From IMG/VR virus record IMGVR_UViG_3300033145_000777, positions 1 to 64,000 of that record: a stretch of 64,000 nt of DNA; one strand, given 5' to 3'. Position 1 is the stretch's first letter. Each line of letters starts with the position of its first letter. Positions 1 through 64,000 of this stretch are shown here, piece by piece. The notes beneath the pieces were generated by a model. It was not told the DNA's origin. It ran no database searches and saw nothing but the letters and a program-made list of their open reading frames with translations. A program made the translations under genes and the position numbers. The DNA is from a virus.

Positions 1-1
1 T

Positions 2-232
2 GCAAGGAAGAAGCTTCTGGATAGCAATATGGTTGATCTACGGAAGATCGCAAAATCACAGGACCTGTCCAATTACTCTAGCCTAAAGAAGACAGAGCTA
101 GTAGAGGCAATCCTTGCCGCTGATAACCCAGAGGTTGAGCCTGAACCCCTTGTCCCTGATGAAGGGATAAAATCAAACCCAGAGGAGGAAGTTGACCCAT
201 TACTCCAGGAAGACAGCTCAAAGAAGGAATAA
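2..232 (+). CDS. Rho-N/HeH-like domain protein, C-terminal part
   Basis: The frame is open to the left edge of the window, so this is probably the C-terminal end of a longer protein; the ATG at 29 is only the first internal start. The segment with DLRKIAKSQDL and KKTELVEAIL matches the helix-extended-loop-helix pattern of Rho-N/SAP-like domains, which phages often place at the C-terminus of virion or DNA-binding proteins. An acidic, Pro/Glu-rich tail follows. The parent protein cannot be identified from what is visible. Confidence 0.6.
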   Translation, partial: ARKKLLDSNMVDLRKIAKSQDLSNYSSLKKTELVEAILAADNPEVEPEPLVPDEGIKSNPEEEVDPLLQEDSSKKE

Positions 233-261
233 AGGTCTTCGTTGGGATCCCCACTACTTAA
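232..261 (+). pseudogene. 5' remnant of a glycosyltransferase gene, left of the HNH insertion
   Basis: Read from 232, the sequence encodes KVFVGIPTT and then a stop. The intact glycosyltransferase that resumes after the HNH gene has KVMVGIPWL at the equivalent place (969-995). The simplest reading is that the HNH gene entered near the 5' end of this gene and left a short truncated copy of the first codons on its left. It could instead be a decayed paralogue. Confidence 0.4.
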
Positions 262-270
262 ATAAAACCT

Positions 271-969
271 ATGATAAGAATAATCAAGGGGATAACTACG
301 AAACCGTTAAGGGTTTGCCGAACATGTGGTCTGGAAGCTTTTACTGAGGAAGATTTGGTAAACTTTACGAAAGAAAAACAACTCCCACATGGAAGAGGAA
401 ATCAGTGTACTAAATGCAATAATGAATATCGGAGACGAAGGTATATCCCTAGACCACCAAAATCAAAATCAAACCTACCTTATCTAAGAAAATGCAAACG
501 TTGTGGTATTGAAGCACAGACATCAGAAGACTTGAGGAAATTTATACCTCATAAAGACTGCCTTCATGGAAGACAGAATATTTGCAGAATTTGTTGGAAT
601 AGGGATCGTGCTAAGGGCGGGATATATTACGAAGCTGGGTCGAGACGATCCAAAAAATGGGCTAAAGATAACCCTGAAAGGGTTAAACAGATAAAGAAGA
701 AACATAGGATGAAAATGGTTACGATTATGGGTAAACAAGTTGCTTTTGAGGAGAATCCTAGGACTAATATTTGCTCTAAATGTGGTAAGAGATACCCTGA
801 AGAGCTGAGAAGTCAAACAACCATACATCATCTAAAATATGATCTCGAAGAGCCATTAGCTAACACGATAGAACTATGTCGTTCCTGTCACTCAAAGGAA
901 CACTCCAGAATGGCAAAAAAGGCGATAGAAATATGCAGAAAAATGGGCGTAGACTTAAATCTGGCTTAA
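271..969 (+). CDS. HNH homing endonuclease with zinc-finger modules
   Basis: A 232-aa protein. It carries two similar N-terminal CxxC...CxxC modules (around residues 17-49 and 74-107; CRTCGLEA/CTKCN and CKRCGIEA/CRICW), a basic linker, and a C-terminal HNH nuclease with CSKCGKRYPEE, the IHHL catalytic His pair, an Asn in ANTIELC and CRSCHSKEH. The architecture is that of a freestanding homing endonuclease in which the zinc modules help bind DNA. It lies inside the 5' region of a glycosyltransferase gene, with a truncated copy of that gene's start on its left. All catalytic residues seem present, so it is likely active. Confidence 0.85.
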   Translation: MIRIIKGITTKPLRVCRTCGLEAFTEEDLVNFTKEKQLPHGRGNQCTKCNNEYRRRRYIPRPPKSKSNLPYLRKCKRCGIEAQTSEDLRKFIPHKDCLHGRQNICRICWNRDRAKGGIYYEAGSRRSKKWAKDNPERVKQIKKKHRMKMVTIMGKQVAFEENPRTNICSKCGKRYPEELRSQTTIHHLKYDLEEPLANTIELCRSCHSKEHSRMAKKAIEICRKMGVDLNLA

Positions 970-1646
970 AGGTCATGGTCGGAATTCCGTGGCTTGCTGA
1001 TAGGGACATCTTCAGTGAATATCTTCCTAGTGCAATAGAGCACGTTGAGCGAGCAGCTGAGTATGCAGGTGTAGAGATAGAGGTTTTTAAGACAAATCCA
1101 CTTGCAGGTAAGACTCCCCCGAGGGGTAGACCAATTATGACCGCGATCACCTTGAAGCTTAATGAGATCGTTGAAGAGTTCATGAAGTCTGGTTATCCTT
1201 TTCTTTGGATTATTGATGCCGACGTCGAGGTTCCATTACACAGCCTAAAGGAATTGTTATTACTGGACGCAGATGTGGCTACTGGAGTGTACTTGTACAA
1301 GAATAATCCAGAAGGTCTCGTAATAGTTGGCGGGATTAACTACAAGCACACTATATGGCACCTGAAGCTAAATGAGGTAAGAGGTAAAATATTCGGTGAG
1401 AAGGAACAGGTTCAAGCAGGTAATGGCTGTCTCCTAGTTAGGAGAAGAGTGTTCGAGAAGCATTTCCCTACTGTCCCTCCTATACGTTTCAAGGCTCCGA
1501 TGGGTGCTCCAGGTAGTGACATCCTGTTCTTCAGGGAGGCTCAGGCTCTGGGCTTTAAGACAAGGCTGCATGGTGGAGTCCTCTGCGGACATCTGCCAGC
1601 GTCTCCGTTGAAGAGGCTTGAAGCATATCTGGAGGAAACGAAATGA
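933..1646 (+). CDS. Family-2-like glycosyltransferase
   Basis: GT-A-type glycosyltransferase. VGIPW near the N-terminus begins the nucleotide-binding fold, IIDADVEVP (about 1210-1235) is the metal-binding DxD motif, and GNGCLLVRR follows in the acceptor region. The start is uncertain: ATG 933 and ATG 975 are both in frame, and both come from sequence overlapping or abutting the 3' end of the inserted HNH gene. It probably transfers a sugar onto a viral or host glycan with the other transferases of this island. The stop overlaps the next ATG. Confidence 0.75.
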   Translation: MQKNGRRLKSGLKVMVGIPWLADRDIFSEYLPSAIEHVERAAEYAGVEIEVFKTNPLAGKTPPRGRPIMTAITLKLNEIVEEFMKSGYPFLWIIDADVEVPLHSLKELLLLDADVATGVYLYKNNPEGLVIVGGINYKHTIWHLKLNEVRGKIFGEKEQVQAGNGCLLVRRRVFEKHFPTVPPIRFKAPMGAPGSDILFFREAQALGFKTRLHGGVLCGHLPASPLKRLEAYLEETK

Positions 1647-1840
1647 AGATAAAAAATGCTGAAGATGGAGTTAATTATTATCTAGAAGTTTCAGATGAAG
1701 AATACGAGAAACTTCAACCATTCTTAAACCGATATGGTTTATTGGATAGGGTTCCAAAAAACATACCTAAACCCATTGAGGTTTTCGATTGGATGTTCCC
1801 TGAATTAATAGCTTCAGATAACAAGGGGATTACAAAATGA
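1643..1840 (+). CDS. Hypothetical protein, 65 aa
   Basis: Starts inside the stop of the preceding glycosyltransferase and overlaps the next one by 4 bp, so it is translationally coupled within the glycan operon. No family recognised. It is acidic and hydrophilic, with a DEEYEKLQPFLNRYGLL stretch that should be helical. It is more AT-rich than its neighbours, which suggests a recent insertion. Confidence 0.6.
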   Translation: MKIKNAEDGVNYYLEVSDEEYEKLQPFLNRYGLLDRVPKNIPKPIEVFDWMFPELIASDNKGITK

Positions 1841-3285
1841 ATGTTAGTGTAATAATACCGCACTTTCAAAAACAGAAGGCGTTCCTAGACACGGCTCCTC
1901 GTCTACTCAGTCAGTTAGAGGAAGGGGATGAGGTGATAGTAGTGGATGATTGGAGTCCAGATGGATTCAACCTTGTCACTCCAAAACTGAGGATAGTTAG
2001 ACCCAAGAAGAACATCAATCACATTTACAGGCTTTCAACGTTGAGAAACCTCGGACTAGAGGAAGCCGTGAATGATACCTGTATAATCCTAGACCCTGAT
2101 TGCAAGATTGATTGGGACTTCATAGAGAAGGTGAAGAAAAGCTTCAACCCAGCCTGTGTATATGGTGGAAGGATAGATTTCCAACGAGAAGATGGTGGAG
2201 TTGACCCTGACCCAAGGACAATTAGAGGGTATCCGCTTGGGTGGATGATCTGGGGAGGATGCATGGTTTTCAGCAAGTCAAGAACCAAATTGGCACAGGT
2301 TAATGGTCAATGGTTCTCTGAAGAGTTCAATAATAGATGGGGAGTTGAGGATAACGATTTTGCTAACAGGTGCTATCACTCAGGCATGGTTTTGGTGTAC
2401 GCAAAGGAATTGAGTTGTCTACACCTATACCATGAAAGGAGTTTCGTTGGAGCCCACATAAACCAGGGAATTGCAGCAAATAACTTGAGGGACTATACGA
2501 CAAGTCTCAACCAAGTATCTGACTACAAGCCCAGAGTAGGGGTGTTGGTTGTCACTATGATGAGACCAGCTTTCCTCGAACAGTGTCTATACAGTTTAGC
2601 TAGGGTCAAAATTCCGATCAAGATATACCTCGTGAATCAGGGAGACAAGTCCGACGAGACTATGGCTGTGATAAATAAGTGGCGTCAGAAGTGGTCTGTA
2701 ACGTACAAGGAAAACGATTCCATCGAGGGATTAGCAGCTATGAAGCGGTGGGGTATGCAACTCATGAAGACTGAGGGCATGGAATACACTGTGATCATAG
2801 ATGATGACGTCTGCCTAATCGGGAACTGCCTAGAGAACCTAGTTCAGATCGCGGATATGAACCCACATCTACATAGCATCTCCGGGTGGCTAGATGAGGG
2901 CGTATCAAAACGGATGCTAGGAGGAAACAGCATTACAGTTCCTGAAGGCGTCAGTTATCCTCGAATGAAAATCATACCGGGGTTGCAAGAGGTTGAGTGG
3001 GTTGGAGGAGGATTCACATTACACAGACTAGACCCGATGGTGCTCCATGACCCAGCCTACCTCATCGGATTAGAGGACTTTGACTACTCAAAAGAATTGA
3101 AGAGAAGAGGTCTAAGATGTGCAGTATTCGGAGGTGCTGGAGCACTGCATAAACTTCTGATTAAAGATGGTCAAGCACAAAGACAGGGAGCAAAAGGGAA
3201 ATACCTAGCAATACGGATGGATAGGAAAAGGATTCGGCATAGCCAAGAACATTTCGAAGAAAAATGGGGATTCGAGGTCGTTTAA
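1837..3285 (+). CDS. Two-domain glycosyltransferase (tandem GT-A)
   Basis: 482 aa with two GT-A domains. Domain 1 (about residues 1-230) starts VSVIIPHF, has VVDDWSPD and the DxD-type LDPDCKID, and a GVEDNDFANRC motif like the ExDD/ED acceptor motif of family 2 enzymes. Domain 2 (about 240-482) starts VGVLVVTMMRP and carries VIIDDDVCL as its metal site. Bifunctional glycosyltransferases of this shape can add two sugars in succession. It sits in a run of transferase genes; donor and acceptor are unknown. Confidence 0.8.
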   Translation: MNVSVIIPHFQKQKAFLDTAPRLLSQLEEGDEVIVVDDWSPDGFNLVTPKLRIVRPKKNINHIYRLSTLRNLGLEEAVNDTCIILDPDCKIDWDFIEKVKKSFNPACVYGGRIDFQREDGGVDPDPRTIRGYPLGWMIWGGCMVFSKSRTKLAQVNGQWFSEEFNNRWGVEDNDFANRCYHSGMVLVYAKELSCLHLYHERSFVGAHINQGIAANNLRDYTTSLNQVSDYKPRVGVLVVTMMRPAFLEQCLYSLARVKIPIKIYLVNQGDKSDETMAVINKWRQKWSVTYKENDSIEGLAAMKRWGMQLMKTEGMEYTVIIDDDVCLIGNCLENLVQIADMNPHLHSISGWLDEGVSKRMLGGNSITVPEGVSYPRMKIIPGLQEVEWVGGGFTLHRLDPMVLHDPAYLIGLEDFDYSKELKRRGLRCAVFGGAGALHKLLIKDGQAQRQGAKGKYLAIRMDRKRIRHSQEHFEEKWGFEVV

Positions 3286-3288
3286 TCA

Positions 3289-4293
3289 ATGGTAAATATT
3301 CTATTTCTAAGGAGAAACACAGAGGACTTAACGGGTGCTTTAAAGAATTATCATCAGTTCTGTCTCGAAGTAGCTAAGATCGCTGAATGCAAATTCGCAG
3401 GAGAGGGCTGGCCGCTTCACATCAAGGGTGAACCCATAGATAAAACAGTCAAAAGGTTATACGGGGATGATTCACCAGATTGGGTTATAGATAGTGATCT
3501 CGGTGGATTCAAACCAGTACATAACAGGAGCTACAGGTTTGGGGCATTCATAAGTGATCTTCATGGCAAATACAGTTACGAAATCCATTCACCAGGAGGA
3601 TTCATAAACCTAATAAAATACGCAGGGTACGACGCTGTGTTCTCAAAGTACAGGTTCATCTTTGGTCGTGGAGTACTCCCCCATATATTCGTTCAGAGGT
3701 TAGGGAAAACCTTGGTCTTCTTGCCTTGGAGTGCAGGGTATGATGAGTTCCAACCAGAAGCAATGAAGATGTTTGATGTGGCTTTCCTCGGCTCAGTTGG
3801 AGGAGTCTACGATTTTAGAAACATGTTGAAGAATCAGTTAGCTGGGTTCTGTAAAGCGAATAACTTGAGACTGATATGGAAGGAACCAGTGAACAAGTCT
3901 CTATGGGATATTAAAAATATTGACTACTCTAGAAGCGCAAAACACTTCTACGGGTCAAGGTACGCTGAAATCTTGAATCACAGCAGGTCCCTAATCCTCG
4001 GATGTAGCACCTACAAATACCCACTACTCAAGCTCTTTGAAGGTTTAGCTGCTGGGTGTCTCGTTATGAGCACGAGACCAAGCTCCGCAGAGGAACTAGG
4101 CTTCGTTGACGGCGAGACCTATGTTGAGGTAGACAAAAACAACTGGAAGAAGAAACTTGTATACTACAGTATACACAAAGACGAGGCTGACAGGATAGCA
4201 TTGAACGGTAGGAAACTATTCGAGGAGAGGCATACTAGGGAGATCAGGGCCCGCGAGTTTGTTGCTGTACTGGAGGGCTTTAACGATGATTGA
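3289..4293 (+). CDS. GT-B-type glycosyltransferase, CgeB-like
   Basis: 334 aa. The C-terminal half has the group-1 (CgeB-like) signature: a SRSLILGCSTYKYPLLKLFE donor-site segment, GLAAGCLVMSTRP, EELGFVDGETYVEV, and a helix before the end. It is a paralogue of the protein at 8805-9809: same length, with FAGEGWPL/WAGQGHPL, SDLHGKYS/GDLHGNSV and NWKKKLVYY/NWKEKLVYY in matching places. The pair suggests duplication within the island. Acts in the cytoplasm on nucleotide-sugar donors. Confidence 0.75.
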   Translation: MVNILFLRRNTEDLTGALKNYHQFCLEVAKIAECKFAGEGWPLHIKGEPIDKTVKRLYGDDSPDWVIDSDLGGFKPVHNRSYRFGAFISDLHGKYSYEIHSPGGFINLIKYAGYDAVFSKYRFIFGRGVLPHIFVQRLGKTLVFLPWSAGYDEFQPEAMKMFDVAFLGSVGGVYDFRNMLKNQLAGFCKANNLRLIWKEPVNKSLWDIKNIDYSRSAKHFYGSRYAEILNHSRSLILGCSTYKYPLLKLFEGLAAGCLVMSTRPSSAEELGFVDGETYVEVDKNNWKKKLVYYSIHKDEADRIALNGRKLFEERHTREIRAREFVAVLEGFNDD

Positions 4294-5110
4294 AGGAGTA
4301 AAATTCCAGAGCAACATAGTTAATCCAGTTATGACGGTTGTAGTGCCTGTGAGGAATCTGGGAGGAGCAAGGCTATTCAACTGCCTAACCTCATTGAAAC
4401 AACAGACTCTGAAAGACGTCGAGCTTATCATTGCAGACTACGGTTCCTCTTCTGAAGGATTCAAAGGCTTGATGGCTATTGCTAACCAATTCGACTGTAC
4501 GGTGTACAGATGTGAGACTAATTTCGTTTGGAGTCTATCAATAGCGAGGAACATCGGCATAAGGTTAGCTCTAGGAAAATACGTTGCAACAGTAGATGCA
4601 GATGTTCTATTAGAGCCCAAGGTGTTAGAAACTACACTGGAAACCCATAGCAGAAGAGAAAGATCCATCATAGTGAGCACAGTACATTATCTCCCAAAAC
4701 TAGACCTAGATGACATCAAACTCCCTAGAGACTTTCCCAAGTTTGCAAAAATCGGTAAAAACCCAGGATGGGGCTTTGGGGCATTCATGTCCACCTCAAG
4801 GAGTTGGTGGCATAAGGTCAGAGGGTTTAATGAGAAGATGAAGGGATGGGGTGCTGAGGATGATGAAATTCTCTTTAGGGCTAAACTAGATAAGCGTCAG
4901 AAAATAATGATCCAAGAACTAGATGGATTCACTCTGTCAAAGGTGTATCATCAGTATCATCCGAAGCCTTGGCTTGTAAAGTCTGGTCAGATGACGATTC
5001 AGGCTCACGATAAATTCGCTGCTGCAAACACACATCTGTACAGGAAAACTTACAGGGGAGGAATCATAAAAAACGATGAAAAGACATGGGGTGGCAGAGA
5101 TGAAGATTAG
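4286..5110 (+). CDS. Family 2 glycosyltransferase with GT7-like C-terminus
   Basis: Start placed at ATG 4286, which overlaps the upstream stop by 8 bp; an upstream ATG (4259) would lie inside the previous gene. VTVVVPVRN-type start (VMTVVVPVRNLGG), SLKQQTLKDVELIIADYGSS and VATVDADVLLE (DxD) define a GT-A fold. MKGWGAEDDEILFRAKL is the Gly-Trp-Gly-x-Glu-Asp-Asp motif of the galactosyltransferase C-terminal domain. Confidence 0.8.
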   Translation: MIEGVKFQSNIVNPVMTVVVPVRNLGGARLFNCLTSLKQQTLKDVELIIADYGSSSEGFKGLMAIANQFDCTVYRCETNFVWSLSIARNIGIRLALGKYVATVDADVLLEPKVLETTLETHSRRERSIIVSTVHYLPKLDLDDIKLPRDFPKFAKIGKNPGWGFGAFMSTSRSWWHKVRGFNEKMKGWGAEDDEILFRAKLDKRQKIMIQELDGFTLSKVYHQYHPKPWLVKSGQMTIQAHDKFAAANTHLYRKTYRGGIIKNDEKTWGGRDED

Positions 5111-5972
5111 CTCAAGTATCATGTGTTGGAATGAGTCAAAAACTATTGACCTTGCTCTAAAGAGCTTAGTAGGGTTCGCAGACGAGGTTATGGTTACTGA
5201 CACTGGTAGCATTGATGGAACCCAGAAACTGGCTGAAGAGTGGATGCAAATCCTTGACCTAAGTGGTGAGGTGAGAACCATCAAACCGAAAGGAGGTGAT
5301 GATCTCATGAATGTGAGACTAGCTGCTTGGATGGCATGTTCAGGAGATTGGGTTCTTATGCACGATGCTCAGTTGGTTCTATCAAACGCATTGAAGGATG
5401 AGATGAAACACCATGCAAAGAATTACGGCAAATATTCCTTAGATGTTAAAAGTTTGAACCTGATGGGTGACTATGAACATTTCTTCAGTAACCGACAATT
5501 TATGGCATATCATAGAATCTTCTCACAGAGGAACCATGAATACGAGTTTGCCTATAAGACAAGACCACACTTCATCGGTGCTCATAGACCAGCTACACAC
5601 CACGCATTCAACCTAAGCCGTGTTCGACCTGCATGGAGGAGTTGGTATCGAGGAGAGCCTTTTGATAGAAGGTCCTACAAGACAGGTCAAAAGGTTGGCG
5701 CAGGCAATTATAACCGACAGTATCAGTGGCTTAAAACCAGCGAAGATCAATCTCTGATTGAGCACACCGAAAGGACTGAAGGCTTGTCCTTGGAGGATGT
5801 GAGGGAGATAGCTCCAAGTTGGTATCTGAGGCAGTTACAGACTGAAGCAACACCACTCCCACCCTCGCTTAGGAGTACACTAGCTGAGGTCTTGAAGAAG
5901 GAGTTAGAGAACCCCAGGTACAAGCTTGAAAAGAGTAACGGAGAGATTTACGGTAGGTGGCCTGAACTGTGA
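5100..5972 (+). CDS. Family 2 glycosyltransferase
   Basis: Start at ATG 5100 gives an 11-bp overlap with the previous gene. ISSSIMCWNESKTI, FADEVMVTDTGSIDGT and SGDWVLMHDAQLVL are typical of glycosyltransferase family 2 enzymes of the WaaE/KdtX type. HDAQ replaces the usual DADE/DxD acidic cluster, so the metal site is unusual. The last 80 residues are basic and not assigned. Confidence 0.75.
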   Translation: MKISSSIMCWNESKTIDLALKSLVGFADEVMVTDTGSIDGTQKLAEEWMQILDLSGEVRTIKPKGGDDLMNVRLAAWMACSGDWVLMHDAQLVLSNALKDEMKHHAKNYGKYSLDVKSLNLMGDYEHFFSNRQFMAYHRIFSQRNHEYEFAYKTRPHFIGAHRPATHHAFNLSRVRPAWRSWYRGEPFDRRSYKTGQKVGAGNYNRQYQWLKTSEDQSLIEHTERTEGLSLEDVREIAPSWYLRQLQTEATPLPPSLRSTLAEVLKKELENPRYKLEKSNGEIYGRWPEL

Positions 5973-6616
5973 AAGCAATCATTCTAGCAGCTGGAGAAAC
6001 CAAAACCAGTTATGGCTTCCCACCTGACTCTAAACCGAAGTGTCTATTCCACGTTGATGGAAAGGTGCTTCTCAAAGGAATCGTTGACTCTCTGAGAGAG
6101 GGTGGAGTATCGGACATCAGTATAGTTGTTGGGTACAAGAATAGACAGATTTGGACATTTGATAAAGAGCACGATCTTGGTCTTAAATTTATTTATAACC
6201 CCCGCTGGGAAGTAGATGCCGTACATTCTCTCATTATTGGGTTAGAAGGTGTCGAGGATGATGTTCTGATCATGTACAGTGACATCAGATTCGAGCCCTC
6301 ATTGGTTGAAGCCTTCTTAAAATCAGATAAGCCAATCACTTTGGCGACGGTGGTTCCGGTTATTAAACCAGACGGCTACGGGTTTGCTGGGATCCTCAGG
6401 GTATCCAAGGACATGATAAATATCTTCCAAATACCCTACCCTAGGCAACCAAATCAAGTGCAGGGAATTAGACTAGCCCACTTCATTACTCATGAAGCAA
6501 TACGCCCACACTCAAAAGAGAGGGAAGGTCAAGTCAAGGTCATACAATGGGCGGTACCCATCTCTGACACCGACTATTATAACATGACAGACGAACACAG
6601 GAGATTGTCAAATTGA
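5969..6616 (+). CDS. Sugar/phosphocholine-type nucleotidyltransferase
   Basis: GTG start overlapping the previous stop. The N-terminus AIILAAGETKTSYG is a variant of the GxGxR nucleotide-binding loop of NTP transferases, KPKCLFHVDGKVLL supplies the Lys, and VLIMYSDIRFEPS the metal-binding Asp. Such enzymes (LicC/RfbA-like) make NDP-sugars or CDP-alcohols. It is directly coupled to a second, structurally unrelated cytidylyltransferase, so the island has two activating enzymes. Confidence 0.75.
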   Translation: MKAIILAAGETKTSYGFPPDSKPKCLFHVDGKVLLKGIVDSLREGGVSDISIVVGYKNRQIWTFDKEHDLGLKFIYNPRWEVDAVHSLIIGLEGVEDDVLIMYSDIRFEPSLVEAFLKSDKPITLATVVPVIKPDGYGFAGILRVSKDMINIFQIPYPRQPNQVQGIRLAHFITHEAIRPHSKEREGQVKVIQWAVPISDTDYYNMTDEHRRLSN

Positions 6617-7293
6617 CAATAGGGTATTCGTTCTTCGTTGGAGACCTGTTCCACGTTGGACATTTGAACCAGATCGAGCTAGGAAAGAAGGAATGCGACT
6701 ACTTGATAGTAGGCATTCTCTCAGATGAGGCTGTCGAGTCTTACAAAAGGAAACCAGTCATACCGCTGTTTGAACGGGTTAGAATATTCAAAGCCCTTAG
6801 AGGAGTGGACTTGGTTGTTGTCCAGAATGAAAAAGACCCCACAAGCACCTTGCAGAGCCTGTTCGATATGGGTATAAAGGTGGACGTTCTACTTCATGGA
6901 GATGATTGGTGCGACGTACCTGGGAAAGGCTGGATAGAGCTACATGGAGGGAAGATGGTGCAGCCACCGTATTACCCTGATCAATCAACGTCTAGAATCA
7001 TCGAACAGATCAAGGGGATTAAGATAATGAATTGTGATCTTTGCGACGAGATGGGGAATAATAATAAACCAGCAACTAAAGGAGATAGTTTCATCTGTTG
7101 GGGAAAACTTAAAACCCCAATAATCGAGTCATTCGACGGAAAGGAACATAAAAACACCCACAGTCTTTGCTTTAACACACCGAAAAAAGGACACGTTCAT
7201 TTATTCATAAACCTACTAGATGCTGGTGTTTTAACACAAGCTATGGGTGAAATTGTCGAAGATGGTGTGAGAGACATCTTTCATAAACTATGA
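6613..7293 (+). CDS. Cytidylyltransferase (TagD-like) with C-terminal Cys domain
   Basis: TTG start overlapping the previous stop. Residues 1-135 are a glycerol-3-phosphate cytidylyltransferase-like domain: FHVGHLNQ is the HxGH signature, FERVRIFKAL and STSRIIEQI the downstream motifs. Expected reaction: CTP plus an alcohol or sugar phosphate to a CDP-activated product. Residues 137-226 form an extra domain starting with CDLCDEMG and containing a CW/HSLC pair, probably zinc-binding. The fusion is uncommon. Confidence 0.75.
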   Translation: MTIGYSFFVGDLFHVGHLNQIELGKKECDYLIVGILSDEAVESYKRKPVIPLFERVRIFKALRGVDLVVVQNEKDPTSTLQSLFDMGIKVDVLLHGDDWCDVPGKGWIELHGGKMVQPPYYPDQSTSRIIEQIKGIKIMNCDLCDEMGNNNKPATKGDSFICWGKLKTPIIESFDGKEHKNTHSLCFNTPKKGHVHLFINLLDAGVLTQAMGEIVEDGVRDIFHKL

Positions 7294-7313
7294 TACTTTA
7301 AGGAGAAAAGAAA

Positions 7314-7658
7314 ATGAACATCGTTGAAACCATTTGGTGGGTACTGATCGCGTACACCACGTTCATCAGAATGAAGTACCTCTGGCTAGGAAACAAGGTC
7401 AGAAGAACCAAGTCCACTGAGTCCATATCCACCAAAGCGATCCTGCATACTCATATCGAGTACTGGATTATGTTCGCGCACAACCTGAACATCTCGGACT
7501 TGAAAGACCAGATATTCTGGGGGTTCGGTATCTTCACGACGATGTTCACAGTAGTAATGCTTTGGAGGCACCGCGAAGACCAAGAGGACAACCTCAGGCA
7601 ATGGCTATGGAAGGGACTTCTCGGTAAACTCAAGAATGAAGGAGGAATACTAGGATGA
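7314..7658 (+). CDS. Small membrane protein, possibly SemiSWEET/PQ-loop-like
   Basis: 114 aa with two hydrophobic segments (about residues 4-24 and 68-84). Between them KVRRTKSTESIS resembles the K-x-K-S-x-E-G-I-S segment that follows the PQ motif in SemiSWEET sugar transporters, but no Pro-Gln is present, so the match is weak. It lies between the nucleotidyltransferases and a radical SAM gene. A role in sugar or lipid handling at the membrane is only inference. Confidence 0.55.
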   Translation: MNIVETIWWVLIAYTTFIRMKYLWLGNKVRRTKSTESISTKAILHTHIEYWIMFAHNLNISDLKDQIFWGFGIFTTMFTVVMLWRHREDQEDNLRQWLWKGLLGKLKNEGGILG

Positions 7659-8485
7659 ATTATCAAGACTTTTTCGGAGTACGAGGGTTCCACTCCCTCG
7701 TATTCGGCTTAACTAATCAATGCAACCTGCACTGTGAGAAATGCAGCGGGATGTTCAACTTCCCCATTGACCCAGAATCACCATACCCAAACAGAAGGAC
7801 TTCATGGCAGCTCCCTGTGAGTGACGTTGAAACATTCTGTGAAAAATTCAAAGGAATAGGGGAGGAAAACAACCATCGTCTAACTGGAGGAGAACCAACT
7901 GCTATTGCACCTGAGCTATTCGAGGAGATAGTTGAGGTCCTCCACTCATACGGAAGGCGCGTCACCATCATAACAAACGGGTTCGGGTTGATGGACATAG
8001 ACCATGCTACTCTGAACCAGATAAGCACGATCTTCTTGAACGATCATGGCATAAACCATGAACACGTTGAGAATTGCGTCAAGTACTTGAAACCCTTCTA
8101 CAAGGGAGCCATAGGAAGGGACTCGAACACCTACCACTTCGATCTATGGAAAGCAAAGGACGATCAATCGAATAAAGGTAAGAAGTGTGGTATGTGGATG
8201 ACCTTACCGACTCTGCTTAGAGGAGTGTTCTATCCATGCTGTAATATGCCTCTCATAGGGGAGTTCGACCAGAACCCGGACATCCACAACAGCTTCATGT
8301 CTGCTGGATGGGCTCTCAATGATGTGGATATAGTTCATAACTTGAGGAATTGGCGTAAGACCATTCCAAGATACGCTGTAGATCAGTGCATGGATAATTG
8401 TTGGCAACCTAACCCCAGTGTAGGTGGACGCTTCGACATAACCTCCAAACCCAACGACGTCATTAAAAGAGGGACACTGGAATGA
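7655..8485 (+). CDS. Radical SAM protein
   Basis: 276 aa. CNLHCEKC (residues 24-31) is the CxxxCxxC cluster ligand set for a 4Fe-4S centre, followed by LTGGEPTAI, the GGE SAM-binding motif. Later Cys-rich segments (KKCGMW, FYPCCNM, DQCMDNCW) could bind a second cluster as in SPASM/twitch domains. In this context it may remodel a sugar or lipid precursor. Coupled to its neighbours by 4-bp overlaps. Confidence 0.8.
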   Translation: MNYQDFFGVRGFHSLVFGLTNQCNLHCEKCSGMFNFPIDPESPYPNRRTSWQLPVSDVETFCEKFKGIGEENNHRLTGGEPTAIAPELFEEIVEVLHSYGRRVTIITNGFGLMDIDHATLNQISTIFLNDHGINHEHVENCVKYLKPFYKGAIGRDSNTYHFDLWKAKDDQSNKGKKCGMWMTLPTLLRGVFYPCCNMPLIGEFDQNPDIHNSFMSAGWALNDVDIVHNLRNWRKTIPRYAVDQCMDNCWQPNPSVGGRFDITSKPNDVIKRGTLE

Positions 8486-8808
8486 ATTTTGATGAATTAA
8501 GTAGCGAACTTAATACCATAATTGATGGTCTGGTTGGTCCTAACAACGAAGTGGAACCTCCTTATGATGCTTTACGTAGATGGCAAACAAAATTTAACCT
8601 GTTTTCTACAGATGTAGAGTCTAAGAAAACCAGCCCTGTAATGATTATTAACCTAAAGGATATGGAAGACGGGTTAGCGGTTTACTTAAAACTTCTTAAT
8701 GAAGTTGAACGGTTTGGGGTTTCAAGAGACTCGTGTACATTTACATGGATTGATGATAATTCAAAGCAGACAGTAAACGGCCTAAAAGACGGAAGGAAAC
8801 AGGTTTGA
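8482..8808 (+). CDS. Hypothetical protein, 108 aa
   Basis: Starts within the stop of the radical SAM gene and overlaps the next start. No recognised family. It looks soluble, mixed alpha/beta, with no signal peptide or membrane segment. It is more AT-rich than the flanking enzyme genes, like the small gene at 1643-1840, and may be a separate insertion. Confidence 0.6.
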   Translation: MNFDELSSELNTIIDGLVGPNNEVEPPYDALRRWQTKFNLFSTDVESKKTSPVMIINLKDMEDGLAVYLKLLNEVERFGVSRDSCTFTWIDDNSKQTVNGLKDGRKQV

Positions 8809-9809
8809 AGGTTCTATTCACTACAGTAAATCGGTTGAACCTAGTCTGCATGGACTTCTTAGCTCAACTGGAGCTAGAGTTTGGAGAAATCACTGAATGT
8901 AAATGGGCTGGTCAAGGACACCCCTTATTCCGTGAGGGTGAGAACATGAGTCAAACGGTGAGTCGAGTAATGCCTGACGCTGATTGGGTTATTACGTGTG
9001 GTAGACCACCTGAAATCGTCAAGGGTAAGCGTAGCTACAAGGTTGCATTGGTTGTAGGCGATCTACATGGTAACTCCGTTCTTGGAGTAAACATGATGGG
9101 CTTCATAAATCACATCAACAACGCTGGTCTAGACGCAGTTCTATTGATGTACACCCAGATCGCTAAACCCAAAGGTCCACCACCGAAAGGCTTCACACCC
9201 AGGATATTCCTTGAAAGGTTGACTATGCCGATATTCCACATGCCGCCAAGTATCAACCCTGAGCTGTTCAAGCCAATAGATAAGCAAAAGGAACACGACG
9301 TCGCGTTCTTAGCTTCTCACTGGCCGTCAGTCTATCCCTTCAGACACAGGATATGGAATGGACTCAGACCACTGGCTGAAGAACATGGCTGGAAAATAAT
9401 AATGAGGGCTAGACCACAAGGTGACTCACTCAAAAGAAACATTGACCAGTACATCGAGAACGGGTTCATAGTAGGTCCCAAATACGCTGAAACTCTTGCA
9501 TTAACCAAGGTCTTCATATTCGGGCTAGGGCAATTCAAGTACCCCACTACCAAGTTCGCTGAAGGAATGGCGAGTAGAACCTGCATTATGACTGACCCAT
9601 GCTTAACGGCTGAGGAGCTTCATTTTATCCCAGATTGGAACTTTGTCAATATAACGCCCAAAAACTGGAAAGAAAAACTGGTTTATTACGTTAAAAATGA
9701 CGGGGAAAGGGAGGAAATTACTCAAAACGGGTATAATACCTTTTTGAAGTATCATACAAACGAGGTTAGAGCCAAGCAGTTACAAGGGTTCTTGGAGGAA
9801 CACCGATGA
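8805..9809 (+). CDS. GT-B-type glycosyltransferase, CgeB-like paralogue
   Basis: TTG start overlapping the upstream stop by 4 bp. A 334-aa paralogue of the protein at 3289-4293. It keeps the C-terminal group-1 transferase region (LGQFKYPTTKFAEGMASR, TAEELHFIPDW, NWKEKLVYYV) and the GDLHG and GFINHINNAGLDA segments. The two copies have diverged strongly, so they probably use different donors or acceptors. Confidence 0.75.
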   Translation: MKVLFTTVNRLNLVCMDFLAQLELEFGEITECKWAGQGHPLFREGENMSQTVSRVMPDADWVITCGRPPEIVKGKRSYKVALVVGDLHGNSVLGVNMMGFINHINNAGLDAVLLMYTQIAKPKGPPPKGFTPRIFLERLTMPIFHMPPSINPELFKPIDKQKEHDVAFLASHWPSVYPFRHRIWNGLRPLAEEHGWKIIMRARPQGDSLKRNIDQYIENGFIVGPKYAETLALTKVFIFGLGQFKYPTTKFAEGMASRTCIMTDPCLTAEELHFIPDWNFVNITPKNWKEKLVYYVKNDGEREEITQNGYNTFLKYHTNEVRAKQLQGFLEEHR

Positions 9810-10402
9810 AGCTGAGTTTTGATCGTCCTGTTTTCCTCGGAGCTCACCCTGATGATAACTGCATTGGTGCAGGAGGGATCATGTCCAGGCTTAGGGGCTC
9901 AGAGTTTCACTGCTACACATTCTCATGTAATAACCAATTAAGGGAGTTTGAATGGGTGACAGCAATGGATTACCTTCAGCCAACCTCTAGTAAATTACTC
10001 CAGCTCAAAGGAGACGCATTGCCGGATCATCGTTACGAGATTAGAAAAGTGCTAGAGGAAATCAAAGACCTGATTGACCCCGACGTCGTTTTCACGCACA
10101 GTCTGAATAGCGTTCATCAAAGTCACATAGCTCTCGTTGAGGAAACTGAGAGGATAATGAGGAACGTCACGATACTCGGACACGCTGGGGTAAAATCAGG
10201 ACCCAGGTTCGTACCCAACTTTTTCATTGAACTAAGCAGGGAAGAACTTGATGAGAAACTGAAACTAATCAAGTTTCATAAGTCTGAAGGGAAGAAATAT
10301 TTCACTCAGCCCGACCTCATTGAAGCAGTGGCTAGGTACACTGGTGGAAGAATAGGCGTAGAGTACGCGGAAGGATTCGACGTCCTTAGAATAAAGGTGT
10401 AA
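9806..10402 (+). CDS. PIG-L/LmbE-like N-deacetylase
   Basis: 198 aa. LGAHPDDNCIGAGG is the AHPDD zinc/catalytic motif of the GlcNAc-PI de-N-acetylase (PIG-L/LmbE) family, and SVHQSH supplies the distal His ligands. Family members remove acetyl groups from N-acetyl amino sugars. Here it would act with the acetyltransferases and aminotransferase just downstream, perhaps exchanging acyl groups on an amino sugar. No signal peptide, so cytoplasmic. Confidence 0.85.
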   Translation: MKLSFDRPVFLGAHPDDNCIGAGGIMSRLRGSEFHCYTFSCNNQLREFEWVTAMDYLQPTSSKLLQLKGDALPDHRYEIRKVLEEIKDLIDPDVVFTHSLNSVHQSHIALVEETERIMRNVTILGHAGVKSGPRFVPNFFIELSREELDEKLKLIKFHKSEGKKYFTQPDLIEAVARYTGGRIGVEYAEGFDVLRIKV

Positions 10403-10405
10403 GAT

Positions 10406-11440
10406 ATGAAAAAAACAAAACCCCGTGATCTGGAAGAGATAGAGAAATTCAACCTAAGACCCTACAGGGAGTGCATCATCACAAAAGGCGAGAACGTGAC
10501 CATACATCCCTCGGCTACTCTTGGAGGAGCAGGGTTCACTTGGGCAAGAAAAGAGGATGGAAGTATCGTCCAGGCACACAACCTTGGAGAAATCATCATC
10601 GAGGACAACGTTAGAATCGGTGAGCACTGCACCATCAGAAGGGCAACCCTCCCAGACAAAGCCACAATCATCGGAAAGGGCTCTGTTCTCATCAGCTACG
10701 TGAACGTAGGGCATAACTGCATTATCGGTAAAAACACGTTCTTAGGACCCCACGTATGCTTGAATGGAAGCGTCAACATTGGAGAAGGTTGCTGGATAGC
10801 TGCACACGCTGTAATCCATCAAGGAGTCATCATAGGAAAAGGTGCAATAGTAGGGCTTGGGGCAGTAGTAACAAAAGATGTCCCACCCGGAACCACAGTA
10901 GCAGGAGCACCAGCTATACCCCCCAAGTTCTCTGGGAACTACATTCCCCTCTATCTCCAATATGGCAAAAACCTCGAACTCGGAAAGTTCAACCACATCC
11001 ACGAGGGAGTACAAATTGGGGATGACGTTACGATCAGAAGCTACGTTGAGCTCAGACCACACACCATCATTGGAAACCGTGTGTATCTGGACTCTGGGGT
11101 AAAGACTTCTGGCCAGTGCAGGATTGGAGACGATGTCACCCTGAGGTATGATAGCATTATCGCCAAGGGCTGTGTGATTGAGGACAATGTTTTCATAAGC
11201 CCCCAGCTAATGACTGAGAACGTTAGCCACAAAGGAGATGAAGTAGGCGGTGCTCACATCGGTACTGGAGAATGGGACTACTCCACTCCGTATAGGGTGT
11301 TCATTGGTACAAACGTCACCTTAGCAGCTGGGATCGAGATATGTTCAGGAGCCATCATTGGGTCTAAAGCCAACGTCAGAAAGAGCATACTGGAGCCCGG
11401 AGTATACGTCGGGAATCCAGCTAGGAGGCTAGAGCGATGA
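10406..11440 (+). CDS. Double hexapeptide-repeat acyltransferase
   Basis: 344 aa made almost entirely of isoleucine-patch hexapeptides in two blocks (about residues 20-165 and 190-344), each folding as a left-handed beta-helix. [14 protein letters not shown] ends the first block in the manner of sugar O- and N-acetyltransferases; [12 protein letters not shown] ends the second. A tandem duplication is likely. Usual partners are acetyl-CoA and an amino sugar nucleotide. Confidence 0.8.
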
Positions 11441-11910
11441 TAGGTCCACAACACCAAGTAGAAGGAAGGTATTTGGACGTCAAGTTCTATAAACCATACG
11501 CAGTTGTTTATCCGGGTGTAGAAATTGGTGCGGGAACCAAAATCGGTGAGTATGTCCGTATTGGACACAACTGTAAGATTGGGAAGAACTGCACCATCAT
11601 GTACTCAGTCAAGTTCAGCAAAGACGTCACTATCGAGGATGATGTCTTCATAGGACCCGGCGTATTATTTGCCAATGACAAGTACCCACCCACCAAAGTA
11701 AGCAAGGGAGCAACTGTCAAGAAAGGAGCAATAATAGGCATCGGCTGTATACTGGCTCCCGGCGTCGTAGTGGGTGAGAGGGCTGTAGTCGGGGCAGGTA
11801 CAACAATAAACAAGGACGTCCCAGATGGAAAGGTTATTGTAACCAAATCCACCTATCAAGTTTTATACACAAGAGAGGAATACGATTTGAAACAGAGGGA
11901 ACATACATGA
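11437..11910 (+). CDS. Hexapeptide-repeat acetyltransferase (WbbJ/QdtC-like)
   Basis: 157 aa. A left-handed beta-helix of hexapeptides ([45 protein letters not shown]). Length and layout match NDP-sugar acetyltransferases such as QdtC or WlbB, which work right after DegT-type aminotransferases. Such an aminotransferase is encoded two genes downstream. Overlaps both neighbours by 4 bp. Confidence 0.8.
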
Positions 11911-12647
11911 GAATTTTTTGTTCGGGCTCATCAGGATTCATTGCTAAGAGCCTGATTCCACACCTAGAGACACTTCACGAGGTTATCGGTTTTGACCTTG
12001 AGGATGGTAATGATCTGCTGGATGCAGAAATGGTGATTGAAGCCACCCGTGGCTGTGACGCTATAATCCATCTAGGGGCTATAGCTGAAATTCCATACTG
12101 TGAAGAACACCCCAATCTGGCAGTGAACGTGAATATACTTGGCACCATGAACATAGTACAAGCTGCTAACTTGCATAAGATTCCAATGGTTTTCGCATCT
12201 ACGTTTGCAGCTGAGAACCCCAAGAGTGTCTATGGTCTCACGAAGAGGCTGGGGGAGAAAATAATCATAAGGGCTGGAGGAGTTGTGCTCAGATTAGCCA
12301 ATGTTTACGGTGGGGAAGGATACCTCAAGAAGAAGAATGCTCTGGCGAACTTTGTGAATGTGAGGAACGATGGTGAGAGAGCAACAATCCACGGAGACGG
12401 CTCCGCCAAGAGGGACTTTATAGAAATAAGTGATGTCTGTGAGGCATTCGCTCGTGCCATTGGAGCAGAGCCTGGGATCTACAGAATCTGTACAGATAAA
12501 TTTACCACCATCAAGGAGCTTGCTGATCTCATCGAGGTAGAGTATGAACTAGTTCCAAGGGAGAAACCCGTTGAACTGGACGCATCATTAAAAGGTTGGG
12601 AGCCAAAAGTATCTCTTAGAAAAGGACTTGAACAATTTGCACGTTAA
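11907..12647 (+). CDS. NAD-dependent sugar epimerase/dehydratase
   Basis: 246-aa short-chain dehydrogenase of the extended type. CSGSSGFIAKSL is a variant of the GxxGxxG NAD-binding loop, and VYGLTKRLGE carries the YxxxK catalytic pair. FASTFAA probably gives the Ser/Thr. KRDFIEISDVCEAFA is the substrate-side motif. It is shorter than the usual 300 or so residues at the C-terminus. Expected to act on an NDP-sugar before the aminotransferase. Confidence 0.8.
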   Translation: MRIFCSGSSGFIAKSLIPHLETLHEVIGFDLEDGNDLLDAEMVIEATRGCDAIIHLGAIAEIPYCEEHPNLAVNVNILGTMNIVQAANLHKIPMVFASTFAAENPKSVYGLTKRLGEKIIIRAGGVVLRLANVYGGEGYLKKKNALANFVNVRNDGERATIHGDGSAKRDFIEISDVCEAFARAIGAEPGIYRICTDKFTTIKELADLIEVEYELVPREKPVELDASLKGWEPKVSLRKGLEQFAR

Positions 12648-13737
12648 AGTAGCTAGACCAGTAGTTGGAGAAGAGGAGATCAAAGCCGTAACTGAGGTGC
12701 TTATGAGCGAGTACTATGTTTCAGGTCCCCGAGTCAAGAAATTCGAGGAATCCTTTGCAAAGTACATTGGCACAGAAGAGGCAGTAGGCGTTGACACAGG
12801 CACAGACGCAATTAGGCTCACATTACAAGCCCTCGGGATAGGGAAAGGAGACGAGGTGATAGTCCCAGCTTTGACGTTCTTCGCAACTGCATCAGCTGTT
12901 TTGATGGCGGGAGGTACACCCATATTCGCTGATATAGACCCAGAGACATACAACATAGACATCAAGGACGTCCATAGGAAGATCACAGGAAAAACTAAGG
13001 CAGTTATCCCCGTCCATTACTTCGGGCATCCAGCTGACTTGGATAAGCTACCTAGAGATGTGATAATCATCGAGGATGCAGCTCAGGCTCATGGAGCTGA
13101 GTATAAGGGCAAGAAGGTTGGTGGACTCTCTAAGGCCGGGTGCTGGAGCATGTACGCTACAAAGAATATGACGGTGGCAACTGAGGGAGGTATGATCACC
13201 ACCAATGACCATGAATTAGCTGCTACCCTTAGGACTCTTCGTAGTCACGGGATGATGGGTAGGAATGACCATGTTATGTTGAACGGTAATAACCGTATGA
13301 ACGAGATAGCAGGTGCAATAGGACAAGTCCAACTTCCATCCTTAGATTACTGGAACAGGATAAGAGCCCATTGGAGCTCACTTCTAAGGTATGAGCTTCG
13401 AAACGTACCTTGGCTGAAGATACCGCCTGTCAAGGACTATTGCACACAACATGCTTGGTTCTGGTGCTGTGTCGAGGTTGATGAGGAACGGCTTGGAATG
13501 TCCACCGATGATCTGAGGAAACGTTTGATGGAGGAAGGCGTTGAGACCCGTCATAGATATGTTGAGCCACTTTACAAGCAACCTGTCTTATACCAGTTCC
13601 TAGACCTGCATGACTACTCAAGTGATTTCTGTCCAGTAGCTGAAAAGGTAGCAGGAAAGCTAATTGGACTCCCCAACCATCCACTGCTAACCTTAGAGGA
13701 AATAAACTATGTCAAGGATACCATCTACTCTATCTGA
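12628..13737 (+). CDS. DegT/DnrJ/EryC1 sugar aminotransferase
   Basis: 369 aa, PLP-dependent. TDAIRLTLQALGIGKGDEVI, IIEDAAQAHGA (Asp and Gln at the pyridoxal ring) and GCWSMYATKNMTVATEGGMI (catalytic Lys region) are the family motifs. It transfers an amino group from glutamate to a keto NDP-sugar, the product of enzymes like its neighbour. TTG 12628 gives a 20-bp overlap; TTG 12637 is an alternative. Confidence 0.88.
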   Translation: MNNLHVKVARPVVGEEEIKAVTEVLMSEYYVSGPRVKKFEESFAKYIGTEEAVGVDTGTDAIRLTLQALGIGKGDEVIVPALTFFATASAVLMAGGTPIFADIDPETYNIDIKDVHRKITGKTKAVIPVHYFGHPADLDKLPRDVIIIEDAAQAHGAEYKGKKVGGLSKAGCWSMYATKNMTVATEGGMITTNDHELAATLRTLRSHGMMGRNDHVMLNGNNRMNEIAGAIGQVQLPSLDYWNRIRAHWSSLLRYELRNVPWLKIPPVKDYCTQHAWFWCCVEVDEERLGMSTDDLRKRLMEEGVETRHRYVEPLYKQPVLYQFLDLHDYSSDFCPVAEKVAGKLIGLPNHPLLTLEEINYVKDTIYSI

Positions 13738-13885
13738 TCTTCAAGGTCTTGATGAGGTAGAGTTTCACCACATGATAGAATGTAGGAGATGTGGCATGAA
13801 GTTCAACTCAAAAGATGAGGAGTGTCGTATGTGTGGCTGGAAGATAACCTATATGGGTGCTATCCAGCATACCCACGGAGCTTAG
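13709..13885 (+). CDS. Small zinc-ribbon protein, 58 aa
   Basis: ATG 13709 lies inside the end of the aminotransferase gene in another frame; ATG 13772 is a later alternative. Contains CRRCGMKF and CRMCGWK, a four-Cys zinc knuckle. No membrane segment. First of the long series of small Cys-rich proteins in this window. Confidence 0.6.
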   Translation: MSRIPSTLSDLQGLDEVEFHHMIECRRCGMKFNSKDEECRMCGWKITYMGAIQHTHGA

Positions 13886-13888
13886 ACC

Positions 13889-14155
13889 TTGAAAACCATC
13901 CTTGGCATCCCATGTTTTGGATGCAGGGATATAGACAAATGTGGCTCTAAAAACGAGACAAACCCTGAAAACTGTATTAAGCTCACTAACTGGCTTCATG
14001 AAAACATACATGGTACTGAACCAGTAAAGCCTGATGAACCACCTCAGAAAGATGTAAACGGCTTACATATATGCCATGTTTGTGGAAAAGAACTCCCCTC
14101 AGAGAGAGGGATGAAAATACATATTACCAGAATTCATAATAAACCTAAATCTTAA
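13889..14155 (+). CDS. C2H2 zinc-finger protein
   Basis: TTG start, 88 aa. Residues 63-84 (CHVCGKELPSERGMKIH then ITRIH) are a classical CxxC-x12-Hx4H finger near the C-terminus. The N-terminus has a separate Cys cluster (CFGCRDIDKCG). Single C2H2 fingers of this type are common in archaeal viruses and probably bind DNA or protein. The last gene before a short gap. Confidence 0.7.
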   Translation: MKTILGIPCFGCRDIDKCGSKNETNPENCIKLTNWLHENIHGTEPVKPDEPPQKDVNGLHICHVCGKELPSERGMKIHITRIHNKPKS

Positions 14156-14203
14156 TAGTCGATAGAATCATTATCACAATCATATACTGTCAGTAATCTG
14201 TTT

Positions 14204-14509
14204 TTGGGGTTGAACAACACGGGCGAAAATGAGGGTAACGGGGGCTTCATTCATGAAGCTGATTGCGTAAGAATTTCAGGTAAAATAAACTTAGCTCTAT
14301 TCGGGGTTGATGGTCGAGGAGGGATGGAGGCAGACATAAAGACGATTCTGCAGAAGACCAGCTTCCTTGAGAAAGAGGTTCAGAACGGTGGCAAAATGAA
14401 ACTTGAAGAGGAGAAACTGGATGTCACTCGTTTCGGAATCAAAATCGGTTTTCTCTCTGGCCTGATAGGTGCTTTGGCTGCACTGGCTATAGCTTATTTC
14501 ACTAGATAA
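14204..14509 (+). CDS. Coiled-coil protein with C-terminal TM anchor
   Basis: TTG 14204 gives 101 aa; ATG 14324 would give 61 aa and keeps all recognisable structure. A charged helical stretch (about residues 43-75) precedes one strong membrane segment, GFLSGLIGALAALAIAYF, ending in a basic residue. The layout resembles small tail-anchored or holin-accessory proteins. Function unknown. Confidence 0.55.
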   Translation: MGLNNTGENEGNGGFIHEADCVRISGKINLALFGVDGRGGMEADIKTILQKTSFLEKEVQNGGKMKLEEEKLDVTRFGIKIGFLSGLIGALAALAIAYFTR

Positions 14510-14520
14510 CCACGCCAGCT

Positions 14521-14571
14521 TTTAGTCCATAAACTTTATTAAAGTATTCTGCATAGTTAGTTTGACCCAAA
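14521..14571 (+). promoter_or_regulatory. Archaeal promoter, conserved viral type (TTATTAAAG variant)
   Basis: Contains CCATAAACTTTATTAAAG (BRE/TATA region) and TTAGTTTGACCCAAA ending at the next ATG. By spacing, transcription should start around the GACCC block, giving a leader of only about 8 nt. One of twelve related copies in the window. Confidence 0.8.
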
Positions 14572-14697
14572 ATGCAACATAAAATCCTTACAGGTGAAGT
14601 TAGGTTCACTTCTGATGGCAGGTTTATTAGTGCTGAAGAACAGATGCAAATCTTTAGAGAGGAGCGAGAAACACAAGAACAAGAGGAGGAACCCTGA
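14572..14697 (+). CDS. Small acidic protein, 41 aa
   Basis: Starts directly at the ATG that ends the conserved promoter, which is the main evidence that it is real. The C-terminus is a run of Glu/Gln (EERETQEQEEE). No family recognised. Its stop overlaps the next ATG. Confidence 0.6.
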   Translation: MQHKILTGEVRFTSDGRFISAEEQMQIFREERETQEQEEEP

Positions 14698-14834
14698 TGA
14701 ACGACGAAGCCAAAGGGAAGCTAATAGAAATGCACAAACTAGCAGCTGAGGCTCTGCAAAGAGATCATCTTAACATCTATTGGGTAATAATCGGGAACAT
14801 GAAAGAAGCTCATAAAGATGAGAGGGGTTTCTAA
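14697..14834 (+). CDS. Hypothetical protein, 45 aa
   Basis: Translationally coupled to both neighbours by 1-bp overlaps. Predicted helical (KGKLIEMHKLAAEALQRD). No Cys pairs and no membrane segment. Confidence 0.5.
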   Translation: MNDEAKGKLIEMHKLAAEALQRDHLNIYWVIIGNMKEAHKDERGF

Positions 14835-14998
14835 TGAGTTCACCCCTTCTATTCCTAGTTGGGGTCTGTGTTTCAGTCATAGTTCTAGCCTTTGTCGTCA
14901 CTGTGATTCAAGAAATCTATAATTACAAAGACCTTCAGGAACGCCTCAAGAAGGAACGTGAGAGGAAAGCAGAAAAGGAGAAACATAACAATGACTGA
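14834..14998 (+). CDS. Small single-TM protein, 54 aa
   Basis: The N-terminal hydrophobic helix (LLFLVGVCVSVIVLAFVVTV) is followed by a strongly charged Glu/Lys helix. This is the shape of a membrane-anchored coiled-coil protein. Overlaps the next gene by 8 bp. Confidence 0.6.
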   Translation: MSSPLLFLVGVCVSVIVLAFVVTVIQEIYNYKDLQERLKKERERKAEKEKHNND

Positions 14999-15227
14999 GC
15001 CTTGGCACAAACTCCCAATTAGAGAAATGAGGCCAGATTATTTTTATTCATGGATCAAGTGCGCTGATTGTGGGGCTAAGTATTATTACAAGGGTACTTG
15101 GAGTAACTCTCATAGTTGCCCTAAATGTGGAGTAAGCCATGAAGATCACTATAATTGTCGAGTCATAGGTGGCAGATTCAACCCGAAGAAATACGTTTAC
15201 CCACAATTCAAGGAAGGATCACGTTGA
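14991..15227 (+). CDS. Zinc-ribbon protein, 78 aa
   Basis: Start at ATG 14991 (an upstream ATG at 14958 lies within the previous gene). CADCGAKY and CPKCGVS form a four-Cys zinc ribbon with aromatic residues between. A small soluble protein, probably nucleic-acid or protein binding. Confidence 0.65.
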   Translation: MTEPWHKLPIREMRPDYFYSWIKCADCGAKYYYKGTWSNSHSCPKCGVSHEDHYNCRVIGGRFNPKKYVYPQFKEGSR

Positions 15228-15385
15228 GTTGTATTTGGCATAAGTTCAACCGCAACAAGACCGCTAGGAAAAAACAGTGTTACTATGAGTGGCACTGCCT
15301 CGTATGCTGGTTAAGAATCTTATTCAGCATCATCAGAACGGGTGTAAAACACCGTTTGAGGAATCCCAAGAAGGAGAATGATTAA
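15224..15385 (+). CDS. Small basic protein, 53 aa
   Basis: TTG 15224 overlaps the previous stop by 4 bp. A GGAAGGA stretch lies about 6 bases upstream. Basic N-terminus, then CYYEWHCLVCW and a hydrophobic segment (LRILFSIIRTG). It may be a short membrane-associated zinc protein; unrecognised. Confidence 0.45.
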   Translation: MSCIWHKFNRNKTARKKQCYYEWHCLVCWLRILFSIIRTGVKHRLRNPKKEND

Positions 15386-15386
15386 T

Positions 15387-15542
15387 TTGGGATCACATCA
15401 AAAATCTGCGTGTCTTGGGCACATATCGGAGAGGAAAGGGGAGAAACCAGGTGAATGGAATGGTGAGCTAGTTACAGCTTGCCCCTGCTATAAACAAGAA
15501 TTATGTAAACAGCTGGAACTTTCAAGGAAGGAAAAACAATGA
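15387..15542 (+). CDS. Small Cys/His protein, 51 aa
   Basis: TTG 15387 is the only reasonable start in this frame. CLGH, CPCY and ELC could together bind a zinc ion. The stop overlaps the next ATG by 4 bp, supporting a real coupled gene. Confidence 0.45.
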   Translation: MGSHQKSACLGHISERKGEKPGEWNGELVTACPCYKQELCKQLELSRKEKQ

Positions 15543-15769
15543 CTAAACGAGAGGGATTATACGAAGCGTATCATTCAAATATGACACCGGGCTGGAAGAA
15601 GCCAAGTATTCTCAGACAAATCAAAGCCATAGACGAGAAAAACGATAAGAGGGTCAATGACGCCCTAGACTTGTTAACTACATTTGAGGAAAATGGTGAC
15701 TGGCTCAACGATGAGACAAGACCCATTTCAATGACACAGTTCTACGAGATCATGGAGGCATTAAAATGA
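15539..15769 (+). CDS. Hypothetical protein, 76 aa
   Basis: Soluble and helical, with no Cys. Preceded by AAGGAAGG as a ribosome-binding sequence and coupled to both neighbours. Not recognised. Confidence 0.6.
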   Translation: MTKREGLYEAYHSNMTPGWKKPSILRQIKAIDEKNDKRVNDALDLLTTFEENGDWLNDETRPISMTQFYEIMEALK

Positions 15770-15927
15770 GTCATACTGAGGGAGTTCGTGTAGGTAATCA
15801 GCAGGAGATGGAGTTTGAACCAGAGTTCTGTAAAGGATGTCAAAGACCTTATTGTTCAGGTCCATGCCTAAGTCTCAGGAATAAATGGATGAACACTGAG
15901 GAGCAGATCGAGGAGGCAGAACAATGA
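15766..15927 (+). CDS. Small Cys-rich protein, 53 aa
   Basis: A central FCKGCQRPYCSGPC cluster (four Cys, CxxC then Cx3C) is flanked by acidic helices. Overlaps both neighbours by 4 bp. Likely metal-binding. Confidence 0.55.
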   Translation: MSHTEGVRVGNQQEMEFEPEFCKGCQRPYCSGPCLSLRNKWMNTEEQIEEAEQ

Positions 15928-16199
15928 TTAAAACTTGGGAACTATGGCTTTTGTTCGGGTTCGTTGTGCTGTATAGCTGGTTGATTCATAAAATTAATGG
16001 AACAAAAACTCAGTTTAAGGGGAATAAAACATTGAGCGATGTTGATGTACCTCAGAAACATTCTGGAAAATTCATCTGCATGGGGTGTGTGAACAAAGGC
16101 ATAGCAAGATTCCATGATAAACCAGGTCTCTGTTTTGACTGTATCGCGGAGTTAATGGGAATTAAACCCTTCCCCCATACAGGAGTGCTAAAACATTGA
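15924..16199 (+). CDS. Membrane-anchored zinc-knuckle protein, 91 aa
   Basis: An N-terminal membrane helix (about residues 5-22, WELWLLFGFVVLYSWLI) is followed by a soluble domain with CMGCVNKG and CFDCIAE, a four-Cys zinc site. Function unknown. Confidence 0.6.
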   Translation: MIKTWELWLLFGFVVLYSWLIHKINGTKTQFKGNKTLSDVDVPQKHSGKFICMGCVNKGIARFHDKPGLCFDCIAELMGIKPFPHTGVLKH

Positions 16200-16357
16200 G
16201 CGAGAAAAAGGGACACCATACTCATGAGGCTTGGTTCAAGATCACTGATGTTACAAGCAGCTCTACAAGCACAGAGAGGTTTGCATCAGCTCAGGGGTTG
16301 ACCGCTGAAGAGACGATTGATATGCTCAGAAAGGTCAAGGAGATGATGAAAGAATGA
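16196..16357 (+). CDS. Hypothetical protein, 53 aa
   Basis: TTG start within the previous stop. Contains a Ser/Thr-rich stretch and a C-terminal helix (EETIDMLRKVKEMMKE). Coupled to the next gene by 4 bp. Not recognised. Confidence 0.45.
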   Translation: MSEKKGHHTHEAWFKITDVTSSSTSTERFASAQGLTAEETIDMLRKVKEMMKE

Positions 16358-16566
16358 GTGATTCTGGATCAAAAACTATCAAAGAATGGGAAATTCAAAT
16401 ACGGTTTTATGGGGAAGAGGAGATGGCTAAACACATTAGGAGTCATCAAGATAATATGGGTGTAAACACATCCCGCAATAACTTCAAACAGAGATGGGTT
16501 AAACTTATAGAAATTGATAATACCTCCCCTCGCCCCAGACCCAACACCCCACCCGGAGGTATGTAG
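16354..16566 (+). CDS. Hypothetical protein, 70 aa
   Basis: Charged N-terminal two thirds and a Pro-rich C-terminus (SPRPRPNTPPGG). The 3' end carries the ribosome-binding sequence of the next gene (GGAGGT). Not recognised. Confidence 0.5.
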   Translation: MSDSGSKTIKEWEIQIRFYGEEEMAKHIRSHQDNMGVNTSRNNFKQRWVKLIEIDNTSPRPRPNTPPGGM

Positions 16567-16567
16567 G

Positions 16568-16807
16568 GTGCCGTGGATGAAGCCGATTTGTGGGCGGAAA
16601 GATGCTGATAATAATAGGGTTGGTTGTTATTGGAGGGATATGGTTTTTGTCAAATGGATACAGGAGTATGATGGGTGGGCTAAGGACAAGTTTCATCGGG
16701 GTCAGTATTGGGAGGCTAAGTACAGGTGCAAGAAGTGTGGGAACACGAGGATAGCGGTGAAGATGCGTACAAATAGGCAGCTGAGGAACGCGGGGATCAT
16801 AAAATGA
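16568..16807 (+). CDS. Zinc-ribbon protein, 79 aa
   Basis: GTG 16568 is preferred because GGAGGT lies 8 bases upstream; an in-frame ATG at 16514 would sit inside the previous gene. ICGRKDADNNRVGC and CKKCGNTR give four Cys ligands. Basic C-terminus. Possibly nucleic-acid binding. Confidence 0.6.
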   Translation: MPWMKPICGRKDADNNRVGCYWRDMVFVKWIQEYDGWAKDKFHRGQYWEAKYRCKKCGNTRIAVKMRTNRQLRNAGIIK

Positions 16808-16929
16808 CTGAGTATGTGTCGAAGTGCCTGTTAAGGAAGAAGGACTATGATCATTATAAACGGGGCAAATGCAATAAGCAGGGAAACACGCTGCAGCATC
16901 ACATCGAGGGAACCATAAATGACGGGTAA
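16804..16929 (+). CDS. Small basic protein, 41 aa
   Basis: Starts in the previous stop and overlaps the radical SAM start by 11 bp. Lys/His-rich with two Cys (CLLRKKDY, GKCNK). Real only on the strength of its coupling; not recognised. Confidence 0.4.
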   Translation: MTEYVSKCLLRKKDYDHYKRGKCNKQGNTLQHHIEGTINDG

Positions 16930-17845
16930 AGTTAGAGTCAGATTAATAGACGCTGACCAGAAGGAGAAAGAGAAGGGCTTTCCGAACCTTGCTTTGATGA
17001 AAATTAGTTCATATTATAAAACCGAAGGAGCTGAGGTAGGGTTCAACGTAGCAGATCCGAACCTAGTCTATATCAGTGTTGTATTCGAAGAGAACTTGGA
17101 ACAAGCCAGAGGGATCGCTACCTATTACCCAGAAGCAGAGGTGTTCCTAGGAGGTCCCGCACTGGAGATTCCTAACACTCTACCCCCCGAGATAGAGAAA
17201 TGTATGCCTGACTATGAGTTATATGGGAGTGATTATAGCATGGGATTCACTACTCGGGGATGTATCAGAAAGTGCCCGTTCTGCATAGTCCATAAGGTGG
17301 AGCCGGAGTTCAAATACCATAAGCACCCTCGCGTGTTCCATCACCCGGATCATAAGAAAATAGTGTTCCTTGACAACAACTTCTTAGCGTGCTCTAATCG
17401 ACTGGAGACCATCCAGTATATCTTGGACCACGACATCAAGGCGTGTTTCAATCAAGGCTTGGACGCACGGCTAATAGATGAGGAGGTGGCGGTCAAGCTC
17501 GCGTCGATGAAGCTCTATAACCTGCACTTCACATTCAGAACGATCTACGTGGCCTGGGATTTGATGGATAGCCAAGATGGTGTGTTGAAGGGAATACAGA
17601 ACCTAATAGATGCAGGGGTAAATCCGAACAACATCAAGGTCTATGTGCTGACTCTCTTCAACACCACCTTCGAAGAGGATAAGTACCGGGTAGAGAAGCT
17701 GTTGAAAATGGGCGTCGAACCCTATATCATGAGGTATAATGGGGATAAGTCCAGCAAGGATGTTAACCAACTTGCAAGGTGGTGCGCGAGGCATCTGTAT
17801 CGGGTATGCAAGTTCGAGGATTATGATCCTAGGAATCACAGGTGA
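16919..17845 (+). CDS. Radical SAM protein (B12-binding-type layout)
   Basis: 308 aa. Residues 1-80 contain DPNLVYISVVF and EVFLGGPALEIP, as in the N-terminal cobalamin-binding-like domain of this superfamily. FTTRGCIRKCPFC holds the CxxxCxxC cluster motif, followed by KIVFLDNNFLAC. Similar proteins occur in phages without known function. It is upstream of and nearly adjoins the helicase gene. Confidence 0.75.
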   Translation: MTGKVRVRLIDADQKEKEKGFPNLALMKISSYYKTEGAEVGFNVADPNLVYISVVFEENLEQARGIATYYPEAEVFLGGPALEIPNTLPPEIEKCMPDYELYGSDYSMGFTTRGCIRKCPFCIVHKVEPEFKYHKHPRVFHHPDHKKIVFLDNNFLACSNRLETIQYILDHDIKACFNQGLDARLIDEEVAVKLASMKLYNLHFTFRTIYVAWDLMDSQDGVLKGIQNLIDAGVNPNNIKVYVLTLFNTTFEEDKYRVEKLLKMGVEPYIMRYNGDKSSKDVNQLARWCARHLYRVCKFEDYDPRNHR

Positions 17846-17849
17846 TTAA

Positions 17850-20222
17850 ATGAGCAAAAGTATTCCAAACGGTAAACTAGAGGAACTGGAGAAGACCTGG
17901 GCGAAAGCCCGTGACCTAGTCAAGGACATCAGTGAAGACATATCTGCTAATGAAAGCCAACTGCTTGACTTAGTAACACAGAAGGTAGCTCTTGACACCA
18001 TAGATGAAAAGGCACTAGGAGACTTTGCTAAAACCCCGTACTTGATTATGCCTAAAGGGAAGAACGAGGCTTGGATCATAGTACCACGGTTCGTTGACTT
18101 TCACGTAGGGTGGCTGGAGAGACAGACATCCAGCTATAATGTGTTCATAGTAAACCAGTACATTGACATGATCTCTCCCCTACCTCATGACATCAAAGCC
18201 AGAGTAAGCATCGAGCCATATCTCGAAAAAGCAATACTCCAGCAACGACCAGGTAAGGTAGGTATCCTCGAAATAAACCCACTTGACTATGAACGGGCTA
18301 AGGAGAAGTACAAGAACAGTCTAGGCAACCGAGTTTCTGGCCGTGAGGATCAGATATACCTCAAGAAAGGAAAAGAGTTTTCGTTACTAGCTGAACTCAT
18401 CAGAGATGGTATGCTTCCGTTTGAACCCAAGCCTGTTGCAGAAGATGATCTCAGACCTGAAAATGAATGGGGCAATAAAATCAAGCTCCGAGAGTACCAA
18501 GAGCGTGCCTTTGATTCATTCATACAGTATGGTGCGGTTGGGATCTATTGGGCTCCTGGGGCAGGGAAAACCTTTGTTTCAATAGAAACGGGGAACCGTG
18601 TGATGGGTGATAAACTTGTAGTAGTCCCTCAGTTGACTTTGAAGGAGCAATGGGAAGAACGTATTAAGGAATATGCGGTAAGTCCAGGAGAGTGGGAAGT
18701 TCAGACATATCAGTACATCACCCACAAGCATAACTATGACAGATTTGCGAAACGGGAATGGAAAATTATCTTCTATGATGAGTGTTTCCCTTACTATGAT
18801 CAAATCTATACAGAATACGGCCAAATACCGATAGGATGGTTGGTTGAAAACAAAATACAATGTAAGGTTTGGAGTTATAATTTTACTAATAACCAATTAG
18901 AGTTAAAACCCATTACTTTCTTCTATCGAAAACACGCGAGTTCCGTTTTAGAGATAGAGACAGAAAACTCAATAATTCACCCAACTAAAACACATAATAT
19001 ATATACACCTGAAGGAAATCACTTACCTGCTAACGAGCTGAAGCTACTTGATGAAACAATATATCTGCGAAATATGTGGACGGAAATTCAAAAACCATCA
19101 CGCCCTCAATGGCCACAAAATGCACCACAAACACCCGGATCACAACGAGAAGTTAAACAAGAAAATAGCGGAAGAAGGATTACATTGGAGCAAGACAAAC
19201 CCAGATGCTTGGGAGAAATTCAAAAAAGACTTATCAAATTCACGCATGAGAGAGAACAATCCATACTGGAAAGGAGGGGCTCATCAGCAAACGTGGGCGC
19301 GAATAGCATACGAGGATTATCTTTATCCCAAGGAATGTATGACTTGTCACGGGAGGTCGGGTGCAACACAGATAGATATTCACCACAAGAATGGAGATCG
19401 AAAAAACAACTCGAAAGAGAATCTTATGGTTTTATGCCGTTCTTGTCACGAAAGTCTACACCGCGGGGATGGTCACACTATACAACAGTGGATAACATTA
19501 GAGGAATTCGAGAACTTACGCTTAATGATCCCAGAGTCTATGATCTTGAAGTAGCGGATAATCATAACTATTTCATTAATGGTGTTTTAGTATCGAACTG
19601 CCACCACCTCCCAGCAAACACGTTTAGCAAACTGGCCGTATTCAAGACAGATTACAGGATAGGGTTGTCAGCGAGTCCATACCGCGAGGACGGGCGCACT
19701 GAGTACATCTTTGCGTTAACAGGGTTCCCCATAGGGTTGAGGTGGCGTGAGCTCATCAGTCTTGGCGCAGTTGGTGAACCTGACGTCAAGGTGTATCTCT
19801 ATTCTACTGAGTTTAGGAAAAGGGCTGACCTAGACAATTTGATAAAGACGCGAAGCGGTAAGATTCTAGTCTTCTGTGACTCAGTACCCACAGGTAATAC
19901 CCTAGCCAAAGCTTTCGGCGTTCCCTTCGTGTACGGGAAGACGAGGAATAGGCTGGAAATTGTAAGGGATAATCGTGTCGTGTTGATCAGCCGAGTAGGG
20001 GATGAAGGCATGTCTATTCCTGATCTGGATACCGTTATTGAGTATGATTTCCTTTACGGTAGCCGACGTCAAGAAACCCAACGTGCAGGTAGGCTTATGC
20101 ACAACAAGAAAGGTGGTGAGCATATCATAATGATGACTGAGGTTGAGCTAAGTAAGTATGAGAAGCGGCTGTATGGGTTGGAGGAGCAGGGTTTTAACAT
20201 CAGGTTCGAGAGGAGAGCATAA
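17850..20222 (+). CDS. XPB-like SF2 helicase interrupted by an intein
   Basis: A 790-aa precursor. Extein: an N-terminal region of about 210 residues, then KLREYQERAFDSF (Q-like motif), YWAPGAGKTF (Walker A), IIFYDE, and after the intein CHHLPANTF, so the motif II box is DECH split after DE. GLSASPYREDGRT (motif III, XPB/Rad25-like) and ISRVGDEGMSIPDLD through ETQRAGRLMH (motifs V-VI) follow. Without the intein it has 518 residues. It probably unwinds or translocates on DNA during viral replication, recombination or transcription. Splicing is needed to restore motif II, so the intein conditionally disables the helicase. Confidence 0.85.
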   Translation: MSKSIPNGKLEELEKTWAKARDLVKDISEDISANESQLLDLVTQKVALDTIDEKALGDFAKTPYLIMPKGKNEAWIIVPRFVDFHVGWLERQTSSYNVFIVNQYIDMISPLPHDIKARVSIEPYLEKAILQQRPGKVGILEINPLDYERAKEKYKNSLGNRVSGREDQIYLKKGKEFSLLAELIRDGMLPFEPKPVAEDDLRPENEWGNKIKLREYQERAFDSFIQYGAVGIYWAPGAGKTFVSIETGNRVMGDKLVVVPQLTLKEQWEERIKEYAVSPGEWEVQTYQYITHKHNYDRFAKREWKIIFYDECFPYYDQIYTEYGQIPIGWLVENKIQCKVWSYNFTNNQLELKPITFFYRKHASSVLEIETENSIIHPTKTHNIYTPEGNHLPANELKLLDETIYLRNMWTEIQKPSRPQWPQNAPQTPGSQREVKQENSGRRITLEQDKPRCLGEIQKRLIKFTHEREQSILERRGSSANVGANSIRGLSLSQGMYDLSREVGCNTDRYSPQEWRSKKQLERESYGFMPFLSRKSTPRGWSHYTTVDNIRGIRELTLNDPRVYDLEVADNHNYFINGVLVSNCHHLPANTFSKLAVFKTDYRIGLSASPYREDGRTEYIFALTGFPIGLRWRELISLGAVGEPDVKVYLYSTEFRKRADLDNLIKTRSGKILVFCDSVPTGNTLAKAFGVPFVYGKTRNRLEIVRDNRVVLISRVGDEGMSIPDLDTVIEYDFLYGSRRQETQRAGRLMHNKKGGEHIIMMTEVELSKYEKRLYGLEEQGFNIRFERRA
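18783..19598 (+). other. Intein in helicase motif II, with out-of-frame middle
   Basis: 272 codons. It begins at Cys1 (CFPYYDQ), has a block-B-like segment with THNIYTPEGNHLPANELK, and ends with VYDLEVADNHNYFING and VSN, followed by Cys+1 of the extein. The penultimate residue is Ser rather than His, a known but less common variant. Only about 95 N-terminal and 25-30 C-terminal residues look like intein; the roughly 165 codons between them read as nonsense in this frame and encode an HNH endonuclease in the +1 frame. The splicing part is thus a mini-intein. Confidence 0.85.
19048..19554 (+). CDS. HNH homing endonuclease nested out of frame in the intein
   Basis: 168 aa, shifted +1 relative to the helicase precursor. 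It starts with a C2H2-like finger (CEICGRKFKNHHALNGHKMH), then a NUMOD-like helical part (ENNPYWKGG), then a complete HNH nuclease: CMTCHGRSG, IDIHHKNGDRKNN, NLMVLCRSCHESLH. TTG 19048 or ATG 19051 may start it. The last dozen or so codons overlap the true intein block F coding in the other frame. All catalytic residues are present, so it is likely a functional homing enzyme translated separately. Confidence 0.85.
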   Translation: MMKQYICEICGRKFKNHHALNGHKMHHKHPDHNEKLNKKIAEEGLHWSKTNPDAWEKFKKDLSNSRMRENNPYWKGGAHQQTWARIAYEDYLYPKECMTCHGRSGATQIDIHHKNGDRKNNSKENLMVLCRSCHESLHRGDGHTIQQWITLEEFENLRLMIPESMILK

Positions 20223-20233
20223 ACTCCTAACCT

Positions 20234-20283
20234 TTAGCCCATAAACTTTATATAAGTTTCTAGCATAGATAGTTTGACCCAAA
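20234..20283 (+). promoter_or_regulatory. Archaeal promoter, conserved viral type
   Basis: CCATAAACTTTATATAAG, then TCTAGCATAGATAG and TTTGACCCAAA up to ATG 20284. Identical over about 50 bp to the promoter at 56269-56319. Confidence 0.85.
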
Positions 20284-20487
20284 ATGGAAACATCAAAAAA
20301 ACTTCTGGACAACATACCTCCAAGCTGGAAAGGGTTATCACAATCTGAGTTAATGGCTGAGGCAGCTAAAGCACATAAAGCATACAATAAAGCCTGGTCT
20401 GAGGGTAACACCGAGGAAGCAATCAGGAGGAATTATGAGAGTAGGAAACTGGTGGCTCTCTACTTTTCAAACGCCGAAAGCCACTGA
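20284..20487 (+). CDS. Hypothetical protein, 67 aa
   Basis: Starts at the ATG of a conserved promoter. Helical, with ELMAEAAKAHKAYNKAWSEG resembling a single TPR-like helix pair. No known family. Confidence 0.65.
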   Translation: METSKKLLDNIPPSWKGLSQSELMAEAAKAHKAYNKAWSEGNTEEAIRRNYESRKLVALYFSNAESH

Positions 20488-20560
20488 GTACAAGAAGCGC
20501 AAACCAAAACAGGGTACTGATCTATTAAGTCACATTTTCTATACACCTGGGGCGATCTAA

Positions 20561-20746
20561 ATGACCAGTACTCTAGTCTGTAGACATTGTGGATTTGAGA
20601 CCGAGGCATACGATATGCACATAGGGGGAGGTTATCTTGAAGCGTTTGAATCAGCAAAAGAACATATCAAAAAGAAGCATAAACCTCAATGGAAATATTG
20701 GCTCACTAGAGGTAGTGTAACCCAAGAATGTTTCACGGTCAGATAG
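20561..20746 (+). CDS. C2H2-type zinc-finger protein, 61 aa
   Basis: CRHCGFET and EHIKKKH give a C2H2 finger with a long loop. A 73-bp gap upstream shows no clear promoter. Last small gene before the tail module. Confidence 0.6.
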   Translation: MTSTLVCRHCGFETEAYDMHIGGGYLEAFESAKEHIKKKHKPQWKYWLTRGSVTQECFTVR

Positions 20747-20793
20747 GATAATATTAAAACGTGTGTAGTTCTATTATCTCTTGAGAGATTAAT

Positions 20794-21129
20794 TTGGCTT
20801 ACGTTACCTCAGCTCAGGTTCTTGCAATGGTTCATACGAAGCTTACCCCAACTCAGCTAACCGACATGATAGCTAGAGCCGATCAATGGGTGGATGACCA
20901 CGTTGTAGAAGCCGATCTTAATGCTATTCAATTACAGTTGCTGAGTCTAACTAGGTGCATGTACAGGGTTTTGCTTATGGACCCGACGGCTTGGAAGCTT
21001 GGTGAATACTCGCAGGACGCCAAGGTTCAGAAGGAGAACATACTCCATGACCTCGAAGAAATGGTTGACCTCTATAACGGTGTAGGTACTCCTAACTTCA
21101 TAGTGGGACAGGACCCGGTGGACGGATAG
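20794..21129 (+). CDS. Head-tail adaptor (HK97 gp6-like)
   Basis: TTG start, 111 aa, all helical. The opening MAYVTSAQVLAM, then TDMIARADQWVDDHV and a C-terminal helix, match the short helical connector proteins that form a ring under the portal. It opens the visible tail module. An AT-rich stretch (ATATTAAAA near 20759) upstream may be a late promoter, unlike the conserved type elsewhere. Confidence 0.65.
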   Translation: MAYVTSAQVLAMVHTKLTPTQLTDMIARADQWVDDHVVEADLNAIQLQLLSLTRCMYRVLLMDPTAWKLGEYSQDAKVQKENILHDLEEMVDLYNGVGTPNFIVGQDPVDG

Positions 21130-21137
21130 GTGTGTAA

Positions 21138-22040
21138 ATGGCTGCAAGCAGGTTCGCCTCGATATTAGCAATGAGAGGTAAACCAGCTGTCATACGACGT
21201 CAAACTGGAACTGAACGAGACTACGGTTCTGATGCTGCTGGTTTCACTTGGACAGATTATCAAAAGACCCTAGTGTTTCAGCCCTCAAGAAGGAAGGGAA
21301 TCACAGAAGTCCTCTTGGATGCTGGAATAATCAAGATGGGAGACGGAAAAATATTCACCCTTGCATCAGACGACATACGGCCAGAAGATAGGGTAATTGT
21401 TGATGGTGGAGAGTACATGGTTCTACCCGGCTTTTCTCCTTGGGATGCTTTAGGGGGTACCCTCTTTCGTGCAGCTGATGTGAAACGGGTGTATGATTCA
21501 GTTTCAGCAACCTTCTCAGGAGTAACGAACATATTCACAGAGGACTTTGCAGATGTATTAGCTTGGACTGTTAAAACTGGTGTCTGGACTAACCCCGCTG
21601 GTGAATACAAGTGCGTCTCCGGGGTTGGTGTTGACGGTATCTCGGTAGCAGGTACGTTAACGTGGACTGACTACATAGCTCAGACAGATGGACGAGTAGA
21701 CGCAGGAGACATCGGTAAAGCAGGGCTCGTCTTCAGGTACTCTGGAGCAGGGGCAGACATCCTAGCATATAGCTTAATGATTGACCCCACCAACGACAAA
21801 GTCACACTTGAGCTCCTATCAGGAGCAACATGGACTACACTACTCGAAGCAGATATGAACATCGAGACTGATACAGACTACGAAATCAGAGTACATTGTT
21901 TCAGCCACTTCATTCTCTGCTTTGTTGGAGGCAACTTCATATTCAGTCTCTCTGAAGCAGAGATATTGGAAGGACAAATAGGTCTACGAAGTGAGGACGG
22001 GACAGCATTCTTTGACGATGTGGATATATGGACGGAGTAA
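21138..22040 (+). CDS. Head-tail joining protein fused to a ConA/LamG-like domain
   Basis: 300 aa. Residues 1-125 resemble a small head-closure protein (RQTGTERDYGSDAAG, DDIRPEDRVIVDGGEYMV). Residues 130-300 form an all-beta domain with a lectin/laminin-G pattern (TEDFADVLAWTVKTGVW, GLVFRYSGAGADILAYSLM, GQIGLRSEDGTAFFDDVDIW). An exposed lectin-like fold on a neck protein would put carbohydrate-binding surface on the virion, which is unusual. Confidence 0.6.
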   Translation: MAASRFASILAMRGKPAVIRRQTGTERDYGSDAAGFTWTDYQKTLVFQPSRRKGITEVLLDAGIIKMGDGKIFTLASDDIRPEDRVIVDGGEYMVLPGFSPWDALGGTLFRAADVKRVYDSVSATFSGVTNIFTEDFADVLAWTVKTGVWTNPAGEYKCVSGVGVDGISVAGTLTWTDYIAQTDGRVDAGDIGKAGLVFRYSGAGADILAYSLMIDPTNDKVTLELLSGATWTTLLEADMNIETDTDYEIRVHCFSHFILCFVGGNFIFSLSEAEILEGQIGLRSEDGTAFFDDVDIWTE

Positions 22041-22046
22041 TGAACA

Positions 22047-22511
22047 ATGGTTAGCACCTTAGAAACTGTACTGGAAACCATAATCGCACAGCTCAAGGCA
22101 GACGTTGGAGTTATAGCAGTTCTACCCCCAGGAACAGGAGCAGAAATCCCTGTATTCCACGCCAGACAGAAACGTAAAGACGTCTTTCCACGGATCACAG
22201 TGATGGATATAGCAGTAAGAAGTGAGGTATCCGGGCTCGATGATGGTTTTGACGGAACTTACGTCTATCAATGGGAAAAAGCGTTGATTCAGATCGACTG
22301 CTACAGCTCAAGGGACTCAACTGAACGTGATAGGGTGTGGATGGCAGCTAAGACATGTCTGTTAAAGAGGGCTGTTAAGGTCACTCTTAGACGGGCTGGA
22401 ATAATCTATATTCACGAACCCATGTCAATTAATGTGGATTCACTTCAAGCAGCCCCGGCTGAGTATAGAAAAATGATGACTTATTCGGTGTTCTGGTTTA
22501 GTAGAGCATAG
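22047..22511 (+). CDS. Tail terminator protein
   Basis: 154 aa. Length, position after the head-closure gene and the pattern LETVLETIIAQLKADVGV followed by beta strands (ALIQIDCYSS) fit the tail-terminator family that caps the tail tube. Confidence 0.6.
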   Translation: MVSTLETVLETIIAQLKADVGVIAVLPPGTGAEIPVFHARQKRKDVFPRITVMDIAVRSEVSGLDDGFDGTYVYQWEKALIQIDCYSSRDSTERDRVWMAAKTCLLKRAVKVTLRRAGIIYIHEPMSINVDSLQAAPAEYRKMMTYSVFWFSRA

Positions 22512-22558
22512 CCTTAAATGTTCTCTTAATCATATTCAAGATTAGAGGTTAATTATAG

Positions 22559-22987
22559 ATGGCAGAGATTTACGTGGGCAAAGACGTCACTGTTGAAATC
22601 TGGAACGCCGGTGAAACCGAACAATTCACAGTTACTGTTGCTCAGGAAGTAATATTCAACCCTGCCCAAGCTATCGAAGGCATTGACGGGCTAGGAAGCG
22701 ACCTAATACAAGTGTGGGCTGCTGGCCTGAAAACTTTTGAAGGGACATTGTCTCAGCTAATGGTTGACGCAAGCAACCAGCTTTGGCTACTTGCCCCATT
22801 CCAAACATGCCTTACAGAATACGTTATGAAACTCATTTGGGATGATACCTGTGTACCAGTGCAGACGATCACGATAACGCTTACGGGAGTAATCTTCCCA
22901 AGGGGTGCAATTCCTTCCCCGAAGAACGCAGCGGTCATCCTCGAAATGCCGTTCAGGGCTAAGAATGCAACCATCGTAACAACTTAG
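22559..22987 (+). CDS. Major tail tube protein
   Basis: 142 aa, all-beta, located just before the assembly chaperone and tape measure genes, the classical position of the tube protein. It has a short 5' non-coding stretch of its own (22512-22558) that may hold a late promoter. The family call rests on position, length and fold pattern. Confidence 0.65.
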   Translation: MAEIYVGKDVTVEIWNAGETEQFTVTVAQEVIFNPAQAIEGIDGLGSDLIQVWAAGLKTFEGTLSQLMVDASNQLWLLAPFQTCLTEYVMKLIWDDTCVPVQTITITLTGVIFPRGAIPSPKNAAVILEMPFRAKNATIVTT

Positions 22988-23000
22988 GCTTGGTGAATCA

Positions 23001-23450
23001 ATGGGGAAAATAACAAGAGCTATGGTGCTGCAAGGCACTGAACTCCGTCACGTTGTTGACATTCCACAATGGAATAAAGAGGCAACTCTCACCGTTAAAC
23101 CTATCACCGATGGTCAGTTCATGGAGATACAGGCTAAGATGTTCGAAGGCGTCGAGCTTGGTGAAGACAATGAACCATTCAAAGGCATGACCATGACTGA
23201 GATTTCTCAAAGAGAGAAAAATGTCAGGAGACAAGCCGTAGCATTCGCATTATCAATAGATGGTGAGGAATGGGCACCAGAAGATGTAGCTCTCCTACCT
23301 CCAGGTGCAGTTGATGCCCTGTATAATGATGTCGCTCTGATTTCGGGTTTTCCAAAGGGGCGTCGAGCCCAGGCTCCGCCTTTAGAGGAATTGGACGAGG
23401 TGGAACAACTGGAGCCTTCAGAGGAACCGGAGTCTCTGCTGACGAAATAA
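23001..23450 (+). CDS. Tail assembly chaperone, short form
   Basis: 149 aa, between the tube and tape-measure genes, with an acidic C-terminus (LEELDEVEQLEPSEEPE). Like lambda gpG, it should bind the tape measure during tail assembly. A slippery AAAGGGG at 23354-23360 allows a -1 shift to a second open frame, giving a longer GT-type product. Confidence 0.7.
   Translation: MGKITRAMVLQGTELRHVVDIPQWNKEATLTVKPITDGQFMEIQAKMFEGVELGEDNEPFKGMTMTEISQREKNVRRQAVAFALSIDGEEWAPEDVALLPPGAVDALYNDVALISGFPKGRRAQAPPLEELDEVEQLEPSEEPESLLTK
23354..23360 (+). promoter_or_regulatory. -1 ribosomal frameshift site AAAGGGG
   Basis: In the zero frame it reads A AAG GGG; slipping back one base gives AAA GGG, so both codons re-pair. 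The -1 frame is then open to the stop at 23738-23740. This matches the X XXY YYZ rule and the G/GT arrangement of long-tailed phages. Confidence 0.65.
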
Positions 23451-23740
23451 CCACTTTCCTTAACATTTATGGCTATGGTCTGCATATTCTACATCAGAGA
23501 GGATACAAGCTAATCACTGGTAGAATCTTAGATATGACACCCTTACAAAGCAGAGTGATAATAGCACTAGGCAGGTGGGTGTTAGGACAAGTCTCAGAAC
23601 CTTCAAAGCAGGAAAGTGAGATGACTGATGATGAGAAATACGCCAAACGAATCAGGGAAAAATGGACTGCAGGTAAAAGAGTGTCCACTTTCGGAGACCT
23701 CGCGCGTGTTCTCAGACCAACACCGAAGAAGAAAAGGTGA
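23361..23740 (+). CDS. Tail assembly chaperone, frameshifted extension
   Basis: About 126 codons in the -1 frame after the slippery site, ending KKKR. Contains a helical region with DEKYAKRIREKWTAGKRVS, like the T part of GT chaperones that recruits tube protein. ATG 23534 could start a separate 68-aa product, but the open frame back to the slippery site favours fusion. Confidence 0.65.
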
Positions 23741-23746
23741 GTGTGT

Positions 23747-24118
23747 TTGGCTACTGTAACACTTTCCGGGTTCAACGTTTTCACACAGTATCTAGGTAAA
23801 CTACAAGATTCACTTGATAGCATTGCAGCTGCTGCTGTTAGAGAGGTTGCTGAGAGTATTCGTGATGATGCAAAGGAATGGGTAAGAGTTGATACTGGTA
23901 GCCTAAGAAAGAGCATCAGGGTTCAAAACCGCAGACTCTCAGGAGGGTTTCACACCATCGGAGTATCAGCTGGTGGGTACGTCACAAACCCAAAAACAGG
24001 AAGAAAGGTAGACTATGCCTTATATGTAGAGGCAGACTATCCATTCTTGAGACCTGCTGTGATGGCACATGCAATGGACTTAGTTGCCGCAATGAAATGG
24101 AGGATGAGCAATGTCTGA
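23747..24118 (+). CDS. HK97 gp10-like tail/neck protein
   Basis: TTG 23747 is preferred, with GGTG about 8 bases upstream; GTG 23741 is also possible. AVREVAESIRDDAKEWVRVDTGSLRKSI is the helix-plus-VDTGxLRxSI signature of the gp10-like family, and ALYVEADYPFLRPAV the C-terminal motif. Usually this gene precedes the tube gene; here it lies between chaperone and tape measure. Confidence 0.75.
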   Translation: MATVTLSGFNVFTQYLGKLQDSLDSIAAAAVREVAESIRDDAKEWVRVDTGSLRKSIRVQNRRLSGGFHTIGVSAGGYVTNPKTGRKVDYALYVEADYPFLRPAVMAHAMDLVAAMKWRMSNV

Positions 24119-27100
24119 AGTATTTAGTATTGTAGCATACGTTAAAGCCCGTGTAGATGAGGCTAAGAGGGATTTTGCAACATTTCAAAAATCAGTTGAC
24201 GACAGCAAACAAAGCCTAGATAATTTGGGAACAGCAGGTGACGTTGCAGCTGGGATCCTCATTCAACAATTCAGTCAGAACGTAGTCAGGGCATTCGAGA
24301 CATTTGGAAGAGTCACTGTAGACTCGTTTGCAGATTTTGAGACAGCAACTGCACGTATCATAGCCACAACTGGAGCAACAGGAGATGAGCTGATAGAGCT
24401 CACAAGCATTATTGAAGAATCGGCTATGACACTTGGAACCGATTTCGGTGTAGGTGCAGCAAGTGCAATGAGTGGGCTTGAGTCTTTGGTTAAGGCAGGA
24501 TTAGACCCAGCAACTGAAGCAACCCAAGCACTGGAAGGAGTCTTACAACTAGCCACGATTGAGCAGATGAACACAGCATCTGCCGCTAACATGGTTATAG
24601 CTGCAATGACTCAGTATGGTCTAAAGGCAAAGGATACCACCAGAATAGTTGACGGGTTCGTTCAAGCATCAGCAGCTGGAATTGACACTGCAGCAGGATA
24701 TGCTAGTGGTCTCGCAAACGTAGGAGCAACGGCAGCCTCAATGGGGTTCAGCATGGAAGAGACATTGGCTACCCTAGTCCAAATAGACGCTTCCCAGAAA
24801 GATGCACGAAGATCAGGAACATTCCTTAACAGGATGCTTATTGACCTAGCATCCAAATCAAAAGACGCAGGACTGGAAATCTACAACGCAGACGGCTCAA
24901 TGCGATCTATGGATGATATTATCACTGAGCTAAGGGTCAAGATTCAAGGATTCGGCAACGATCAAGCAGCAGTAAACGAATGGCTAGGACAATTCCAGTC
25001 ACTCTCACAGAGAGCCATACTCTCCCTAGTAAACTACGATGGAACAATAGAAGACACCCAGATCAAACTCCAAGGTATGTCAGGTGCCCAGGAAACAGCT
25101 AACGTAATTCTAGACACCTACGCTGGTCGCCTTGCTGTAGCTGATGCAAAACAGGAAAGTGCAGCTATTGGGATGGGTGAAGTAACCTCTGAATTGAGTA
25201 TAATGAGTGCAGAGTTCATGGCGTCCCTTGGACCCGTAGGTCTCTTAGCAGACTCCCTTGGCCCACCTATGCTTAGTGGAGCAATGCAGGGCGTTACAAT
25301 GGTCTTCGTTCCACAGCTGATTAAAACCCTCGGGCAAATGGTAGCCCAGATGGGTTTAGCAACAACCGCATCCACCATCCTTGGAGGTGCAATGAACATC
25401 ATGACAGGTCCCATAGGGTGGATTACCCTTGCGGTGGGAGCCCTAGCTTTGGCTTGGAGTAATGATTGGGGAGGCATACAGGAAAAGACAGGTGCTGTGA
25501 TTGACTTCATTATGGAGAAGATTGCTTGGGTCACTGATGGGATCTCTTGGTTTGGAGACTCTGTTAGAGGAATACTCAAATGGGTTGGAGATGGATGGAC
25601 GGCATTAAATGACACTATCGGTGAGCAACTAGGTAGTCAAGTCGTACTTGTTGAATCAGCTCTTGACGATGAGCTGAATGCAATAGAAGATAGCTATGCT
25701 GACCAGGTTAGTTTAATCAAAGAATCCTATGTAGAAAGACTATCAGATATAGATGCAGCATTAGCGGGTCAACTCAACGTCTCTGAGTCACACTATGAGG
25801 ACTTGAAGAGACTGGCAGAAGAAGCTCATGAAACAGCGTTAACTGATTTACAGGAGCATTGGGTAGACCAGATTGATGAAACAGCTGAAGGCTGGGAAAG
25901 CGTAGTTGAGGAATACGAGAGCCATTACGCTGATATAATTAATGAAACAACCGAAAGCTATAGCAACCTGCTTTCTGAAACCGAGACATTCTATGATGAT
26001 ATGCTTGCAGAGCAGAATGCGTTCCTAGTTGCAATAAGGGAAGGTCGAAACCGTGATCTTGATGACCTTGAACTCAATTTCCTGTTAGAAAAGAAGAAAC
26101 TCGAAAACCAGCTTGAAAAGAAGAAAATCTCAAAATTCGAATATGAGAAAGATATGGAGAAGCTGGAGAAAGACTACCGGGAGAAGAGGGCAGAAATCAG
26201 GGATGATTACCGCATACAGGAACTGCAGGCGGAAGAAACCTTCAGGACTGAGGAGGAACGCATTAACTCTGAGAGAGCCGATGCCCTTGAAACCATTGAA
26301 AAGGATAAGGCAGATGAGTTAGAGCGTATCAACGAAGAACAGAACGCAGCCATTCAACTGATTAGAGACGCGGAAGCCGAGCTTGCAGAGCAACATGCAA
26401 AGGAGTTAGAACAGCTTGCACTAGATCATGCAGCTGAACAAGCCCTAATTACATTAGAGGCTAATCGAGAACAGCAAAGGCTCACATTAGCGAACCAAGA
26501 AACACTCAAGAGGTTAGAAACAAAGCTTTACACCGACCTCGAAACAGCTGAGGAGGAGCATAAAACAGTTGTCACTGACACATGGACGGACATGTGGGAT
26601 GACCAGATGCAAACAACTAGAGACGCCACTAATGACATTGAAACAAACGTAGCTAACATGGATTCAGCCCTAGCCACCTCGATAGAAGGTCTTAGAGATT
26701 GGGCTTCAGACGTCGTTGATGCAGCAAAAAGTGCATATAATAAGGCTAAGGATTGGTGGGACAAAATCTCACGCGGAAATAAAAGCAGTGGAGGCGGCGG
26801 AGGCTCGCGTGATGGAGATGACACCGTAGTTACTGCCCCTGATCTTGATGCTGGAGACACATCACCTTCCACAGAAGGACCATGGGGTGGTAGCGAAAGA
26901 TTTGCGCTTGCCGAGGGCTTTGAGGGATGGGTTGATAAACCCACTAACTTCCTTGCAGGTGAGGCAGGACCCGAATACGTAAGCGTCACGCCCTCAGGAG
27001 CTTCCCGCCAGATTGCTGGCAAGACCACGATCATACATGGTCCTCTTCTTACCATTGAAGGAAGTGCTGATGAGAAGACAGCCAAGCTCGCAGCTAAACT

Positions 27101-27128
27101 TATTATGAGTGAACTGAGGAAATATTGA
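24111..27128 (+). CDS. Tape measure protein
   Basis: 1005 aa. Residues 20-330 are a TP901-type tape-measure core (DFETATARIIATTGATGDE, GLESLVKAGLDPATEATQAL). Hydrophobic segments occupy about 370-460 (GPIGWITLAVGALALAW). A very long charged coiled coil covers about 515-860. A Gly-rich linker leads to the common ending FLAGEAGPEYVSVTP. By the usual 1.5 angstrom per residue the tail would be near 150 nm, fitting a long-tailed virion. No sheath gene is visible, so a siphovirus-like form is likely. Confidence 0.9.
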   Translation: MSEVFSIVAYVKARVDEAKRDFATFQKSVDDSKQSLDNLGTAGDVAAGILIQQFSQNVVRAFETFGRVTVDSFADFETATARIIATTGATGDELIELTSIIEESAMTLGTDFGVGAASAMSGLESLVKAGLDPATEATQALEGVLQLATIEQMNTASAANMVIAAMTQYGLKAKDTTRIVDGFVQASAAGIDTAAGYASGLANVGATAASMGFSMEETLATLVQIDASQKDARRSGTFLNRMLIDLASKSKDAGLEIYNADGSMRSMDDIITELRVKIQGFGNDQAAVNEWLGQFQSLSQRAILSLVNYDGTIEDTQIKLQGMSGAQETANVILDTYAGRLAVADAKQESAAIGMGEVTSELSIMSAEFMASLGPVGLLADSLGPPMLSGAMQGVTMVFVPQLIKTLGQMVAQMGLATTASTILGGAMNIMTGPIGWITLAVGALALAWSNDWGGIQEKTGAVIDFIMEKIAWVTDGISWFGDSVRGILKWVGDGWTALNDTIGEQLGSQVVLVESALDDELNAIEDSYADQVSLIKESYVERLSDIDAALAGQLNVSESHYEDLKRLAEEAHETALTDLQEHWVDQIDETAEGWESVVEEYESHYADIINETTESYSNLLSETETFYDDMLAEQNAFLVAIREGRNRDLDDLELNFLLEKKKLENQLEKKKISKFEYEKDMEKLEKDYREKRAEIRDDYRIQELQAEETFRTEEERINSERADALETIEKDKADELERINEEQNAAIQLIRDAEAELAEQHAKELEQLALDHAAEQALITLEANREQQRLTLANQETLKRLETKLYTDLETAEEEHKTVVTDTWTDMWDDQMQTTRDATNDIETNVANMDSALATSIEGLRDWASDVVDAAKSAYNKAKDWWDKISRGNKSSGGGGGSRDGDDTVVTAPDLDAGDTSPSTEGPWGGSERFALAEGFEGWVDKPTNFLAGEAGPEYVSVTPSGASRQIAGKTTIIHGPLLTIEGSADEKTAKLAAKLIMSELRKY

Positions 27129-27200
27129 TACATAGATATTCTTGGAATCGTAAACCATATAGCATCCACCTGCATCTATATTTTAAGAGGATAATCTGTT

Positions 27201-28817
27201 ATGGGGTTTCCAGTAGGTCAACCAATATCAGTTAGGTATCATCACGGAACATCAGGAGTAACGCTTCTATGTAGAATAGCCGATGAATCAGACGGCGTGT
27301 TTGGGGCTGAACTCACTATGACTGAGAACGCCGCTTTCCTGGCTGCCGGGTGGCCAGGAGTATATGAGACCATTTTCACACCTGATGCGGTGGGTAACTG
27401 GAAGGCGTACCTCAAATACGGTCCATACCGGATAGGTCAGCAATTCTTCCGGGTTGGGGAAGGTGATGGTTTACCTTTCACAGCGACAGCGAGTAGCACA
27501 ACGACCCTGACGGATGCAGACCTACTTGATGTTGCGAATAACTACATTGGTCAGTACGCGGTTCCCCTCAGCGGGAACATGGCTGGGCAGGGCAGACTCA
27601 TCACCGAGTATAACGATACAAACATGATCACTGTCTCACCTGCTTGGGCGGAAGACCCCGGCTCAGTGGACTTTGAGATAAGACCCACCCCATTAGGGTC
27701 ACTGCTTGGTGTTACACCCGGTTCTTGGTATGATGGGACGGCGCAGCAAAGCCTCGCAGATATGCCTGTCGTACAAGTTACCATGACGGTGCAGAAGGAA
27801 TCAAGAGTAGATCAAGCAAGTATGGTTGTAGCAACTTTGTCTCTCCACAACCTTAGAACTGATTCAGATAAAATACTGCAACCTGAATACTCAGGGTTTG
27901 TTATTTACATCCAACGTTTCAGACCAGGAACTGATGCAGATTGGACTAACGTAGTTGCAGGAGGTGCATTAACTGGGGTTGCAGGATACGCTTATTATGA
28001 TTATCACTTCCCTACCGCTAGTTGGAAGGATGGAGATTTAATCAGATATGCAATACAAGACGGTCAAATAGAAATTCCTGCTGGAAGTGGACAAACATTC
28101 TTTGTACCATATTTATTCGATTACGGTGTAATCGGTGGAACCAGCGCTCTTATTGAGATGAGTGGGCATCCTTTCCTCGGGGAATCAGATGATGCCACGG
28201 TTAACACCCTTACCTGTGCGGAGCTTACGGCTACTGCGGAGATGTATGTGGGTCAGATGCTTGTCCCGTTGGATGGTGCCTGTGTGCAGCAGGGACGGCT
28301 GATAATTGACTTCGATGAAACCACCGATGTTTTAACGGTGATGCCTGATTGGCCCAGTGACCCTGATGCAGTAGATGATATACGGTTCACGATTATTCCC
28401 TCCCCGGTTAACGCCCTTATGGTAGCGGGTAAAGGACTTGAAGCAATCTTTGACATCGTTGACGACGTACCTGTTCTTGTCAGAGTAGGTGGGATTCATG
28501 ATCAAAGTGACGCTGCGGGCACAGAGGATGATCTTGTTAAATATGATGCTCCTGGAGGGAACTGGAACCCAACCAAGTTCCTCATCGATCTCACAGAGAT
28601 GGCGGCTGTTGATGACTTGGATGTAAAGGTGTACTACCGCATGACTGCGTTGGGTAACTATATCTTGGAGACCGATGAGAACTTCATTAACGCACAAACC
28701 ATAGACTGCAAAGTGTTCGATCTGCAACCTAACAGGTTCGGCATGAAGATTACGACTACTCAAAACGCGGGAGTGGCAAGGGATTGGGATTGGGAAATGT
28801 ACTCGGAGGAATCATAG
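27201..28817 (+). CDS. Tail protein with internal repeat
   Basis: 538 aa. An Ig-like N-terminus (residues 1-90) is followed by two copies of a module of about 75 residues: one with YIGQYAVPLSGNMAGQGRLI (near 115), the other with YVGQMLVPLDGACVQQGRLI (near 350), each ending in a PSP/TPL strand. Lies after the tape measure, so a distal tail or adhesion protein is likely. A possible TATA (CTATATTTTAAG) lies in the 72-bp gap upstream. Confidence 0.65.
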   Translation: MGFPVGQPISVRYHHGTSGVTLLCRIADESDGVFGAELTMTENAAFLAAGWPGVYETIFTPDAVGNWKAYLKYGPYRIGQQFFRVGEGDGLPFTATASSTTTLTDADLLDVANNYIGQYAVPLSGNMAGQGRLITEYNDTNMITVSPAWAEDPGSVDFEIRPTPLGSLLGVTPGSWYDGTAQQSLADMPVVQVTMTVQKESRVDQASMVVATLSLHNLRTDSDKILQPEYSGFVIYIQRFRPGTDADWTNVVAGGALTGVAGYAYYDYHFPTASWKDGDLIRYAIQDGQIEIPAGSGQTFFVPYLFDYGVIGGTSALIEMSGHPFLGESDDATVNTLTCAELTATAEMYVGQMLVPLDGACVQQGRLIIDFDETTDVLTVMPDWPSDPDAVDDIRFTIIPSPVNALMVAGKGLEAIFDIVDDVPVLVRVGGIHDQSDAAGTEDDLVKYDAPGGNWNPTKFLIDLTEMAAVDDLDVKVYYRMTALGNYILETDENFINAQTIDCKVFDLQPNRFGMKITTTQNAGVARDWDWEMYSEES

Positions 28818-29540
28818 ATGTCATCTTCAATAAGTAGACAGAACAAGAAACTGTTAAAACAACTTGCGCCAGGGGCTCACCGGGAGAAAGTTTACCCATA
28901 CGACACCCTCGGAGGCATAATTGTATGCGGGAACACGGTATGGGGTGACACCGTAAGCATTGTGCCAGTTGACGGCTTACTCGCTGGCTATGGATGGGAA
29001 GTGGGAGGTGACCCGTTACCATATCATATCGTAGGGTTTGACATAGTTAGTAAGTCTAACCCAACGGTTCAATATGTATTGAATTTTATCAGACTCGTTA
29101 AAACTAGTGCTCAAGTACTTAACGTAGACAGTGGCTTAGGTGAGGCACCTGCTGACCGTATCTACGTTCCACTCACCGGAGGCTTTGAGGTTGATGATTG
29201 GGTGTGGGTTGTTGCTGATGATGAACTCGGAGGAGAACTCAGCCAGATTGACTCCATTGATCCAGATAACTATCTGGACATGGATGGTGACCTCGCGGCT
29301 CTCTATGCAACAGCTGAGAACGCGGTGGTGTACCTCGTGAGGAGGCTCACTTATGAAGGACAGTATCGAAGTATCTGGACGAGTTTCAGTGCAGCTAGTA
29401 CAAAGGAAATGCAACATGTAACCCTCCACGCCGGTAGGGAGATGGAGGCAGGTGATGATTTGATTGCAAGGGGTATTAGCAGTGAAGCTGGTACGCCTGA
29501 GGTGTACGTCACTGTTGTATATGATGATCAAGCGGAGTAG
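28818..29540 (+). CDS. Tail-module structural protein, 240 aa
   Basis: Beta-rich, with a DRIYVPLTGGFEVDDWVWVV segment resembling the repeat module of the upstream gene (xxYVPLxG). Abuts the previous stop. Probably a virion component; no family recognised. Confidence 0.6.
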   Translation: MSSSISRQNKKLLKQLAPGAHREKVYPYDTLGGIIVCGNTVWGDTVSIVPVDGLLAGYGWEVGGDPLPYHIVGFDIVSKSNPTVQYVLNFIRLVKTSAQVLNVDSGLGEAPADRIYVPLTGGFEVDDWVWVVADDELGGELSQIDSIDPDNYLDMDGDLAALYATAENAVVYLVRRLTYEGQYRSIWTSFSAASTKEMQHVTLHAGREMEAGDDLIARGISSEAGTPEVYVTVVYDDQAE

Positions 29541-29551
29541 GTGGTGAGAAG

Positions 29552-29797
29552 ATGAGTATAATAGATTTTAAACAGATCGCGGCGGAGGCACTCATTGTCA
29601 GTAAGGAGCTTCGGCGGCTTGGCACTGAGATGCGTGTGTTCTGCACCAAAGTTGTGAACATTGAGGCTGAGGATAAGGATGGGGTTGAGACTGTGTTGAA
29701 ACCCGAGGAGATGAAGACACGGTACATGGAGCTTCGGGCGCAGATTGCGGCGATTGAGTTCCCAACCAAAGTCACACCACCGGAGGTTGACCCATAA
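29552..29797 (+). CDS. Small helical protein in tail module, 81 aa
   Basis: Two predicted helices (ALIVSKELRRLGTEMRVF and EMKTRYMELRAQIAAIEF) and a Pro-rich end. The stop overlaps the next ATG. Possibly a chaperone or fibre connector. Confidence 0.55.
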   Translation: MSIIDFKQIAAEALIVSKELRRLGTEMRVFCTKVVNIEAEDKDGVETVLKPEEMKTRYMELRAQIAAIEFPTKVTPPEVDP

Positions 29798-31206
29798 TGG
29801 TGCTTGAAGAACATCTTGTCTGTGACCTCAGGATGAACGAAGGCAGCGGCACAGTCACCCGTGATCGGAGTGGGAATGATGCTAAGGGAACCTTCGGGGC
29901 AGGAGGCGAGGCTCCGTCATGGGCTGACGGAAAATGGGGTATAGGAAAAGCTCTATCCTTTGATGGTGGAGACATCCTCACAGTTAATGACTTAATCACA
30001 TTACTTGCTGCCGTGGAATCTGGGGCTATTGAGGCATGGGCGAAAATTGACACCGACGCAGGAGCCAATGAGACTATATTCAGCGTGTCAAGGAACGTAA
30101 ACGCCACTCTAACTGAACTACTAGTCCTATATAATACAGGTGGGGCTACCGATAACTTCATAATAGTGTTAAGAGTGGACGGGACAACTCAATGGTCGGC
30201 AGCGAGTGCCGTAGGTACTGTTGACCCGTATATTGGAGAATATGTTCACTTGGTTTTAACTCAAGATGGGATTGAGCCCACTTTGTCTATTAACGGGAAC
30301 TTATCTCCGTTGATTTTTAGTGATGAGACTGATAAAACAGCGTGGTTTAAGGCATTGATAACGGATGCCGCCAGCCCATCTGATGTGGCTACTGTTGGGG
30401 CGGTTATAAGAAATGGCGCCAAATCAATACACCTCACTGGTGATGTTCAGGTTCTCCGGGTCTATGATGCTGTGCCTTCTCCTCAGCAAGTTCGGGCGTT
30501 GTATGCGGAGGGACTCATTAAGCTCCGTGATGGTAGGGTGTTGGATATGCCTTTCAACGAAGGCTCAGGAACCGTGACAAGGGATAGAAGCCCATCAGAC
30601 ATTCAGGGTGTTTTGACTCCGGGGGCAGGAGGATGGGTAGAAGGAAGAAACGGGAGGCAGGCGATTGATTTCGATGGCGCCGATACTAGGGTGAATTGTG
30701 GGAATCCGTCCTCTGTTGACAACATCTTTGATGGTGGTGGTTCGCTTAGTGTGTGGATTAACCCAGACTCAGATGGAGAAGCAGGATCAGGGAGAATATT
30801 CGATAAACGAGATCCGGGGTGGCTATGTCTTGTCAAATCCGAAGCTGGTGGAAAAGTTGAGGTTAGGCTACATCAGGACTTTGATATAACTGACGGGGTG
30901 TGGGACACAACATTCCCAATAGTTGTGATTGGAGAAGACACCCATTTGGTGATAACTTACGACAGCATGGATGTTGGAAATGACCCGATTTTCTACATAA
31001 ACGGAGTGTCATACACTGTAGACAATGGAATAACAGAGACAACCACTCCCGAGGGTTCTAGTGCGGATGACAGCACAAAGAGCCTTGGATTAGGTGGGAG
31101 GACAACTGGAACTAATGTTTTCGATGGCAAAATCGACTCACCCCTTCTTTATAAAAGAATTCTTTCTCCAAGAGAAGTTCGTGAACTGTACGAGGCGACA
31201 AAGTAA
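29797..31206 (+). CDS. Tandem LamG/ConA-like virion protein
   Basis: 469 aa in two homologous halves. Each begins with [LM]NEGSGTVTRDRS-like sequence (near residues 11 and 250), has a KALSFDGGD or QAIDFDGADTRVNC strand and ends with a [QR]VRALYxEG/REVRELYEAT helix. These are laminin-G/concanavalin folds that bind sugars. Near the tail tip it may recognise host surface glycans or the virus's own glycan. Confidence 0.75.
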   Translation: MVLEEHLVCDLRMNEGSGTVTRDRSGNDAKGTFGAGGEAPSWADGKWGIGKALSFDGGDILTVNDLITLLAAVESGAIEAWAKIDTDAGANETIFSVSRNVNATLTELLVLYNTGGATDNFIIVLRVDGTTQWSAASAVGTVDPYIGEYVHLVLTQDGIEPTLSINGNLSPLIFSDETDKTAWFKALITDAASPSDVATVGAVIRNGAKSIHLTGDVQVLRVYDAVPSPQQVRALYAEGLIKLRDGRVLDMPFNEGSGTVTRDRSPSDIQGVLTPGAGGWVEGRNGRQAIDFDGADTRVNCGNPSSVDNIFDGGGSLSVWINPDSDGEAGSGRIFDKRDPGWLCLVKSEAGGKVEVRLHQDFDITDGVWDTTFPIVVIGEDTHLVITYDSMDVGNDPIFYINGVSYTVDNGITETTTPEGSSADDSTKSLGLGGRTTGTNVFDGKIDSPLLYKRILSPREVRELYEATK

Positions 31207-31358
31207 TGAGTTTCTTTGATACGTTTATCGCACCAAAACCGCTTAAAGACCAGCAACGGATTGTAAACTGGCCACCGTCAATGGAGTTAGAGACTGTTAA
31301 GCACGATCAGGACTTAAGTATCCTGAAACATGATATAGTGTTGGTGATACCTGAATGA
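31206..31358 (+). CDS. Small tail-module protein, 50 aa
   Basis: ATG overlaps the previous stop by one base. Contains a WPPSMELE segment and a C-terminal strand. Not recognised; kept because of the tight coupling and position. The 112 bp that follow hold only very short frames. Confidence 0.5.
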   Translation: MSFFDTFIAPKPLKDQQRIVNWPPSMELETVKHDQDLSILKHDIVLVIPE

Positions 31359-31470
31359 CTTTAACAGTTCACATACGAGACGACGACCTTCAATGTTTGG
31401 AATAGGAAGAGAGTTCCGTGAGAGGTATGTGCAGAGATTAAATTCATAGTCAAAAAGGAGAAAAGAAACA

Positions 31471-33246
31471 ATGGGTCGGCTGTCGAGTAACGTTATATCA
31501 GGACCCGGTACTTGGGGTATGACTACAGACCACTCAATCATCATGAACGTTATCCCGCAGGATCACATAGCAGACGCGAACCTTTGGTATGGCAGAGTAG
31601 TGGTAACAGACTTAGATGACGTTCAACATGACTTGACCCCCATGAACCTCAGCTCAAGCGACGTCCTGAAGCTGAACCTAGATCACCTGAAAGCAGATGA
31701 CTTTTACTTCTCCTTCGAGGACTACGCTGGTGACAAAAGAGATTGGCTGGAAAGAGGTTGTATGGTCGAGATATTCATCGACAGGTTCACTCCTGCAACT
31801 ACGTTGAGACTCTATGGGATGGTCGAGCTGGTAAATGAAACATGGCCGTTACCATCCACCGTCATAGTCACAGCTACTGGACGAGATAAATTCAGCATAT
31901 ATTTAGATAGAGTAATAACTGAAACATACCTAGATAAAGAGGTCAGCGTTATCGTAAAAGACCTGTTAACATTATATGCTCCAGAGATTGACCAAACGAA
32001 TATAGATGTAACGACGACAACTCTTGATGACGCCAGATTCCCATATCGTCCTCTAAAGGAAGTATTAAACTACCTAGCCACGGTCAGCGGGTTCACATAT
32101 CGCTGTGACCCATCTCTTAACTTCTACTGGAAGAAAACGAAAACCGAGGACACTTTCATAACCTATCTCAACACGGACATGGATGCAACCCCAGATAAAA
32201 TATCAAGCCTCTACCCAATCAAAAACAGGGTATATGTGTTAGGCGGTGACTACATGGAGGTAGATCAGGAGTCTACTACAGTTGCTGCAACGAAGAACAC
32301 AAAAGACTTCTGGTACGCCCAAAGATTTACCCCAGAACGCTCCAGCCTTAATCAAGTAAGTCTCCACCTAAAGAGAACAGGTGATCCAGATAACCTAGAG
32401 GGAGAGATAAGAAGCGATGACCCAGGCAATGGACCCTCCGAGGTTCTAGGAACTTTCACGATAGACGCAGATTTCATTGGCACAACTGCAACATGGAGAC
32501 CTACCCGAGTTGACGCCGATCTTCGTGTAGGCTTCGATTATTGGATTGTCTTGAGGAAAACCGGAGATGCTGCTAATAACTATGAATGGTCAGATGATAA
32601 CAACAACACTGGTGTAAACGCAAACTCAGGTAACGGTGTCGCTGGAAACTGGATCGTACAGGCTGCAAGCTACCTATTTGCCTTCAAAACACATTACTCT
32701 GTTCCAGTAATAGCTGTGAAACAGGACTACGACTCAGGGGAGAAGTACATAATATGGCGAGAACACGTTCACAGGGATGAAGCCATAGCATCACGGGCAG
32801 TAGCTAAACAGACAGCACAGGCATTACTCGATGAACTTGTAGACGAAACCCCTAGCATAAAATCATTGAACACCATAGACCAGGACACTGTCCCTGATCA
32901 AGGTAAACTAATCACCCTCGACTTGGAGCCTCTCAAAATAGACATGGTTCAATACCAAGTGAGACAGGTATCATTCGTCTTCAAGGGCGGTCAGGTAGGC
33001 ACTCACTATATGGATGTTTTCCTCGGAAGATCATCAGAGGAATTAGATGAATGGCTTAACAGGCTACGACTCGACATAGACCGGATCAGCATCGGCTCCT
33101 TCGGAGTTGAAGAGGGACTTGTCCCAATGGTTGAGGCTATAGGCCCCGACGAGGCAACAGCAGGAGACTCCCTCAACCTCACAGTAGTTGCTTCAGGGGC
33201 GTTTGAAATTGGCAGTGCTCGCATAGATTTCAGTGACATCTCATAG
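31471..33246 (+). CDS. Tail hub/baseplate protein with inserted beta-sandwich
   Basis: 591 aa. The first 260 residues (MVEIFIDRFTPATTLRLYGMV, LATVSGFTYRCDP) fit the gp27/hub-type tail proteins. About residues 280-400 (FWYAQRFTPERSSLNQVSLHL, YWIVLRKTGDA) look like a choice-of-anchor or CBM-like beta-sandwich inserted in the hub. The C-terminal part has a helix and an Ig-like end. GGAGAAAAG upstream is a likely ribosome-binding sequence. Confidence 0.65.
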   Translation: MGRLSSNVISGPGTWGMTTDHSIIMNVIPQDHIADANLWYGRVVVTDLDDVQHDLTPMNLSSSDVLKLNLDHLKADDFYFSFEDYAGDKRDWLERGCMVEIFIDRFTPATTLRLYGMVELVNETWPLPSTVIVTATGRDKFSIYLDRVITETYLDKEVSVIVKDLLTLYAPEIDQTNIDVTTTTLDDARFPYRPLKEVLNYLATVSGFTYRCDPSLNFYWKKTKTEDTFITYLNTDMDATPDKISSLYPIKNRVYVLGGDYMEVDQESTTVAATKNTKDFWYAQRFTPERSSLNQVSLHLKRTGDPDNLEGEIRSDDPGNGPSEVLGTFTIDADFIGTTATWRPTRVDADLRVGFDYWIVLRKTGDAANNYEWSDDNNNTGVNANSGNGVAGNWIVQAASYLFAFKTHYSVPVIAVKQDYDSGEKYIIWREHVHRDEAIASRAVAKQTAQALLDELVDETPSIKSLNTIDQDTVPDQGKLITLDLEPLKIDMVQYQVRQVSFVFKGGQVGTHYMDVFLGRSSEELDEWLNRLRLDIDRISIGSFGVEEGLVPMVEAIGPDEATAGDSLNLTVVASGAFEIGSARIDFSDIS

Positions 33247-33297
33247 ACTTCTCGGATATAGGATAATTTTTTATATTGTCAAATTTATGTTTAAATA

Positions 33298-34065
33298 ATG
33301 GCGAGAGATCCCAAAGGTAGATTTGTTAAAGGTCATATTCCTTGGATCAAGGGTAGAAAGGCGTCTGAGGAAACTAAGCAGAAACTTGTTGAAAGCCACA
33401 AGGGGCAGGTTCCTTGGAATAAGGGTGTAACAGGCTATACTACTTCATGGAAGGGTCGGAAACATTCTGAAGAAACTAAGCAAATATTGAAAGAAACCCG
33501 TAAGAGGCAGATATTCACTGACGAAACTCGGAAGAAAATGAGTGACACGAAGAAAAGAATGGGGAATGAACCTTTACTGAATCACATTAAAGAACACGGT
33601 TCATGGAATAAGGGCTTGACCAAGGAAACGGATGACCGGGTAAAAAAATACGGGGAGTCTCAGAAGGGTAAGGTCATTTCTGAGGAGACTAGGCAGAAAA
33701 ATCGTGAGGCCAGAATGAAACAGCGACTACCCAAAAAAGATACCTCTATTGAACTTGCCTTACAAAGGGGACTTGATGTGGTAGGCATTAACTATGACAC
33801 CCATCTTCCAGTCTGTGGTATATGTCAACCTGATATAGTTTTTCCTGAAATGAAACTCGCAGTTTTTGCTGATGGGGATTACTGGCATAACCTTCCCGGA
33901 AAAAGAGAAAAAGACTTAAAACAAAACCAAGTTTTGAAGGAGAACGGCTGGACAGTTCTCCGTTTCTGGGGACGTGAGATAAATTCTGATATAGAGGGTT
34001 GTGTTAATAAGATTAGGAAACATATAGGCTTTCTCATCAGGGTAGACAAGGACATGATGAAATGA
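33298..34065 (+). CDS. Vsr-like homing endonuclease with NUMOD3 repeats
   Basis: 255 aa. At least three NUMOD3-type DNA-binding repeats (KGRKASEETKQKL, KGRKHSEETKQIL, KGKVISEETRQK) occupy residues 15-145. The C-terminal domain is Vsr-like: SIELALQRGLD, CQPDIVFPEMKLAVFADGDY with WH, and TVLRFWGREI. This is the architecture of EDxHD-type freestanding homing endonucleases. It sits directly before, and overlaps by 4 bp, a tail gene that itself contains an intein. The 51-bp AT-rich gap upstream may hold its own promoter. Confidence 0.8.
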   Translation: MARDPKGRFVKGHIPWIKGRKASEETKQKLVESHKGQVPWNKGVTGYTTSWKGRKHSEETKQILKETRKRQIFTDETRKKMSDTKKRMGNEPLLNHIKEHGSWNKGLTKETDDRVKKYGESQKGKVISEETRQKNREARMKQRLPKKDTSIELALQRGLDVVGINYDTHLPVCGICQPDIVFPEMKLAVFADGDYWHNLPGKREKDLKQNQVLKENGWTVLRFWGREINSDIEGCVNKIRKHIGFLIRVDKDMMK

Positions 34066-35585
34066 AGATAAAAGATAAAGTCAAGATGCGGGGACGATGT
34101 CGTTTCACGATAAGAGACGCCGAGACGGGAGAGATCGTTGAGCAGACTCCTTGGAGAGATAACCTAGTCACGGATGTCGGAGAAGAAATGTACGCCCAAT
34201 TAATGAAGGGAGACACAATAGACCCATGCAATTACTGCGCCGTAGGCGATGATAACACACCAGCCGCCGAAGCCGACACAGTTCTAGGCTCTGAGCTAGG
34301 ACGACTTGAGGTAACGGAAATAACCATCGCAGGCTCCGTTGTCACTTACAGCACATTCTTCGGGTCAGGCGACGCCAATGGTTGTTATGATGAGTTAACT
34401 GAATGTCTAACTGAGGGTGGCTGGAAATACATTAAAGATGTTCAAAAAGGAGAACAAATATTAACCTTAAATGAACAAGGATGCCTGGAGTATCAACCTA
34501 ACCTAAAAACCCATAAATATTCACACTCAGGAATCATGTATTCCTTACAGCGTCCTGGACGATTCAATCTTCTTATTACCCCAAAACACTGGTTAATCGT
34601 AAAGAATCATTCATGGCATGACCATATGAGAAGGTCAAAAATATTAACAGGGAGACAATGGCACCATGATTTATTTAAACCTGTAATGACCGAAAACTGT
34701 CTTCATGGAAAATGGGATATGATTAAATCAGGAGAATGGCATGGGGAAGAACCAGAGACCATTACTATTCCGGCTTTAAAATACAAAATGCAGGCGTGGA
34801 AAACAAAATATATAAAAGAGAAACCTGAAAGAAAATTTAAAACATCCCCCTTCCTAAAGCTGACGGCTTGGTATCTTTCAGAAGGTTCAGTTGATTATGG
34901 TACGACCGGTAATCCTAATAGAACTAAAATTAGTCAAATAAAAAAGGAAGAAAACCGACAAGAAATTGTTGAATTGTGTAAAGAATTAAAACTAAATTAC
35001 TCAATAAACAAAAAAGGAATTAACATAAATGATAACCAGATAGCTACTTACTTTACCGCTTTTGGAAAAAACGCCCTGGAAAAAAGATCACCCTTATACA
35101 TTAAACGATTATCCCAAAAACTAATTCAAGAGTTCCTCCACACATATATGAAGGGGGATGGCAATCTCAAAAAGAACTATCTTTTCACTTCATCACCGGC
35201 AATGAGAGATGATCTCCAAGAACTAGGCATCAAAGCAGGATATGGTGCAGACTATACTGCATACATATCTTCAAACAGCTTTTCTGAAAAAGAAAAATAT
35301 ACAATTCGATTATTAAAAGGAAAATCACACTTAGCTATTGGGCGTGGACACTCTTTAAAACCCGTGCCTTTTTCAGGGTTTGTATATTGTTTAGAGGTGC
35401 CTAACCATGTTTTTCTAGTTAGACGAGAAGGAAAAACGGTGTTTTGTGGAAACACATGGTGGGAAGTAGGTATGCTTAACGCAGCGGTAGGTGGAGTCCT
35501 AATTGCTCGTACCGTTCTAGGAGGCGCACAGGTAAAAAACGCAGCGAACACAGTGACGATAGATTATGAGCTTTCTGTTACTTGA
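34062..35585 (+). CDS. Tail-fibre-type protein interrupted by an intein
   Basis: 507-aa precursor. The extein is about 150 aa: residues 1-107 (RFTIRDAETGEIVEQ, DNLVTDVGEEMYAQLM, TYSTFFGSGDANG) and the last 43 residues (TWWEVGMLN, GGVLIARTVLGG, NTVTIDYELSV). This matches short phage tail proteins with an FxGxxDANGTW junction. The intein splits the conserved ANG/TW site. Virion role inferred from position after the hub. Confidence 0.75.
   Translation: MKIKDKVKMRGRCRFTIRDAETGEIVEQTPWRDNLVTDVGEEMYAQLMKGDTIDPCNYCAVGDDNTPAAEADTVLGSELGRLEVTEITIAGSVVTYSTFFGSGDANGCYDELTECLTEGGWKYIKDVQKGEQILTLNEQGCLEYQPNLKTHKYSHSGIMYSLQRPGRFNLLITPKHWLIVKNHSWHDHMRRSKILTGRQWHHDLFKPVMTENCLHGKWDMIKSGEWHGEEPETITIPALKYKMQAWKTKYIKEKPERKFKTSPFLKLTAWYLSEGSVDYGTTGNPNRTKISQIKKEENRQEIVELCKELKLNYSINKKGININDNQIATYFTAFGKNALEKRSPLYIKRLSQKLIQEFLHTYMKGDGNLKKNYLFTSSPAMRDDLQELGIKAGYGADYTAYISSNSFSEKEKYTIRLLKGKSHLAIGRGHSLKPVPFSGFVYCLEVPNHVFLVRREGKTVFCGNTWWEVGMLNAAVGGVLIARTVLGGAQVKNAANTVTIDYELSVT
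34383..35453 (+). other. LAGLIDADG-type intein in the tail protein
   Basis: 357 codons from Cys1 (CYDELTECLTEGGWKYI) to FCGN, with Thr as the +1 residue. LLITPKHWLIV is block B and VYCLEVPNHVFLVRREGK block F. Between them are two degenerate dodecapeptide helices, LTAWYLSEGSVDYG and QEFLHTYMKGDGN, typical of LAGLIDADG homing nucleases. The penultimate residue is Gly rather than His. Lower GC than the extein, a sign of independent origin. Confidence 0.85.
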
Positions 35586-35697
35586 GGTTGATTTGATAAT
35601 GATAGTCGATACAGATAAAGAGAACAACGCATATTCTAATTTGGTGACGCTGTGTCCGAGGTGTCATGGGTTAGACATAGGAAAATCAATAAGTTGA
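35572..35697 (+). pseudogene. Possible HNH endonuclease remnant
   Basis: The frame read from ATG 35599 encodes SNLVTLCPRCHG, the C-terminal half of an HNH motif. The same frame runs back through LEVDLI, where an active enzyme would have a His pair (LEVHHI). The catalytic His residues are missing, so this looks like a decayed homing gene at the 3' side of the tail gene. A 32-aa ORF from 35599 may still be translated. Confidence 0.4.
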
Positions 35698-35708
35698 GTG
35701 TGGTTTAG

Positions 35709-36074
35709 ATGGCTGAGAAAATAGGTGAACCAATTCCTCGGGAACTCTGGGATCTTCTGGAATTAAACCTTAAGATACGCGACGAAGAGTATCAGATTAA
35801 AGGCTGGAGGGCAGCTGTTTTCCGTGAGTTTCTGATAAACGGTGCAGCCATGACCCCTGACGGGGTACATAGTTTTATCGCTGCAAACGGTATGTTCAAA
35901 ATTGACTCTAAAACTGTGATTGAGTTCCTATTCAAACAAGAAGAAGAGGGGATGCTCACAAGCCGTAGAGAACCCAGCGCAAAAACTCCGCATAAATCTA
36001 GACTGGTTTTTGTTTCAGCGTTTCACCCAGAGATGATTCAGTATCAAATGATAAAACACAAGGAGGAGAACTAA
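35709..36074 (+). CDS. Hypothetical protein, possible winged-helix, 121 aa
   Basis: A helical N-terminus is followed by GVHSFIAANGMFKIDSKTVI and EEEGMLTSR, which looks like a winged-helix recognition helix and wing. It lies inside the tail module but could be regulatory. Its 3' end carries the strong AGGAGG site of the next gene. Confidence 0.55.
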   Translation: MAEKIGEPIPRELWDLLELNLKIRDEEYQIKGWRAAVFREFLINGAAMTPDGVHSFIAANGMFKIDSKTVIEFLFKQEEEGMLTSRREPSAKTPHKSRLVFVSAFHPEMIQYQMIKHKEEN

Positions 36075-36075
36075 G

Positions 36076-36726
36076 CTGCCAGGACAAAAGTGGATTACTG
36101 GAGATGTTATTACCTTCGCTCGTATGAATCAGAAAACCCTCATAGTTCAAGCTGCAGAGCCCACAATTATGTATGTGGGCATGTGCTGGTTTGATGTAGA
36201 TGATGATAGATTGAAGGAGAGGAATGCAGCTAACGCTGCATGGATAGAACGCCCAGGCGTCACTCTGACAGCTACTATCTCGGGTCTTTGGACTTTTGAC
36301 CGTGGGGCTGCTGTCCCATTCGCTGTGGATGCAGCGAGCCTGAAGGTTACGAACCTTGACGCTGACAAGGTAGATGGACAGCACAGAGTTCTTAACATTA
36401 ATGCTGACCATGACCATGAGGGCGCAGGTGCAGAGGGCGGAACCCTTGACGTTGCCGCTATTGCCTCAGGGATCCTTAGTGTGGCGAGGGGAGGAACAGC
36501 ACTCGCCGCGTATGCACAGGGAGGAATACTATACATTTCAGGTGCAAACACCCTCTCAAGGTTAGCCCCAGCCGCAGCTAACCGGGTGTTGAGATCAACT
36601 GGAGCGAATGCACTTGAGTTCGGAGTCCTTGTTACAGCAGACATTCCCACCCTCACTATAGCCAAACTCTCAGATCACAACAAAGCAAACCATGATTCAC
36701 TGTTGATTTATGCGAGGTATGCTTAA
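36076..36726 (+). CDS. Tail fibre protein, CTG start
   Basis: AGGAGG at 36061-36066 is 9 bases before CTG 36076, which gives PGQKWITGDVITFARMN at the N-terminus; the first ATG (36124) has no such site. The start residues resemble the anchors of the next two proteins (W....I.VDALI). Residues 100-200 have GGT...YAQGGILYISGANTL and RLAPAAANRVLRSTGANAL, the repeat pattern of phage tail fibres. Confidence 0.65.
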   Translation: MPGQKWITGDVITFARMNQKTLIVQAAEPTIMYVGMCWFDVDDDRLKERNAANAAWIERPGVTLTATISGLWTFDRGAAVPFAVDAASLKVTNLDADKVDGQHRVLNINADHDHEGAGAEGGTLDVAAIASGILSVARGGTALAAYAQGGILYISGANTLSRLAPAAANRVLRSTGANALEFGVLVTADIPTLTIAKLSDHNKANHDSLLIYARYA

Positions 36727-36741
36727 GAGGACTTGAATAGT

Positions 36742-37170
36742 ATGCCGTTTGTCTGGACCCAGAACATCGCAGTCGATGCCCTAATAGAAGCAGCTGACGT
36801 CAATGAGGTCAAAACCAACCTTGATTCCATTTACACAGCCTTGGGGATCACTAGAGGGGGATGTGGGGCTGGAGGAGGATGGGTTGAACTCCCCGTAGGA
36901 GTTGGTGACTTGATTGAGTCAGCTGACTTTCAGGAGATGAGGGATGTCACTGACTTTGCCTACGACAACAGGTGTCCCTCTTTTGATGCCGCTGATTTTG
37001 GGTCTGATGAGGCAGTGCATGATGAAGGCGTCGATGTTGGAGATAACACGGGTTATAATAGTGACGACGACTCAAGCTATGACGATAATGATCACGGCAC
37101 TTATGAGTCAGGACACGATACAAGCGTTAATGATTACGATGACGACTCATTTAATGATATAAACGTGTAA
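36742..37170 (+). CDS. Fibre-like protein with octapeptide repeats (A)
   Basis: 142 aa from ATG 36742. Residues 1-25 (MPFVWTQNIAVDALIEAAD) repeat at about residues 47-80 in altered form (VELPVGVGDLIESADFQEM). After DNRC comes an Asp/Asn/Gly/Tyr-rich tail of about seven eight-residue repeats with consensus x-x-[YVF]-[DNE]-x-x-[DHN]-[DNH] (for example GTYESGHD). The repeat could form a metal-binding beta-solenoid. Two radical SAM genes follow one gene downstream. Confidence 0.75.
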   Translation: MPFVWTQNIAVDALIEAADVNEVKTNLDSIYTALGITRGGCGAGGGWVELPVGVGDLIESADFQEMRDVTDFAYDNRCPSFDAADFGSDEAVHDEGVDVGDNTGYNSDDDSSYDDNDHGTYESGHDTSVNDYDDDSFNDINV

Positions 37171-37185
37171 GGTGGAAATGAAAAA

Positions 37186-37482
37186 ATGCCGTTTGTTTGG
37201 GTGCAGAACATCGCCGTAGACGCATTAATCGACTCAGCTGACTTGGCGGAGATTCGAACTAATGTAGATTGGGTGGAAGATAACAAATGTGCTGCCCATG
37301 ATACAGGGCATGATTTAACAAATCATGGTCCCGTTGATAATGGGGATGATGCACCCGTGAACGTCGGAGAAGATGGCACCTATGACTCTGGAGATAATGA
37401 CGGATATGATGGCACAAAAAACGCTGGTGCTAACTCTGGGGAAGATGGCAGTTACAATAATGGAGACAACAACGTCGTTTAG
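37186..37482 (+). CDS. Fibre-like protein with octapeptide repeats (B)
   Basis: 98 aa. The N-terminus (MPFVWVQNIAVDALIDSAD) is almost identical to protein A. After DNKC, about seven octads follow (for example APVNVGED, GTYDSGDN, GSYNNGDN), consensus x-x-[VY]-[DN]-x-G-[DE]-[DN]. A single Cys precedes the repeats in both proteins. It lies 15 bp after A and 12 bp before the radical SAM pair. The layout of a leader-like anchor followed by short repeats resembles a RiPP precursor, but a tail-fibre tip is equally possible. Confidence 0.75.
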   Translation: MPFVWVQNIAVDALIDSADLAEIRTNVDWVEDNKCAAHDTGHDLTNHGPVDNGDDAPVNVGEDGTYDSGDNDGYDGTKNAGANSGEDGSYNNGDNNVV

Positions 37483-37494
37483 AAGGTAAATAAA

Positions 37495-38811
37495 ATGAGT
37501 CTTGTAGCAGCAGAAATGTTAACCACGGGTACATGCCCTTTCAACTGTTCATATTGCTATATTCCTAAAACGGAGTATATGAAGGAAATACACGCCAAGC
37601 TAGTTGAGCATCTTCAAAACGGGAACTACATTGAGTTACTGAAAAAAGTCTATGGTGAAAACCTTACTCATTTAGGGCTCTGGGGTACAGAACCTACGCT
37701 CACAATACCACTGATTGCTGATCTTTTACCAGCACTGTTAAATGAGTTTCCTCTTCTGAAGGAGATAAAGTTTTCAACAGCTATGATTTCAGACCCTTTG
37801 ATTATAGCGAACTTTGCTAAAGCATTATCTAAAACAGGAGTTAAGATTAACCTCAGCGTTCAGATGTCTCTTGATGGTCCCTCATGGATTACTGATAAAA
37901 ATAGGATGCGTGGAGCCGCTGCTCTTGTCCCTAAGAATCTATATGCTCTTGTTAGGATTCTGAATGATCATGACCTCAATGAAACAACAGTCGAGTTCCG
38001 ATGGAAGGCAACTCATAGCATCGAAACAATCAAAATATTTGCTAATAGTAAAAAAAGGATTCACGAGTATCTTGGCTTCTTTGAGTCTATACGTCGCCGC
38101 TTCAACAAGATCAATAAAAACAAAAACATGAAACTTGTCTCAACCTCGGCTCCGACAACTCTCGTAGTACCAGGAAAATACACCAGCACAGATGGTAAAA
38201 TATTCGCAAAATACCTAAAGACCCTCCACAAAGCAGACTATGAATCCACTTATAGTAGTCGGCTGAATAAAATCTTCAAGTATGGAAGGGATATAGACAA
38301 AAGGAGAATGTTTACATGTAGTGGTGGTGACTCCAATCTCGGCATAGCCCCAGGTCGGATACACATCTGTCACCGCACCTTCTACCTAGACGATGACAAA
38401 TACATTCAATCAGTCTTAGCATCTGAAAGCTCAGTTGGCGACGTAGAAAATTGGGACATATCCCTTTTCCGTAAAGGTACAATAGATTTTGTGAGGGACA
38501 ACTACATTGTTCCCGTCTCTGACCTACCTCGGTTCCTATACGTGATGCGTGGCTATCATGATTTCTGGCGGCTACAACTTGGGCATGTAAGAGCTATGTT
38601 GATAGAGTTAGCACTCGCTGGTCAAGCAGATGAAGTATATATAGACGATGAGGAACTAGCCTCTCTGTTCTGTCTTTTTATGGAAACAGCCTTAACCTGT
38701 CCGATGGAGAACTTGTTAAATACCGGGTCTATCCACCTTCAAACTGTATCCTTGATAAGGCTGTTTGCAAACGGAGCTTTCCAAGAACTCCTAAAGGAGG
38801 CACAACGATGA
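37495..38811 (+). CDS. Radical SAM protein 1, next to octapeptide proteins
   Basis: 438 aa. CPFNCSYC is the CxxxCxxC motif (residues 14-21) and LWGTEPTLTIPL stands where the GGE motif would be. KINLSVQMSLDGPSW is typical of peptide-modifying radical SAM enzymes. ICHRTFYLDDD has the same CHRT motif as the second enzyme. Unlike that enzyme it lacks an obvious C-terminal SPASM Cys cluster. It starts 12 bp after octapeptide protein B, so substrate coupling is plausible. Confidence 0.75.
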   Translation: MSLVAAEMLTTGTCPFNCSYCYIPKTEYMKEIHAKLVEHLQNGNYIELLKKVYGENLTHLGLWGTEPTLTIPLIADLLPALLNEFPLLKEIKFSTAMISDPLIIANFAKALSKTGVKINLSVQMSLDGPSWITDKNRMRGAAALVPKNLYALVRILNDHDLNETTVEFRWKATHSIETIKIFANSKKRIHEYLGFFESIRRRFNKINKNKNMKLVSTSAPTTLVVPGKYTSTDGKIFAKYLKTLHKADYESTYSSRLNKIFKYGRDIDKRRMFTCSGGDSNLGIAPGRIHICHRTFYLDDDKYIQSVLASESSVGDVENWDISLFRKGTIDFVRDNYIVPVSDLPRFLYVMRGYHDFWRLQLGHVRAMLIELALAGQADEVYIDDEELASLFCLFMETALTCPMENLLNTGSIHLQTVSLIRLFANGAFQELLKEAQR

Positions 38812-40121
38812 GTTATCAACAAGAAAACGATACCCTAATCACCTCTCTATTTGAGCGAACATTCTTCGAGTCATGGAACGCGAACCCCCCGGAACTCTCA
38901 AACTTCCATAGGGTCGAGTTTATACTTAACTACAAATGCAACCTTGCTTGCAAATATTGCTATGTAACCCATTATGGGGATGAACTTTATCCTCCAGAAC
39001 TCTATAAAGATGAAGCACAAGTGCTAAATAACCTAGAGATGGTGCTTGATTGGTTTATAGAAAACAATTATGCTCCAGAAATAGAGGTATTCTCAGGAGA
39101 AGCACTCATTCAAGATATAGGCTATAAAGCCTTGAATATGATTCTTGATAAATTTGAAGGAAAGATCAAGACCCGTATTATCATCCCGACAAACTACACC
39201 TTCATTCTTTCAAAAACGCTAACCAAACAAGTTGAGACGCTCTTAAACCGAGGTAAAAAAATAGGGATACCCATTTTTCTGAGTGCTTCATTTGATGGAA
39301 AATATTGCGAGGCTAATCGTCCCTTCCAGCCTGGAGTTAAAGACTTGCGTGATGATGATTATTATGATAAGTGCTTTGCCTTCATTAAGAAATGGGGCTT
39401 CGGGTTCCACCCAATGATTTACTCTGAAAAAATTAGAAACTGGAAGGATAATTTCCTTTGGTTCCAAGAGATGCTTAAAAAACATAACATCCCTTGGTAT
39501 AGGATATACCTCTTATCCGTCCGTAATGCTGAGTGGAGTATTCAACAAACCCGTGATTTTCACGATTTTATTGAGTTTCTAATAAAATGGGTCTATGATA
39601 ATCCATGCAACAAAGACCCTAAGAAATACCTAGATTTTCTATTCAAAAAGCGTGGATTCAATATCCTCAATGGTCCTCTTTCTACTGTAGGCAGAGGAAT
39701 TGGGTGTTCCCTTCAGTCACAGTTATTTTTACGGCTGGGTGACTTAGCTATTGTTCCATGTCATAGAACTAGCTACGAGCACTTGATCTTAGGACACCTA
39801 AAAGTGGAGGACAACAAAATCGCAGGGATCTCCGCAAAGAACCCAGAGTTAGCAGTAACCAAACACTCGTTTAGTGCAAAAATGTTTCCTTATTGTGAGA
39901 CCTGTCTTATCCGTGAACTTTGCAGCTTCGGGTGCTTGGGAGCGCAGATTGAGACAACAGGTGATTTATTCACGCCCATTCCCACCGTTTGTCGTCAGCA
40001 ACACGCTAAAATAAGGAGCATGATTAAAACCTATCAGGAACTTAATATGCTTGATTTAATTCTCAGTAATCTTAGCACTGAGAAAGTGTACGCAATCAAA
40101 AAATTGGTTGAAATAATATGA
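38808..40121 (+). CDS. Radical SAM/SPASM-like protein 2
   Basis: 437 aa, overlapping the previous gene by 4 bp. CNLACKYCY is the cluster motif, EVFSGEALIQ the SAM-binding variant of GGE, and IPIFLSASFDG the following strand. C-terminal Cys: CHRTSYEH, then FPYCETCLIRELCSFGC and a final TVC, the C-x2-C-x5-C-x3-C spacing of SPASM auxiliary-cluster domains. SPASM enzymes mostly modify ribosomal peptides or proteins. With protein 1 it probably forms a two-enzyme system acting on the octapeptide proteins or another virion protein. Confidence 0.8.
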   Translation: MSYQQENDTLITSLFERTFFESWNANPPELSNFHRVEFILNYKCNLACKYCYVTHYGDELYPPELYKDEAQVLNNLEMVLDWFIENNYAPEIEVFSGEALIQDIGYKALNMILDKFEGKIKTRIIIPTNYTFILSKTLTKQVETLLNRGKKIGIPIFLSASFDGKYCEANRPFQPGVKDLRDDDYYDKCFAFIKKWGFGFHPMIYSEKIRNWKDNFLWFQEMLKKHNIPWYRIYLLSVRNAEWSIQQTRDFHDFIEFLIKWVYDNPCNKDPKKYLDFLFKKRGFNILNGPLSTVGRGIGCSLQSQLFLRLGDLAIVPCHRTSYEHLILGHLKVEDNKIAGISAKNPELAVTKHSFSAKMFPYCETCLIRELCSFGCLGAQIETTGDLFTPIPTVCRQQHAKIRSMIKTYQELNMLDLILSNLSTEKVYAIKKLVEII

Positions 40122-40678
40122 GTGAACAGAAAAACCCACAAGAGATGTTTGATGAAAAGATAGAGACAATCGAAAAGATCATGGAACATAAAACAGATTT
40201 CACACAAACCTACGGTAATAAAGGAAGTGACATGATCATAGCCGCTTTCGACATTATGCGCGTCCAGTTTAGTGCTGCCATTCAACTGGAAACCTTGGAA
40301 GAGTCAGCCAAACTCGCAGTACAAGAGAAAACAGAGGTAGTTGAAAAAGCGTTAAAACTAATGCTCGACGTAGCCCTCTACAGGCCGATAACCAAAATAG
40401 TTCGTCACCTATCCCTTGAAGTCACAGAGTTTGCCAAAAACTGGAATGATCAAGTCCCTCAATGTCCAAATATAGCACAAAAGATCGCGGTTCTATCACG
40501 CATCGTGTCATCCCAGAAAACTATGGATGATACTATCCAGATCACAAAGAAGTTGCTGGAGAAGCTACAACGAGAAATGAGCAGACGCCCGGTAGCCTAT
40601 GAGCTTTCTAAGCACTACCTTGAAAGCACAGACTTTTCAATCAAGAGACGAAATGAAAAACAAAAGGAGGTGAAGTGA
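40118..40678 (+). CDS. Hypothetical helical protein, 186 aa
   Basis: Overlaps the second radical SAM gene by 4 bp, so it belongs to that operon. All helical, with no Cys-rich motif and no membrane segment. It could be a partner of the radical SAM pair, but this is position-based inference only. Confidence 0.6.
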   Translation: MSEQKNPQEMFDEKIETIEKIMEHKTDFTQTYGNKGSDMIIAAFDIMRVQFSAAIQLETLEESAKLAVQEKTEVVEKALKLMLDVALYRPITKIVRHLSLEVTEFAKNWNDQVPQCPNIAQKIAVLSRIVSSQKTMDDTIQITKKLLEKLQREMSRRPVAYELSKHYLESTDFSIKRRNEKQKEVK

Positions 40679-40908
40679 TGAAAGTACACATTGATCGGAT
40701 TCGTTTGCTTGAAGACTTCGTACACGTAAAATATTCGTTAAACGAAAGCACTGTTGTTGGCTCTGTAAGAATACCTGCCGCAGGGTTTCAGGAAGAGTGG
40801 ATTCCAGCAGCGATTAAGCGAGACCTTCTGCTAAAAGAAGAAGAACGTGGGATCATAGAAGACCTAGTTCAGACGCTCGAAGGTCAGGAAATAGACATCC
40901 CCGAGTAG
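40675..40908 (+). CDS. Hypothetical protein, 77 aa
   Basis: Start coupled to the previous gene, with AAAGGAGGTG just before ATG as a strong ribosome-binding sequence. Beta then helical, acidic end. Last gene of the structural/radical SAM operon; a promoter follows at once. Confidence 0.6.
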   Translation: MMKVHIDRIRLLEDFVHVKYSLNESTVVGSVRIPAAGFQEEWIPAAIKRDLLLKEEERGIIEDLVQTLEGQEIDIPE

Positions 40909-40924
40909 TGGATTAAAGAACAAC

Positions 40925-40975
40925 TTTAGTCCATAAACTTTATATAAGTATTTGGGAAAGAAAGTACGACTCAAA
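40925..40975 (+). promoter_or_regulatory. Archaeal promoter, conserved viral type
   Basis: CCATAAACTTTATATAAG and, 25 bp on, ACGACTCAAA leading to ATG 40976. Slightly diverged in the initiator (GACTC for GACCC). Confidence 0.8.
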
Positions 40976-41278
40976 ATGCAAAAGAATAAAAACAGGATAG
41001 CAGAGCCTAAAGGATTTATAAAACAGATAGAGTTCACGGCAATTCTTATCGGAGTAGTACTCCTACTAGGAAGCTACCTCGTTCTTCTGTACACCTTCAT
41101 GAGTGCATGGTTTAGCCCAATAAAAACTGTGGTCGTTCACATTAACCAGCTGGGAGAAGCACTACCGGAGCTTATATTCCTAACACTGACCTTTCCATGT
41201 GTATGTTATTTACTCGCTCGACTTAAATGGAGTAATAAAACCAAACGTATATGGATTGACGTTAAACCATCAGAATAG
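40976..41278 (+). CDS. Two-TM membrane protein, 100 aa
   Basis: The start at ATG 40976 is fixed by the promoter; an earlier in-frame ATG at 40952 lies within it. Two hydrophobic helices (about residues 19-40, FTAILIGVVLLLGSYLVLLY, and 60-80) with a basic C-terminus. Could be a holin or a membrane remodelling protein; no firm family. Confidence 0.65.
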   Translation: MQKNKNRIAEPKGFIKQIEFTAILIGVVLLLGSYLVLLYTFMSAWFSPIKTVVVHINQLGEALPELIFLTLTFPCVCYLLARLKWSNKTKRIWIDVKPSE

Positions 41279-41341
41279 AGTAATATAAAAAATAGCCAAC
41301 CCTCTCTAGTACAGTAGTAACGAAAGCATTATTAACCCATA

Positions 41342-41356
41342 TTATAACCGTTATAA
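41342..41356 (+). promoter_or_regulatory. Palindromic operator candidate
   Basis: TTATAAC-C-GTTATAA, a perfect 7+1+7 palindrome 8 bp before ATG 41365. Position and symmetry suit autorepression by the RHH-like protein encoded next. Confidence 0.5.
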
Positions 41357-41364
41357 GGATTAAA

Positions 41365-41541
41365 ATGTCGGAAGATAAAGCGTTGATTCAAGTCTCCGTT
41401 GAACTCCGTGATACCCTGAAATCACAAAGAAGGATAAAGCCCGATGGTGAACTTGAAACCATCGAGGAAGTCCTTCACAGGAAAACTATGGAGAAAGGGC
41501 TAGACTTGAGAGGCAGGAAGATAGGTCACGATGAGAGGTAA
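41365..41541 (+). CDS. Ribbon-helix-helix-like protein, 58 aa
   Basis: IQVSVELRDTLKS and a helix TIEEVLHRKTME resemble a CopG/Arc-type ribbon-helix-helix DNA-binding domain. About 27 residues of it are repeated at the end of the next gene, with near-identical DNA over 82 bp. The palindrome just upstream is a likely binding site. Confidence 0.6.
   Translation: MSEDKALIQVSVELRDTLKSQRRIKPDGELETIEEVLHRKTMEKGLDLRGRKIGHDER
41393..41474 (+). repeat. Direct repeat, copy 1 (82 bp)
   Basis: Nearly identical to 41769-41850, with five or so differences, mostly third codon positions. It encodes the RHH-like domain in both genes. Confidence 0.85.
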
Positions 41542-41902
41542 GAACGAGGATTCAGCCATAGAACAATTTGAAGCAGAGGGATATGACGTTATCAAGGTAG
41601 GGATTCCAGACCTCATTCTACTCAAAGAAGGCAAAATCAGATTTATAGAAATCAAGACAACTGGTAAGCTGAAACGCGATCAGAAAAGAACCCATGAACT
41701 TTTCAGAAAACACAATATTTCTGTCGAGGTATTTCGCTTAGGAGAACAACCAAGTACAAATATTAGAATCTCCGTTGAGCTTCGTGATACCCTGAAATCA
41801 CAGAGAAGGATAAAGCCCGATGGTGAACTTGAAACCATCGAGGAAGTCTTACTAAGACTTACCCGTGAGGCTGACATTGATCTAAAGGAGAGGATAGAGT
41901 AA
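41531..41902 (+). CDS. VRR-NUC-like nuclease fused to an RHH-like domain
   Basis: 123 aa. Residues 1-75 show a PD-(D/E)xK nuclease core of VRR-NUC/Hjc type: GIPDLILL, FIEIKTTGKLKRDQ. Residues 78-123 repeat the DNA-binding domain of the preceding protein (ISVELRDTLKSQRRIKP and TIEEVL). It may be targeted to sites bound by the small RHH protein, or cut branched DNA. The fusion looks recent. Confidence 0.7.
   Translation: MRGKNEDSAIEQFEAEGYDVIKVGIPDLILLKEGKIRFIEIKTTGKLKRDQKRTHELFRKHNISVEVFRLGEQPSTNIRISVELRDTLKSQRRIKPDGELETIEEVLLRLTREADIDLKERIE
41769..41850 (+). repeat. Direct repeat, copy 2 (82 bp)
   Basis: Second copy, fused in frame to the VRR-NUC-like domain. Offset 376 bp from copy 1. Confidence 0.85.
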
Positions 41903-41904
41903 CC

Positions 41905-42318
41905 TTGACGGTGATAACGTTATCATGGAAACCTGAAACAACCTTTCCTGAGCTTGCTGAGGGCTTGATCAATGAGTTTGAGAGACAAGCACTCACAAAG
42001 GAGGACATATTGTTTGCTTTCATGGCAATTAGATCAGCAGCATCTCGGATAGGATTGGACGTTGCGGGTGACGAAGAAGAGCCTCCTACGCCAGCAAGAC
42101 CAGAAGACGCTCCACCACTACCTCATGGAGACGCAAGCACAGTGTTGCTGAAAGCAGCTGAGATAACCATGTCTGCTGTTGGGATTGTGCAGAACCAGAC
42201 TGATTGGTTACATGAGAGACAGGAAATTACATCTCAAGCAATCGAGGCGATCAACGCTGACTTAGATTTAATAGCTAACGCAGTGGTTCAACTTGGAGGT
42301 GCTCTCCCTGCAAGATAG
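41905..42318 (+). CDS. Hypothetical protein, 137 aa
   Basis: TTG start. Two helical segments separated by a Pro/Glu-rich linker (EEEPPTPARPEDAPPLP). Looks like a two-domain adaptor. Not recognised. Confidence 0.55.
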   Translation: MTVITLSWKPETTFPELAEGLINEFERQALTKEDILFAFMAIRSAASRIGLDVAGDEEEPPTPARPEDAPPLPHGDASTVLLKAAEITMSAVGIVQNQTDWLHERQEITSQAIEAINADLDLIANAVVQLGGALPAR

Positions 42319-42340
42319 AAATAGAATTAAGGTTCTAAGT

Positions 42341-43321
42341 ATGAACCTATTGAAAGTTTCGGCAGGTGTTGAACCAGACTCTAGGCTTGTCGCCCTGTTC
42401 AAGAACAACCCAAACACAGAATCGGAAGTCAAGGTAAACATCGGTGACTGCGGCGAGCTTACCGTTGTTCACGGTGGGAACATCGTGGCTTCAGCTAAGA
42501 AAGCTGGAGTGAAAGAGATGTGGGTTGATGTAGAGTTACGGTCAGAGGGTTGGGTTGACTTCAAAATGCTAGTTGGTAAGGCATACGATGGAACTGAGCT
42601 TGACCAGGAACTTCTACACCCAGACTTCGCTCAATGGCATGTAACTAGGTCAACAGGAAAGAGGCTAAGGGAACTCCTACAGGACCTTGGTGACATCAAC
42701 GGGAAAACTATCTTAGTGCAAAACTGTGGAATCGGTTTCTTCTGCCATGAACTCGTGAAACGAGGAGCAACAGTAATCGGCTTAGACCCGTCTCTACATA
42801 AAATCAATGCAGCTAAACACCTCTCCAAGGTCTACGAAATGCCGAAAGACAACCCCACCTTCAAACACGGTAGCCTGTTGACTCATGGAACTGAGGACAA
42901 GTATTACGCTATTTTCTGGCAAGGTGGATACTGGACTACGTTGTTATCTAAAATAGATAACAGGCTTTTCCCCAACCAGTACATAGCTTTGGATTTGCTT
43001 GGAAACTACACAAACAGGCTATACGTTGAGCTAGAGCCAGGGGTACTAAGCAGGGAGATGAGCGACCCCTCGTTACCAGTTAGGACTTCTAAATGGGAGT
43101 CTTGGAAGGTAATATCCATCGCTGATTGGCCGCTTCTCAGGTACTTGAAGAGGGCTGAGGTATCAGCATGGGTGCGTCTTCTCGAAATTCTACGGCTGAG
43201 AAAGCGTGAAGACCTTGATCTAGTTAAGGCTGAGACCTGTTCAAAGTGTGGTAAACCAATGAGGTTCAATCCTTGCGGCGGGTTTTGGTGGTGCGTCTGT
43301 CAACAGGAGAGATCACAATGA
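42341..43321 (+). CDS. Class I SAM-dependent methyltransferase with zinc ribbon
   Basis: Start placed at ATG 42341, after the previous gene ends. TILVQNCGIGFFCHEL and GATVIGLDPS are motifs I and post-I of class I methyltransferases. An N-terminal region of about 100 residues is unassigned, and CSKCGKPM with WWCVCQ at the C-terminus forms a zinc ribbon. The substrate is not evident; a small molecule or surface component is as likely as nucleic acid. Confidence 0.65.
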   Translation: MNLLKVSAGVEPDSRLVALFKNNPNTESEVKVNIGDCGELTVVHGGNIVASAKKAGVKEMWVDVELRSEGWVDFKMLVGKAYDGTELDQELLHPDFAQWHVTRSTGKRLRELLQDLGDINGKTILVQNCGIGFFCHELVKRGATVIGLDPSLHKINAAKHLSKVYEMPKDNPTFKHGSLLTHGTEDKYYAIFWQGGYWTTLLSKIDNRLFPNQYIALDLLGNYTNRLYVELEPGVLSREMSDPSLPVRTSKWESWKVISIADWPLLRYLKRAEVSAWVRLLEILRLRKREDLDLVKAETCSKCGKPMRFNPCGGFWWCVCQQERSQ

Positions 43322-43701
43322 AAACTCTAGACGACATTAGAGCGAGGATGACGAAGCAAGAGAAGGATGCCGGAGATAGTATTATGTGGCAAGCTAGTGG
43401 TCATCATCCCCTTTGTATCTACCTTGTAGAGTCCTACACAAAAGGACACGAGGATCAAGTAGACGAACTCACAGAAGAGAACGTTATCAAAGAGATGGCG
43501 GGCTACATGCCATTCGCGGTTGGTAAAGCAGAAGATGAACGAGGTATCAGTGCAAGTCGTAGCATTTGGAAATACGAACAATGGCTATGGGTTCTGGAGG
43601 ACCCACTCGCTGATGAGATTGGTGACTTCGATGACTACGGCATGACCCATCTTCTAACCATTGCTGAGAAGTACAAACTATCAACCAAGGATGACCCATG
43701 A
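43318..43701 (+). CDS. Hypothetical protein, 127 aa
   Basis: Start at ATG 43318 inside the previous stop. Helical, soluble, with HHPLCIYLVESY and a DFDDYG segment. No family recognised. Confidence 0.6.
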   Translation: MKTLDDIRARMTKQEKDAGDSIMWQASGHHPLCIYLVESYTKGHEDQVDELTEENVIKEMAGYMPFAVGKAEDERGISASRSIWKYEQWLWVLEDPLADEIGDFDDYGMTHLLTIAEKYKLSTKDDP

Positions 43702-44255
43702 TGACTGAGATGATTGTTTGCCCATCCAAACTTGGGAACAAGACACGAGAAGAATGTAATGGGTGTCAATGGTGTAGTCTGGGGGATTGTCCTCCAGGGG
43801 CGTACTTTGTAAGGAACGAGGAGGGAGACAGGAAGCTCTTTGAGGATTATCTGTATGATCCCACGAGTATCGCTGATGAAAATGGACGCTGGAAGGTTGT
43901 GTTCAATGTTAGTGAAATCACTCTAGAGGAGCTGAAGGCGAAACTGGAAGGTATGTTCGGGTTGACTACCTGTAGTCGAGAAGGACTCTGGATATATGAC
44001 CTTGATAAACAAGAAGAAGAGACACAGCCAAATTATGACGGGGTGAGTGCTTTTGTTGGGATTCGACGGATGGTTGAAGAAAGGTTTTCCGAACATGAGA
44101 TCACAGGAGAAGGAGATTCCAAAGATTGGAAACTATACGCAGACGGCGATCTAGTGGCACATGGTTCAAGAGAGTCTGCGGCTTTCAGCTGGACACTGAT
44201 AGCAAAAGAGGTCAAGCAGATATACGATCTCATTAAGGACAAGGAGGTATCCTGA
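43698..44255 (+). CDS. Hypothetical Cys-cluster protein, 185 aa
   Basis: N-terminal cluster ECNGCQWCSLGDCPPG may bind zinc or Fe-S. The remainder is alpha/beta and acidic. Coupled to the Gp37/Gp68-type radical SAM gene downstream, possibly as partner. Confidence 0.55.
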   Translation: MMTEMIVCPSKLGNKTREECNGCQWCSLGDCPPGAYFVRNEEGDRKLFEDYLYDPTSIADENGRWKVVFNVSEITLEELKAKLEGMFGLTTCSREGLWIYDLDKQEEETQPNYDGVSAFVGIRRMVEERFSEHEITGEGDSKDWKLYADGDLVAHGSRESAAFSWTLIAKEVKQIYDLIKDKEVS

Positions 44256-45040
44256 TGGCAAAAAAGCTCCAGTTGAGGAAAGCTAAAGGCAGGATGTTCA
44301 CCACGCCTGACTGGACTTGTACTTTCTGGCAAGGTTGTTCACACCACTGCATCTATTGCTGTTCTATGTTGATGGGTATCGGTCATAAATTCAGGATGAT
44401 GGTGGACTTTAGCACCCTCAAGGACTTAGAGGTACGGGACTGTATAATCTACGTGAACAGTGCTCATGACACCTTCAGCAGGAAGCAGCTGGGAACTGAG
44501 AACGTTAACAAAATTCAGCAAGGCACAGATGTTCCCGTTGAGTGGATAAGGGACATGTTCGAATACATTACTAGGCAGGACCCTAGCATAACTTGGATGT
44601 TTGTCACAAAGAACCCCGCCGGGTATCTTGGATGGCTAAAGGAGCTAACTGAATTGAAGGATCGGGTGATCTTGGGTGCAACCATTGAAACAAACAGGTC
44701 TATGATCATGTACAGTCAAGCTATCAAGCCCCAGGTGAGGGCTTGGGTTCTGCACCACCTATCCCAGAAGCTTGGCTTCAAAACCTTGGTAAGCATTGAG
44801 CCTATGTTCAAGTTTGACCTTGAACTGTTCTCATCATGGATTAGTAGAATCCATCCAATGGTTGTGGAAATTGGGTTAGATGGTTGGGAGCATAAGCACA
44901 AGAAAAGCTTACCTCAACCTGACTTGGATGACTATCGGCAACTGAAGGAAATGTTAGATAGTATTGGGATCAAGGTGATCGAGAAGCCTAGTATTGATGC
45001 GTGGTTCGTAAGTGAGGCATTAAATAAGGTAACTGGTTGA
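44255..45040 (+). CDS. Phage Gp37/Gp68-type radical SAM protein
   Basis: 261 aa. WQGCSHHCIYCC is the CxxxCxxC motif, VTKNPAGYL and GATIETNRS are typical of the phage Gp37/Gp68 (DUF5131) family, and SIEPMFKFDLELF follows as usual. The family is widespread in phages and mobile elements; its reaction is not established. Fifth radical SAM protein of the window. Confidence 0.8.
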   Translation: MAKKLQLRKAKGRMFTTPDWTCTFWQGCSHHCIYCCSMLMGIGHKFRMMVDFSTLKDLEVRDCIIYVNSAHDTFSRKQLGTENVNKIQQGTDVPVEWIRDMFEYITRQDPSITWMFVTKNPAGYLGWLKELTELKDRVILGATIETNRSMIMYSQAIKPQVRAWVLHHLSQKLGFKTLVSIEPMFKFDLELFSSWISRIHPMVVEIGLDGWEHKHKKSLPQPDLDDYRQLKEMLDSIGIKVIEKPSIDAWFVSEALNKVTG

Positions 45041-45047
45041 ATAGATA

Positions 45048-45257
45048 ATGCCTAGATCATTGAACCACAAAATCAACTGTAAGATTCAGAAGTACAGGCT
45101 ACATAGAAACCCAGAGATGTACTGCAGGAGGTCTCCAACTGGTATCAGAAACACTGGTGTAAAGAAGTGCATCGGTTGTCCTATGGCTACTGTTGACACT
45201 AAATATGGGACTACTCCATATTTTAGCATAAAACAGTTGAAGGGTCTTAAGACCTGA
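45048..45257 (+). CDS. Small basic Cys protein, 69 aa
   Basis: Follows the radical SAM gene after 7 bp. Lys/Arg-rich, with MYCRRS and KKCIGCP. Possibly a metal-binding partner. Ends just before a conserved promoter. Confidence 0.55.
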   Translation: MPRSLNHKINCKIQKYRLHRNPEMYCRRSPTGIRNTGVKKCIGCPMATVDTKYGTTPYFSIKQLKGLKT

Positions 45258-45260
45258 ATA

Positions 45261-45311
45261 TTTCATCCATAAAATTTTTATAAGCCTAAAGGTTAGATGT
45301 ATTGACCCAAA
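45261..45311 (+). promoter_or_regulatory. Archaeal promoter, conserved viral type (diverged TATA)
   Basis: CCATAAAATTTTTATAAG and GTATTGACCCAAA before ATG 45312. The TATA element differs from the main type but the flanks agree. Confidence 0.75.
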
Positions 45312-45476
45312 ATGGAACCCCAAGTAACAGCAACCTGTGAGGCTATAGACTGTCATAAGAATACAGACGGAAAATGTACAACCACGCCTCACATTAACGC
45401 TAAAGGAATCTGCGTCTCCTTGCTGACAAGCATGGGATCCATTCGAGAAGCCTTCCCAGAAATGGATTTGTCTTAA
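45312..45476 (+). CDS. Small Cys-rich protein, 54 aa
   Basis: The start is fixed by the promoter. TCEAIDCHKN, GKCTTTPH and GICVS provide four Cys and a His, a probable zinc site. Not recognised. Confidence 0.6.
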   Translation: MEPQVTATCEAIDCHKNTDGKCTTTPHINAKGICVSLLTSMGSIREAFPEMDLS

Positions 45477-45477
45477 A

Positions 45478-45621
45478 ATGTGTTCGCAAAAATCATTAGA
45501 TAAAGTGAAGGCAGTTACTGAGATTCATTACAAAGCTAGAGGTAAAGATGGACGGATGATCCTGCTTGTCCATTCAGTAAGAAAGCAATGGGCTTCGAAG
45601 CTCTACGGGAGTGTACTTTAA
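45478..45621 (+). CDS. Hypothetical basic protein, 47 aa
   Basis: Two bases after the previous stop. Basic alpha/beta segment (KAVTEIHYKARGKDGRM). The 112 bp that follow hold no clear gene, only a promoter. Confidence 0.45.
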   Translation: MCSQKSLDKVKAVTEIHYKARGKDGRMILLVHSVRKQWASKLYGSVL

Positions 45622-45683
45622 GGACCTCAGTTTCTCAGGTTAAGGGGAAGCAGAGGTTGGCTCCAGCGCATTGTTTTCCACGA

Positions 45684-45726
45684 ATATATATAACTGCATT
45701 CCATGATTGTCCTTATTACAAGGAGG
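45684..45726 (+). promoter_or_regulatory. TATA box and strong Shine-Dalgarno
   Basis: ATATATATAA at 45684-45693 is a TATA box of a different type. AGGAGGG at 45720-45726 lies 7 bases before ATG 45734, so this transcript has a real leader, unlike those from the conserved promoter. Confidence 0.6.
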
Positions 45727-45733
45727 GAAATAA

Positions 45734-46009
45734 ATGAGTGAATCTTGTTTAGTTCAGAAGGTTGATCTTTTAGGTGTAGCGTGGCCTGTTTGGGTTTGTA
45801 AGAACACTGGAGTAGAGTACGGGACTCCTGAATGTGCTAACGTTATGATTTTTGGTGAGTGTAATCCAAGGGAGCCTGAATATTATCATCGTAGGATGAA
45901 ACTGAAGTACCGGAAAACTCACCCTGATCAGGTTACTATGAATGGTAACAATCTACGTGAGATATTCTGGGGAAATTCACAAAAAAAAATCGAGGTTGAG
46001 CTGAAATGA
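45734..46009 (+). CDS. Hypothetical protein, 91 aa
   Basis: Three Cys in the first half (CKNTGVEYGTPEC, GECNP) that could hold a metal, then a basic helix. Strong ribosome-binding site. Not recognised. Confidence 0.6.
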   Translation: MSESCLVQKVDLLGVAWPVWVCKNTGVEYGTPECANVMIFGECNPREPEYYHRRMKLKYRKTHPDQVTMNGNNLREIFWGNSQKKIEVELK

Positions 46010-46146
46010 GTAACTATGATAAGATGAAAGCCTTCGAGAAAGCCGCTGAGAGAGAAGGATTCAACACTGATCGGGTGTACGATAAAGACGTTGGGATAGC
46101 TGTAGTCTTCAAGGCTCCTCACACCCATAAAAAGGAGATTAAATAG
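46006..46146 (+). CDS. Hypothetical protein, 46 aa
   Basis: Coupled by 4 bp to the previous gene. A helix followed by a beta hairpin (VYDKDVGIAVVFKAP). Not recognised. Confidence 0.5.
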   Translation: MSNYDKMKAFEKAAEREGFNTDRVYDKDVGIAVVFKAPHTHKKEIK

Positions 46147-46147
46147 G

Positions 46148-46522
46148 ATGCCTCATGTGTATGAATGCGCGCGTTGTGGTGGCCTGATGTTGAACAAGGG
46201 AATGACTCTCCACCTCTCCCGCATCCACGGGATCACTGATGACGTCGCAGGGGTAGTTGATGATAGCCTCGACATCAAGATAGATCACCTAGACGTTCCC
46301 TTTGGCTCCGCTGGGTTAACCTATAAACTCGGTTCCGTTGTAGCTAAGTGGATGTTTGAGGTTGGAGGAGATCACTCGACAAAGTTTATCCGGGGTAACA
46401 TTATCCTGTATCGGCTGTGGGTGAATGAACGGGTGAGGACGGTCAACAATAGACCAGGGGTTGATGTGAGGGCTCCAACATACCTAGAGAACTACCTAAA
46501 AAATGAGGGGAAAATGGAATGA
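46148..46522 (+). CDS. C2H2-finger protein with C-terminal domain, 124 aa
   Basis: Residues 7-27 (CARCGGLMLNKGMTLHL to SRIH) form a C2H2 finger. The remaining 95 residues are alpha/beta and unassigned. Probably DNA-binding. Confidence 0.65.
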   Translation: MPHVYECARCGGLMLNKGMTLHLSRIHGITDDVAGVVDDSLDIKIDHLDVPFGSAGLTYKLGSVVAKWMFEVGGDHSTKFIRGNIILYRLWVNERVRTVNNRPGVDVRAPTYLENYLKNEGKME

Positions 46523-46899
46523 AACAAAAAATTAATCTCGGTCACATTGTTAAAGCTATAAATCGACCACTAATCATCATCCCGACTACTGACCCACATC
46601 CTCAACATGGTTGGCGTTCATGGGTAGAAATGGAAAATCCATCTGTGATTCATCTTGGAGACCCTAGTGATTTAGCCCATGAATTAGTACATGTACTGCA
46701 TTTTTCATTGGGTTGGGACTATGATAAAGCCTCAGAAATCATCGGAGTCTCATTTGAAGATGCACACAGAGCCTTTTTTGGAGAAAACGAGGAAATGGGT
46801 GAGGATGAAGAGGATTTCGCGGAAATGATGGCTCCCTATTTCGCAGAATCTATAATAAACGACCAAAACATGAGGGGAAAATGGAACAATGACACTTGA
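46519..46899 (+). CDS. Zincin-like metallopeptidase domain protein, 126 aa
   Basis: LAHELVHVLHFSLGWD carries HExxH, the zinc-binding motif of zincins, and EEDFAEMMAPYFAE could give the third ligand. Size and pattern recall small ImmA/SprT-like peptidases that cleave regulators or DNA-protein crosslinks. Active-site residues are intact. Confidence 0.6.
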   Translation: MKQKINLGHIVKAINRPLIIIPTTDPHPQHGWRSWVEMENPSVIHLGDPSDLAHELVHVLHFSLGWDYDKASEIIGVSFEDAHRAFFGENEEMGEDEEDFAEMMAPYFAESIINDQNMRGKWNNDT

Positions 46900-47212
46900 A
46901 CAAGATTGGATAAGAGTAAAGGAAGCCTTTCTTAAACTAAGAAATGATAGTTGGGCTCCTAAGATGTTTCTTTTCGCAAGAATAGAACACATGAGGAAGG
47001 CCAATAATAAGGGAATAGATTTCGCTATTAGAAGATTAAAGGCATCGGATGAATACAGGGGTAGAATAAAACTGTACGGTGGTCCATCAGGGTCTTATCC
47101 TCGTTATCCATTACGGTGTTATACTCCTTTAGTTAAAATGGAGCAAGTTTTTTCATTGATCGGTATTCCAGAACTTAATATCCGTAAAAATGGAGGTACT
47201 AAGGTAAAATGA
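46889..47212 (+). CDS. Hypothetical protein, 107 aa
   Basis: Overlaps the previous gene by 11 bp. Basic and helical, with GGPSGSYPRYPLRCY as a possible loop. Not recognised. Confidence 0.55.
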   Translation: MTLEQDWIRVKEAFLKLRNDSWAPKMFLFARIEHMRKANNKGIDFAIRRLKASDEYRGRIKLYGGPSGSYPRYPLRCYTPLVKMEQVFSLIGIPELNIRKNGGTKVK

Positions 47213-47472
47213 AACAGATGGATTTAATGGGTAAAGAGATGCCGGAGGAACTTACAAGAGATGGTCCTACTCCAAATGTGATCCTTCACGTTATAATTCC
47301 TGAGATGTGGTGTGAAGGAGATCTTACGCCTCATGGTAAAGTACCTTTGCCGTGTGATAAACCAAAGAACTTTGGTGAGGATGGTCAGTGTCGAGAATGT
47401 TATCTCGAATACTTGGAAGATCCTGAACGAGAGGATGATATGTACTGCACATCCATTAAAGGAGAGTGTTGA
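47209..47472 (+). CDS. Cys-rich protein, 87 aa
   Basis: Cys at MWCEG, LPCDK, GQCRECY, MYCTS and GEC give six possible ligands, perhaps two zinc sites. Coupled to the previous gene by 4 bp. Confidence 0.6.
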   Translation: MKQMDLMGKEMPEELTRDGPTPNVILHVIIPEMWCEGDLTPHGKVPLPCDKPKNFGEDGQCRECYLEYLEDPEREDDMYCTSIKGEC

Positions 47473-47475
47473 CGG

Positions 47476-47637
47476 ATAAATAGAATTGAAGAACTGAAAT
47501 CAAACCTTGACCTGGTTAACCAAAAACTTAGGAATAATCTATCACCTCAACAAAAATCAAGATTGATGAAAGGAAAATATAGGTTGAAAGGGAGAATCGC
47601 AGAGGCAGAATACAACCTAAAAAGGGAGAGTAGTTAG
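47476..47637 (+). CDS. Possible small coiled-coil protein, 53 aa
   Basis: An open frame after the previous stop encodes a charged helix (RIEELKSNLDLVNQKL, GRIAEAEYNLKRESS). There is no ATG, GTG or TTG at its 5' end, so an ATA start at 47476 would be needed. A GGAG lies 12 bases upstream. Kept as doubtful. Confidence 0.3.
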   Translation: MNRIEELKSNLDLVNQKLRNNLSPQQKSRLMKGKYRLKGRIAEAEYNLKRESS

Positions 47638-47781
47638 GTGAAAAAAACTAGAGCTGGACCACCCAAATGTGAAGTATGCGGGTCAATAATGGAGGCTTGG
47701 ACAAGGAAATACACGAAGGATAATAGCCTTCTATGGGTATGTCCCAAGTTCTGTAACGTCCAGAAAAACGGAGGCACTTAA
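47638..47781 (+). CDS. Small zinc-ribbon protein, 47 aa
   Basis: GTG start. CEVCGSIM and CPKFCNV make a four-Cys site. GGGAGAG upstream as ribosome-binding sequence. Confidence 0.55.
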   Translation: MKKTRAGPPKCEVCGSIMEAWTRKYTKDNSLLWVCPKFCNVQKNGGT

Positions 47782-47925
47782 GTGATTATTCCAAAAGAAA
47801 TCCATGAAGCTACATGCAAACGAATTACCAGAGAGTTCCTTGAAAAAAATCACCCAAACTTGATGAAAGCTCTTGATAAGATCGGTAAATCTGACCATAA
47901 AAGGGAGAGAACTTATGTAAAATGA
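47782..47925 (+). CDS. Hypothetical protein, 47 aa
   Basis: GTG start directly after the previous stop; its own stop overlaps the next ATG. Basic and helical (CKRITREFLEKNHPNLMKAL). Not recognised. Confidence 0.5.
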   Translation: MIIPKEIHEATCKRITREFLEKNHPNLMKALDKIGKSDHKRERTYVK

Positions 47926-48662
47926 ATTACTTTCAACCATACGGTGCAGGGGTAGACAGTAAAGCATTAAAAATAATCATACTTAATCAAGATAACTTTG
48001 ATACACCCGATTATCTAAACAATCCAATAGAATCTGTATTCGTAGACCCAGGAGCAGAGATGCCGGGAACAGTTGAGGATGTTCACGCTATGAATGAAAA
48101 GGACTGGAATATACGGATATTGAAACCAGATAACAAGGGATTCGATAACATTTACGATTTTTATTGGGCTGAAAAAATGGTTCCAATGTATAAGTTCCGT
48201 AGTTGCACCCATAAATTCAAACAACGACCACAGAGGAAATACTATAAGCAGTTTGAACCTTATACGCTTTTCATCGGGTTTGACTACTCGGAACGTCATA
48301 GGGTTATTGAGGAATCAAAGCTCAAGAAGGAGTTTTATAAGTATCCACTTGTTGATATGAAAATCACTAGGAAACGGTCAAAAAAGATTATTGAGGAATA
48401 TGGAGAAACCGTGCCTCCTAAATCGGGGTGCTTTTTCTGTATCTATCAGAGCCGTGAATCTTGGTATGCTTTGATGAGGGATTATCCTGTTCTGTTCTGG
48501 AAATCAGTGGCCTTGGAGGAAAACTGTGAAAAGATGAATCTCAGGGCGAAAGGAACCTTGAGAGGTCTGTATCCTCCACCAGCTACTTTTCAAGAAGTTG
48601 ATATGGGTTGTAGACAATGTATGTTTGGGTTAGATCCAAACATCCGTAAAAGGGGAGAGTAG
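47922..48662 (+). CDS. PAPS-reductase-like (adenine nucleotide alpha hydrolase) enzyme
   Basis: 246 aa. YGAGVDSKALKI is the SGGxDS-like pyrophosphate-binding loop. VFVDPGAEMPGTVE matches the FxDTGxExPxT segment of the PAPS reductase/DndC superfamily, and KFRSCTHKFK the substrate Arg/Cys region. GCFFCIYQS and MGCRQCMFG are two C-terminal CxxC pairs. The superfamily activates sulfur or ligates thio groups. No DndB/D/E partners are visible, so the substrate is open. Confidence 0.65.
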   Translation: MNYFQPYGAGVDSKALKIIILNQDNFDTPDYLNNPIESVFVDPGAEMPGTVEDVHAMNEKDWNIRILKPDNKGFDNIYDFYWAEKMVPMYKFRSCTHKFKQRPQRKYYKQFEPYTLFIGFDYSERHRVIEESKLKKEFYKYPLVDMKITRKRSKKIIEEYGETVPPKSGCFFCIYQSRESWYALMRDYPVLFWKSVALEENCEKMNLRAKGTLRGLYPPPATFQEVDMGCRQCMFGLDPNIRKRGE

Positions 48663-48666
48663 TTAG

Positions 48667-49002
48667 GTGATGCAGGAAATTGACCCAAGAGTAGAAGCTC
48701 GTATGGATGATCCGAATGCTCCAACACTCAAGTCGAAGTACATTATGAGTCTTGTTGTTATTGCTAAACCTAAGACATGGATATACGCTATCCTGACCAA
48801 GGATACTCATGACATCATGGGGAAGGTGAGGTGGTATGGTATGACTTACATCTTTGAACCCAACAATGACCCAAGATATGTTGACAGGTTCTATGAGAGT
48901 TGCTTGAGGGCTATCGCTGACTTTATCCATGACTTGAAGGAAGAAAGAAAAGAAGCCAAGAAAAGGAGAGAGATTCGGAGGAGTAATGATGACATGGTAT
49001 GA
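48667..49002 (+). CDS. Hypothetical protein, 111 aa
   Basis: GTG 48667 or ATG 48670. Beta-rich middle and a strongly charged C-terminal helix (DLKEERKEAKKRREIRR). Not recognised. Confidence 0.55.
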   Translation: MMQEIDPRVEARMDDPNAPTLKSKYIMSLVVIAKPKTWIYAILTKDTHDIMGKVRWYGMTYIFEPNNDPRYVDRFYESCLRAIADFIHDLKEERKEAKKRREIRRSNDDMV

Positions 49003-49111
49003 GACAATTTTTTATGCTTGCCTGTATGCTTGGGTTGGGCTTGGGTTTGGTTTCTGGTTGAGGCGTGTCTGGGATTACAATAAAGAGGAGGAGAAGAACC
49101 ATGAAAACTGA
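48986..49111 (+). CDS. Small single-TM protein, 41 aa
   Basis: A hydrophobic segment (FYACLYAWVGLGFGFWL) then a charged end. GGAGGAG immediately upstream acts as ribosome-binding site, favouring ATG 48989. Function unknown. Confidence 0.5.
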   Translation: MMTWYETIFYACLYAWVGLGFGFWLRRVWDYNKEEEKNHEN

Positions 49112-49256
49112 TCGCCTCAAGACACATTCAGACCAATATACCTATCCTAACTCATCGAAACATCAGTTATCAAATCAACCATTTTTACTGCTCTATTTAA
49201 ACAATTAAACCGTATTACGGGTTTCACTCAACTATGACCCCCTGAAATCAAAGTTC

Positions 49257-49292
49257 TTATATAATATCATGCATGAATATCATGCATATCAT
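49257..49292 (+). promoter_or_regulatory. TATA box overlapped by ATATCATGCAT direct repeats
   Basis: TTATATAA at 49257-49264 is followed by ATATCATGCAT at 49264-49274 and again at 49277-49287, then a partial copy ATATCAT at 49286-49292. The 13-bp spacing of the two full copies and the overlap with the expected transcription start suggest an operator for the RHH protein encoded next. Confidence 0.55.
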
Positions 49293-49315
49293 ACACGTTC
49301 CTCATGTGGTTTACT

Positions 49316-49453
49316 ATGGTGAAAACAATTAGAATTGAAAACATTCCCGACATTCTATATGAAAGGCTCGTAGAACTCAAAAAACAGCATAAAGTTAAGA
49401 GGTGGATTGATTTTCTTTGGATAGTAGAGAAAGTGATGGAAAAATACGAGTAA
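49316..49453 (+). CDS. Ribbon-helix-helix protein, 45 aa
   Basis: TIRIENIPDILYERLVELKK is the strand-helix start of an RHH fold; a second helix ends the protein. It overlaps a nuclease gene by 37 bp and has repeat operators upstream, the layout of an autoregulated antitoxin-like repressor. The region is AT-rich compared with neighbours. Confidence 0.6.
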   Translation: MVKTIRIENIPDILYERLVELKKQHKVKRWIDFLWIVEKVMEKYE

Positions 49454-50358
49454 TCGAGTACCCAGCAAAAATCATAGGATTCGATAAACACGGTTTTCTA
49501 AAAGTAGAAAGGGAGTATCAAAAAACTTTCTTTGATAACCCTTCTCTGCTGTTTGATGGAGCTATTGCTATACACTCTGAAATACCTGTTCCGTTGTCTC
49601 AATTCAGAATTGACCTTCTATTCAAGGACATTGAAAATAACTTTCTGTTAATAGAACTTAAAATATGCAATGATCAGCAATCTTTTGAGGCTGTTAAGAC
49701 AAATGGTCTCAATCAGATTGGTAGATACCTGAATAAGATTGATGACTTCAACGCTTTATTTAATGTGCATGTTACTGTAATTCCTTACCTTGTAATAATA
49801 TCAAAATGCAACCAAGTTATGGTTCATGAAGGAAAAAACCATAAACCAAAAAAGCATCATATTAATCAAGAAGCATATCTTGAATGGAACACAAAAAAAT
49901 ATCACAAAAATGGAGAATTAGTAATACTTGATGGGTTAATCACAAAACAGAAGAAAAAACTCAGAAACCTAAAACGACTAATCAAAAAGACAGAGACAAG
50001 AGCCTTAAGGTTAACAGAAATTGAGGAACTAAAAATAGAGAAACTGAAAAACTCTAGTGACGGGTTTATTGTAGATTTAATAGAGAAAATTGACAAAGGA
50101 GAAGATATACTTCTCTCTACTGCTACTGGAAAAAACATAAACGTTGTTAAAAACCTGTTATCACAGGCAGGAATACCTTATCTTTCTGAATCCAAAACAG
50201 GGTACAATTTTAATGATCCTGAGTTAAACGAAAACAACGTTGTTCACTTCTTCTTTTCATACATTAACTTGCCCTCTATTGTATTACCCATTCTTGAATC
50301 AGTATCCAATCTAAGATATTTTAGTTTCAATAATACAAGGGAAATACTACAAGCCTGA
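49417..50358 (+). CDS. NucS-like endonuclease domain protein
   Basis: TTG 49417 start, 313 aa. The segment RIDLLFKDIENNFLLIELK and the later LNQIGRYLNK reproduce the D...ExK and Q..RY motifs of NucS/DUF91 PD-(D/E)xK nucleases, which cut branched or mismatched DNA in archaea. The C-terminal half (helix-rich, with ATGKNINVVKNLLSQAGIPY) is unassigned. Strongly AT-rich, so probably acquired recently together with the RHH gene. Confidence 0.7.
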   Translation: MDSRESDGKIRVIEYPAKIIGFDKHGFLKVEREYQKTFFDNPSLLFDGAIAIHSEIPVPLSQFRIDLLFKDIENNFLLIELKICNDQQSFEAVKTNGLNQIGRYLNKIDDFNALFNVHVTVIPYLVIISKCNQVMVHEGKNHKPKKHHINQEAYLEWNTKKYHKNGELVILDGLITKQKKKLRNLKRLIKKTETRALRLTEIEELKIEKLKNSSDGFIVDLIEKIDKGEDILLSTATGKNINVVKNLLSQAGIPYLSESKTGYNFNDPELNENNVVHFFFSYINLPSIVLPILESVSNLRYFSFNNTREILQA

Positions 50359-50361
50359 TTA

Positions 50362-50413
50362 TTTCAGTCCCTAAATCTTTTATATGGTTCAAGGTAATAA
50401 GTACTGACTCAAA
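50362..50413 (+). promoter_or_regulatory. Archaeal promoter, conserved viral type (TTTTATATGG subtype)
   Basis: TCCCTAAATCTTTTATATGG, then GTACTGACTCAAA before ATG 50414. Shares its TATA form with the promoters at 51912, 53208 and 59246. Confidence 0.8.
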
Positions 50414-50851
50414 ATGGTAGATATAAGGAAAGACTACATAGGAACCTTGACTCAACATGTTCCTAATGGTGAGGACATATTTCATGGTGTTCTCTGTGAT
50501 ACTGCATTCAACAAAAGGGAAGCAATAGCAAACCTTGCATATTTATTCAACGAGTTCCTTCCAGACTCAATCGGAGTTGTGACTGTTGTACAGGAATCCC
50601 TGATGGAGGAGGGACTTAAGCGAAACTGCTCAAATTGTGGACACTTTGACTGTAACAACGACAAGGAGTACGAACATGAGTACCCAGAGGGAAGCGCGGG
50701 AAAATGTGGACACCCTGAAGGCTTGGATCACATCGAGGACGGCGATACTATTTGGAGTGAGCTTCAGTGCAGTGTGTTCATAGCAGATGAAATGCTAGTG
50801 GAGTTCGCTCAAGAAGCGCGCAAGAGGACAGAGTATCAGAGGAGTCATTAG
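50414..50851 (+). CDS. Cys-rich early protein, 145 aa
   Basis: The start is fixed by the promoter. CSNCGHFDCNN, GKCGHPEG and QCSVF give a multi-Cys metal site in the C-terminal half. The N-terminal half is alpha/beta. Not recognised. Confidence 0.65.
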   Translation: MVDIRKDYIGTLTQHVPNGEDIFHGVLCDTAFNKREAIANLAYLFNEFLPDSIGVVTVVQESLMEEGLKRNCSNCGHFDCNNDKEYEHEYPEGSAGKCGHPEGLDHIEDGDTIWSELQCSVFIADEMLVEFAQEARKRTEYQRSH

Positions 50852-51100
50852 ATGGAAAGCTTAACTCGCCCTGAACTGATGCGCCTAACAGTGCTTTATA
50901 GCAACTATGTTATGGAGTACCCAGATACTCATGGACCCGGATGCTACCCTGTCTGTGTGCAAGAGTTCTACATGAACGAGTATCAAGACCTCTTAGCTGA
51001 GGCTGAGAATAAAGGCTGTGAGGGGTGCGGGATGCTACCCGATAAACCTAAGGCATGTTGGGTTGGTTGCCCAGGATTAGAGGTGTCAAAGAGTGAATGA
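50852..51100 (+). CDS. Cys-rich protein, 82 aa
   Basis: Follows the previous stop without a gap. GCYPVC, GCEGCGM and ACWVGC provide six Cys. Likely binds zinc. Confidence 0.6.
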   Translation: MESLTRPELMRLTVLYSNYVMEYPDTHGPGCYPVCVQEFYMNEYQDLLAEAENKGCEGCGMLPDKPKACWVGCPGLEVSKSE

Positions 51101-51422
51101 TGTAAGGATCATCAAAACCTATGACCGTAAAGTGGGGAAACTCATTTTCAAGGGAAAGCATAGGCACAATGAGCTTGTGCCAGAGGTGGCTTTCATCCAA
51201 GATGGATCAGACCATGATGAAGCTCCATACATTCTGTATGGCCGGGATCATGATAACTACCACTTAGCGACACCTGCGAACCTTGGACGGTTAGCCAACC
51301 TCCGAGTGCTTGATGAGGAGATTGAGCAGATTAAAAAGAAAATGGAAATCATCATCTCAGGTATGACTGACCCAATCTACGCTGAAAGCTACTGGAAACA
51401 CGCAACCCCTGAGGTGCTGTAA
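51093..51422 (+). CDS. Hypothetical protein, 109 aa
   Basis: GTG start, 8-bp overlap. Beta N-terminus and a C-terminal helix (LDEEIEQIKKKMEIII). Not recognised. Confidence 0.55.
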   Translation: MNDVRIIKTYDRKVGKLIFKGKHRHNELVPEVAFIQDGSDHDEAPYILYGRDHDNYHLATPANLGRLANLRVLDEEIEQIKKKMEIIISGMTDPIYAESYWKHATPEVL

Positions 51423-51425
51423 ATA

Positions 51426-51656
51426 ATGAAGTGTCATGAAGAGTTAAAGAAAATGCCTGATACAAGGCACCTTATCAAGAAAGGCGACACTGCATACGCA
51501 TTATTCTTCCCCTGCCATAACTGGTTTAAAGGAGAAGTTCTTGAAAACGAGGAGGGGCTCTATATTGTCTGTGAAACAGATGGAGAAGAGATCGTATCTG
51601 TAGGGTATATAGAGAATGCGTATCACGCTATACTAGCAACCCCAGAGCCGATCTAA
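51426..51656 (+). CDS. Hypothetical protein, 76 aa
   Basis: Beta-rich (KKGDTAYALFFPCHNWFKGE), resembling a small SH3-like barrel. Coupled to neighbours. Not recognised. Confidence 0.55.
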   Translation: MKCHEELKKMPDTRHLIKKGDTAYALFFPCHNWFKGEVLENEEGLYIVCETDGEEIVSVGYIENAYHAILATPEPI

Positions 51657-51902
51657 TTGAATGGTGCGCGTCTGTATCTGAAACTCATCGCTTCATTGGA
51701 TAGAATGGAAAAACTTTGCAGGGATCATGATAGCTACTCGAAGGATATGGTCTTAGATACTTATCGATTTCAATTAGAGGAAGAACTTGATACAACGAGG
51801 ATAGAAACTCCTTTAGTCCAACTCTCAAGCAGTTGGATCGAGGTAGGTCCTTTTCGTTTTCATCTAAGCTCCTGTAATGAAGACCATTATTTCCGTACAT
51901 AA
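51657..51902 (+). CDS. Hypothetical protein, 81 aa
   Basis: TTG start at the previous stop. Helical, then a beta end. Last gene before the next promoter; an oligo-T (CCCCTTTT) follows, possibly terminating. Confidence 0.5.
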   Translation: MNGARLYLKLIASLDRMEKLCRDHDSYSKDMVLDTYRFQLEEELDTTRIETPLVQLSSSWIEVGPFRFHLSSCNEDHYFRT

Positions 51903-51911
51903 CCCCTTTTA

Positions 51912-51963
51912 TTTCAACCCATAAATCTTTTATATGGTTCAAGTTTAGATATATTGACCCAAA
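51912..51963 (+). promoter_or_regulatory. Archaeal promoter ending in a TTG start
   Basis: CCCATAAATCTTTTATATGG and ATATTGACCCAAA, followed by TTG instead of ATG. The conserved block shows that TTG 51964 is the true start. Confidence 0.8.
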
Positions 51964-52191
51964 TTGGAAAAAGTAGTAACCAAAACTAGAAGCCCAGAAC
52001 TCATTATGACTGATTGCCCACAGAACCCTGAGGGCTTCAAGTTTGAGGACTGTAAGACTTGTCCCATGTGTGTGAGCTGGAAAAAGCTTTATGGAGACAC
52101 ATTCGAGGTTGTGTGCAAGAACCTCACTGAAAAGGAGATCAAGTTGCTCCCTGAACCATCAAAAGATGTGGAGTACGAATCAGCATGGTAG
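51964..52191 (+). CDS. Cys-rich early protein, 75 aa, TTG start
   Basis: The start is defined by the promoter. DCPQNPEGF, DCKTCPMCVSW and VVCK give five or six Cys ligands. Not recognised. Confidence 0.65.
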   Translation: MEKVVTKTRSPELIMTDCPQNPEGFKFEDCKTCPMCVSWKKLYGDTFEVVCKNLTEKEIKLLPEPSKDVEYESAW

Positions 52192-52559
52192 AACTTAGCG
52201 TAAGAACGGAAAACCTGGAAGACCTGATTGAGTTTGTACAACACCACCTCATAGAAAAACTACGAGAAGGATACACATCTGGTTATGAGGGTGGCAAACT
52301 TTGGTGGGATTTGAAAAAGGAGGGAGACAGAATAATGAAGTTTACTGAAGTAGAGAAAATGGAAAACGGGGCAATCCTGACTTTCAAGAGACACTTGACT
52401 GAGGGTGAGGTAGGCCCCGATGATGATCACATACCTTACGGTCTCAGTATGGGTGGAAAAGGGTTCTACGTCATGTTGGATGGGAAGACCTACCTCATGA
52501 CTTGGAAGGATTTTGTTGAAGGCGCGTACTTACAGCTGAGGAAGGATCATCCACGATGA
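52185..52559 (+). CDS. Hypothetical protein, 124 aa
   Basis: Overlaps the previous gene by 7 bp. Alpha then beta, with a GEVGPDDDHIPYGLSMGG loop. Not recognised. Confidence 0.55.
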   Translation: MVELSVRTENLEDLIEFVQHHLIEKLREGYTSGYEGGKLWWDLKKEGDRIMKFTEVEKMENGAILTFKRHLTEGEVGPDDDHIPYGLSMGGKGFYVMLDGKTYLMTWKDFVEGAYLQLRKDHPR

Positions 52560-52774
52560 GCTTTGATCATAGATTCGGACTCGGTATTGGAGGGAGCTAC
52601 GAGGACCCGTACATACCGCCTTGTTGTGATGACTGTGCCGAAGACTGTGACCCGAATTATCCCTGCAAGACCATGATGGACTTCAACAAAAATCAAGCAG
52701 AAAACATGCCTGTTCAGGAACCTCCAGTACCTGAAGATCGTGGCCTGGATGAACGGTGGGAGGGAGAGATATAA
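52556..52774 (+). CDS. Cys/Asp-rich protein, 72 aa
   Basis: PPCCDDCAEDCDPNYPC holds five Cys close together. Acidic, Pro-rich end. Possibly metal-binding. Confidence 0.55.
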   Translation: MSFDHRFGLGIGGSYEDPYIPPCCDDCAEDCDPNYPCKTMMDFNKNQAENMPVQEPPVPEDRGLDERWEGEI

Positions 52775-53037
52775 TGACTTGGACGAGACACAAAGATATG
52801 GAAGGAGGAGCAGTAAAGAGGTGGCTTCATAACCCGGAAGTGGGGGTCATCTCAGTTGTCACAGGAAATGACGATTACAAACTGAAAAGCATAGACGGGG
52901 AAATCAGATATGTGTTCAACGACAGATGCTTCTCAATTCCCTGTACTCTAAGAGTAGTCGCTAAGATGCCTGACTCCGAGATTATCAAGGTAGCTGAGAG
53001 AAGTCACAAGGAAATAATAGCCTTAATTGTGGAGTAA
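52774..53037 (+). CDS. Hypothetical protein, 87 aa
   Basis: ATG 52774 overlaps the previous stop by one base, preferred over ATG 52756. Beta-rich (EVGVISVVTGND, GEIRYVFNDRCF) with a final helix. Not recognised. Confidence 0.55.
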   Translation: MTWTRHKDMEGGAVKRWLHNPEVGVISVVTGNDDYKLKSIDGEIRYVFNDRCFSIPCTLRVVAKMPDSEIIKVAERSHKEIIALIVE

Positions 53038-53045
53038 CCCTGACT

Positions 53046-53207
53046 ATGCCTTATCACCCTAAGATTCATAGATGCGTCGATGATGATCATCAACAGGTGT
53101 GTTATTGGGCTGAGAACTACAAGGGAGTAATTTACTGCTCCAAATTCTGTGGCGATGTTATGCAGCCAGCTAAACTACGATGGTGCTCAGGGTTTAAAGA
53201 AACCTGA
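53046..53207 (+). CDS. Small zinc-binding protein, 53 aa
   Basis: HRCVDD, VCYW and YCSKFCGD provide four or five ligands. Ends at the next promoter. Confidence 0.5.
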   Translation: MPYHPKIHRCVDDDHQQVCYWAENYKGVIYCSKFCGDVMQPAKLRWCSGFKET

Positions 53208-53257
53208 TTCAGTCCCTAAATCTTTTATATGCTCAAGGTAAGGTAGTACTGACCTAA
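53208..53257 (+). promoter_or_regulatory. Archaeal promoter of the PCNA operon
   Basis: TCCCTAAATCTTTTATATGC and GTACTGACCTAA before ATG 53258, the start of a 14-codon leader frame and not of PCNA itself. Confidence 0.8.
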
Positions 53258-53302
53258 ATGGTAATAAAAAATCAAAACATATTATGGGAGGAAGCTCAGT
53301 GA
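53258..53302 (+). CDS. 14-codon leader frame upstream of PCNA
   Basis: The ATG sits where the conserved promoter always puts a start codon. It encodes MVIKNQNILWEEAQ and stops at 53300-53302, overlapping the PCNA start (GTG 53299). The arrangement suggests translational coupling: ribosomes ending here could reinitiate on PCNA. Real expression is inferred, not shown. Confidence 0.5.
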   Translation: MVIKNQNILWEEAQ

Positions 53303-54048
53303 GCTTCTTTGAATACTGTAATCTCAAGGAGTTCGGGATGCTAATGGATTGTGTTCGATCTGTTATTGAGCAACCCGTTATGACGATAAACGAGGAAGGA
53401 ATACACTGCATGGGTATGGACCCTAGCCACGTAGCTATGATGGAGTTTAAACTTCCAGCAACAGCATTCACCAAATTCCAGCCCTTCGGTGAGGACGTTC
53501 TATGGGATATTGACTCGATGAAGAGAAAGCTGTTCAAGAAAGCCAAGATCACTGAAACCCTCACATTCAGGAACCTGATCACTAAAAAGGTGTTGGAATG
53601 GACGAGGAGTGAGCAACACCTCAACAGGGTCAAGCGTTTCCCATACATTGACCCACTTAAAGAGGAGGTGCCCTCACCGAAGATTAGATGGCAAGGCATA
53701 GTGAGGATTGCTTCAACCCCTTTAATCACAGCACTAGAAGACTTCGATGAACACGTATTCTTTTCGCTGGACAAAGATGTCTTCAGCTTATCCGAGCTAA
53801 CCGATGTGTCTGAGGATGAAACGCCTTGGGATAAGGATAACAACTCAATCCTCGAAATGACTCAACTAACTGAAGAACCTGTAAAGTCTGCGTACAGTGC
53901 TGTGTTTCTGCTCGATATAATGAGACCTCTAAGAAAAGTAGCTGAGGTGGTCAAGCTCTCATTCACAACTAGTATGCCTACGCTAATAGAAGCTGAGCTC
54001 CCCCAAGGAACGATAAAGTACTGGCTGGCTCCATGTATAGGACTATGA
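53299..54048 (+). CDS. pcn: PCNA sliding clamp
   Basis: GTG 53299 is chosen because GGGAGG at 53286-53291 is 7 bases upstream; ATG 53284 would lack a site. 249 aa, the usual length for archaeal and eukaryotic PCNA. MGMDPSHVAMMEFKLP is the hallmark PCNA segment, and the C-terminus (PQGTIKYWLAPCIG) fits the final strand with its L-A-P-x-I/C-G signature. It would tether a polymerase, nuclease or ligase to DNA in viral replication. A clear sign of an archaeal host. Confidence 0.92.
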   Translation: MSFFEYCNLKEFGMLMDCVRSVIEQPVMTINEEGIHCMGMDPSHVAMMEFKLPATAFTKFQPFGEDVLWDIDSMKRKLFKKAKITETLTFRNLITKKVLEWTRSEQHLNRVKRFPYIDPLKEEVPSPKIRWQGIVRIASTPLITALEDFDEHVFFSLDKDVFSLSELTDVSEDETPWDKDNNSILEMTQLTEEPVKSAYSAVFLLDIMRPLRKVAEVVKLSFTTSMPTLIEAELPQGTIKYWLAPCIGL

Positions 54049-54389
54049 CTAAAATGATTTCAAAGAAAAAACTGATGGAAGGAACAATCGAGGAAAAAGT
54101 CCTGTATCTCAGGACCCCATACAATAGACTGAATCCACTACATGAGGCAGAAATGCTTCAAGAGATCATGGATACAGTGCCTGAGGTAAAGACTCAGAGA
54201 GACCTTGCAAAATACCTGAACTGGCCGGAATCAACGATCAGTATCCACATCAAGATACTGAAGCACCTTGACCCTGCGATCAAGAAACACCTCAACGAAA
54301 CGGTTGAGACGCCCACAGCCTACACACTCTACGCAATATCGAAACTACCAAAACCTGAACAACTAGCCGCTTATGATGCTAGGACATAA
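54045..54389 (+). CDS. ParB-type helix-turn-helix protein
   Basis: ATG 54045 overlaps the PCNA stop. RDLAKYLNWPESTISIHIKIL is the HTH of the ParB/KorB central domain, and LRTPYNRLNPLHEAEML fits the preceding helices. The N-terminal ParB nuclease/CTPase domain is absent. Likely a DNA-binding regulator or partition-like protein. Confidence 0.65.
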   Translation: MTKMISKKKLMEGTIEEKVLYLRTPYNRLNPLHEAEMLQEIMDTVPEVKTQRDLAKYLNWPESTISIHIKILKHLDPAIKKHLNETVETPTAYTLYAISKLPKPEQLAAYDART

Positions 54390-54396
54390 ATGATTG

Positions 54397-54834
54397 ATGC
54401 TTATGGATGCTATTGATCGCTATGAAAACCTCATCAGCAAGGTTCTGGGGGTAATTCATAGTAACAAGCATAGTATGGACACGCAGGTCCTCATGGTTAT
54501 GAAAACAACTGTGCGTCAAGCAATGAAGGATTACCTGTTTGAGAACAGAAACCCCTTTGAGGTTGACTACCAGGGCAAGATAGATGCGGTGGACTTAATT
54601 TTTAATGTACTCAAAGAACACGAAAAGAACCTAGATACCCTGATTAATAACCTTGATAATACAACCTCTGGGATTGACAAATTGACAATCAACCAAGCCG
54701 TCAGGGATCGAGTCCGGGTTGGAGCCGTTCATAGGGTCACAATTAAAGAATTTGAAACAGGGACTTGGCTGATAAAGGACGTATATCTTAGAAAAGATGG
54801 ATCAGTAGGGGCTGTATCCCTGTCTGTACAATGA
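54397..54834 (+). CDS. Hypothetical protein, 145 aa
   Basis: Start at ATG 54397 (TTG 54394 and ATG 54403 also possible). Helical in the first two thirds, beta at the end (VRVGAVHRVTIKEFETGTWL). Not recognised. Confidence 0.55.
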   Translation: MLMDAIDRYENLISKVLGVIHSNKHSMDTQVLMVMKTTVRQAMKDYLFENRNPFEVDYQGKIDAVDLIFNVLKEHEKNLDTLINNLDNTTSGIDKLTINQAVRDRVRVGAVHRVTIKEFETGTWLIKDVYLRKDGSVGAVSLSVQ

Positions 54835-54847
54835 GGAGGAATGAAAA

Positions 54848-55021
54848 ATGCCTGAAATTGATCTTGGGTTCTGCCCACGATGTAAAAGCGATTGGCCGAT
54901 GATGACAAGGGTTGTCTATGGTGTGAAGTTCTGTCACCTTTGTTCCTTTGAAGTGGAAGAGAATCGTCATGAGCGTGAACGATGGGTACAGTGGGCTAAG
55001 GACTACGCAAAGGAGAAATGA
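54848..55021 (+). CDS. Zinc-ribbon protein, 57 aa
   Basis: FCPRCKSDW and FCHLCSFE form a classical four-Cys ribbon, followed by a charged helix. GAGGA upstream. Possibly transcription-related. Confidence 0.6.
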   Translation: MPEIDLGFCPRCKSDWPMMTRVVYGVKFCHLCSFEVEENRHERERWVQWAKDYAKEK

Positions 55022-55023
55022 AA

Positions 55024-55182
55024 ATGGCTGACATAATTATTGATTATAAAGGAAACTGTCCCAACTGCGATAGGTCAGACTTTGAGGTTGTCGATGAGTT
55101 TGGAGAGGAACTTCAATGGATCAAATGTCGTTATTGTAGCGAACCCATTCACACTGAAAACGGAAAGATTGTGGAGGAATGA
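55024..55182 (+). CDS. Zinc-ribbon protein, 52 aa
   Basis: NCPNCDRSD and KCRYCSEP, with strands between, as in TFIIS/TFB-type ribbons. Two bases after the previous stop. Confidence 0.6.
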   Translation: MADIIIDYKGNCPNCDRSDFEVVDEFGEELQWIKCRYCSEPIHTENGKIVEE

Positions 55183-55392
55183 ATGATGCCGTCGCCAGCT
55201 CAGTTACGAAACAAAAGGATAAAGAAACTCGTAGAATATGGTAAGGAGTCAGGGCTCCTAGAAAATTGGGTGAACATCTATGATAGCCTGTTCACGAAAG
55301 CGAAGAAGCTGTATCCGACAGTTGCAAGAAACACACTTCAGACGTATGCTAGAGCAGCGTACAGTATTCTTGAATCTGAACGAAACCCATAA
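55183..55392 (+). CDS. Hypothetical helical protein, 69 aa
   Basis: Follows the previous stop without a gap. Three predicted helices, basic (AQLRNKRIKKLVEYGKESG, TLQTYARAAYSILE). Last gene before the non-coding region. Confidence 0.55.
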   Translation: MMPSPAQLRNKRIKKLVEYGKESGLLENWVNIYDSLFTKAKKLYPTVARNTLQTYARAAYSILESERNP

Positions 55393-55424
55393 TCTTAATT
55401 CCAACCATGACAAATAATAGATAG

Positions 55425-55474
55425 CCCGGTAGCAAAAGGGATTCTCCGTGTTTGCCATTTGGGTCACTACCGGG
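55425..55474 (+). terminator. Stem-loop after the gene, possible terminator or small RNA
   Basis: CCCGGTAG at 55425-55432 pairs exactly with CTACCGGG at 55467-55474. A competing stem, GTCAC with GTGAC, lies at 55463-55478. No oligo-T follows directly, so it may be a processed 3' end or a small RNA rather than a terminator. Confidence 0.4.
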
Positions 55475-55508
55475 TGACTTCAATTTGGGATCTAAATAAC
55501 CGACCAAC

Positions 55509-55553
55509 TTTTGCCCATAAACTTTATATAAGTATTCTGTACAAGAAGGTATG
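55509..55553 (+). promoter_or_regulatory. Archaeal promoter of the structured RNA
   Basis: CCCATAAACTTTATATAAG at about 55514-55532 is the same core as the protein-gene promoters, but the downstream GACCCAAAATG block is replaced by GGTATGGAACC. Transcription should start near 55551-55556. There is no suitable coding frame downstream. Confidence 0.8.
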
Positions 55554-56174
55554 GAACCAAATAACCACCTGAAGGGGAAACCCCTCTCATGGATGGCTTG
55601 GTTCTGGGATGGAAACATCTCATAGGGCGAGCACATTCCTGAAAGTTCACCTCCTTAGGGAAGTCTTGGAAACATGGCAAAGATGGAATTGAATTAATTA
55701 AGCTGATTGATTCTGCTCTTCCCTTCATACTCCCTATATGGGCTCCGAGTCGCTCAAAAAATGGGAAGGTGGTATCCCGCCTTCTCCGGTTAGAGCACCA
55801 GAACGCAAATGCTTCTGGAGGTCCACTCAAAGGTGCTAAAAGCATCCAAAACCTGAGAGTGAGAACGTCTAAGTCAGAATGGATGCTGGCTTAGAAGGTG
55901 CATGAGGATTGCGAACCGTCTCCTCCTCGGGTGCCAATTCACGCTTCCTGCCAGAGGAATACCGACCAGCTTCGGCTGTTAGGGTAACTGGCATCTCCCC
56001 CTTGGTGGAATCGGGGGGAGATTTACTATCCAACAGGAATGGATACGGAGTCACGGGTGACTCTGTCTCAATGTGAGTAAACAAAAAACCCAGTAGGGGT
56101 GGTTCCTGCCACTCCTACGAACTTTAATCTCCCCCAAGAGCGAGAAGAGGAACTCGGTAAAATACCTCATTATT
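55554..56174 (+). ncRNA. Large structured non-coding RNA, about 600 nt
   Basis: A gap of nearly 780 bp without a plausible gene, with its own promoter and a tRNA at its 3' end. Stems that can be read directly: GAACCA/TGGTTC (55554-55559/55599-55604) enclosing AGGGG-AAA-CCCCT; GAAGGTGG-TATC-CCGCCTTC (55765-55784); CCAGAA/TTCTGG (55798-55818); GCATCC/GGATGC (55842-55886); TGCCAG/CTGGCA (55949-55993) with CAGC-TTCG-GCTG inside; ATCTCCCCC/GGGGGAGAT (55993-56022); GAGTCAC/GTGACTC (56048-56063); a 10-bp stem at 56093-56118. It is not recognisable as RNase P or SRP RNA. In size, complexity and tRNA linkage it resembles the phage-borne GOLLD/ROOL class, without visible sequence identity to them. Confidence 0.7.
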
Positions 56175-56259
56175 GTCCGGTTCGCCTAATCTGGTGGGGC
56201 AGTAGTCTTGAAAACTACTGAGCTTGCTCATACAGGTTCAAATCCTGTACCGGACGCCA
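56175..56259 (+). tRNA. tRNA-Ser (UGA)
   Basis: The acceptor stem GTCCGGT/ACCGGAC pairs fully. The anticodon loop CTTGAAA has anticodon TGA (56209-56211), flanked by GTAGT/ACTAC. A long variable arm with GAGC...GCTC-type pairing marks it as class II. The T stem is ACAGG/CCTGT around TTCAAAT; the discriminator is G and CCA is encoded. It reads UCA serine codons. Confidence 0.92.
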
Positions 56260-56260
56260 A

Positions 56261-56270
56261 CTTTTTATTT
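56261..56270 (+). terminator. Oligo-T terminator after the tRNA
   Basis: CTTTTTATTT directly follows the CCA end, the usual archaeal oligo-T terminator. It touches the next promoter. Confidence 0.55.
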
Positions 56271-56319
56271 TAGCCCATAAACTTTATATAAGTTTCTAGC
56301 ATAGATAGTTTGACCCAAA
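56269..56319 (+). promoter_or_regulatory. Archaeal promoter, conserved viral type
   Basis: CCATAAACTTTATATAAG through TTTGACCCAAA. Identical over about 50 bp to the promoter at 20234-20283, 36 kb away. Confidence 0.85.
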
Positions 56320-56733
56320 ATGCCAATCATCATTCCCATCATTGAAGGCGAGGTATACTGCGACGGCATGATATGCGTGAGTGCATACAAGAACATCGAG
56401 AAAAGAAAGGCTTGTCCTGACCGGAACACAGGAATGCTCTGTGGCGGTAAAATGAGGGACGTCTATAAGGATGAGGTAGATGTAGAGATTGAATCTTATC
56501 CTGATCTCAACGTCAACATTCACAGGAAAATTAGGTTAGTTAGGTCTGAGGGAAGTTTCGAGGTTCTGTTTAATTACTCAGTACATTGGGATAAGGATGA
56601 TGGCATGTTGACTGGCTCTATTTCAAGTTTCATGGAAAGAACTGATACCTTAGACGAGGCTATCGCTCTGGTTGATACTATGACTGATCAGGTTAAAGTA
56701 CGAGCAGTTCGATCCCGTAAAGCAGGAATATAA
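56320..56733 (+). CDS. Hypothetical early protein, 137 aa
   Basis: The start is fixed by the promoter. ACPDRNTGMLCGG holds a Cys pair; the rest is beta-rich with a helix near the end. Not recognised. Confidence 0.65.
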   Translation: MPIIIPIIEGEVYCDGMICVSAYKNIEKRKACPDRNTGMLCGGKMRDVYKDEVDVEIESYPDLNVNIHRKIRLVRSEGSFEVLFNYSVHWDKDDGMLTGSISSFMERTDTLDEAIALVDTMTDQVKVRAVRSRKAGI

Positions 56734-56736
56734 ATC

Positions 56737-56787
56737 TTTAGCCCATAAACTTTATTAAAGTATCATGCATAGTTAGTTTGACCCAAA
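56737..56787 (+). promoter_or_regulatory. Archaeal promoter, conserved viral type (TTATTAAAG variant)
   Basis: CCATAAACTTTATTAAAG, GCATAGTTAG and TTTGACCCAAA before ATG 56788. Closest to the promoter at 14521. Confidence 0.85.
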
Positions 56788-57036
56788 ATGGTAAAACAAA
56801 TCAATTTCCAAGGTAAGCTGGTTAAAACCTTCGAGATTTTGGTTCCTTCGAGGTCTCGCCCAGGCATGGTTGCCCATAAAGTGGTGAAAGACATTCAAGG
56901 AAAATGGTCATGCAGTTGCGAGGCGTTCCGCTACTCAAAACACAACACACATCCCCAAGATTGGTGCAAGGACGGAGAAAAAGCCTGTATTCACATCAAG
57001 AGAGGTAAGAAGGCATTCGAGGTGGTTCAATGGTAA
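56788..57036 (+). CDS. SWIM-type zinc-finger protein, 82 aa
   Basis: WSCSCEAFRYSK and, later, KACIHIKRGK give the CxC...CxH pattern of SWIM fingers, within the usual VxxxGxxxCxC setting. SWIM domains bind DNA or protein in recombination-linked factors. Here it stands alone. Confidence 0.7.
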   Translation: MVKQINFQGKLVKTFEILVPSRSRPGMVAHKVVKDIQGKWSCSCEAFRYSKHNTHPQDWCKDGEKACIHIKRGKKAFEVVQW

Positions 57037-57221
57037 GAGTCAGTCTAATTAGGATCAAGGTAGACAAGAACCCTCCCCATAAAGAATGGTTGAATGAGAA
57101 GGTCTGTGAGATGACGCTCAGTGATGGAGAGTACATGAAGTTGCGCGCGGAGATACGAGGCATTAACAGCATCTACGCTGGTGGCAAGCAGAACAGGCGA
57201 TACAAGCTGGTGGAAATATAA
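57030..57221 (+). CDS. Hypothetical protein, 63 aa
   Basis: Overlaps the previous gene by 7 bp and the next by 1 bp. Beta-rich start (VRVSLIRIKVDKNPP), then helix. Not recognised. Confidence 0.55.
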   Translation: MVRVSLIRIKVDKNPPHKEWLNEKVCEMTLSDGEYMKLRAEIRGINSIYAGGKQNRRYKLVEI

Positions 57222-57379
57222 TGAACACCTACCAGAGACGCATACGCCTGAGCCTACCACAAGAACGAGTAATCGTCAGGAATGGGCTACAGATAAACGG
57301 AGTTCGAGTAAGGACCCCGAAACTTGAGACTCATCCCAGCTTATGGTTGCATATCCTGTTCAAAGAGGGAGCACAATGA
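57221..57379 (+). CDS. Hypothetical basic protein, 52 aa
   Basis: Arg-rich, with short strands (RIRLSLPQERVIV). Coupled at both ends. Not recognised. Confidence 0.5.
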   Translation: MNTYQRRIRLSLPQERVIVRNGLQINGVRVRTPKLETHPSLWLHILFKEGAQ

Positions 57380-57645
57380 GTAAACCAATTAAGATGACTT
57401 GGAAGATTAACACGAAAGGGTTGATTCGGGAAATCATGAATAACCCGAACACGCTCATCCTAAAGCAACCGCTTCAAATCCTGCATCAGCTACTCCTGGA
57501 AACTGGAAAGAGAGCCTTAGAACTGGACGATCCTAAGATGAATTGCTGGATGCTTCGGCTCGGCCTGTACTCGATAGGCGATCCTGAGAGTCCGGACTTC
57601 AACCCTGAGGTCGTAGCTGAATATCTTAAGGAACACGAACAATGA
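57376..57645 (+). CDS. Hypothetical helical protein, 89 aa
   Basis: ATG 57376 in the previous stop is preferred to ATG 57343. Helical (LKQPLQILHQLLLETGKRAL), like phage proteins of unknown function. Coupled to the next gene. Confidence 0.6.
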   Translation: MSKPIKMTWKINTKGLIREIMNNPNTLILKQPLQILHQLLLETGKRALELDDPKMNCWMLRLGLYSIGDPESPDFNPEVVAEYLKEHEQ

Positions 57646-57776
57646 GCAAGCGCGCGCGAGACAAGACCTGTAGTAGATGCGGTAAACCATTCAAACCCAT
57701 CAAGATAGGTGTTCATATCTGCTTGGAATGTCTGAAAAAACGCGAAGGGAAAATTTGTGACAAAAATGGTAACTGA
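57642..57776 (+). CDS. Zinc-ribbon protein, 44 aa
   Basis: TCSRCGKPF and ICLECLKKR make a four-Cys ribbon in a basic protein. Overlaps the previous stop by 4 bp. Confidence 0.55.
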   Translation: MSKRARDKTCSRCGKPFKPIKIGVHICLECLKKREGKICDKNGN

Positions 57777-57833
57777 TATATGCCAAGCCAACTTCCCTAT
57801 ACATGGTGACTGAGGCTGAGGAGGTCTGGTCCA

Positions 57834-58508
57834 ATGATAATGGTAGCGCATCAACCCAATTTTATTCCCTACTTGCCTTTCATCCATAAAGTCGCAAGGG
57901 CTGACGTCTTTGTGGTTTTAGATCAAGTTCAATACCCGAAGAACAATTTTGTGAACAGGGTTAAGATTAGGACTTCTAAAGGGGAAGAGTGGCTTACCGT
58001 CCCTGTGAGAAGAGACAAAACCGACAAGAGAATACTTGCAGTCAAGCTTCCTGAGAATCATAGGTGGAGAACTAAGATGTTCAAAACCTTGGCACAGAAC
58101 TATGGAAGATCACCTTTCTGGTCACACTATCTAGACATTATTAGAGAACTCGTGTATCAGGAGACTGATGAATTAGTCGAGTACAACATGAATTGGTTGA
58201 CTTGGATTCTCAAGGAGCTCGACATTAACACAAAAATTGTGATACAGAGCCAATTAGGACAGGTCGTAGCAAGAAAATCTGTGCTACTTGCCCAACTAAC
58301 GAAAGAGGTAGGGTGTGATACCTATCTATCTGGTCTTGGAGGAACAGGCTATCTTAAAGAAGAACTGTTCACTGAACAAGGGATCAAGCTTGAATACACG
58401 AATTTCATCCACCCTGTCTACGAACAAGCATATAAGCCGTTTATCTATGGTATGTCCGTATTAGACGCATTGCTCAATGAAGGACCCAACTTGAGGTTCA
58501 TATTATGA
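57834..58508 (+). CDS. WbqC-like protein
   Basis: 224 aa. AHQPNFIPYLPFIHKVARAD is the HQPxxxPxLxFxxK start of the WbqC family; LDQVQYPKNNFVNRVKI and WLTVPV continue the match, and TYLSGLGGTGYL is the typical C-terminal segment. WbqC-like proteins occur in O-antigen and other glycan clusters; the precise reaction is not settled. GGAGGT 8 bases upstream supports ATG 57834. It is 44 kb from the main glycan island. Confidence 0.85.
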   Translation: MIMVAHQPNFIPYLPFIHKVARADVFVVLDQVQYPKNNFVNRVKIRTSKGEEWLTVPVRRDKTDKRILAVKLPENHRWRTKMFKTLAQNYGRSPFWSHYLDIIRELVYQETDELVEYNMNWLTWILKELDINTKIVIQSQLGQVVARKSVLLAQLTKEVGCDTYLSGLGGTGYLKEELFTEQGIKLEYTNFIHPVYEQAYKPFIYGMSVLDALLNEGPNLRFIL

Positions 58509-58669
58509 GTACAGTAAAGGAACTTACCAGGAAAACCGTCAAGGTCTCAGACATAATCCCGTATGATGAGAACGTGAAAAAGCACCCACCTAAACAGGTC
58601 GAGGGTATAGTAAAATCAATGGATATTCATGGATCAAGCAATAAACAAGGAGCCCATGACGGTTATTGA
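58505..58669 (+). pseudogene. Truncated ParB-like N-terminal domain
   Basis: Residues 1-40 (KVSDIIPYDENVKKHPPKQVEGIVKSM) follow the ParB/Srx N-terminal domain: V-DI-PY-xN-K-HP-xQVExI. The match ends suddenly after SMDIHG, before the conserved catalytic GE.R region. The sequence then runs out of frame through an epimerase fragment. It is a broken gene at a recombination junction. Confidence 0.6.
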
Positions 58670-58991
58670 ACCATCTCACATTAGGGACTTTACGTATATA
58701 GATGACGTCGTTATGGCTTGTATAGCAGCTTCACAGCTGAAAGGATTCAACGTATTCAACGTCGCATCAGGTACACCAACGTCCATTAGCGCCCTCGTAC
58801 AGCTTATCCAAGGAATCTTCGACTACAAGATTGAGGTTACTAGAATCCCTGAACGAGGAATTGATAACCTTACTAACAGGAGCATTTCGATTAAAAAAAT
58901 TAGACCCATTTGGGTTCCGGTTTACACGCTTTATGAAGGACTCAGTAAACTCAAACCTCAACTAATACAAAATAGTTCCGCTAACAGTTAA
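58629..58991 (+). pseudogene. C-terminal fragment of a sugar epimerase
   Basis: HIRDFTYIDDVVMACIAA and FNVFNVASGTPTSISALVQLI are the distal motifs of extended SDR epimerases (RDFxYVxDxVxA and FNxGxGxxxSxxxL). The NAD-binding and YxxxK parts are missing. The fragment begins exactly where the ParB-like domain breaks off, so DNA between two genes was probably lost. ATG 58629 or 58656 could still give a short protein. Confidence 0.6.
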
Positions 58992-59020
58992 CTTTTATTT
59001 GCTCCCCCCTACCTCAAAGT

Positions 59021-59245
59021 ATGTCATACGATACAAAACTACTCAAGTTTGACTATACATTCGTCACATGCAAGGGAGGAAAAGAGATCGAAGTAGCTGA
59101 GGGTGAGGAACCTAGAACCCAGACAGCCGATGAGGAAGCCACAGCCGTCTGCTCAGAGATGGGTAAACGAGGCTACAAGGTTATTCGCTGTTTTGTCAGA
59201 GCCGATGGTGTCAATCACATCGTAATGGAAAAACAATACAGATAA
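59021..59245 (+). CDS. Hypothetical protein, 74 aa
   Basis: Short beta strands and a helix (DEEATAVCSEMGKRGYKVI), a compact alpha/beta fold resembling DUF4177-like proteins. Preceded by an oligo-T and AT-rich stretch. Not firmly recognised. Confidence 0.55.
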   Translation: MSYDTKLLKFDYTFVTCKGGKEIEVAEGEEPRTQTADEEATAVCSEMGKRGYKVIRCFVRADGVNHIVMEKQYR

Positions 59246-59295
59246 TTCAACCCATAAATCTTTTATATGTTCAAGTTAAGATGTATTGACCCAAA
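59246..59295 (+). promoter_or_regulatory. Archaeal promoter, conserved viral type (TTTTATATG subtype)
   Basis: CCCATAAATCTTTTATATG and GTATTGACCCAAA before ATG 59296. Confidence 0.8.
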
Positions 59296-59973
59296 ATGTC
59301 TAATACAGGCAAATATATCACTCAAAACGGTTATAATTACTATCCACTGGTGTCTGCACTTCAAAAGGACATCAGAAGAGGGAATGAACGACAAGCAGTT
59401 TTCTGGGCTCTTGAGCTTCAAACCTACAAACCGTATCTTCTCTGGAGTAGGTTGATCATCATCGCTTCTGAGGACATAGGACCCGCAAACAACAACATGG
59501 CGATTCTTATTGATATTCTCCATAAACGGTATCAGGAACACGCAAAGAAGAGGGGAGAAAGCAAGGGACTATTCCTCATCCACGCGGTTCTAGCATTGTG
59601 CAGGAGCCCCAAATCAAGGGAAGTGGATGAACTACTCTGTATCACCCTCCCAGAGGTAGGTATGGGGATTAATCTCCCAGCGATCCCTGACTACGCTTGT
59701 GACATGCACACTAGGACAGGGAAGGCGATGGGACGAGGGATCGAGCACTTCTACAAGCATGGAGCAGTAATCAGCCCGACCAGTTTCCCCCCAAGGGAGG
59801 GAGAACCAGATTGGCACTCTCCATACACTGCTGAGGTTGCAGCATTCGAGGATCGACCTGATGTTAAGGAATACTTCAAAAGTCTGAAATATCCTTCAAA
59901 GAAAAAGGTAAAAGTCACGGAGAAAAAGGTCAATAACACCCTTGACGACATTTTAAACCCAAAGGAGGACTGA
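59296..59973 (+). CDS. RarA/MgsA C-terminal-like protein
   Basis: 225 aa. YYPLVSALQKDIRRGNERQAVFWALEL and LLWSRLIIIASEDIGPAN match the C-terminal, tetramerising part of RarA/MgsA/WRNIP1 proteins (SALxKSIRGSDxxAAxYWLA and ASEDIGLA). The AAA+ ATPase half is absent. Free-standing versions occur in phages and may modulate replication-fork or single-strand DNA handling. Confidence 0.75.
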   Translation: MSNTGKYITQNGYNYYPLVSALQKDIRRGNERQAVFWALELQTYKPYLLWSRLIIIASEDIGPANNNMAILIDILHKRYQEHAKKRGESKGLFLIHAVLALCRSPKSREVDELLCITLPEVGMGINLPAIPDYACDMHTRTGKAMGRGIEHFYKHGAVISPTSFPPREGEPDWHSPYTAEVAAFEDRPDVKEYFKSLKYPSKKKVKVTEKKVNNTLDDILNPKED

Positions 59974-59976
59974 GAG

Positions 59977-60417
59977 ATGCAGAAACTAGAAAACATACAA
60001 GTACACGGCATCCCCCTCACCTTAGAAGACGTTGACGACGAGAACAAAACCTATGGTGGAGTCAACAAGACTTGGAGGGAGATGATGGAAAGATGGATCA
60101 AGTGGCTCCAAGAATCAGAAGCCGTGAAATCACAGGTACATAAAATTAAACGCATGGAGATAGGCTCCATTGCCCACTTCTACCTCAAGGCCAGTATGAA
60201 TCCGTTTTTCTGCACTGAGTACAAGAAAACGACTTGTCTCGATCACTGCGAAAATAGTTGTTCCATGTGGAATAGACCGGATAACTGCTGCACCGCTGAA
60301 GCAATCGGTGAATACGAGGGAGAATTGGAGAATAGCAGAGATATGGCACTTGATACCATGCACGTTTTGAGGCTGTACTTTAAACCTGAACTCCCCTTAC
60401 AGGAGGCTCCACAATGA
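59977..60417 (+). CDS. Cys-rich hypothetical protein, 146 aa
   Basis: The middle section FFCTEYKKTTCLDHCENSC with a later NCC could bind zinc or an Fe-S cluster. Helices on both sides. Follows the RarA-like gene after 3 bp with AAAGGAGG as ribosome-binding site. Confidence 0.6.
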   Translation: MQKLENIQVHGIPLTLEDVDDENKTYGGVNKTWREMMERWIKWLQESEAVKSQVHKIKRMEIGSIAHFYLKASMNPFFCTEYKKTTCLDHCENSCSMWNRPDNCCTAEAIGEYEGELENSRDMALDTMHVLRLYFKPELPLQEAPQ

Positions 60418-60605
60418 CTGATACTGTGAAACGGTTTGAACACTGGAATGAAGTTGAGACCTATCTCGATGAAAACTCAGAAAAAGTCATTTATTGGCTA
60501 GGTGACTCTCAGGCAAAGAACGAGATAGTTCTCAAGAGAAACAGGGTTAATCGAGGCGATCCTGATTGGGATTGGCTTGTAATCTGGCGAGGTGTTGAAC
60601 TATGA
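60414..60605 (+). CDS. Hypothetical protein, 63 aa
   Basis: Overlaps neighbours by 4 bp on both sides. Alpha/beta, with VIYWLGDSQAKNEIVL. Not recognised. Confidence 0.55.
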   Translation: MTDTVKRFEHWNEVETYLDENSEKVIYWLGDSQAKNEIVLKRNRVNRGDPDWDWLVIWRGVEL

Positions 60606-61477
60606 GTGCCGATAACGAGTTCAGTATCATGGAGAAGCGTGATGAGGAACAGATTCTTGCAGAATTAGCAGGACAGGTTATCGAGGAATACTTCTACATC
60701 TCGCCTAAAGGAAAGCTAGTTATCAGTTACACCGGGGTCAAAGAGATCAGCCGGGAGTATGGTAACAATGACGCTGACTTTGTGGAAATGAAAGAAACAG
60801 ATACGGCTTGGATCATTGTCTGCAAAGCCACGGATACTGAGAGAAACATAACCAGAGGAGGGATAAGCACTCAGAACAAACTGGAGAAGGTCTACAAGTA
60901 CACAGGTTCAGGAGATAGCCGAAAAAGAGAGAAGGATGATCAAGGGAACGACATCTACACGCTTCAACCAGATGAGTTCTGTATCCAGAAGGCTTTCAGC
61001 AAGTCCCAGAGGAACGCCTTGAATGCAATACTGCCTGTGACCATTATCACTAAGGCAGCCGAGGCATGGAGGGAACAACATAAAGGAGGAGGCGGAGGAG
61101 GCACCAACAATACACAGAAAAAAGGACCTCAAACACGTAGAAAAGCAGACTCTGAATTTAACATCACAGACTTCATGGAGCCAGCAGAGCTCAGAACACC
61201 TGAGATTATACTCCTTGATGAACTCAAAAAAGGTGAGGGTAATTGGGATCAAGTGGAGAAATTGACGAGGGATTGGATGATGATGGCGAACCTGAACCCA
61301 GAGAACTTCAAATTTGAGGTTGATAACATGAAGTTCACGGTAGCTCCCAAGATGTTGGTTTCAACAGAGATGAAGCCCATACTGGAAGGGATTATGGCTT
61401 TCGGTGGATTCGTACCCACTAAGATCAAGAAGGTGAATGGTTGGAGGATGAACAAATCGGCGGTGACAGGGAAATGA
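60602..61477 (+). CDS. Putative single-strand annealing-type recombination protein
   Basis: 291 aa. The segment AFSKSQRNALNAILPVTII resembles the (A)xSKAQRNAxxxLIP motif of phage single-strand annealing proteins and related recombination factors. YFYISPKGKLVISYTGVKEI fits an N-terminal beta sheet. A poly-Gly linker (about residue 163) separates a helical C-terminal domain. Context (RarA-like, PCNA) supports a replication/recombination role; the family call is tentative. Confidence 0.5.
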   Translation: MSADNEFSIMEKRDEEQILAELAGQVIEEYFYISPKGKLVISYTGVKEISREYGNNDADFVEMKETDTAWIIVCKATDTERNITRGGISTQNKLEKVYKYTGSGDSRKREKDDQGNDIYTLQPDEFCIQKAFSKSQRNALNAILPVTIITKAAEAWREQHKGGGGGGTNNTQKKGPQTRRKADSEFNITDFMEPAELRTPEIILLDELKKGEGNWDQVEKLTRDWMMMANLNPENFKFEVDNMKFTVAPKMLVSTEMKPILEGIMAFGGFVPTKIKKVNGWRMNKSAVTGK

Positions 61478-61653
61478 TCGAGCCAGAAACTCCAATGGAG
61501 CAATGTCCTAAATGCGAGCAAAAAGCACTAAGGACAGATGAAGCTCCTGACCTTGAACTTGAGCTAGAGTACGGGGAACCCTACACAAAATACACTCAGA
61601 CTTGCAGCTTCTGTAACTATGAGAGCCAGCACTCGGAGGTGACAGGGGAATGA
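61474..61653 (+). CDS. Zinc-ribbon protein, 59 aa
   Basis: ATG 61474 in the previous stop is preferred, with GGTGACAGGG just upstream. QCPKCEQKA and CSFCNYES form a ribbon like that of TFIIS or RPB9. Possibly linked to transcription. Confidence 0.6.
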   Translation: MIEPETPMEQCPKCEQKALRTDEAPDLELELEYGEPYTKYTQTCSFCNYESQHSEVTGE

Positions 61654-62096
61654 TGCTCTGGGAAATCTGTCAACTCTGCGGAAAGCAGAGAAAAATAGAA
61701 ACCAACGACCCACCCAAGCGTACCCTTTCGGGACATATCTGGAAAACTTACAAGTTGGGTGAGTTCGATATTGAACATCCCTACGAGGGTTATGAGATCA
61801 ATATCTGCGGGAACTGTCTAGACGACCTGCCGTTTGAGGTTGATAGTTACCTAGTCAGCAACACAGAGAAAGCACACGACATTCACTATCATTGGGACGA
61901 GCTTAAGGAAAGAATCCTCAAATCCCTCAATACAAAAGGAACTGGCGTTGATGGATGCTTTAACACTGTCAAGCTAGAGCTTGATTGCCGCCCAGAAGCG
62001 AAGAAGGTTTTGTTCACATTCATTAACCATGATGGGAAAGTTATTCACGGCATTGCCGATGAGTTAGTAATGACAAAAGAGAGTCCTCGATCATGA
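61650..62096 (+). CDS. Cys-pair protein, 148 aa
   Basis: CQLCGKQR and CGNCLDDL frame a 45-residue loop in the N-terminal half, a probable zinc site; alpha/beta after that. Not recognised. Confidence 0.55.
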   Translation: MMLWEICQLCGKQRKIETNDPPKRTLSGHIWKTYKLGEFDIEHPYEGYEINICGNCLDDLPFEVDSYLVSNTEKAHDIHYHWDELKERILKSLNTKGTGVDGCFNTVKLELDCRPEAKKVLFTFINHDGKVIHGIADELVMTKESPRS

Positions 62097-62329
62097 TTAA
62101 GTCTCCTGCTGGGGAAAACGTCTTAGCACTCCCACATGGGAAGATAGAAAAACACATGCGCCTCAGAATCAAGTATATGAACCCTAGTGCGTTAAAAAGA
62201 AACAAAAACGTAATTGACCAGGCCAGATCATTCCCTGAACGACACCGTAGTATGGGGTTCGCTACTTTACCTGATGACCTTATGGACATCGCTTATAATC
62301 TCATCAAAGAACGATTGGAGGAATTGTGA
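62093..62329 (+). CDS. Hypothetical basic protein, 78 aa
   Basis: Overlaps neighbours by 4 bp. Basic, helical C-terminus (DLMDIAYNLIKERLEEL). Not recognised. Confidence 0.55.
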   Translation: MIKSPAGENVLALPHGKIEKHMRLRIKYMNPSALKRNKNVIDQARSFPERHRSMGFATLPDDLMDIAYNLIKERLEEL

Positions 62330-62508
62330 TGATAACTCATGATAAGCAGTTAGAAGCAATAAAAGCTGCTGCACAAGACTTGGTGAATAAACATGAGAGT
62401 GCCTGGTGTAACTCTATAGAGTGCTCAGAGTGTCCGTTTAACGTAATAGACCACACCGATGACATACAGTGCGGGATTCTGATAATTCAGAATAATCTTG
62501 GTTCCTGA
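62326..62508 (+). CDS. Small Cys-rich protein, 60 aa
   Basis: WCNSIECSECPFN and IQCGI give four Cys. N-terminal helix. Ends the operon; CCCTTTTTT follows at about 62534-62542 and may terminate it. Confidence 0.55.
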   Translation: MMITHDKQLEAIKAAAQDLVNKHESAWCNSIECSECPFNVIDHTDDIQCGILIIQNNLGS

Positions 62509-62554
62509 GCGCAAAGCATAAATTCAGACTCTGCCCTTTTTTACTTGAGCAAAC

Positions 62555-62878
62555 ATGTCTATCTACATTCTGATAGCTTATACAAGCGTATTCCTGAGCT
62601 ATTGCCTCCACATGGCGGTTATTATGCTCGGAAGAATAGTTGAACTGAATGTGCTCGCGCTCCTGATCGCTATGATTGGCGTCATGGCGGCTGCGCTGGC
62701 ACTAATTACCATCAGCAACCCGCCAGCTCCCCCTTACAGCGTTTCCCTTCAATTCCGTCAGGTTAGGATCAAGCTTGGGATCACTGGAAACATTACAGCA
62801 ATCGACAACAACTATCATGTTGGAAACGGTACAACTGTTGAAGTCGGGTATCTACTGCCCCTTGAATTACATGTCTAG
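62555..62878 (+). CDS. Two-TM membrane protein with exposed C-terminus, 107 aa
   Basis: Hydrophobic segments at about residues 3-24 and 31-54 are followed by a 50-residue beta-rich, N-glycosylation-like domain (NIT, NGTT sequons). The topology suggests an outward-facing C-terminus. Possible holin or host-membrane protein; no family. Confidence 0.6.
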   Translation: MSIYILIAYTSVFLSYCLHMAVIMLGRIVELNVLALLIAMIGVMAAALALITISNPPAPPYSVSLQFRQVRIKLGITGNITAIDNNYHVGNGTTVEVGYLLPLELHV

Positions 62879-62956
62879 TGAATTTAGACATCATAAAGGA
62901 TGCAGAAAGATTACAAGTAAACAAGTAAACAACTTGAACGGAGCAGAAGAAAACGA

Positions 62957-62985
62957 GGGAGTGATCGGGCTCCCACCCTTTTTTA
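62957..62985 (+). terminator. Hairpin with T-tract
   Basis: GGGAG (62957-62961) pairs with CTCCC (62970-62974), followed by ACCCTTTTTT. Terminates the membrane-protein transcript just before the next promoter. Confidence 0.6.
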
Positions 62986-62995
62986 TTAAAATAAC

Positions 62996-63046
62996 TTTAG
63001 CCCATAAACTTTATATAAGGTTCTAGCATAGTAAGTTTGACCTAAA
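62996..63046 (+). promoter_or_regulatory. Archaeal promoter, conserved viral type
   Basis: CCATAAACTTTATATAAG, TTCTAGCATAGTAAG and TTTGACCTAAA before ATG 63047. Confidence 0.85.
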
Positions 63047-63211
63047 ATGGTAAACCAAACCATTCAGACAGTAGCTGGGGAAGCTACCTTCGTTAAAACC
63101 CTAACCGACAGTGAGCTCTGGGCTGGAGACTACAGCACCAGAAACGGGTATTGGGTAATCCACCGAGGAGCAGAACACCACGTATACAAGGTATACCCGG
63201 AGGCAGCCTAG
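63047..63211 (+). CDS. Hypothetical early protein, 54 aa
   Basis: The start is fixed by the promoter. Beta-rich (GYWVIHRGAEHHVYKVYPE), a compact single domain. Not recognised. Confidence 0.6.
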   Translation: MVNQTIQTVAGEATFVKTLTDSELWAGDYSTRNGYWVIHRGAEHHVYKVYPEAA

Positions 63212-63532
63212 ATGGTCAACCCAGACGGTTCACCCCAATACACAGGAGAGAACCCTGAAAAGATGAAGAACTACGTTGTAAAAATCATGTTGGATGTACA
63301 CAGCGTAATGAAGCCAGTTCAGAAAAGGGTAGGGGCAGTGAGGTTCATACATGGAGCAGCTGATCTACTAAGCACACTTCAGCAGGAAGGCTACTCGGAA
63401 GAAACAATCAAGAACATGGAGATTTTCGAAATCACCAAGGTCAAACTAGCATGGGAATCCATCGAGGCACATTTTGAGCAACCAGCACCAAAGAACTATG
63501 AGCCAATCTTAGGTTACATGGAGAAAGCCTAG
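63212..63532 (+). CDS. Hypothetical helical protein, 106 aa
   Basis: Begins directly after the previous stop. Helical (EKMKNYVVKIMLDVHSVM, ADLLSTLQQEGYSEETI). Not recognised. Confidence 0.6.
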   Translation: MVNPDGSPQYTGENPEKMKNYVVKIMLDVHSVMKPVQKRVGAVRFIHGAADLLSTLQQEGYSEETIKNMEIFEITKVKLAWESIEAHFEQPAPKNYEPILGYMEKA

Positions 63533-63709
63533 ATGAAATTAGATGTAGATACCTTCATCGGGATAGATGGAAAACCCTACATCCACATCTACAAGAAAGG
63601 CGTTCACGCCTTCACAAGTATCCGAGTTACACTACATGATGACGGTGACATCTCCGCTTCACATAGCTCAAAGAAAACGTGGAGAGAATGGGCAAAGGAT
63701 GACCCCTGA
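63533..63709 (+). CDS. Hypothetical protein, 58 aa
   Basis: ATG in the previous stop and stop in the next ATG. Beta-rich (PYIHIYKKGVHAFTSIRV). Not recognised. Confidence 0.5.
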   Translation: MKLDVDTFIGIDGKPYIHIYKKGVHAFTSIRVTLHDDGDISASHSSKKTWREWAKDDP

Positions 63710-64000
63710 TGCCAAACAAGATGACGGCAACACAGCTTACAGCATTTTACCAGGAGGTTTTACCTGATCTCAACAAAAACCAGAAAGCTGTCTACGAGGT
63801 GTTCACAGAGAACCTCAGCATGACTTTCACAAACAGAGAGCTTGCTGATGAACTATGCTGGGAAATCAACTCTATAACGGGTCGAACAAACGAGTTATGT
63901 GGAAAAAGTAATCATTATCCAATGAGCGTCCCGGTACTCGTAATCGTGGGGAAAAGAAAATCAATCAGGCATAAGCTAAGGGAGTATTCATTGTCTTCAG
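63709..64000 (+). CDS. Winged-helix-like protein, 3' end outside window
   Basis: 97 codons visible, open at the right edge. NQKAVYEVFTENLSMTFTN followed by RELADELCWEINSITGRTNE is a helix-turn-helix/winged-helix pattern as in phage and archaeal DNA-binding proteins. Likely a regulator. Confidence 0.6.
   Translation, partial: MPNKMTATQLTAFYQEVLPDLNKNQKAVYEVFTENLSMTFTNRELADELCWEINSITGRTNELCGKSNHYPMSVPVLVIVGKRKSIRHKLREYSLSS

Follow-up and report, generated by a model that had tools for sequence, protein, structure and literature searches.

An enzyme and repeat-protein cassette in a viral tail module

In the window, the 64,000-nucleotide stretch of viral DNA analysed here, two short repeat proteins (A and B) are followed by two radical SAM enzymes (R1 and R2) (Table 1). 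An ORF check reproduced the coordinates, the 12-bp gap between B and R1 and the 4-bp overlap of R1 with R2 given in a preliminary description of this DNA, which had described A, B, R1 and R2 and overlooked a third gene, orfC.

Table 1. Cassette features and their surroundings, in window coordinates.
Feature	Position	Strand	Basis or layout
Glycosyltransferase cluster including another radical SAM gene	3289-11440		
LamG-lectin virion protein, same tail module	29797..31206	+	Laminin_G_3 E 2e-20, two stretches
Upstream neighbour of A, tail-fibre-like	36124..36726	+	Fibre-type stretch VTNLDADKVDG
Protein A	36742..37170	+	ORF, ATG start; alternative TTG 9 bp upstream
A, layout	tetrads about 36973-37167		Anchor aa 1-36; degenerate second anchor aa 47-77; Cys78; ~13 tetrads to C terminus
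Protein B	37186..37482	+	ORF
B, layout	tetrads 37288-37479		Anchor aa 1-34; Cys35; ~15 tetrads
Enzyme 1 (R1), radical SAM protein	37495..38811	+	Pfam Radical_SAM above cut-off
Enzyme 2 (R2), radical SAM/SPASM protein	38808..40121	+	Cys pattern, sub-cut-off Pfam/SPASM scores
orfC, all-helical protein	40118..40678	+	HMM matches in relatives, AlphaFold

The N-terminal anchors of A (MPFVWTQNIAVDALIEAADVNEVKTNLD) and B (MPFVWVQNIAVDALIDSADLAEIRTNVD) are near-identical, as had been noticed, and A carries a second, degenerate copy (WVELPVGVGDLIESADFQEMRD). Likewise, a single Cys stands ahead of the repeats in both proteins (DNRC in A, DNKC in B). The repeats are rich in Asp/Asn/Gly, contain no Cys besides this junction residue and do not qualify as CXXX repeats; by HMM they amount to 13 tetrads in A and 15 in B. 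Residue-phase information was significant for periods 4 and 8 in B (z = 7.0 and 5.9, p <= 0.0002 each), and in A reached z = 3.5 for period 4 (p = 0.001) and z = 5.0 for period 8, with no significance for periods 2, 3, 5, 6, 7 and 9 in either protein. No tandem repeat exists at the DNA level, so the regularity is maintained at the protein level. Protein A belongs to no PHROG or NCBIfam family and matched nothing above the Pfam cut-off. AlphaFold, run on the unmodified chain of B with a shallow alignment and no ions, gave pLDDT 72-82 for the anchor and about 42 for the repeats, which were left without secondary structure.

R1 carries CxxxCxxC at aa 14-21 plus Cys275, Cys292 and Cys402, all six invariant in 22 relatives, and scores 33.4 bits against Pfam Radical_SAM (cut-off 29.5); its three extra Cys differ from the SPASM pattern and no SPASM model matched it. 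R2 carries CxxxCxxC at aa 44-51 and SPASM Cys at 300, 318, 363, 366, 372, 376 and 395. All ten Cys are invariant in 24 relatives, and the SPASM-like cluster described earlier is thus a full seven-Cys set. The scores of R2 lie under the cut-off for Pfam Radical_SAM (E 3e-5, 24.5 bits, cut-off 29.5) and slightly under that for the SPASM model TIGR04085 (23.8 bits, cut-off 27). By motif and core domain, R1 and R2 can both be assigned to the radical SAM superfamily. PapB (NF047865) was the best NCBIfam match of R1 (45.7 bits, E 5e-12), of R2 (36.5 bits) and of four of the five enzymes scanned from two related loci (L084 and L120); the scores of R1 and R2 remain under the cut-off of 340, and neither is a PapB by this model. 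The nearest solved structures were 5WGG, 8VPO, ChlB, a sulfatase maturase and SkfB, and the comparisons support placing R1 and R2 closest to peptide and protein maturases. The phage collection contained no close relative of R1, only Campylobacter proteins at 26% identity for R2, and no close relatives of the sequences queried from three further loci (L023, L034, L073). A single-sequence search of viral contigs with R2 returned nothing, whereas an alignment-based search did find relatives.

The product of orfC was modelled by AlphaFold as seven helices (pLDDT 91), with no Foldseek match at E <= 0.001 in PDB or BFVD. HMM matches show that orfC is kept beside the enzymes in relatives, and where R1 and R2 lie apart each enzyme is followed by its own orfC copy. 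Because of this duplication in loci where the enzymes are separated, orfC may encode an enzyme partner or delivery protein.

Repeats and enzymes across viral loci

Relatives of R2 scoring at least 150 bits formed 50 clusters at 95% identity, taken as non-redundant viral loci. R1 was found in 47 of them, orfC in 41 and one or more adjoining tetrad proteins in 41, so that the proposed co-occurrence held; 28 loci had two or more tetrad proteins. Tetrad-positive ORFs numbered 117 of 2,958 near the enzymes versus 0 of 1,302 beyond 6 kb. With T for a tetrad protein and C for orfC, the gene orders were T-T-R1-R2-C, R1-C-T-T-R2-C and R1-R2-C-T-T. Judged from these loci, the coupling of repeats to enzymes, seen through several gene orders, is not local chance. 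Two loci (L063 and L064) have the enzymes and no convincing repeat protein, and no other substrate gene travelling with the cassette was recognised in the loci examined.

A reverse search started from the repeats, using a DNA pattern for the Cys-tetrad class only. It gave 14 stretches, 13 with readable flanks, and radical SAM genes lay near the Cys tetrads in 12 of these 13 (11 by HMM, L116 by motif only). The other, L115, has Cys tetrads and no radical SAM enzyme within the stretch read. The anchors of the full set of repeat proteins share no conserved stretch on which a search could be based; a search with a narrower set recovered no contigs beyond those in which the cassette had already been seen, and adds little. 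Repeat proteins widespread without the enzymes, which the preliminary description had named as evidence against a link, thus appeared neither in the anchor search nor, L115 excepted, in the Cys-tetrad search.

The Asp/Asn/Gly/Tyr repeats had been read as octads. Repeats of this kind do follow the anchor, but their basic unit is the tetrad: family-wide, period 4 fitted best (log-likelihood -29,945; at best -32,885 among periods 2, 3, 5, 6 and 7), with the consensus [YHVDE]-[DNY]-[STAG]-[TGS], and one octad equals two tetrads. A period of 8 residues, which had been claimed for Tyr-x-x triads, is significant in A and B, but the triads are only a subset of the repeats, and Tyr makes up just 23% at its position, beside His, Asp and Val, so that Tyr-x-x as the modification target is not supported. 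No residue is invariant through all tetrads; the absence of an invariant residue per tetrad is unusual for a RiPP core and counts against the maturation proposal considered below. Four positions after the junction Cys, Asp/Asn occurs in 24 of 49 cases vs a 52% baseline. A PapB-type Cys-X3-Asp linkage was therefore rejected as the general chemistry, there being no Asp enrichment beyond the tetrad background; with Tyr as one of several residues and Cys-X3-Asp unenriched, the data do not establish a cross-link at Tyr or a thioether of PapB type. The coupling of positions a and c of the tetrad (z 16), which lie two residues apart (i, i+2), was set aside as a sign of a three-residue cyclophane, since the c-d pair (z 15) and others come close to it in strength. 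Class I repeats, those of the window included, have no regular repeat Cys, class II consists of Cys tetrads, and three loci (L073, L075, L082) have a period-5 form, GTxS[NYD].

Several observations agree with the tail-fibre location proposed for the cassette. PHROG comparison places a tape measure gene upstream, and the LamG-lectin protein of the same module matched phrog_8510, a virion structural protein (E 5e-16). Among relatives, LamG lectin domains lie between anchor and tetrads in the repeat proteins of L006 and L044, the short N-terminal anchor recurs in lectin-bearing fibre proteins, and fibre and baseplate genes neighbour the repeat proteins in L005 and L006. The immediate upstream neighbour of A, which matched only PHROG 24121 (E 0.003) and no Pfam family, may also be a fibre protein. 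From neighbours and domain fusions, A and B look like tail-associated virion proteins.

The Campylobacter phage CP220 has its own version of the cassette, with gp140 (Cys tetrads, CDCNYCTCDCNY), the R1-like gp136, 2.2 kb from gp140, and the R2-like gp023. The same 15 Campylobacter phage records hold gp140 and gp023. The tetrad scan missed the Cys tetrads of gp140. In the passages concerned, the reports on CP220/CPt10 and IBB_35 treat the radical SAM proteins as metabolic or DNA-modifying enzymes and draw no link to gp140 (PMC2853527, PMC3322345); the many radical SAM genes of CP220 are there termed highly unusual and left unexplained (PMC2853527).

Possible chemical maturation of a virus fibre

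We consider it quite likely that the cassette encodes repeat proteins attached to the tail and also matures them chemically, with the putative enzyme pair acting like RiPP maturases. In many uncultured viruses, and in one group of cultured Campylobacter phages, tail-associated tetrad proteins adjoin radical SAM enzymes related to those that cross-link small peptides, so that these viruses probably subject their fibre to chemical remodelling once it has been synthesised. We hypothesise that R1 and R2 recognise the junction of anchor and Cys as a leader and operate as a pair, like TrnC/TrnD on the thuricin CD precursors (PMC12093266), acting along the tetrads one after another. Each tetrad would be covalently altered, with bond formation at the beta-carbon of planar residues (Asp, Asn, Tyr, His) as the likeliest reaction, and a chain without a predicted fold could become a stiff, protease- and heat-resistant tail spike. 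Unlike in a classical RiPP, the leader would not be removed and would be retained as the virion anchor.

Part of the evidence could also be read as ordinary low-complexity or calcium-binding adhesive tails, of beta-solenoid type, beside unrelated radical SAM enzymes. The Asp/Asn/Gly richness does resemble calcium-binding repeats, and phage tail modules gather unrelated genes. However, the enzymes track the repeats both where the gene order changes and where the repeat chemistry does (Tyr/His/Asp, Cys or the period-5 GTxS[NYD]), the repeats match no Pfam repeat family, and the AlphaFold model of the repeats shows no strands, although a missing ion or the shallow alignment could explain this; we regard such tails as unlikely. 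It is less probable again that the enzymes act elsewhere, on a host factor, glycan or cofactor, with the repeat protein as scaffold or regulator. Radical SAM enzymes also act on sugars and cofactors, and the glycosyltransferase cluster of the window includes another such gene, but the best scores of R1 and R2 were to peptide- or protein-modifying families and no alternative substrate gene was recognised alongside the cassette. Released peptides, bacteriocin-like or anti-host RiPPs, would account for a precursor with two radical SAM enzymes, an arrangement that fits classical clusters such as that of thuricin CD (PMC12093266). Yet the cassettes are placed among tail genes, LamG domains stand between anchor and tetrads (L006, L044), and an unsystematic look at the cassettes read recognised no peptidase or exporter gene, so that this explanation seems very improbable, if slightly less so than a substrate elsewhere. 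Further points against chemical maturation by the cassette are that orfC has no known relative, that L063 and L064 have no convincing repeat protein and that L115 shows no enzyme within the stretch read.

We advance with moderate confidence a broader form of the maturation proposal. In tailed archaeal and bacterial viruses, dedicated radical SAM pairs would cross-link or epimerise tail repeats one by one. The product would be a polymer fibre that is genetically encoded, locked by covalent bonds and anchored in the virion by its leader, and the strategy would have been built on Tyr/His/Asp tetrads, Cys tetrads and GTxS[NYD] pentads. In the open-licence literature, we found no account of virion repeats being modified by radical SAM enzymes that a virus encodes. 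If true, RiPP-type radical chemistry would serve viral structural parts, beyond small peptides, and an enzyme family iterating on long tetrapeptide repeats would be useful for cross-linked protein polymers. It would also explain the abundance of radical SAM genes in some phages, such as that remarked on in the CP220 report (PMC2853527). Because a cultured representative exists in the Campylobacter group II phages, the idea is directly testable on virions.

Comparison with known systems

The His-Xaa-Ser system (HxsA-D) resembles the cassette in its repeat-rich target, two paired radical SAM enzymes and small conserved protein, but R1 scores far under the cut-offs for HxsB (E 1e-4) and HxsC (0.02), Hxs models found no match in A, B or orfC, and the cassette falls outside this system. 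The CXXX-repeat systems (TIGR04114, TIGR04115, TIGR04119) combine Cys tetrads with a radical SAM maturase and are close to viral class II, which resembles them in appearance only (the TIGR04114 target model matched the viral repeat protein of L104 at E 0.006 and 17 bits, cut-off 20); they differ from class I, window included, which has no regular repeat Cys. PapB, a SPASM enzyme like R2, links Cys to Asp/Glu at a four-residue spacing, Cys-X3-Asp (PMC9413430). Unlike its targets, the window tetrads have no internal Cys, and Cys-X3-Asp is not enriched in relatives. In thuricin CD, the two radical SAM enzymes TrnC and TrnD form a complex acting on two precursor peptides (PMC12093266), a pairing with two precursors that the cassette would share, although the product is a secreted, non-viral sactibiotic with thioether cross-links and no repeats. 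TvgA/TvgB comes from a cellular cluster that encodes a dioxygenase and transporters besides a single radical SAM enzyme; no virion protein is involved, and the target is Val only, in the single fixed motif TVGG, unlike the variable viral tetrads. Nevertheless, the radical SAM enzyme TvgB forms cyclopropylglycine in one TVGG unit after another, a precedent for the stepwise modification of tetrapeptides that we propose for the cassette (PMC9062424).

The cassette, its tail module and its relatives

In the window, whose virus record spans 81,182 bases, the genes of the anchored repeat proteins A and B, radical SAM enzyme R1, radical SAM/SPASM enzyme R2 and the all-helical protein orfC follow each other in this order with almost no gaps. 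They lie within a module that includes a tape measure and a LamG virion protein (see table), in line with the tail location given in the preliminary description. The shared anchor reported there also holds: it covers about 35 residues (pattern W...I..EIR.N.D), with a second, degenerate copy in A, and in both proteins the anchor part is followed by one Cys and then the repeat tail. At 33298-34065 the tail module contains a NUMOD3 and Vsr/DUF559-type endonuclease, likely a homing endonuclease, and at 34062-35585 an intein-like segment (Hint E 0.012), with Cys behind GDANG and FCGN ahead of TWWEVG, apparently splits a tail-like protein. A glycosyltransferase cluster at 3289-11440 also includes a hexapeptide-repeat transferase and a radical SAM gene and may serve virus-encoded glycan synthesis.

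Searches with R1 and with alignments found relatives in dozens of viral contigs, and the first contigs found again held repeat proteins, R1, R2 and orfC. When all loci were surveyed by profile and periodicity, R2 matches of at least 150 bits gave 50 non-redundant loci on partial contigs, with R1 in 47, orfC in 41 and at least one protein of four-residue repeats (tetrads) in 41 (two or more in 28); some of these tetrad calls were based on the repeat HMM or on visual inspection, not on z scores, and they include loci with genes broken in the standard code. The co-occurrence sought in viral genomes was found. At distances above 6 kb from R2, 0 of 1,302 ORFs scored as tetrad proteins. Nine loci lack a tetrad call: in L055 and L068 the stretch begins in or at R1, in L073, L075 and L082 a five-residue repeat GTxS[NYD] (GTCSNGTKSYGTNSN...) lies directly upstream of R1, small repetitive proteins take this place in L076 and L080, and in L063 and L064 no convincing repeat protein was found. 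The five-residue loci have a T-R1-R2-type arrangement (T, repeat protein) with a different repeat length. In L029, L070, L071, L074, L078, L079 and L080, in-frame stops in the standard code cut R1/R2 into pieces, which suggests stop-codon reassignment in these phages, with decay or sequencing errors as alternatives.

Most loci have the order T-T-R1-R2-C (C, orfC), four have R1-C-T-T-R2-C, with orfC duplicated and one copy behind each enzyme, and two have R1-R2-C-T-T. Linkage kept through such reshuffling argues for function over frozen synteny, and the duplication suggests that orfC may act together with R1/R2. In a genome collection, seven MAG contigs with relatives are labelled archaeal and three bacterial; since some of them are the viral contigs themselves, these labels point to candidate hosts only.

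Features of the window, of loci with five-residue repeats and of phage CP220
Feature	Sequence	Position	Remark
Tape measure	window	24111-27128	tail module
LamG virion protein	window	29797-31206	tail module
Further radical SAM-like gene	window	7655-8485	within glycosyltransferase cluster
Further radical SAM-like gene	window	16919-17845	phrog_9298, E 8e-65
Further radical SAM-like gene	window	44255-45040	weak resemblance to Rv2578c-type proteins only
Five-residue repeat protein	L073	5546-6685	directly upstream of R1/R2 pair
Five-residue repeat protein	L075	4618-5703	directly upstream of R1/R2 pair
Five-residue repeat protein	L082	5381-6658	directly upstream of R1/R2 pair
gp140 (CPT_0180), Cys-tetrad repeat protein	NC_027997	160932-162536	
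gp136, R1-like	NC_027997	164742-165911	2.2 kb from gp140
gp023, R2-like	NC_027997	16347-17450	about 30 kb from gp140 on circular map

The repeat unit

In permutation tests the tails of A and B were periodic at 4 and 8 residues, and that of B also at 12, with none of the periods 2, 3, 5, 6, 7 or 9 in either and no DNA tandem repeat behind the periodicity. When 62 repeat proteins were used to train a cyclic HMM, period 4 gave a far better fit than 2, 3, 5, 6 or 7; period 8 fitted slightly better than 4, but with twice the parameters. The octad originally described shows as a period in A and B, but it consists of two tetrads. Across 2,002 tetrads, position a holds Y 23, H 16, D 15, V 15, E 8 and N 6%, b holds D 31, N 21 and Y 18%, c holds S 32, T 14, A 12 and G 12%, and d holds T 27, G 22 and S 21%, which makes a pattern of two larger residues and then two small ones.

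In Asp, Asn, Tyr and His the beta-carbon adjoins a planar group, which stabilises a radical at that site, and the tetrads contain less Glu, Gln, Lys and Leu. This residue choice is compatible with beta-carbon radical chemistry and equally with a simple structural preference; Phe and Trp are rare, which is of no help to the radical reading. At the junction, His stands at +3 of the Cys (Cys-x-x-His) in 25 of 49 repeat proteins, possibly as a recognition or metal site. Asp at +4 was not enriched in these 49, which leaves a PapB-type thioether without specific support. In the AlphaFold model of B the anchor is a helix, and the repeats take up no fold (pLDDT about 42). Some repeat proteins (L043 8502-9059, L066 284-1075, L120 11842-12579) end in SD[IKR]RLKxxIxYx, which is similar to how the S74 fibre chaperone motif begins, with no Pfam match.

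Cysteine tetrads and Campylobacter phage CP220

Among weaker R2 relatives, several loci encode Cys-rich tetrad proteins with similar anchors (class II; class I, which includes the window, lacks regular Cys). A reverse search of all viral contigs with the Cys-tetrad DNA pattern alone matched 14 stretches. CxxxCxxC radical SAM-type genes lie near 12 of the 14 (11 by HMM, L116 by motif only); these amount to about eight independent cases, as L117, L118, L122 and L124 are near-identical and two stretches share a contig. Repeat proteins widely found without enzymes would, according to the preliminary description, count against modification; in this search one stretch, L115, had no enzyme nearby in the part read, and the L114 stretch is too short for judgement. 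For the enzymes of both classes the PapB model mostly scored best, always far under its cut-off.

CP220 provides a cultured example: gp140 includes CLCDCNYCTCDCNYCTCDCNYCTC..., and gp023 shares 38% identity with an enzyme of class II. Of the 50,697 phage records searched, 15 carry gp140, and the same 15 carry a class II-matching enzyme at gp023's match strength; they are close relatives and count as one lineage, not 15 tests. The gp140 gene contains the 21-bp repeat that the CP220 genome paper describes as the only coding one; that paper also terms the presence of 11 radical SAM proteins in CP220 highly unusual, with metabolic roles suggested (PMC2853527), and the IBB_35 paper lists six, with activating-enzyme or methylation roles suggested (PMC3322345). 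Annotations of gp140 read hypothetical only, or putative lyase in CP21 and WX1. Two small CP220 proteins (NC_027997 24206-24577 and 138106-138531) have a three-residue Cys repeat (CKNCINCSNCKNC, CIDCIDCYKC) and are possible further targets of its many radical SAM enzymes.

Proposed mechanism and known systems

Judged from sequence, the conservation of the genes and of the catalytic and cluster Cys, the periodicity of the targets and the tail context make it quite probable that R1/R2 modify the repeats. The pair would bind the anchor and Cys junction and modify the tetrads one after another, orfC would assist, and the product would be a stiff, resistant spike. The odds that the modification is a cross-link are roughly even, with epimerisation or some other change as the alternative. 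There are precedents in TvgB, which acts on TVGG repeats (PMC9062424), in TrnC/TrnD, a complex that acts on two precursors (PMC12093266), and in PapB, which cross-links at four-residue spacing (PMC9413430).

The cassette would work like the repeat-directed radical SAM systems Hxs, CXXX and Tvg, but the tests made place it outside PapB, Hxs and CXXX. Compared with the open-access literature, what is new is the setting in virus tail proteins, an anchor that apparently stays on instead of being removed as a leader, an enzyme pair accompanied by orfC, and the wide spread among viruses.
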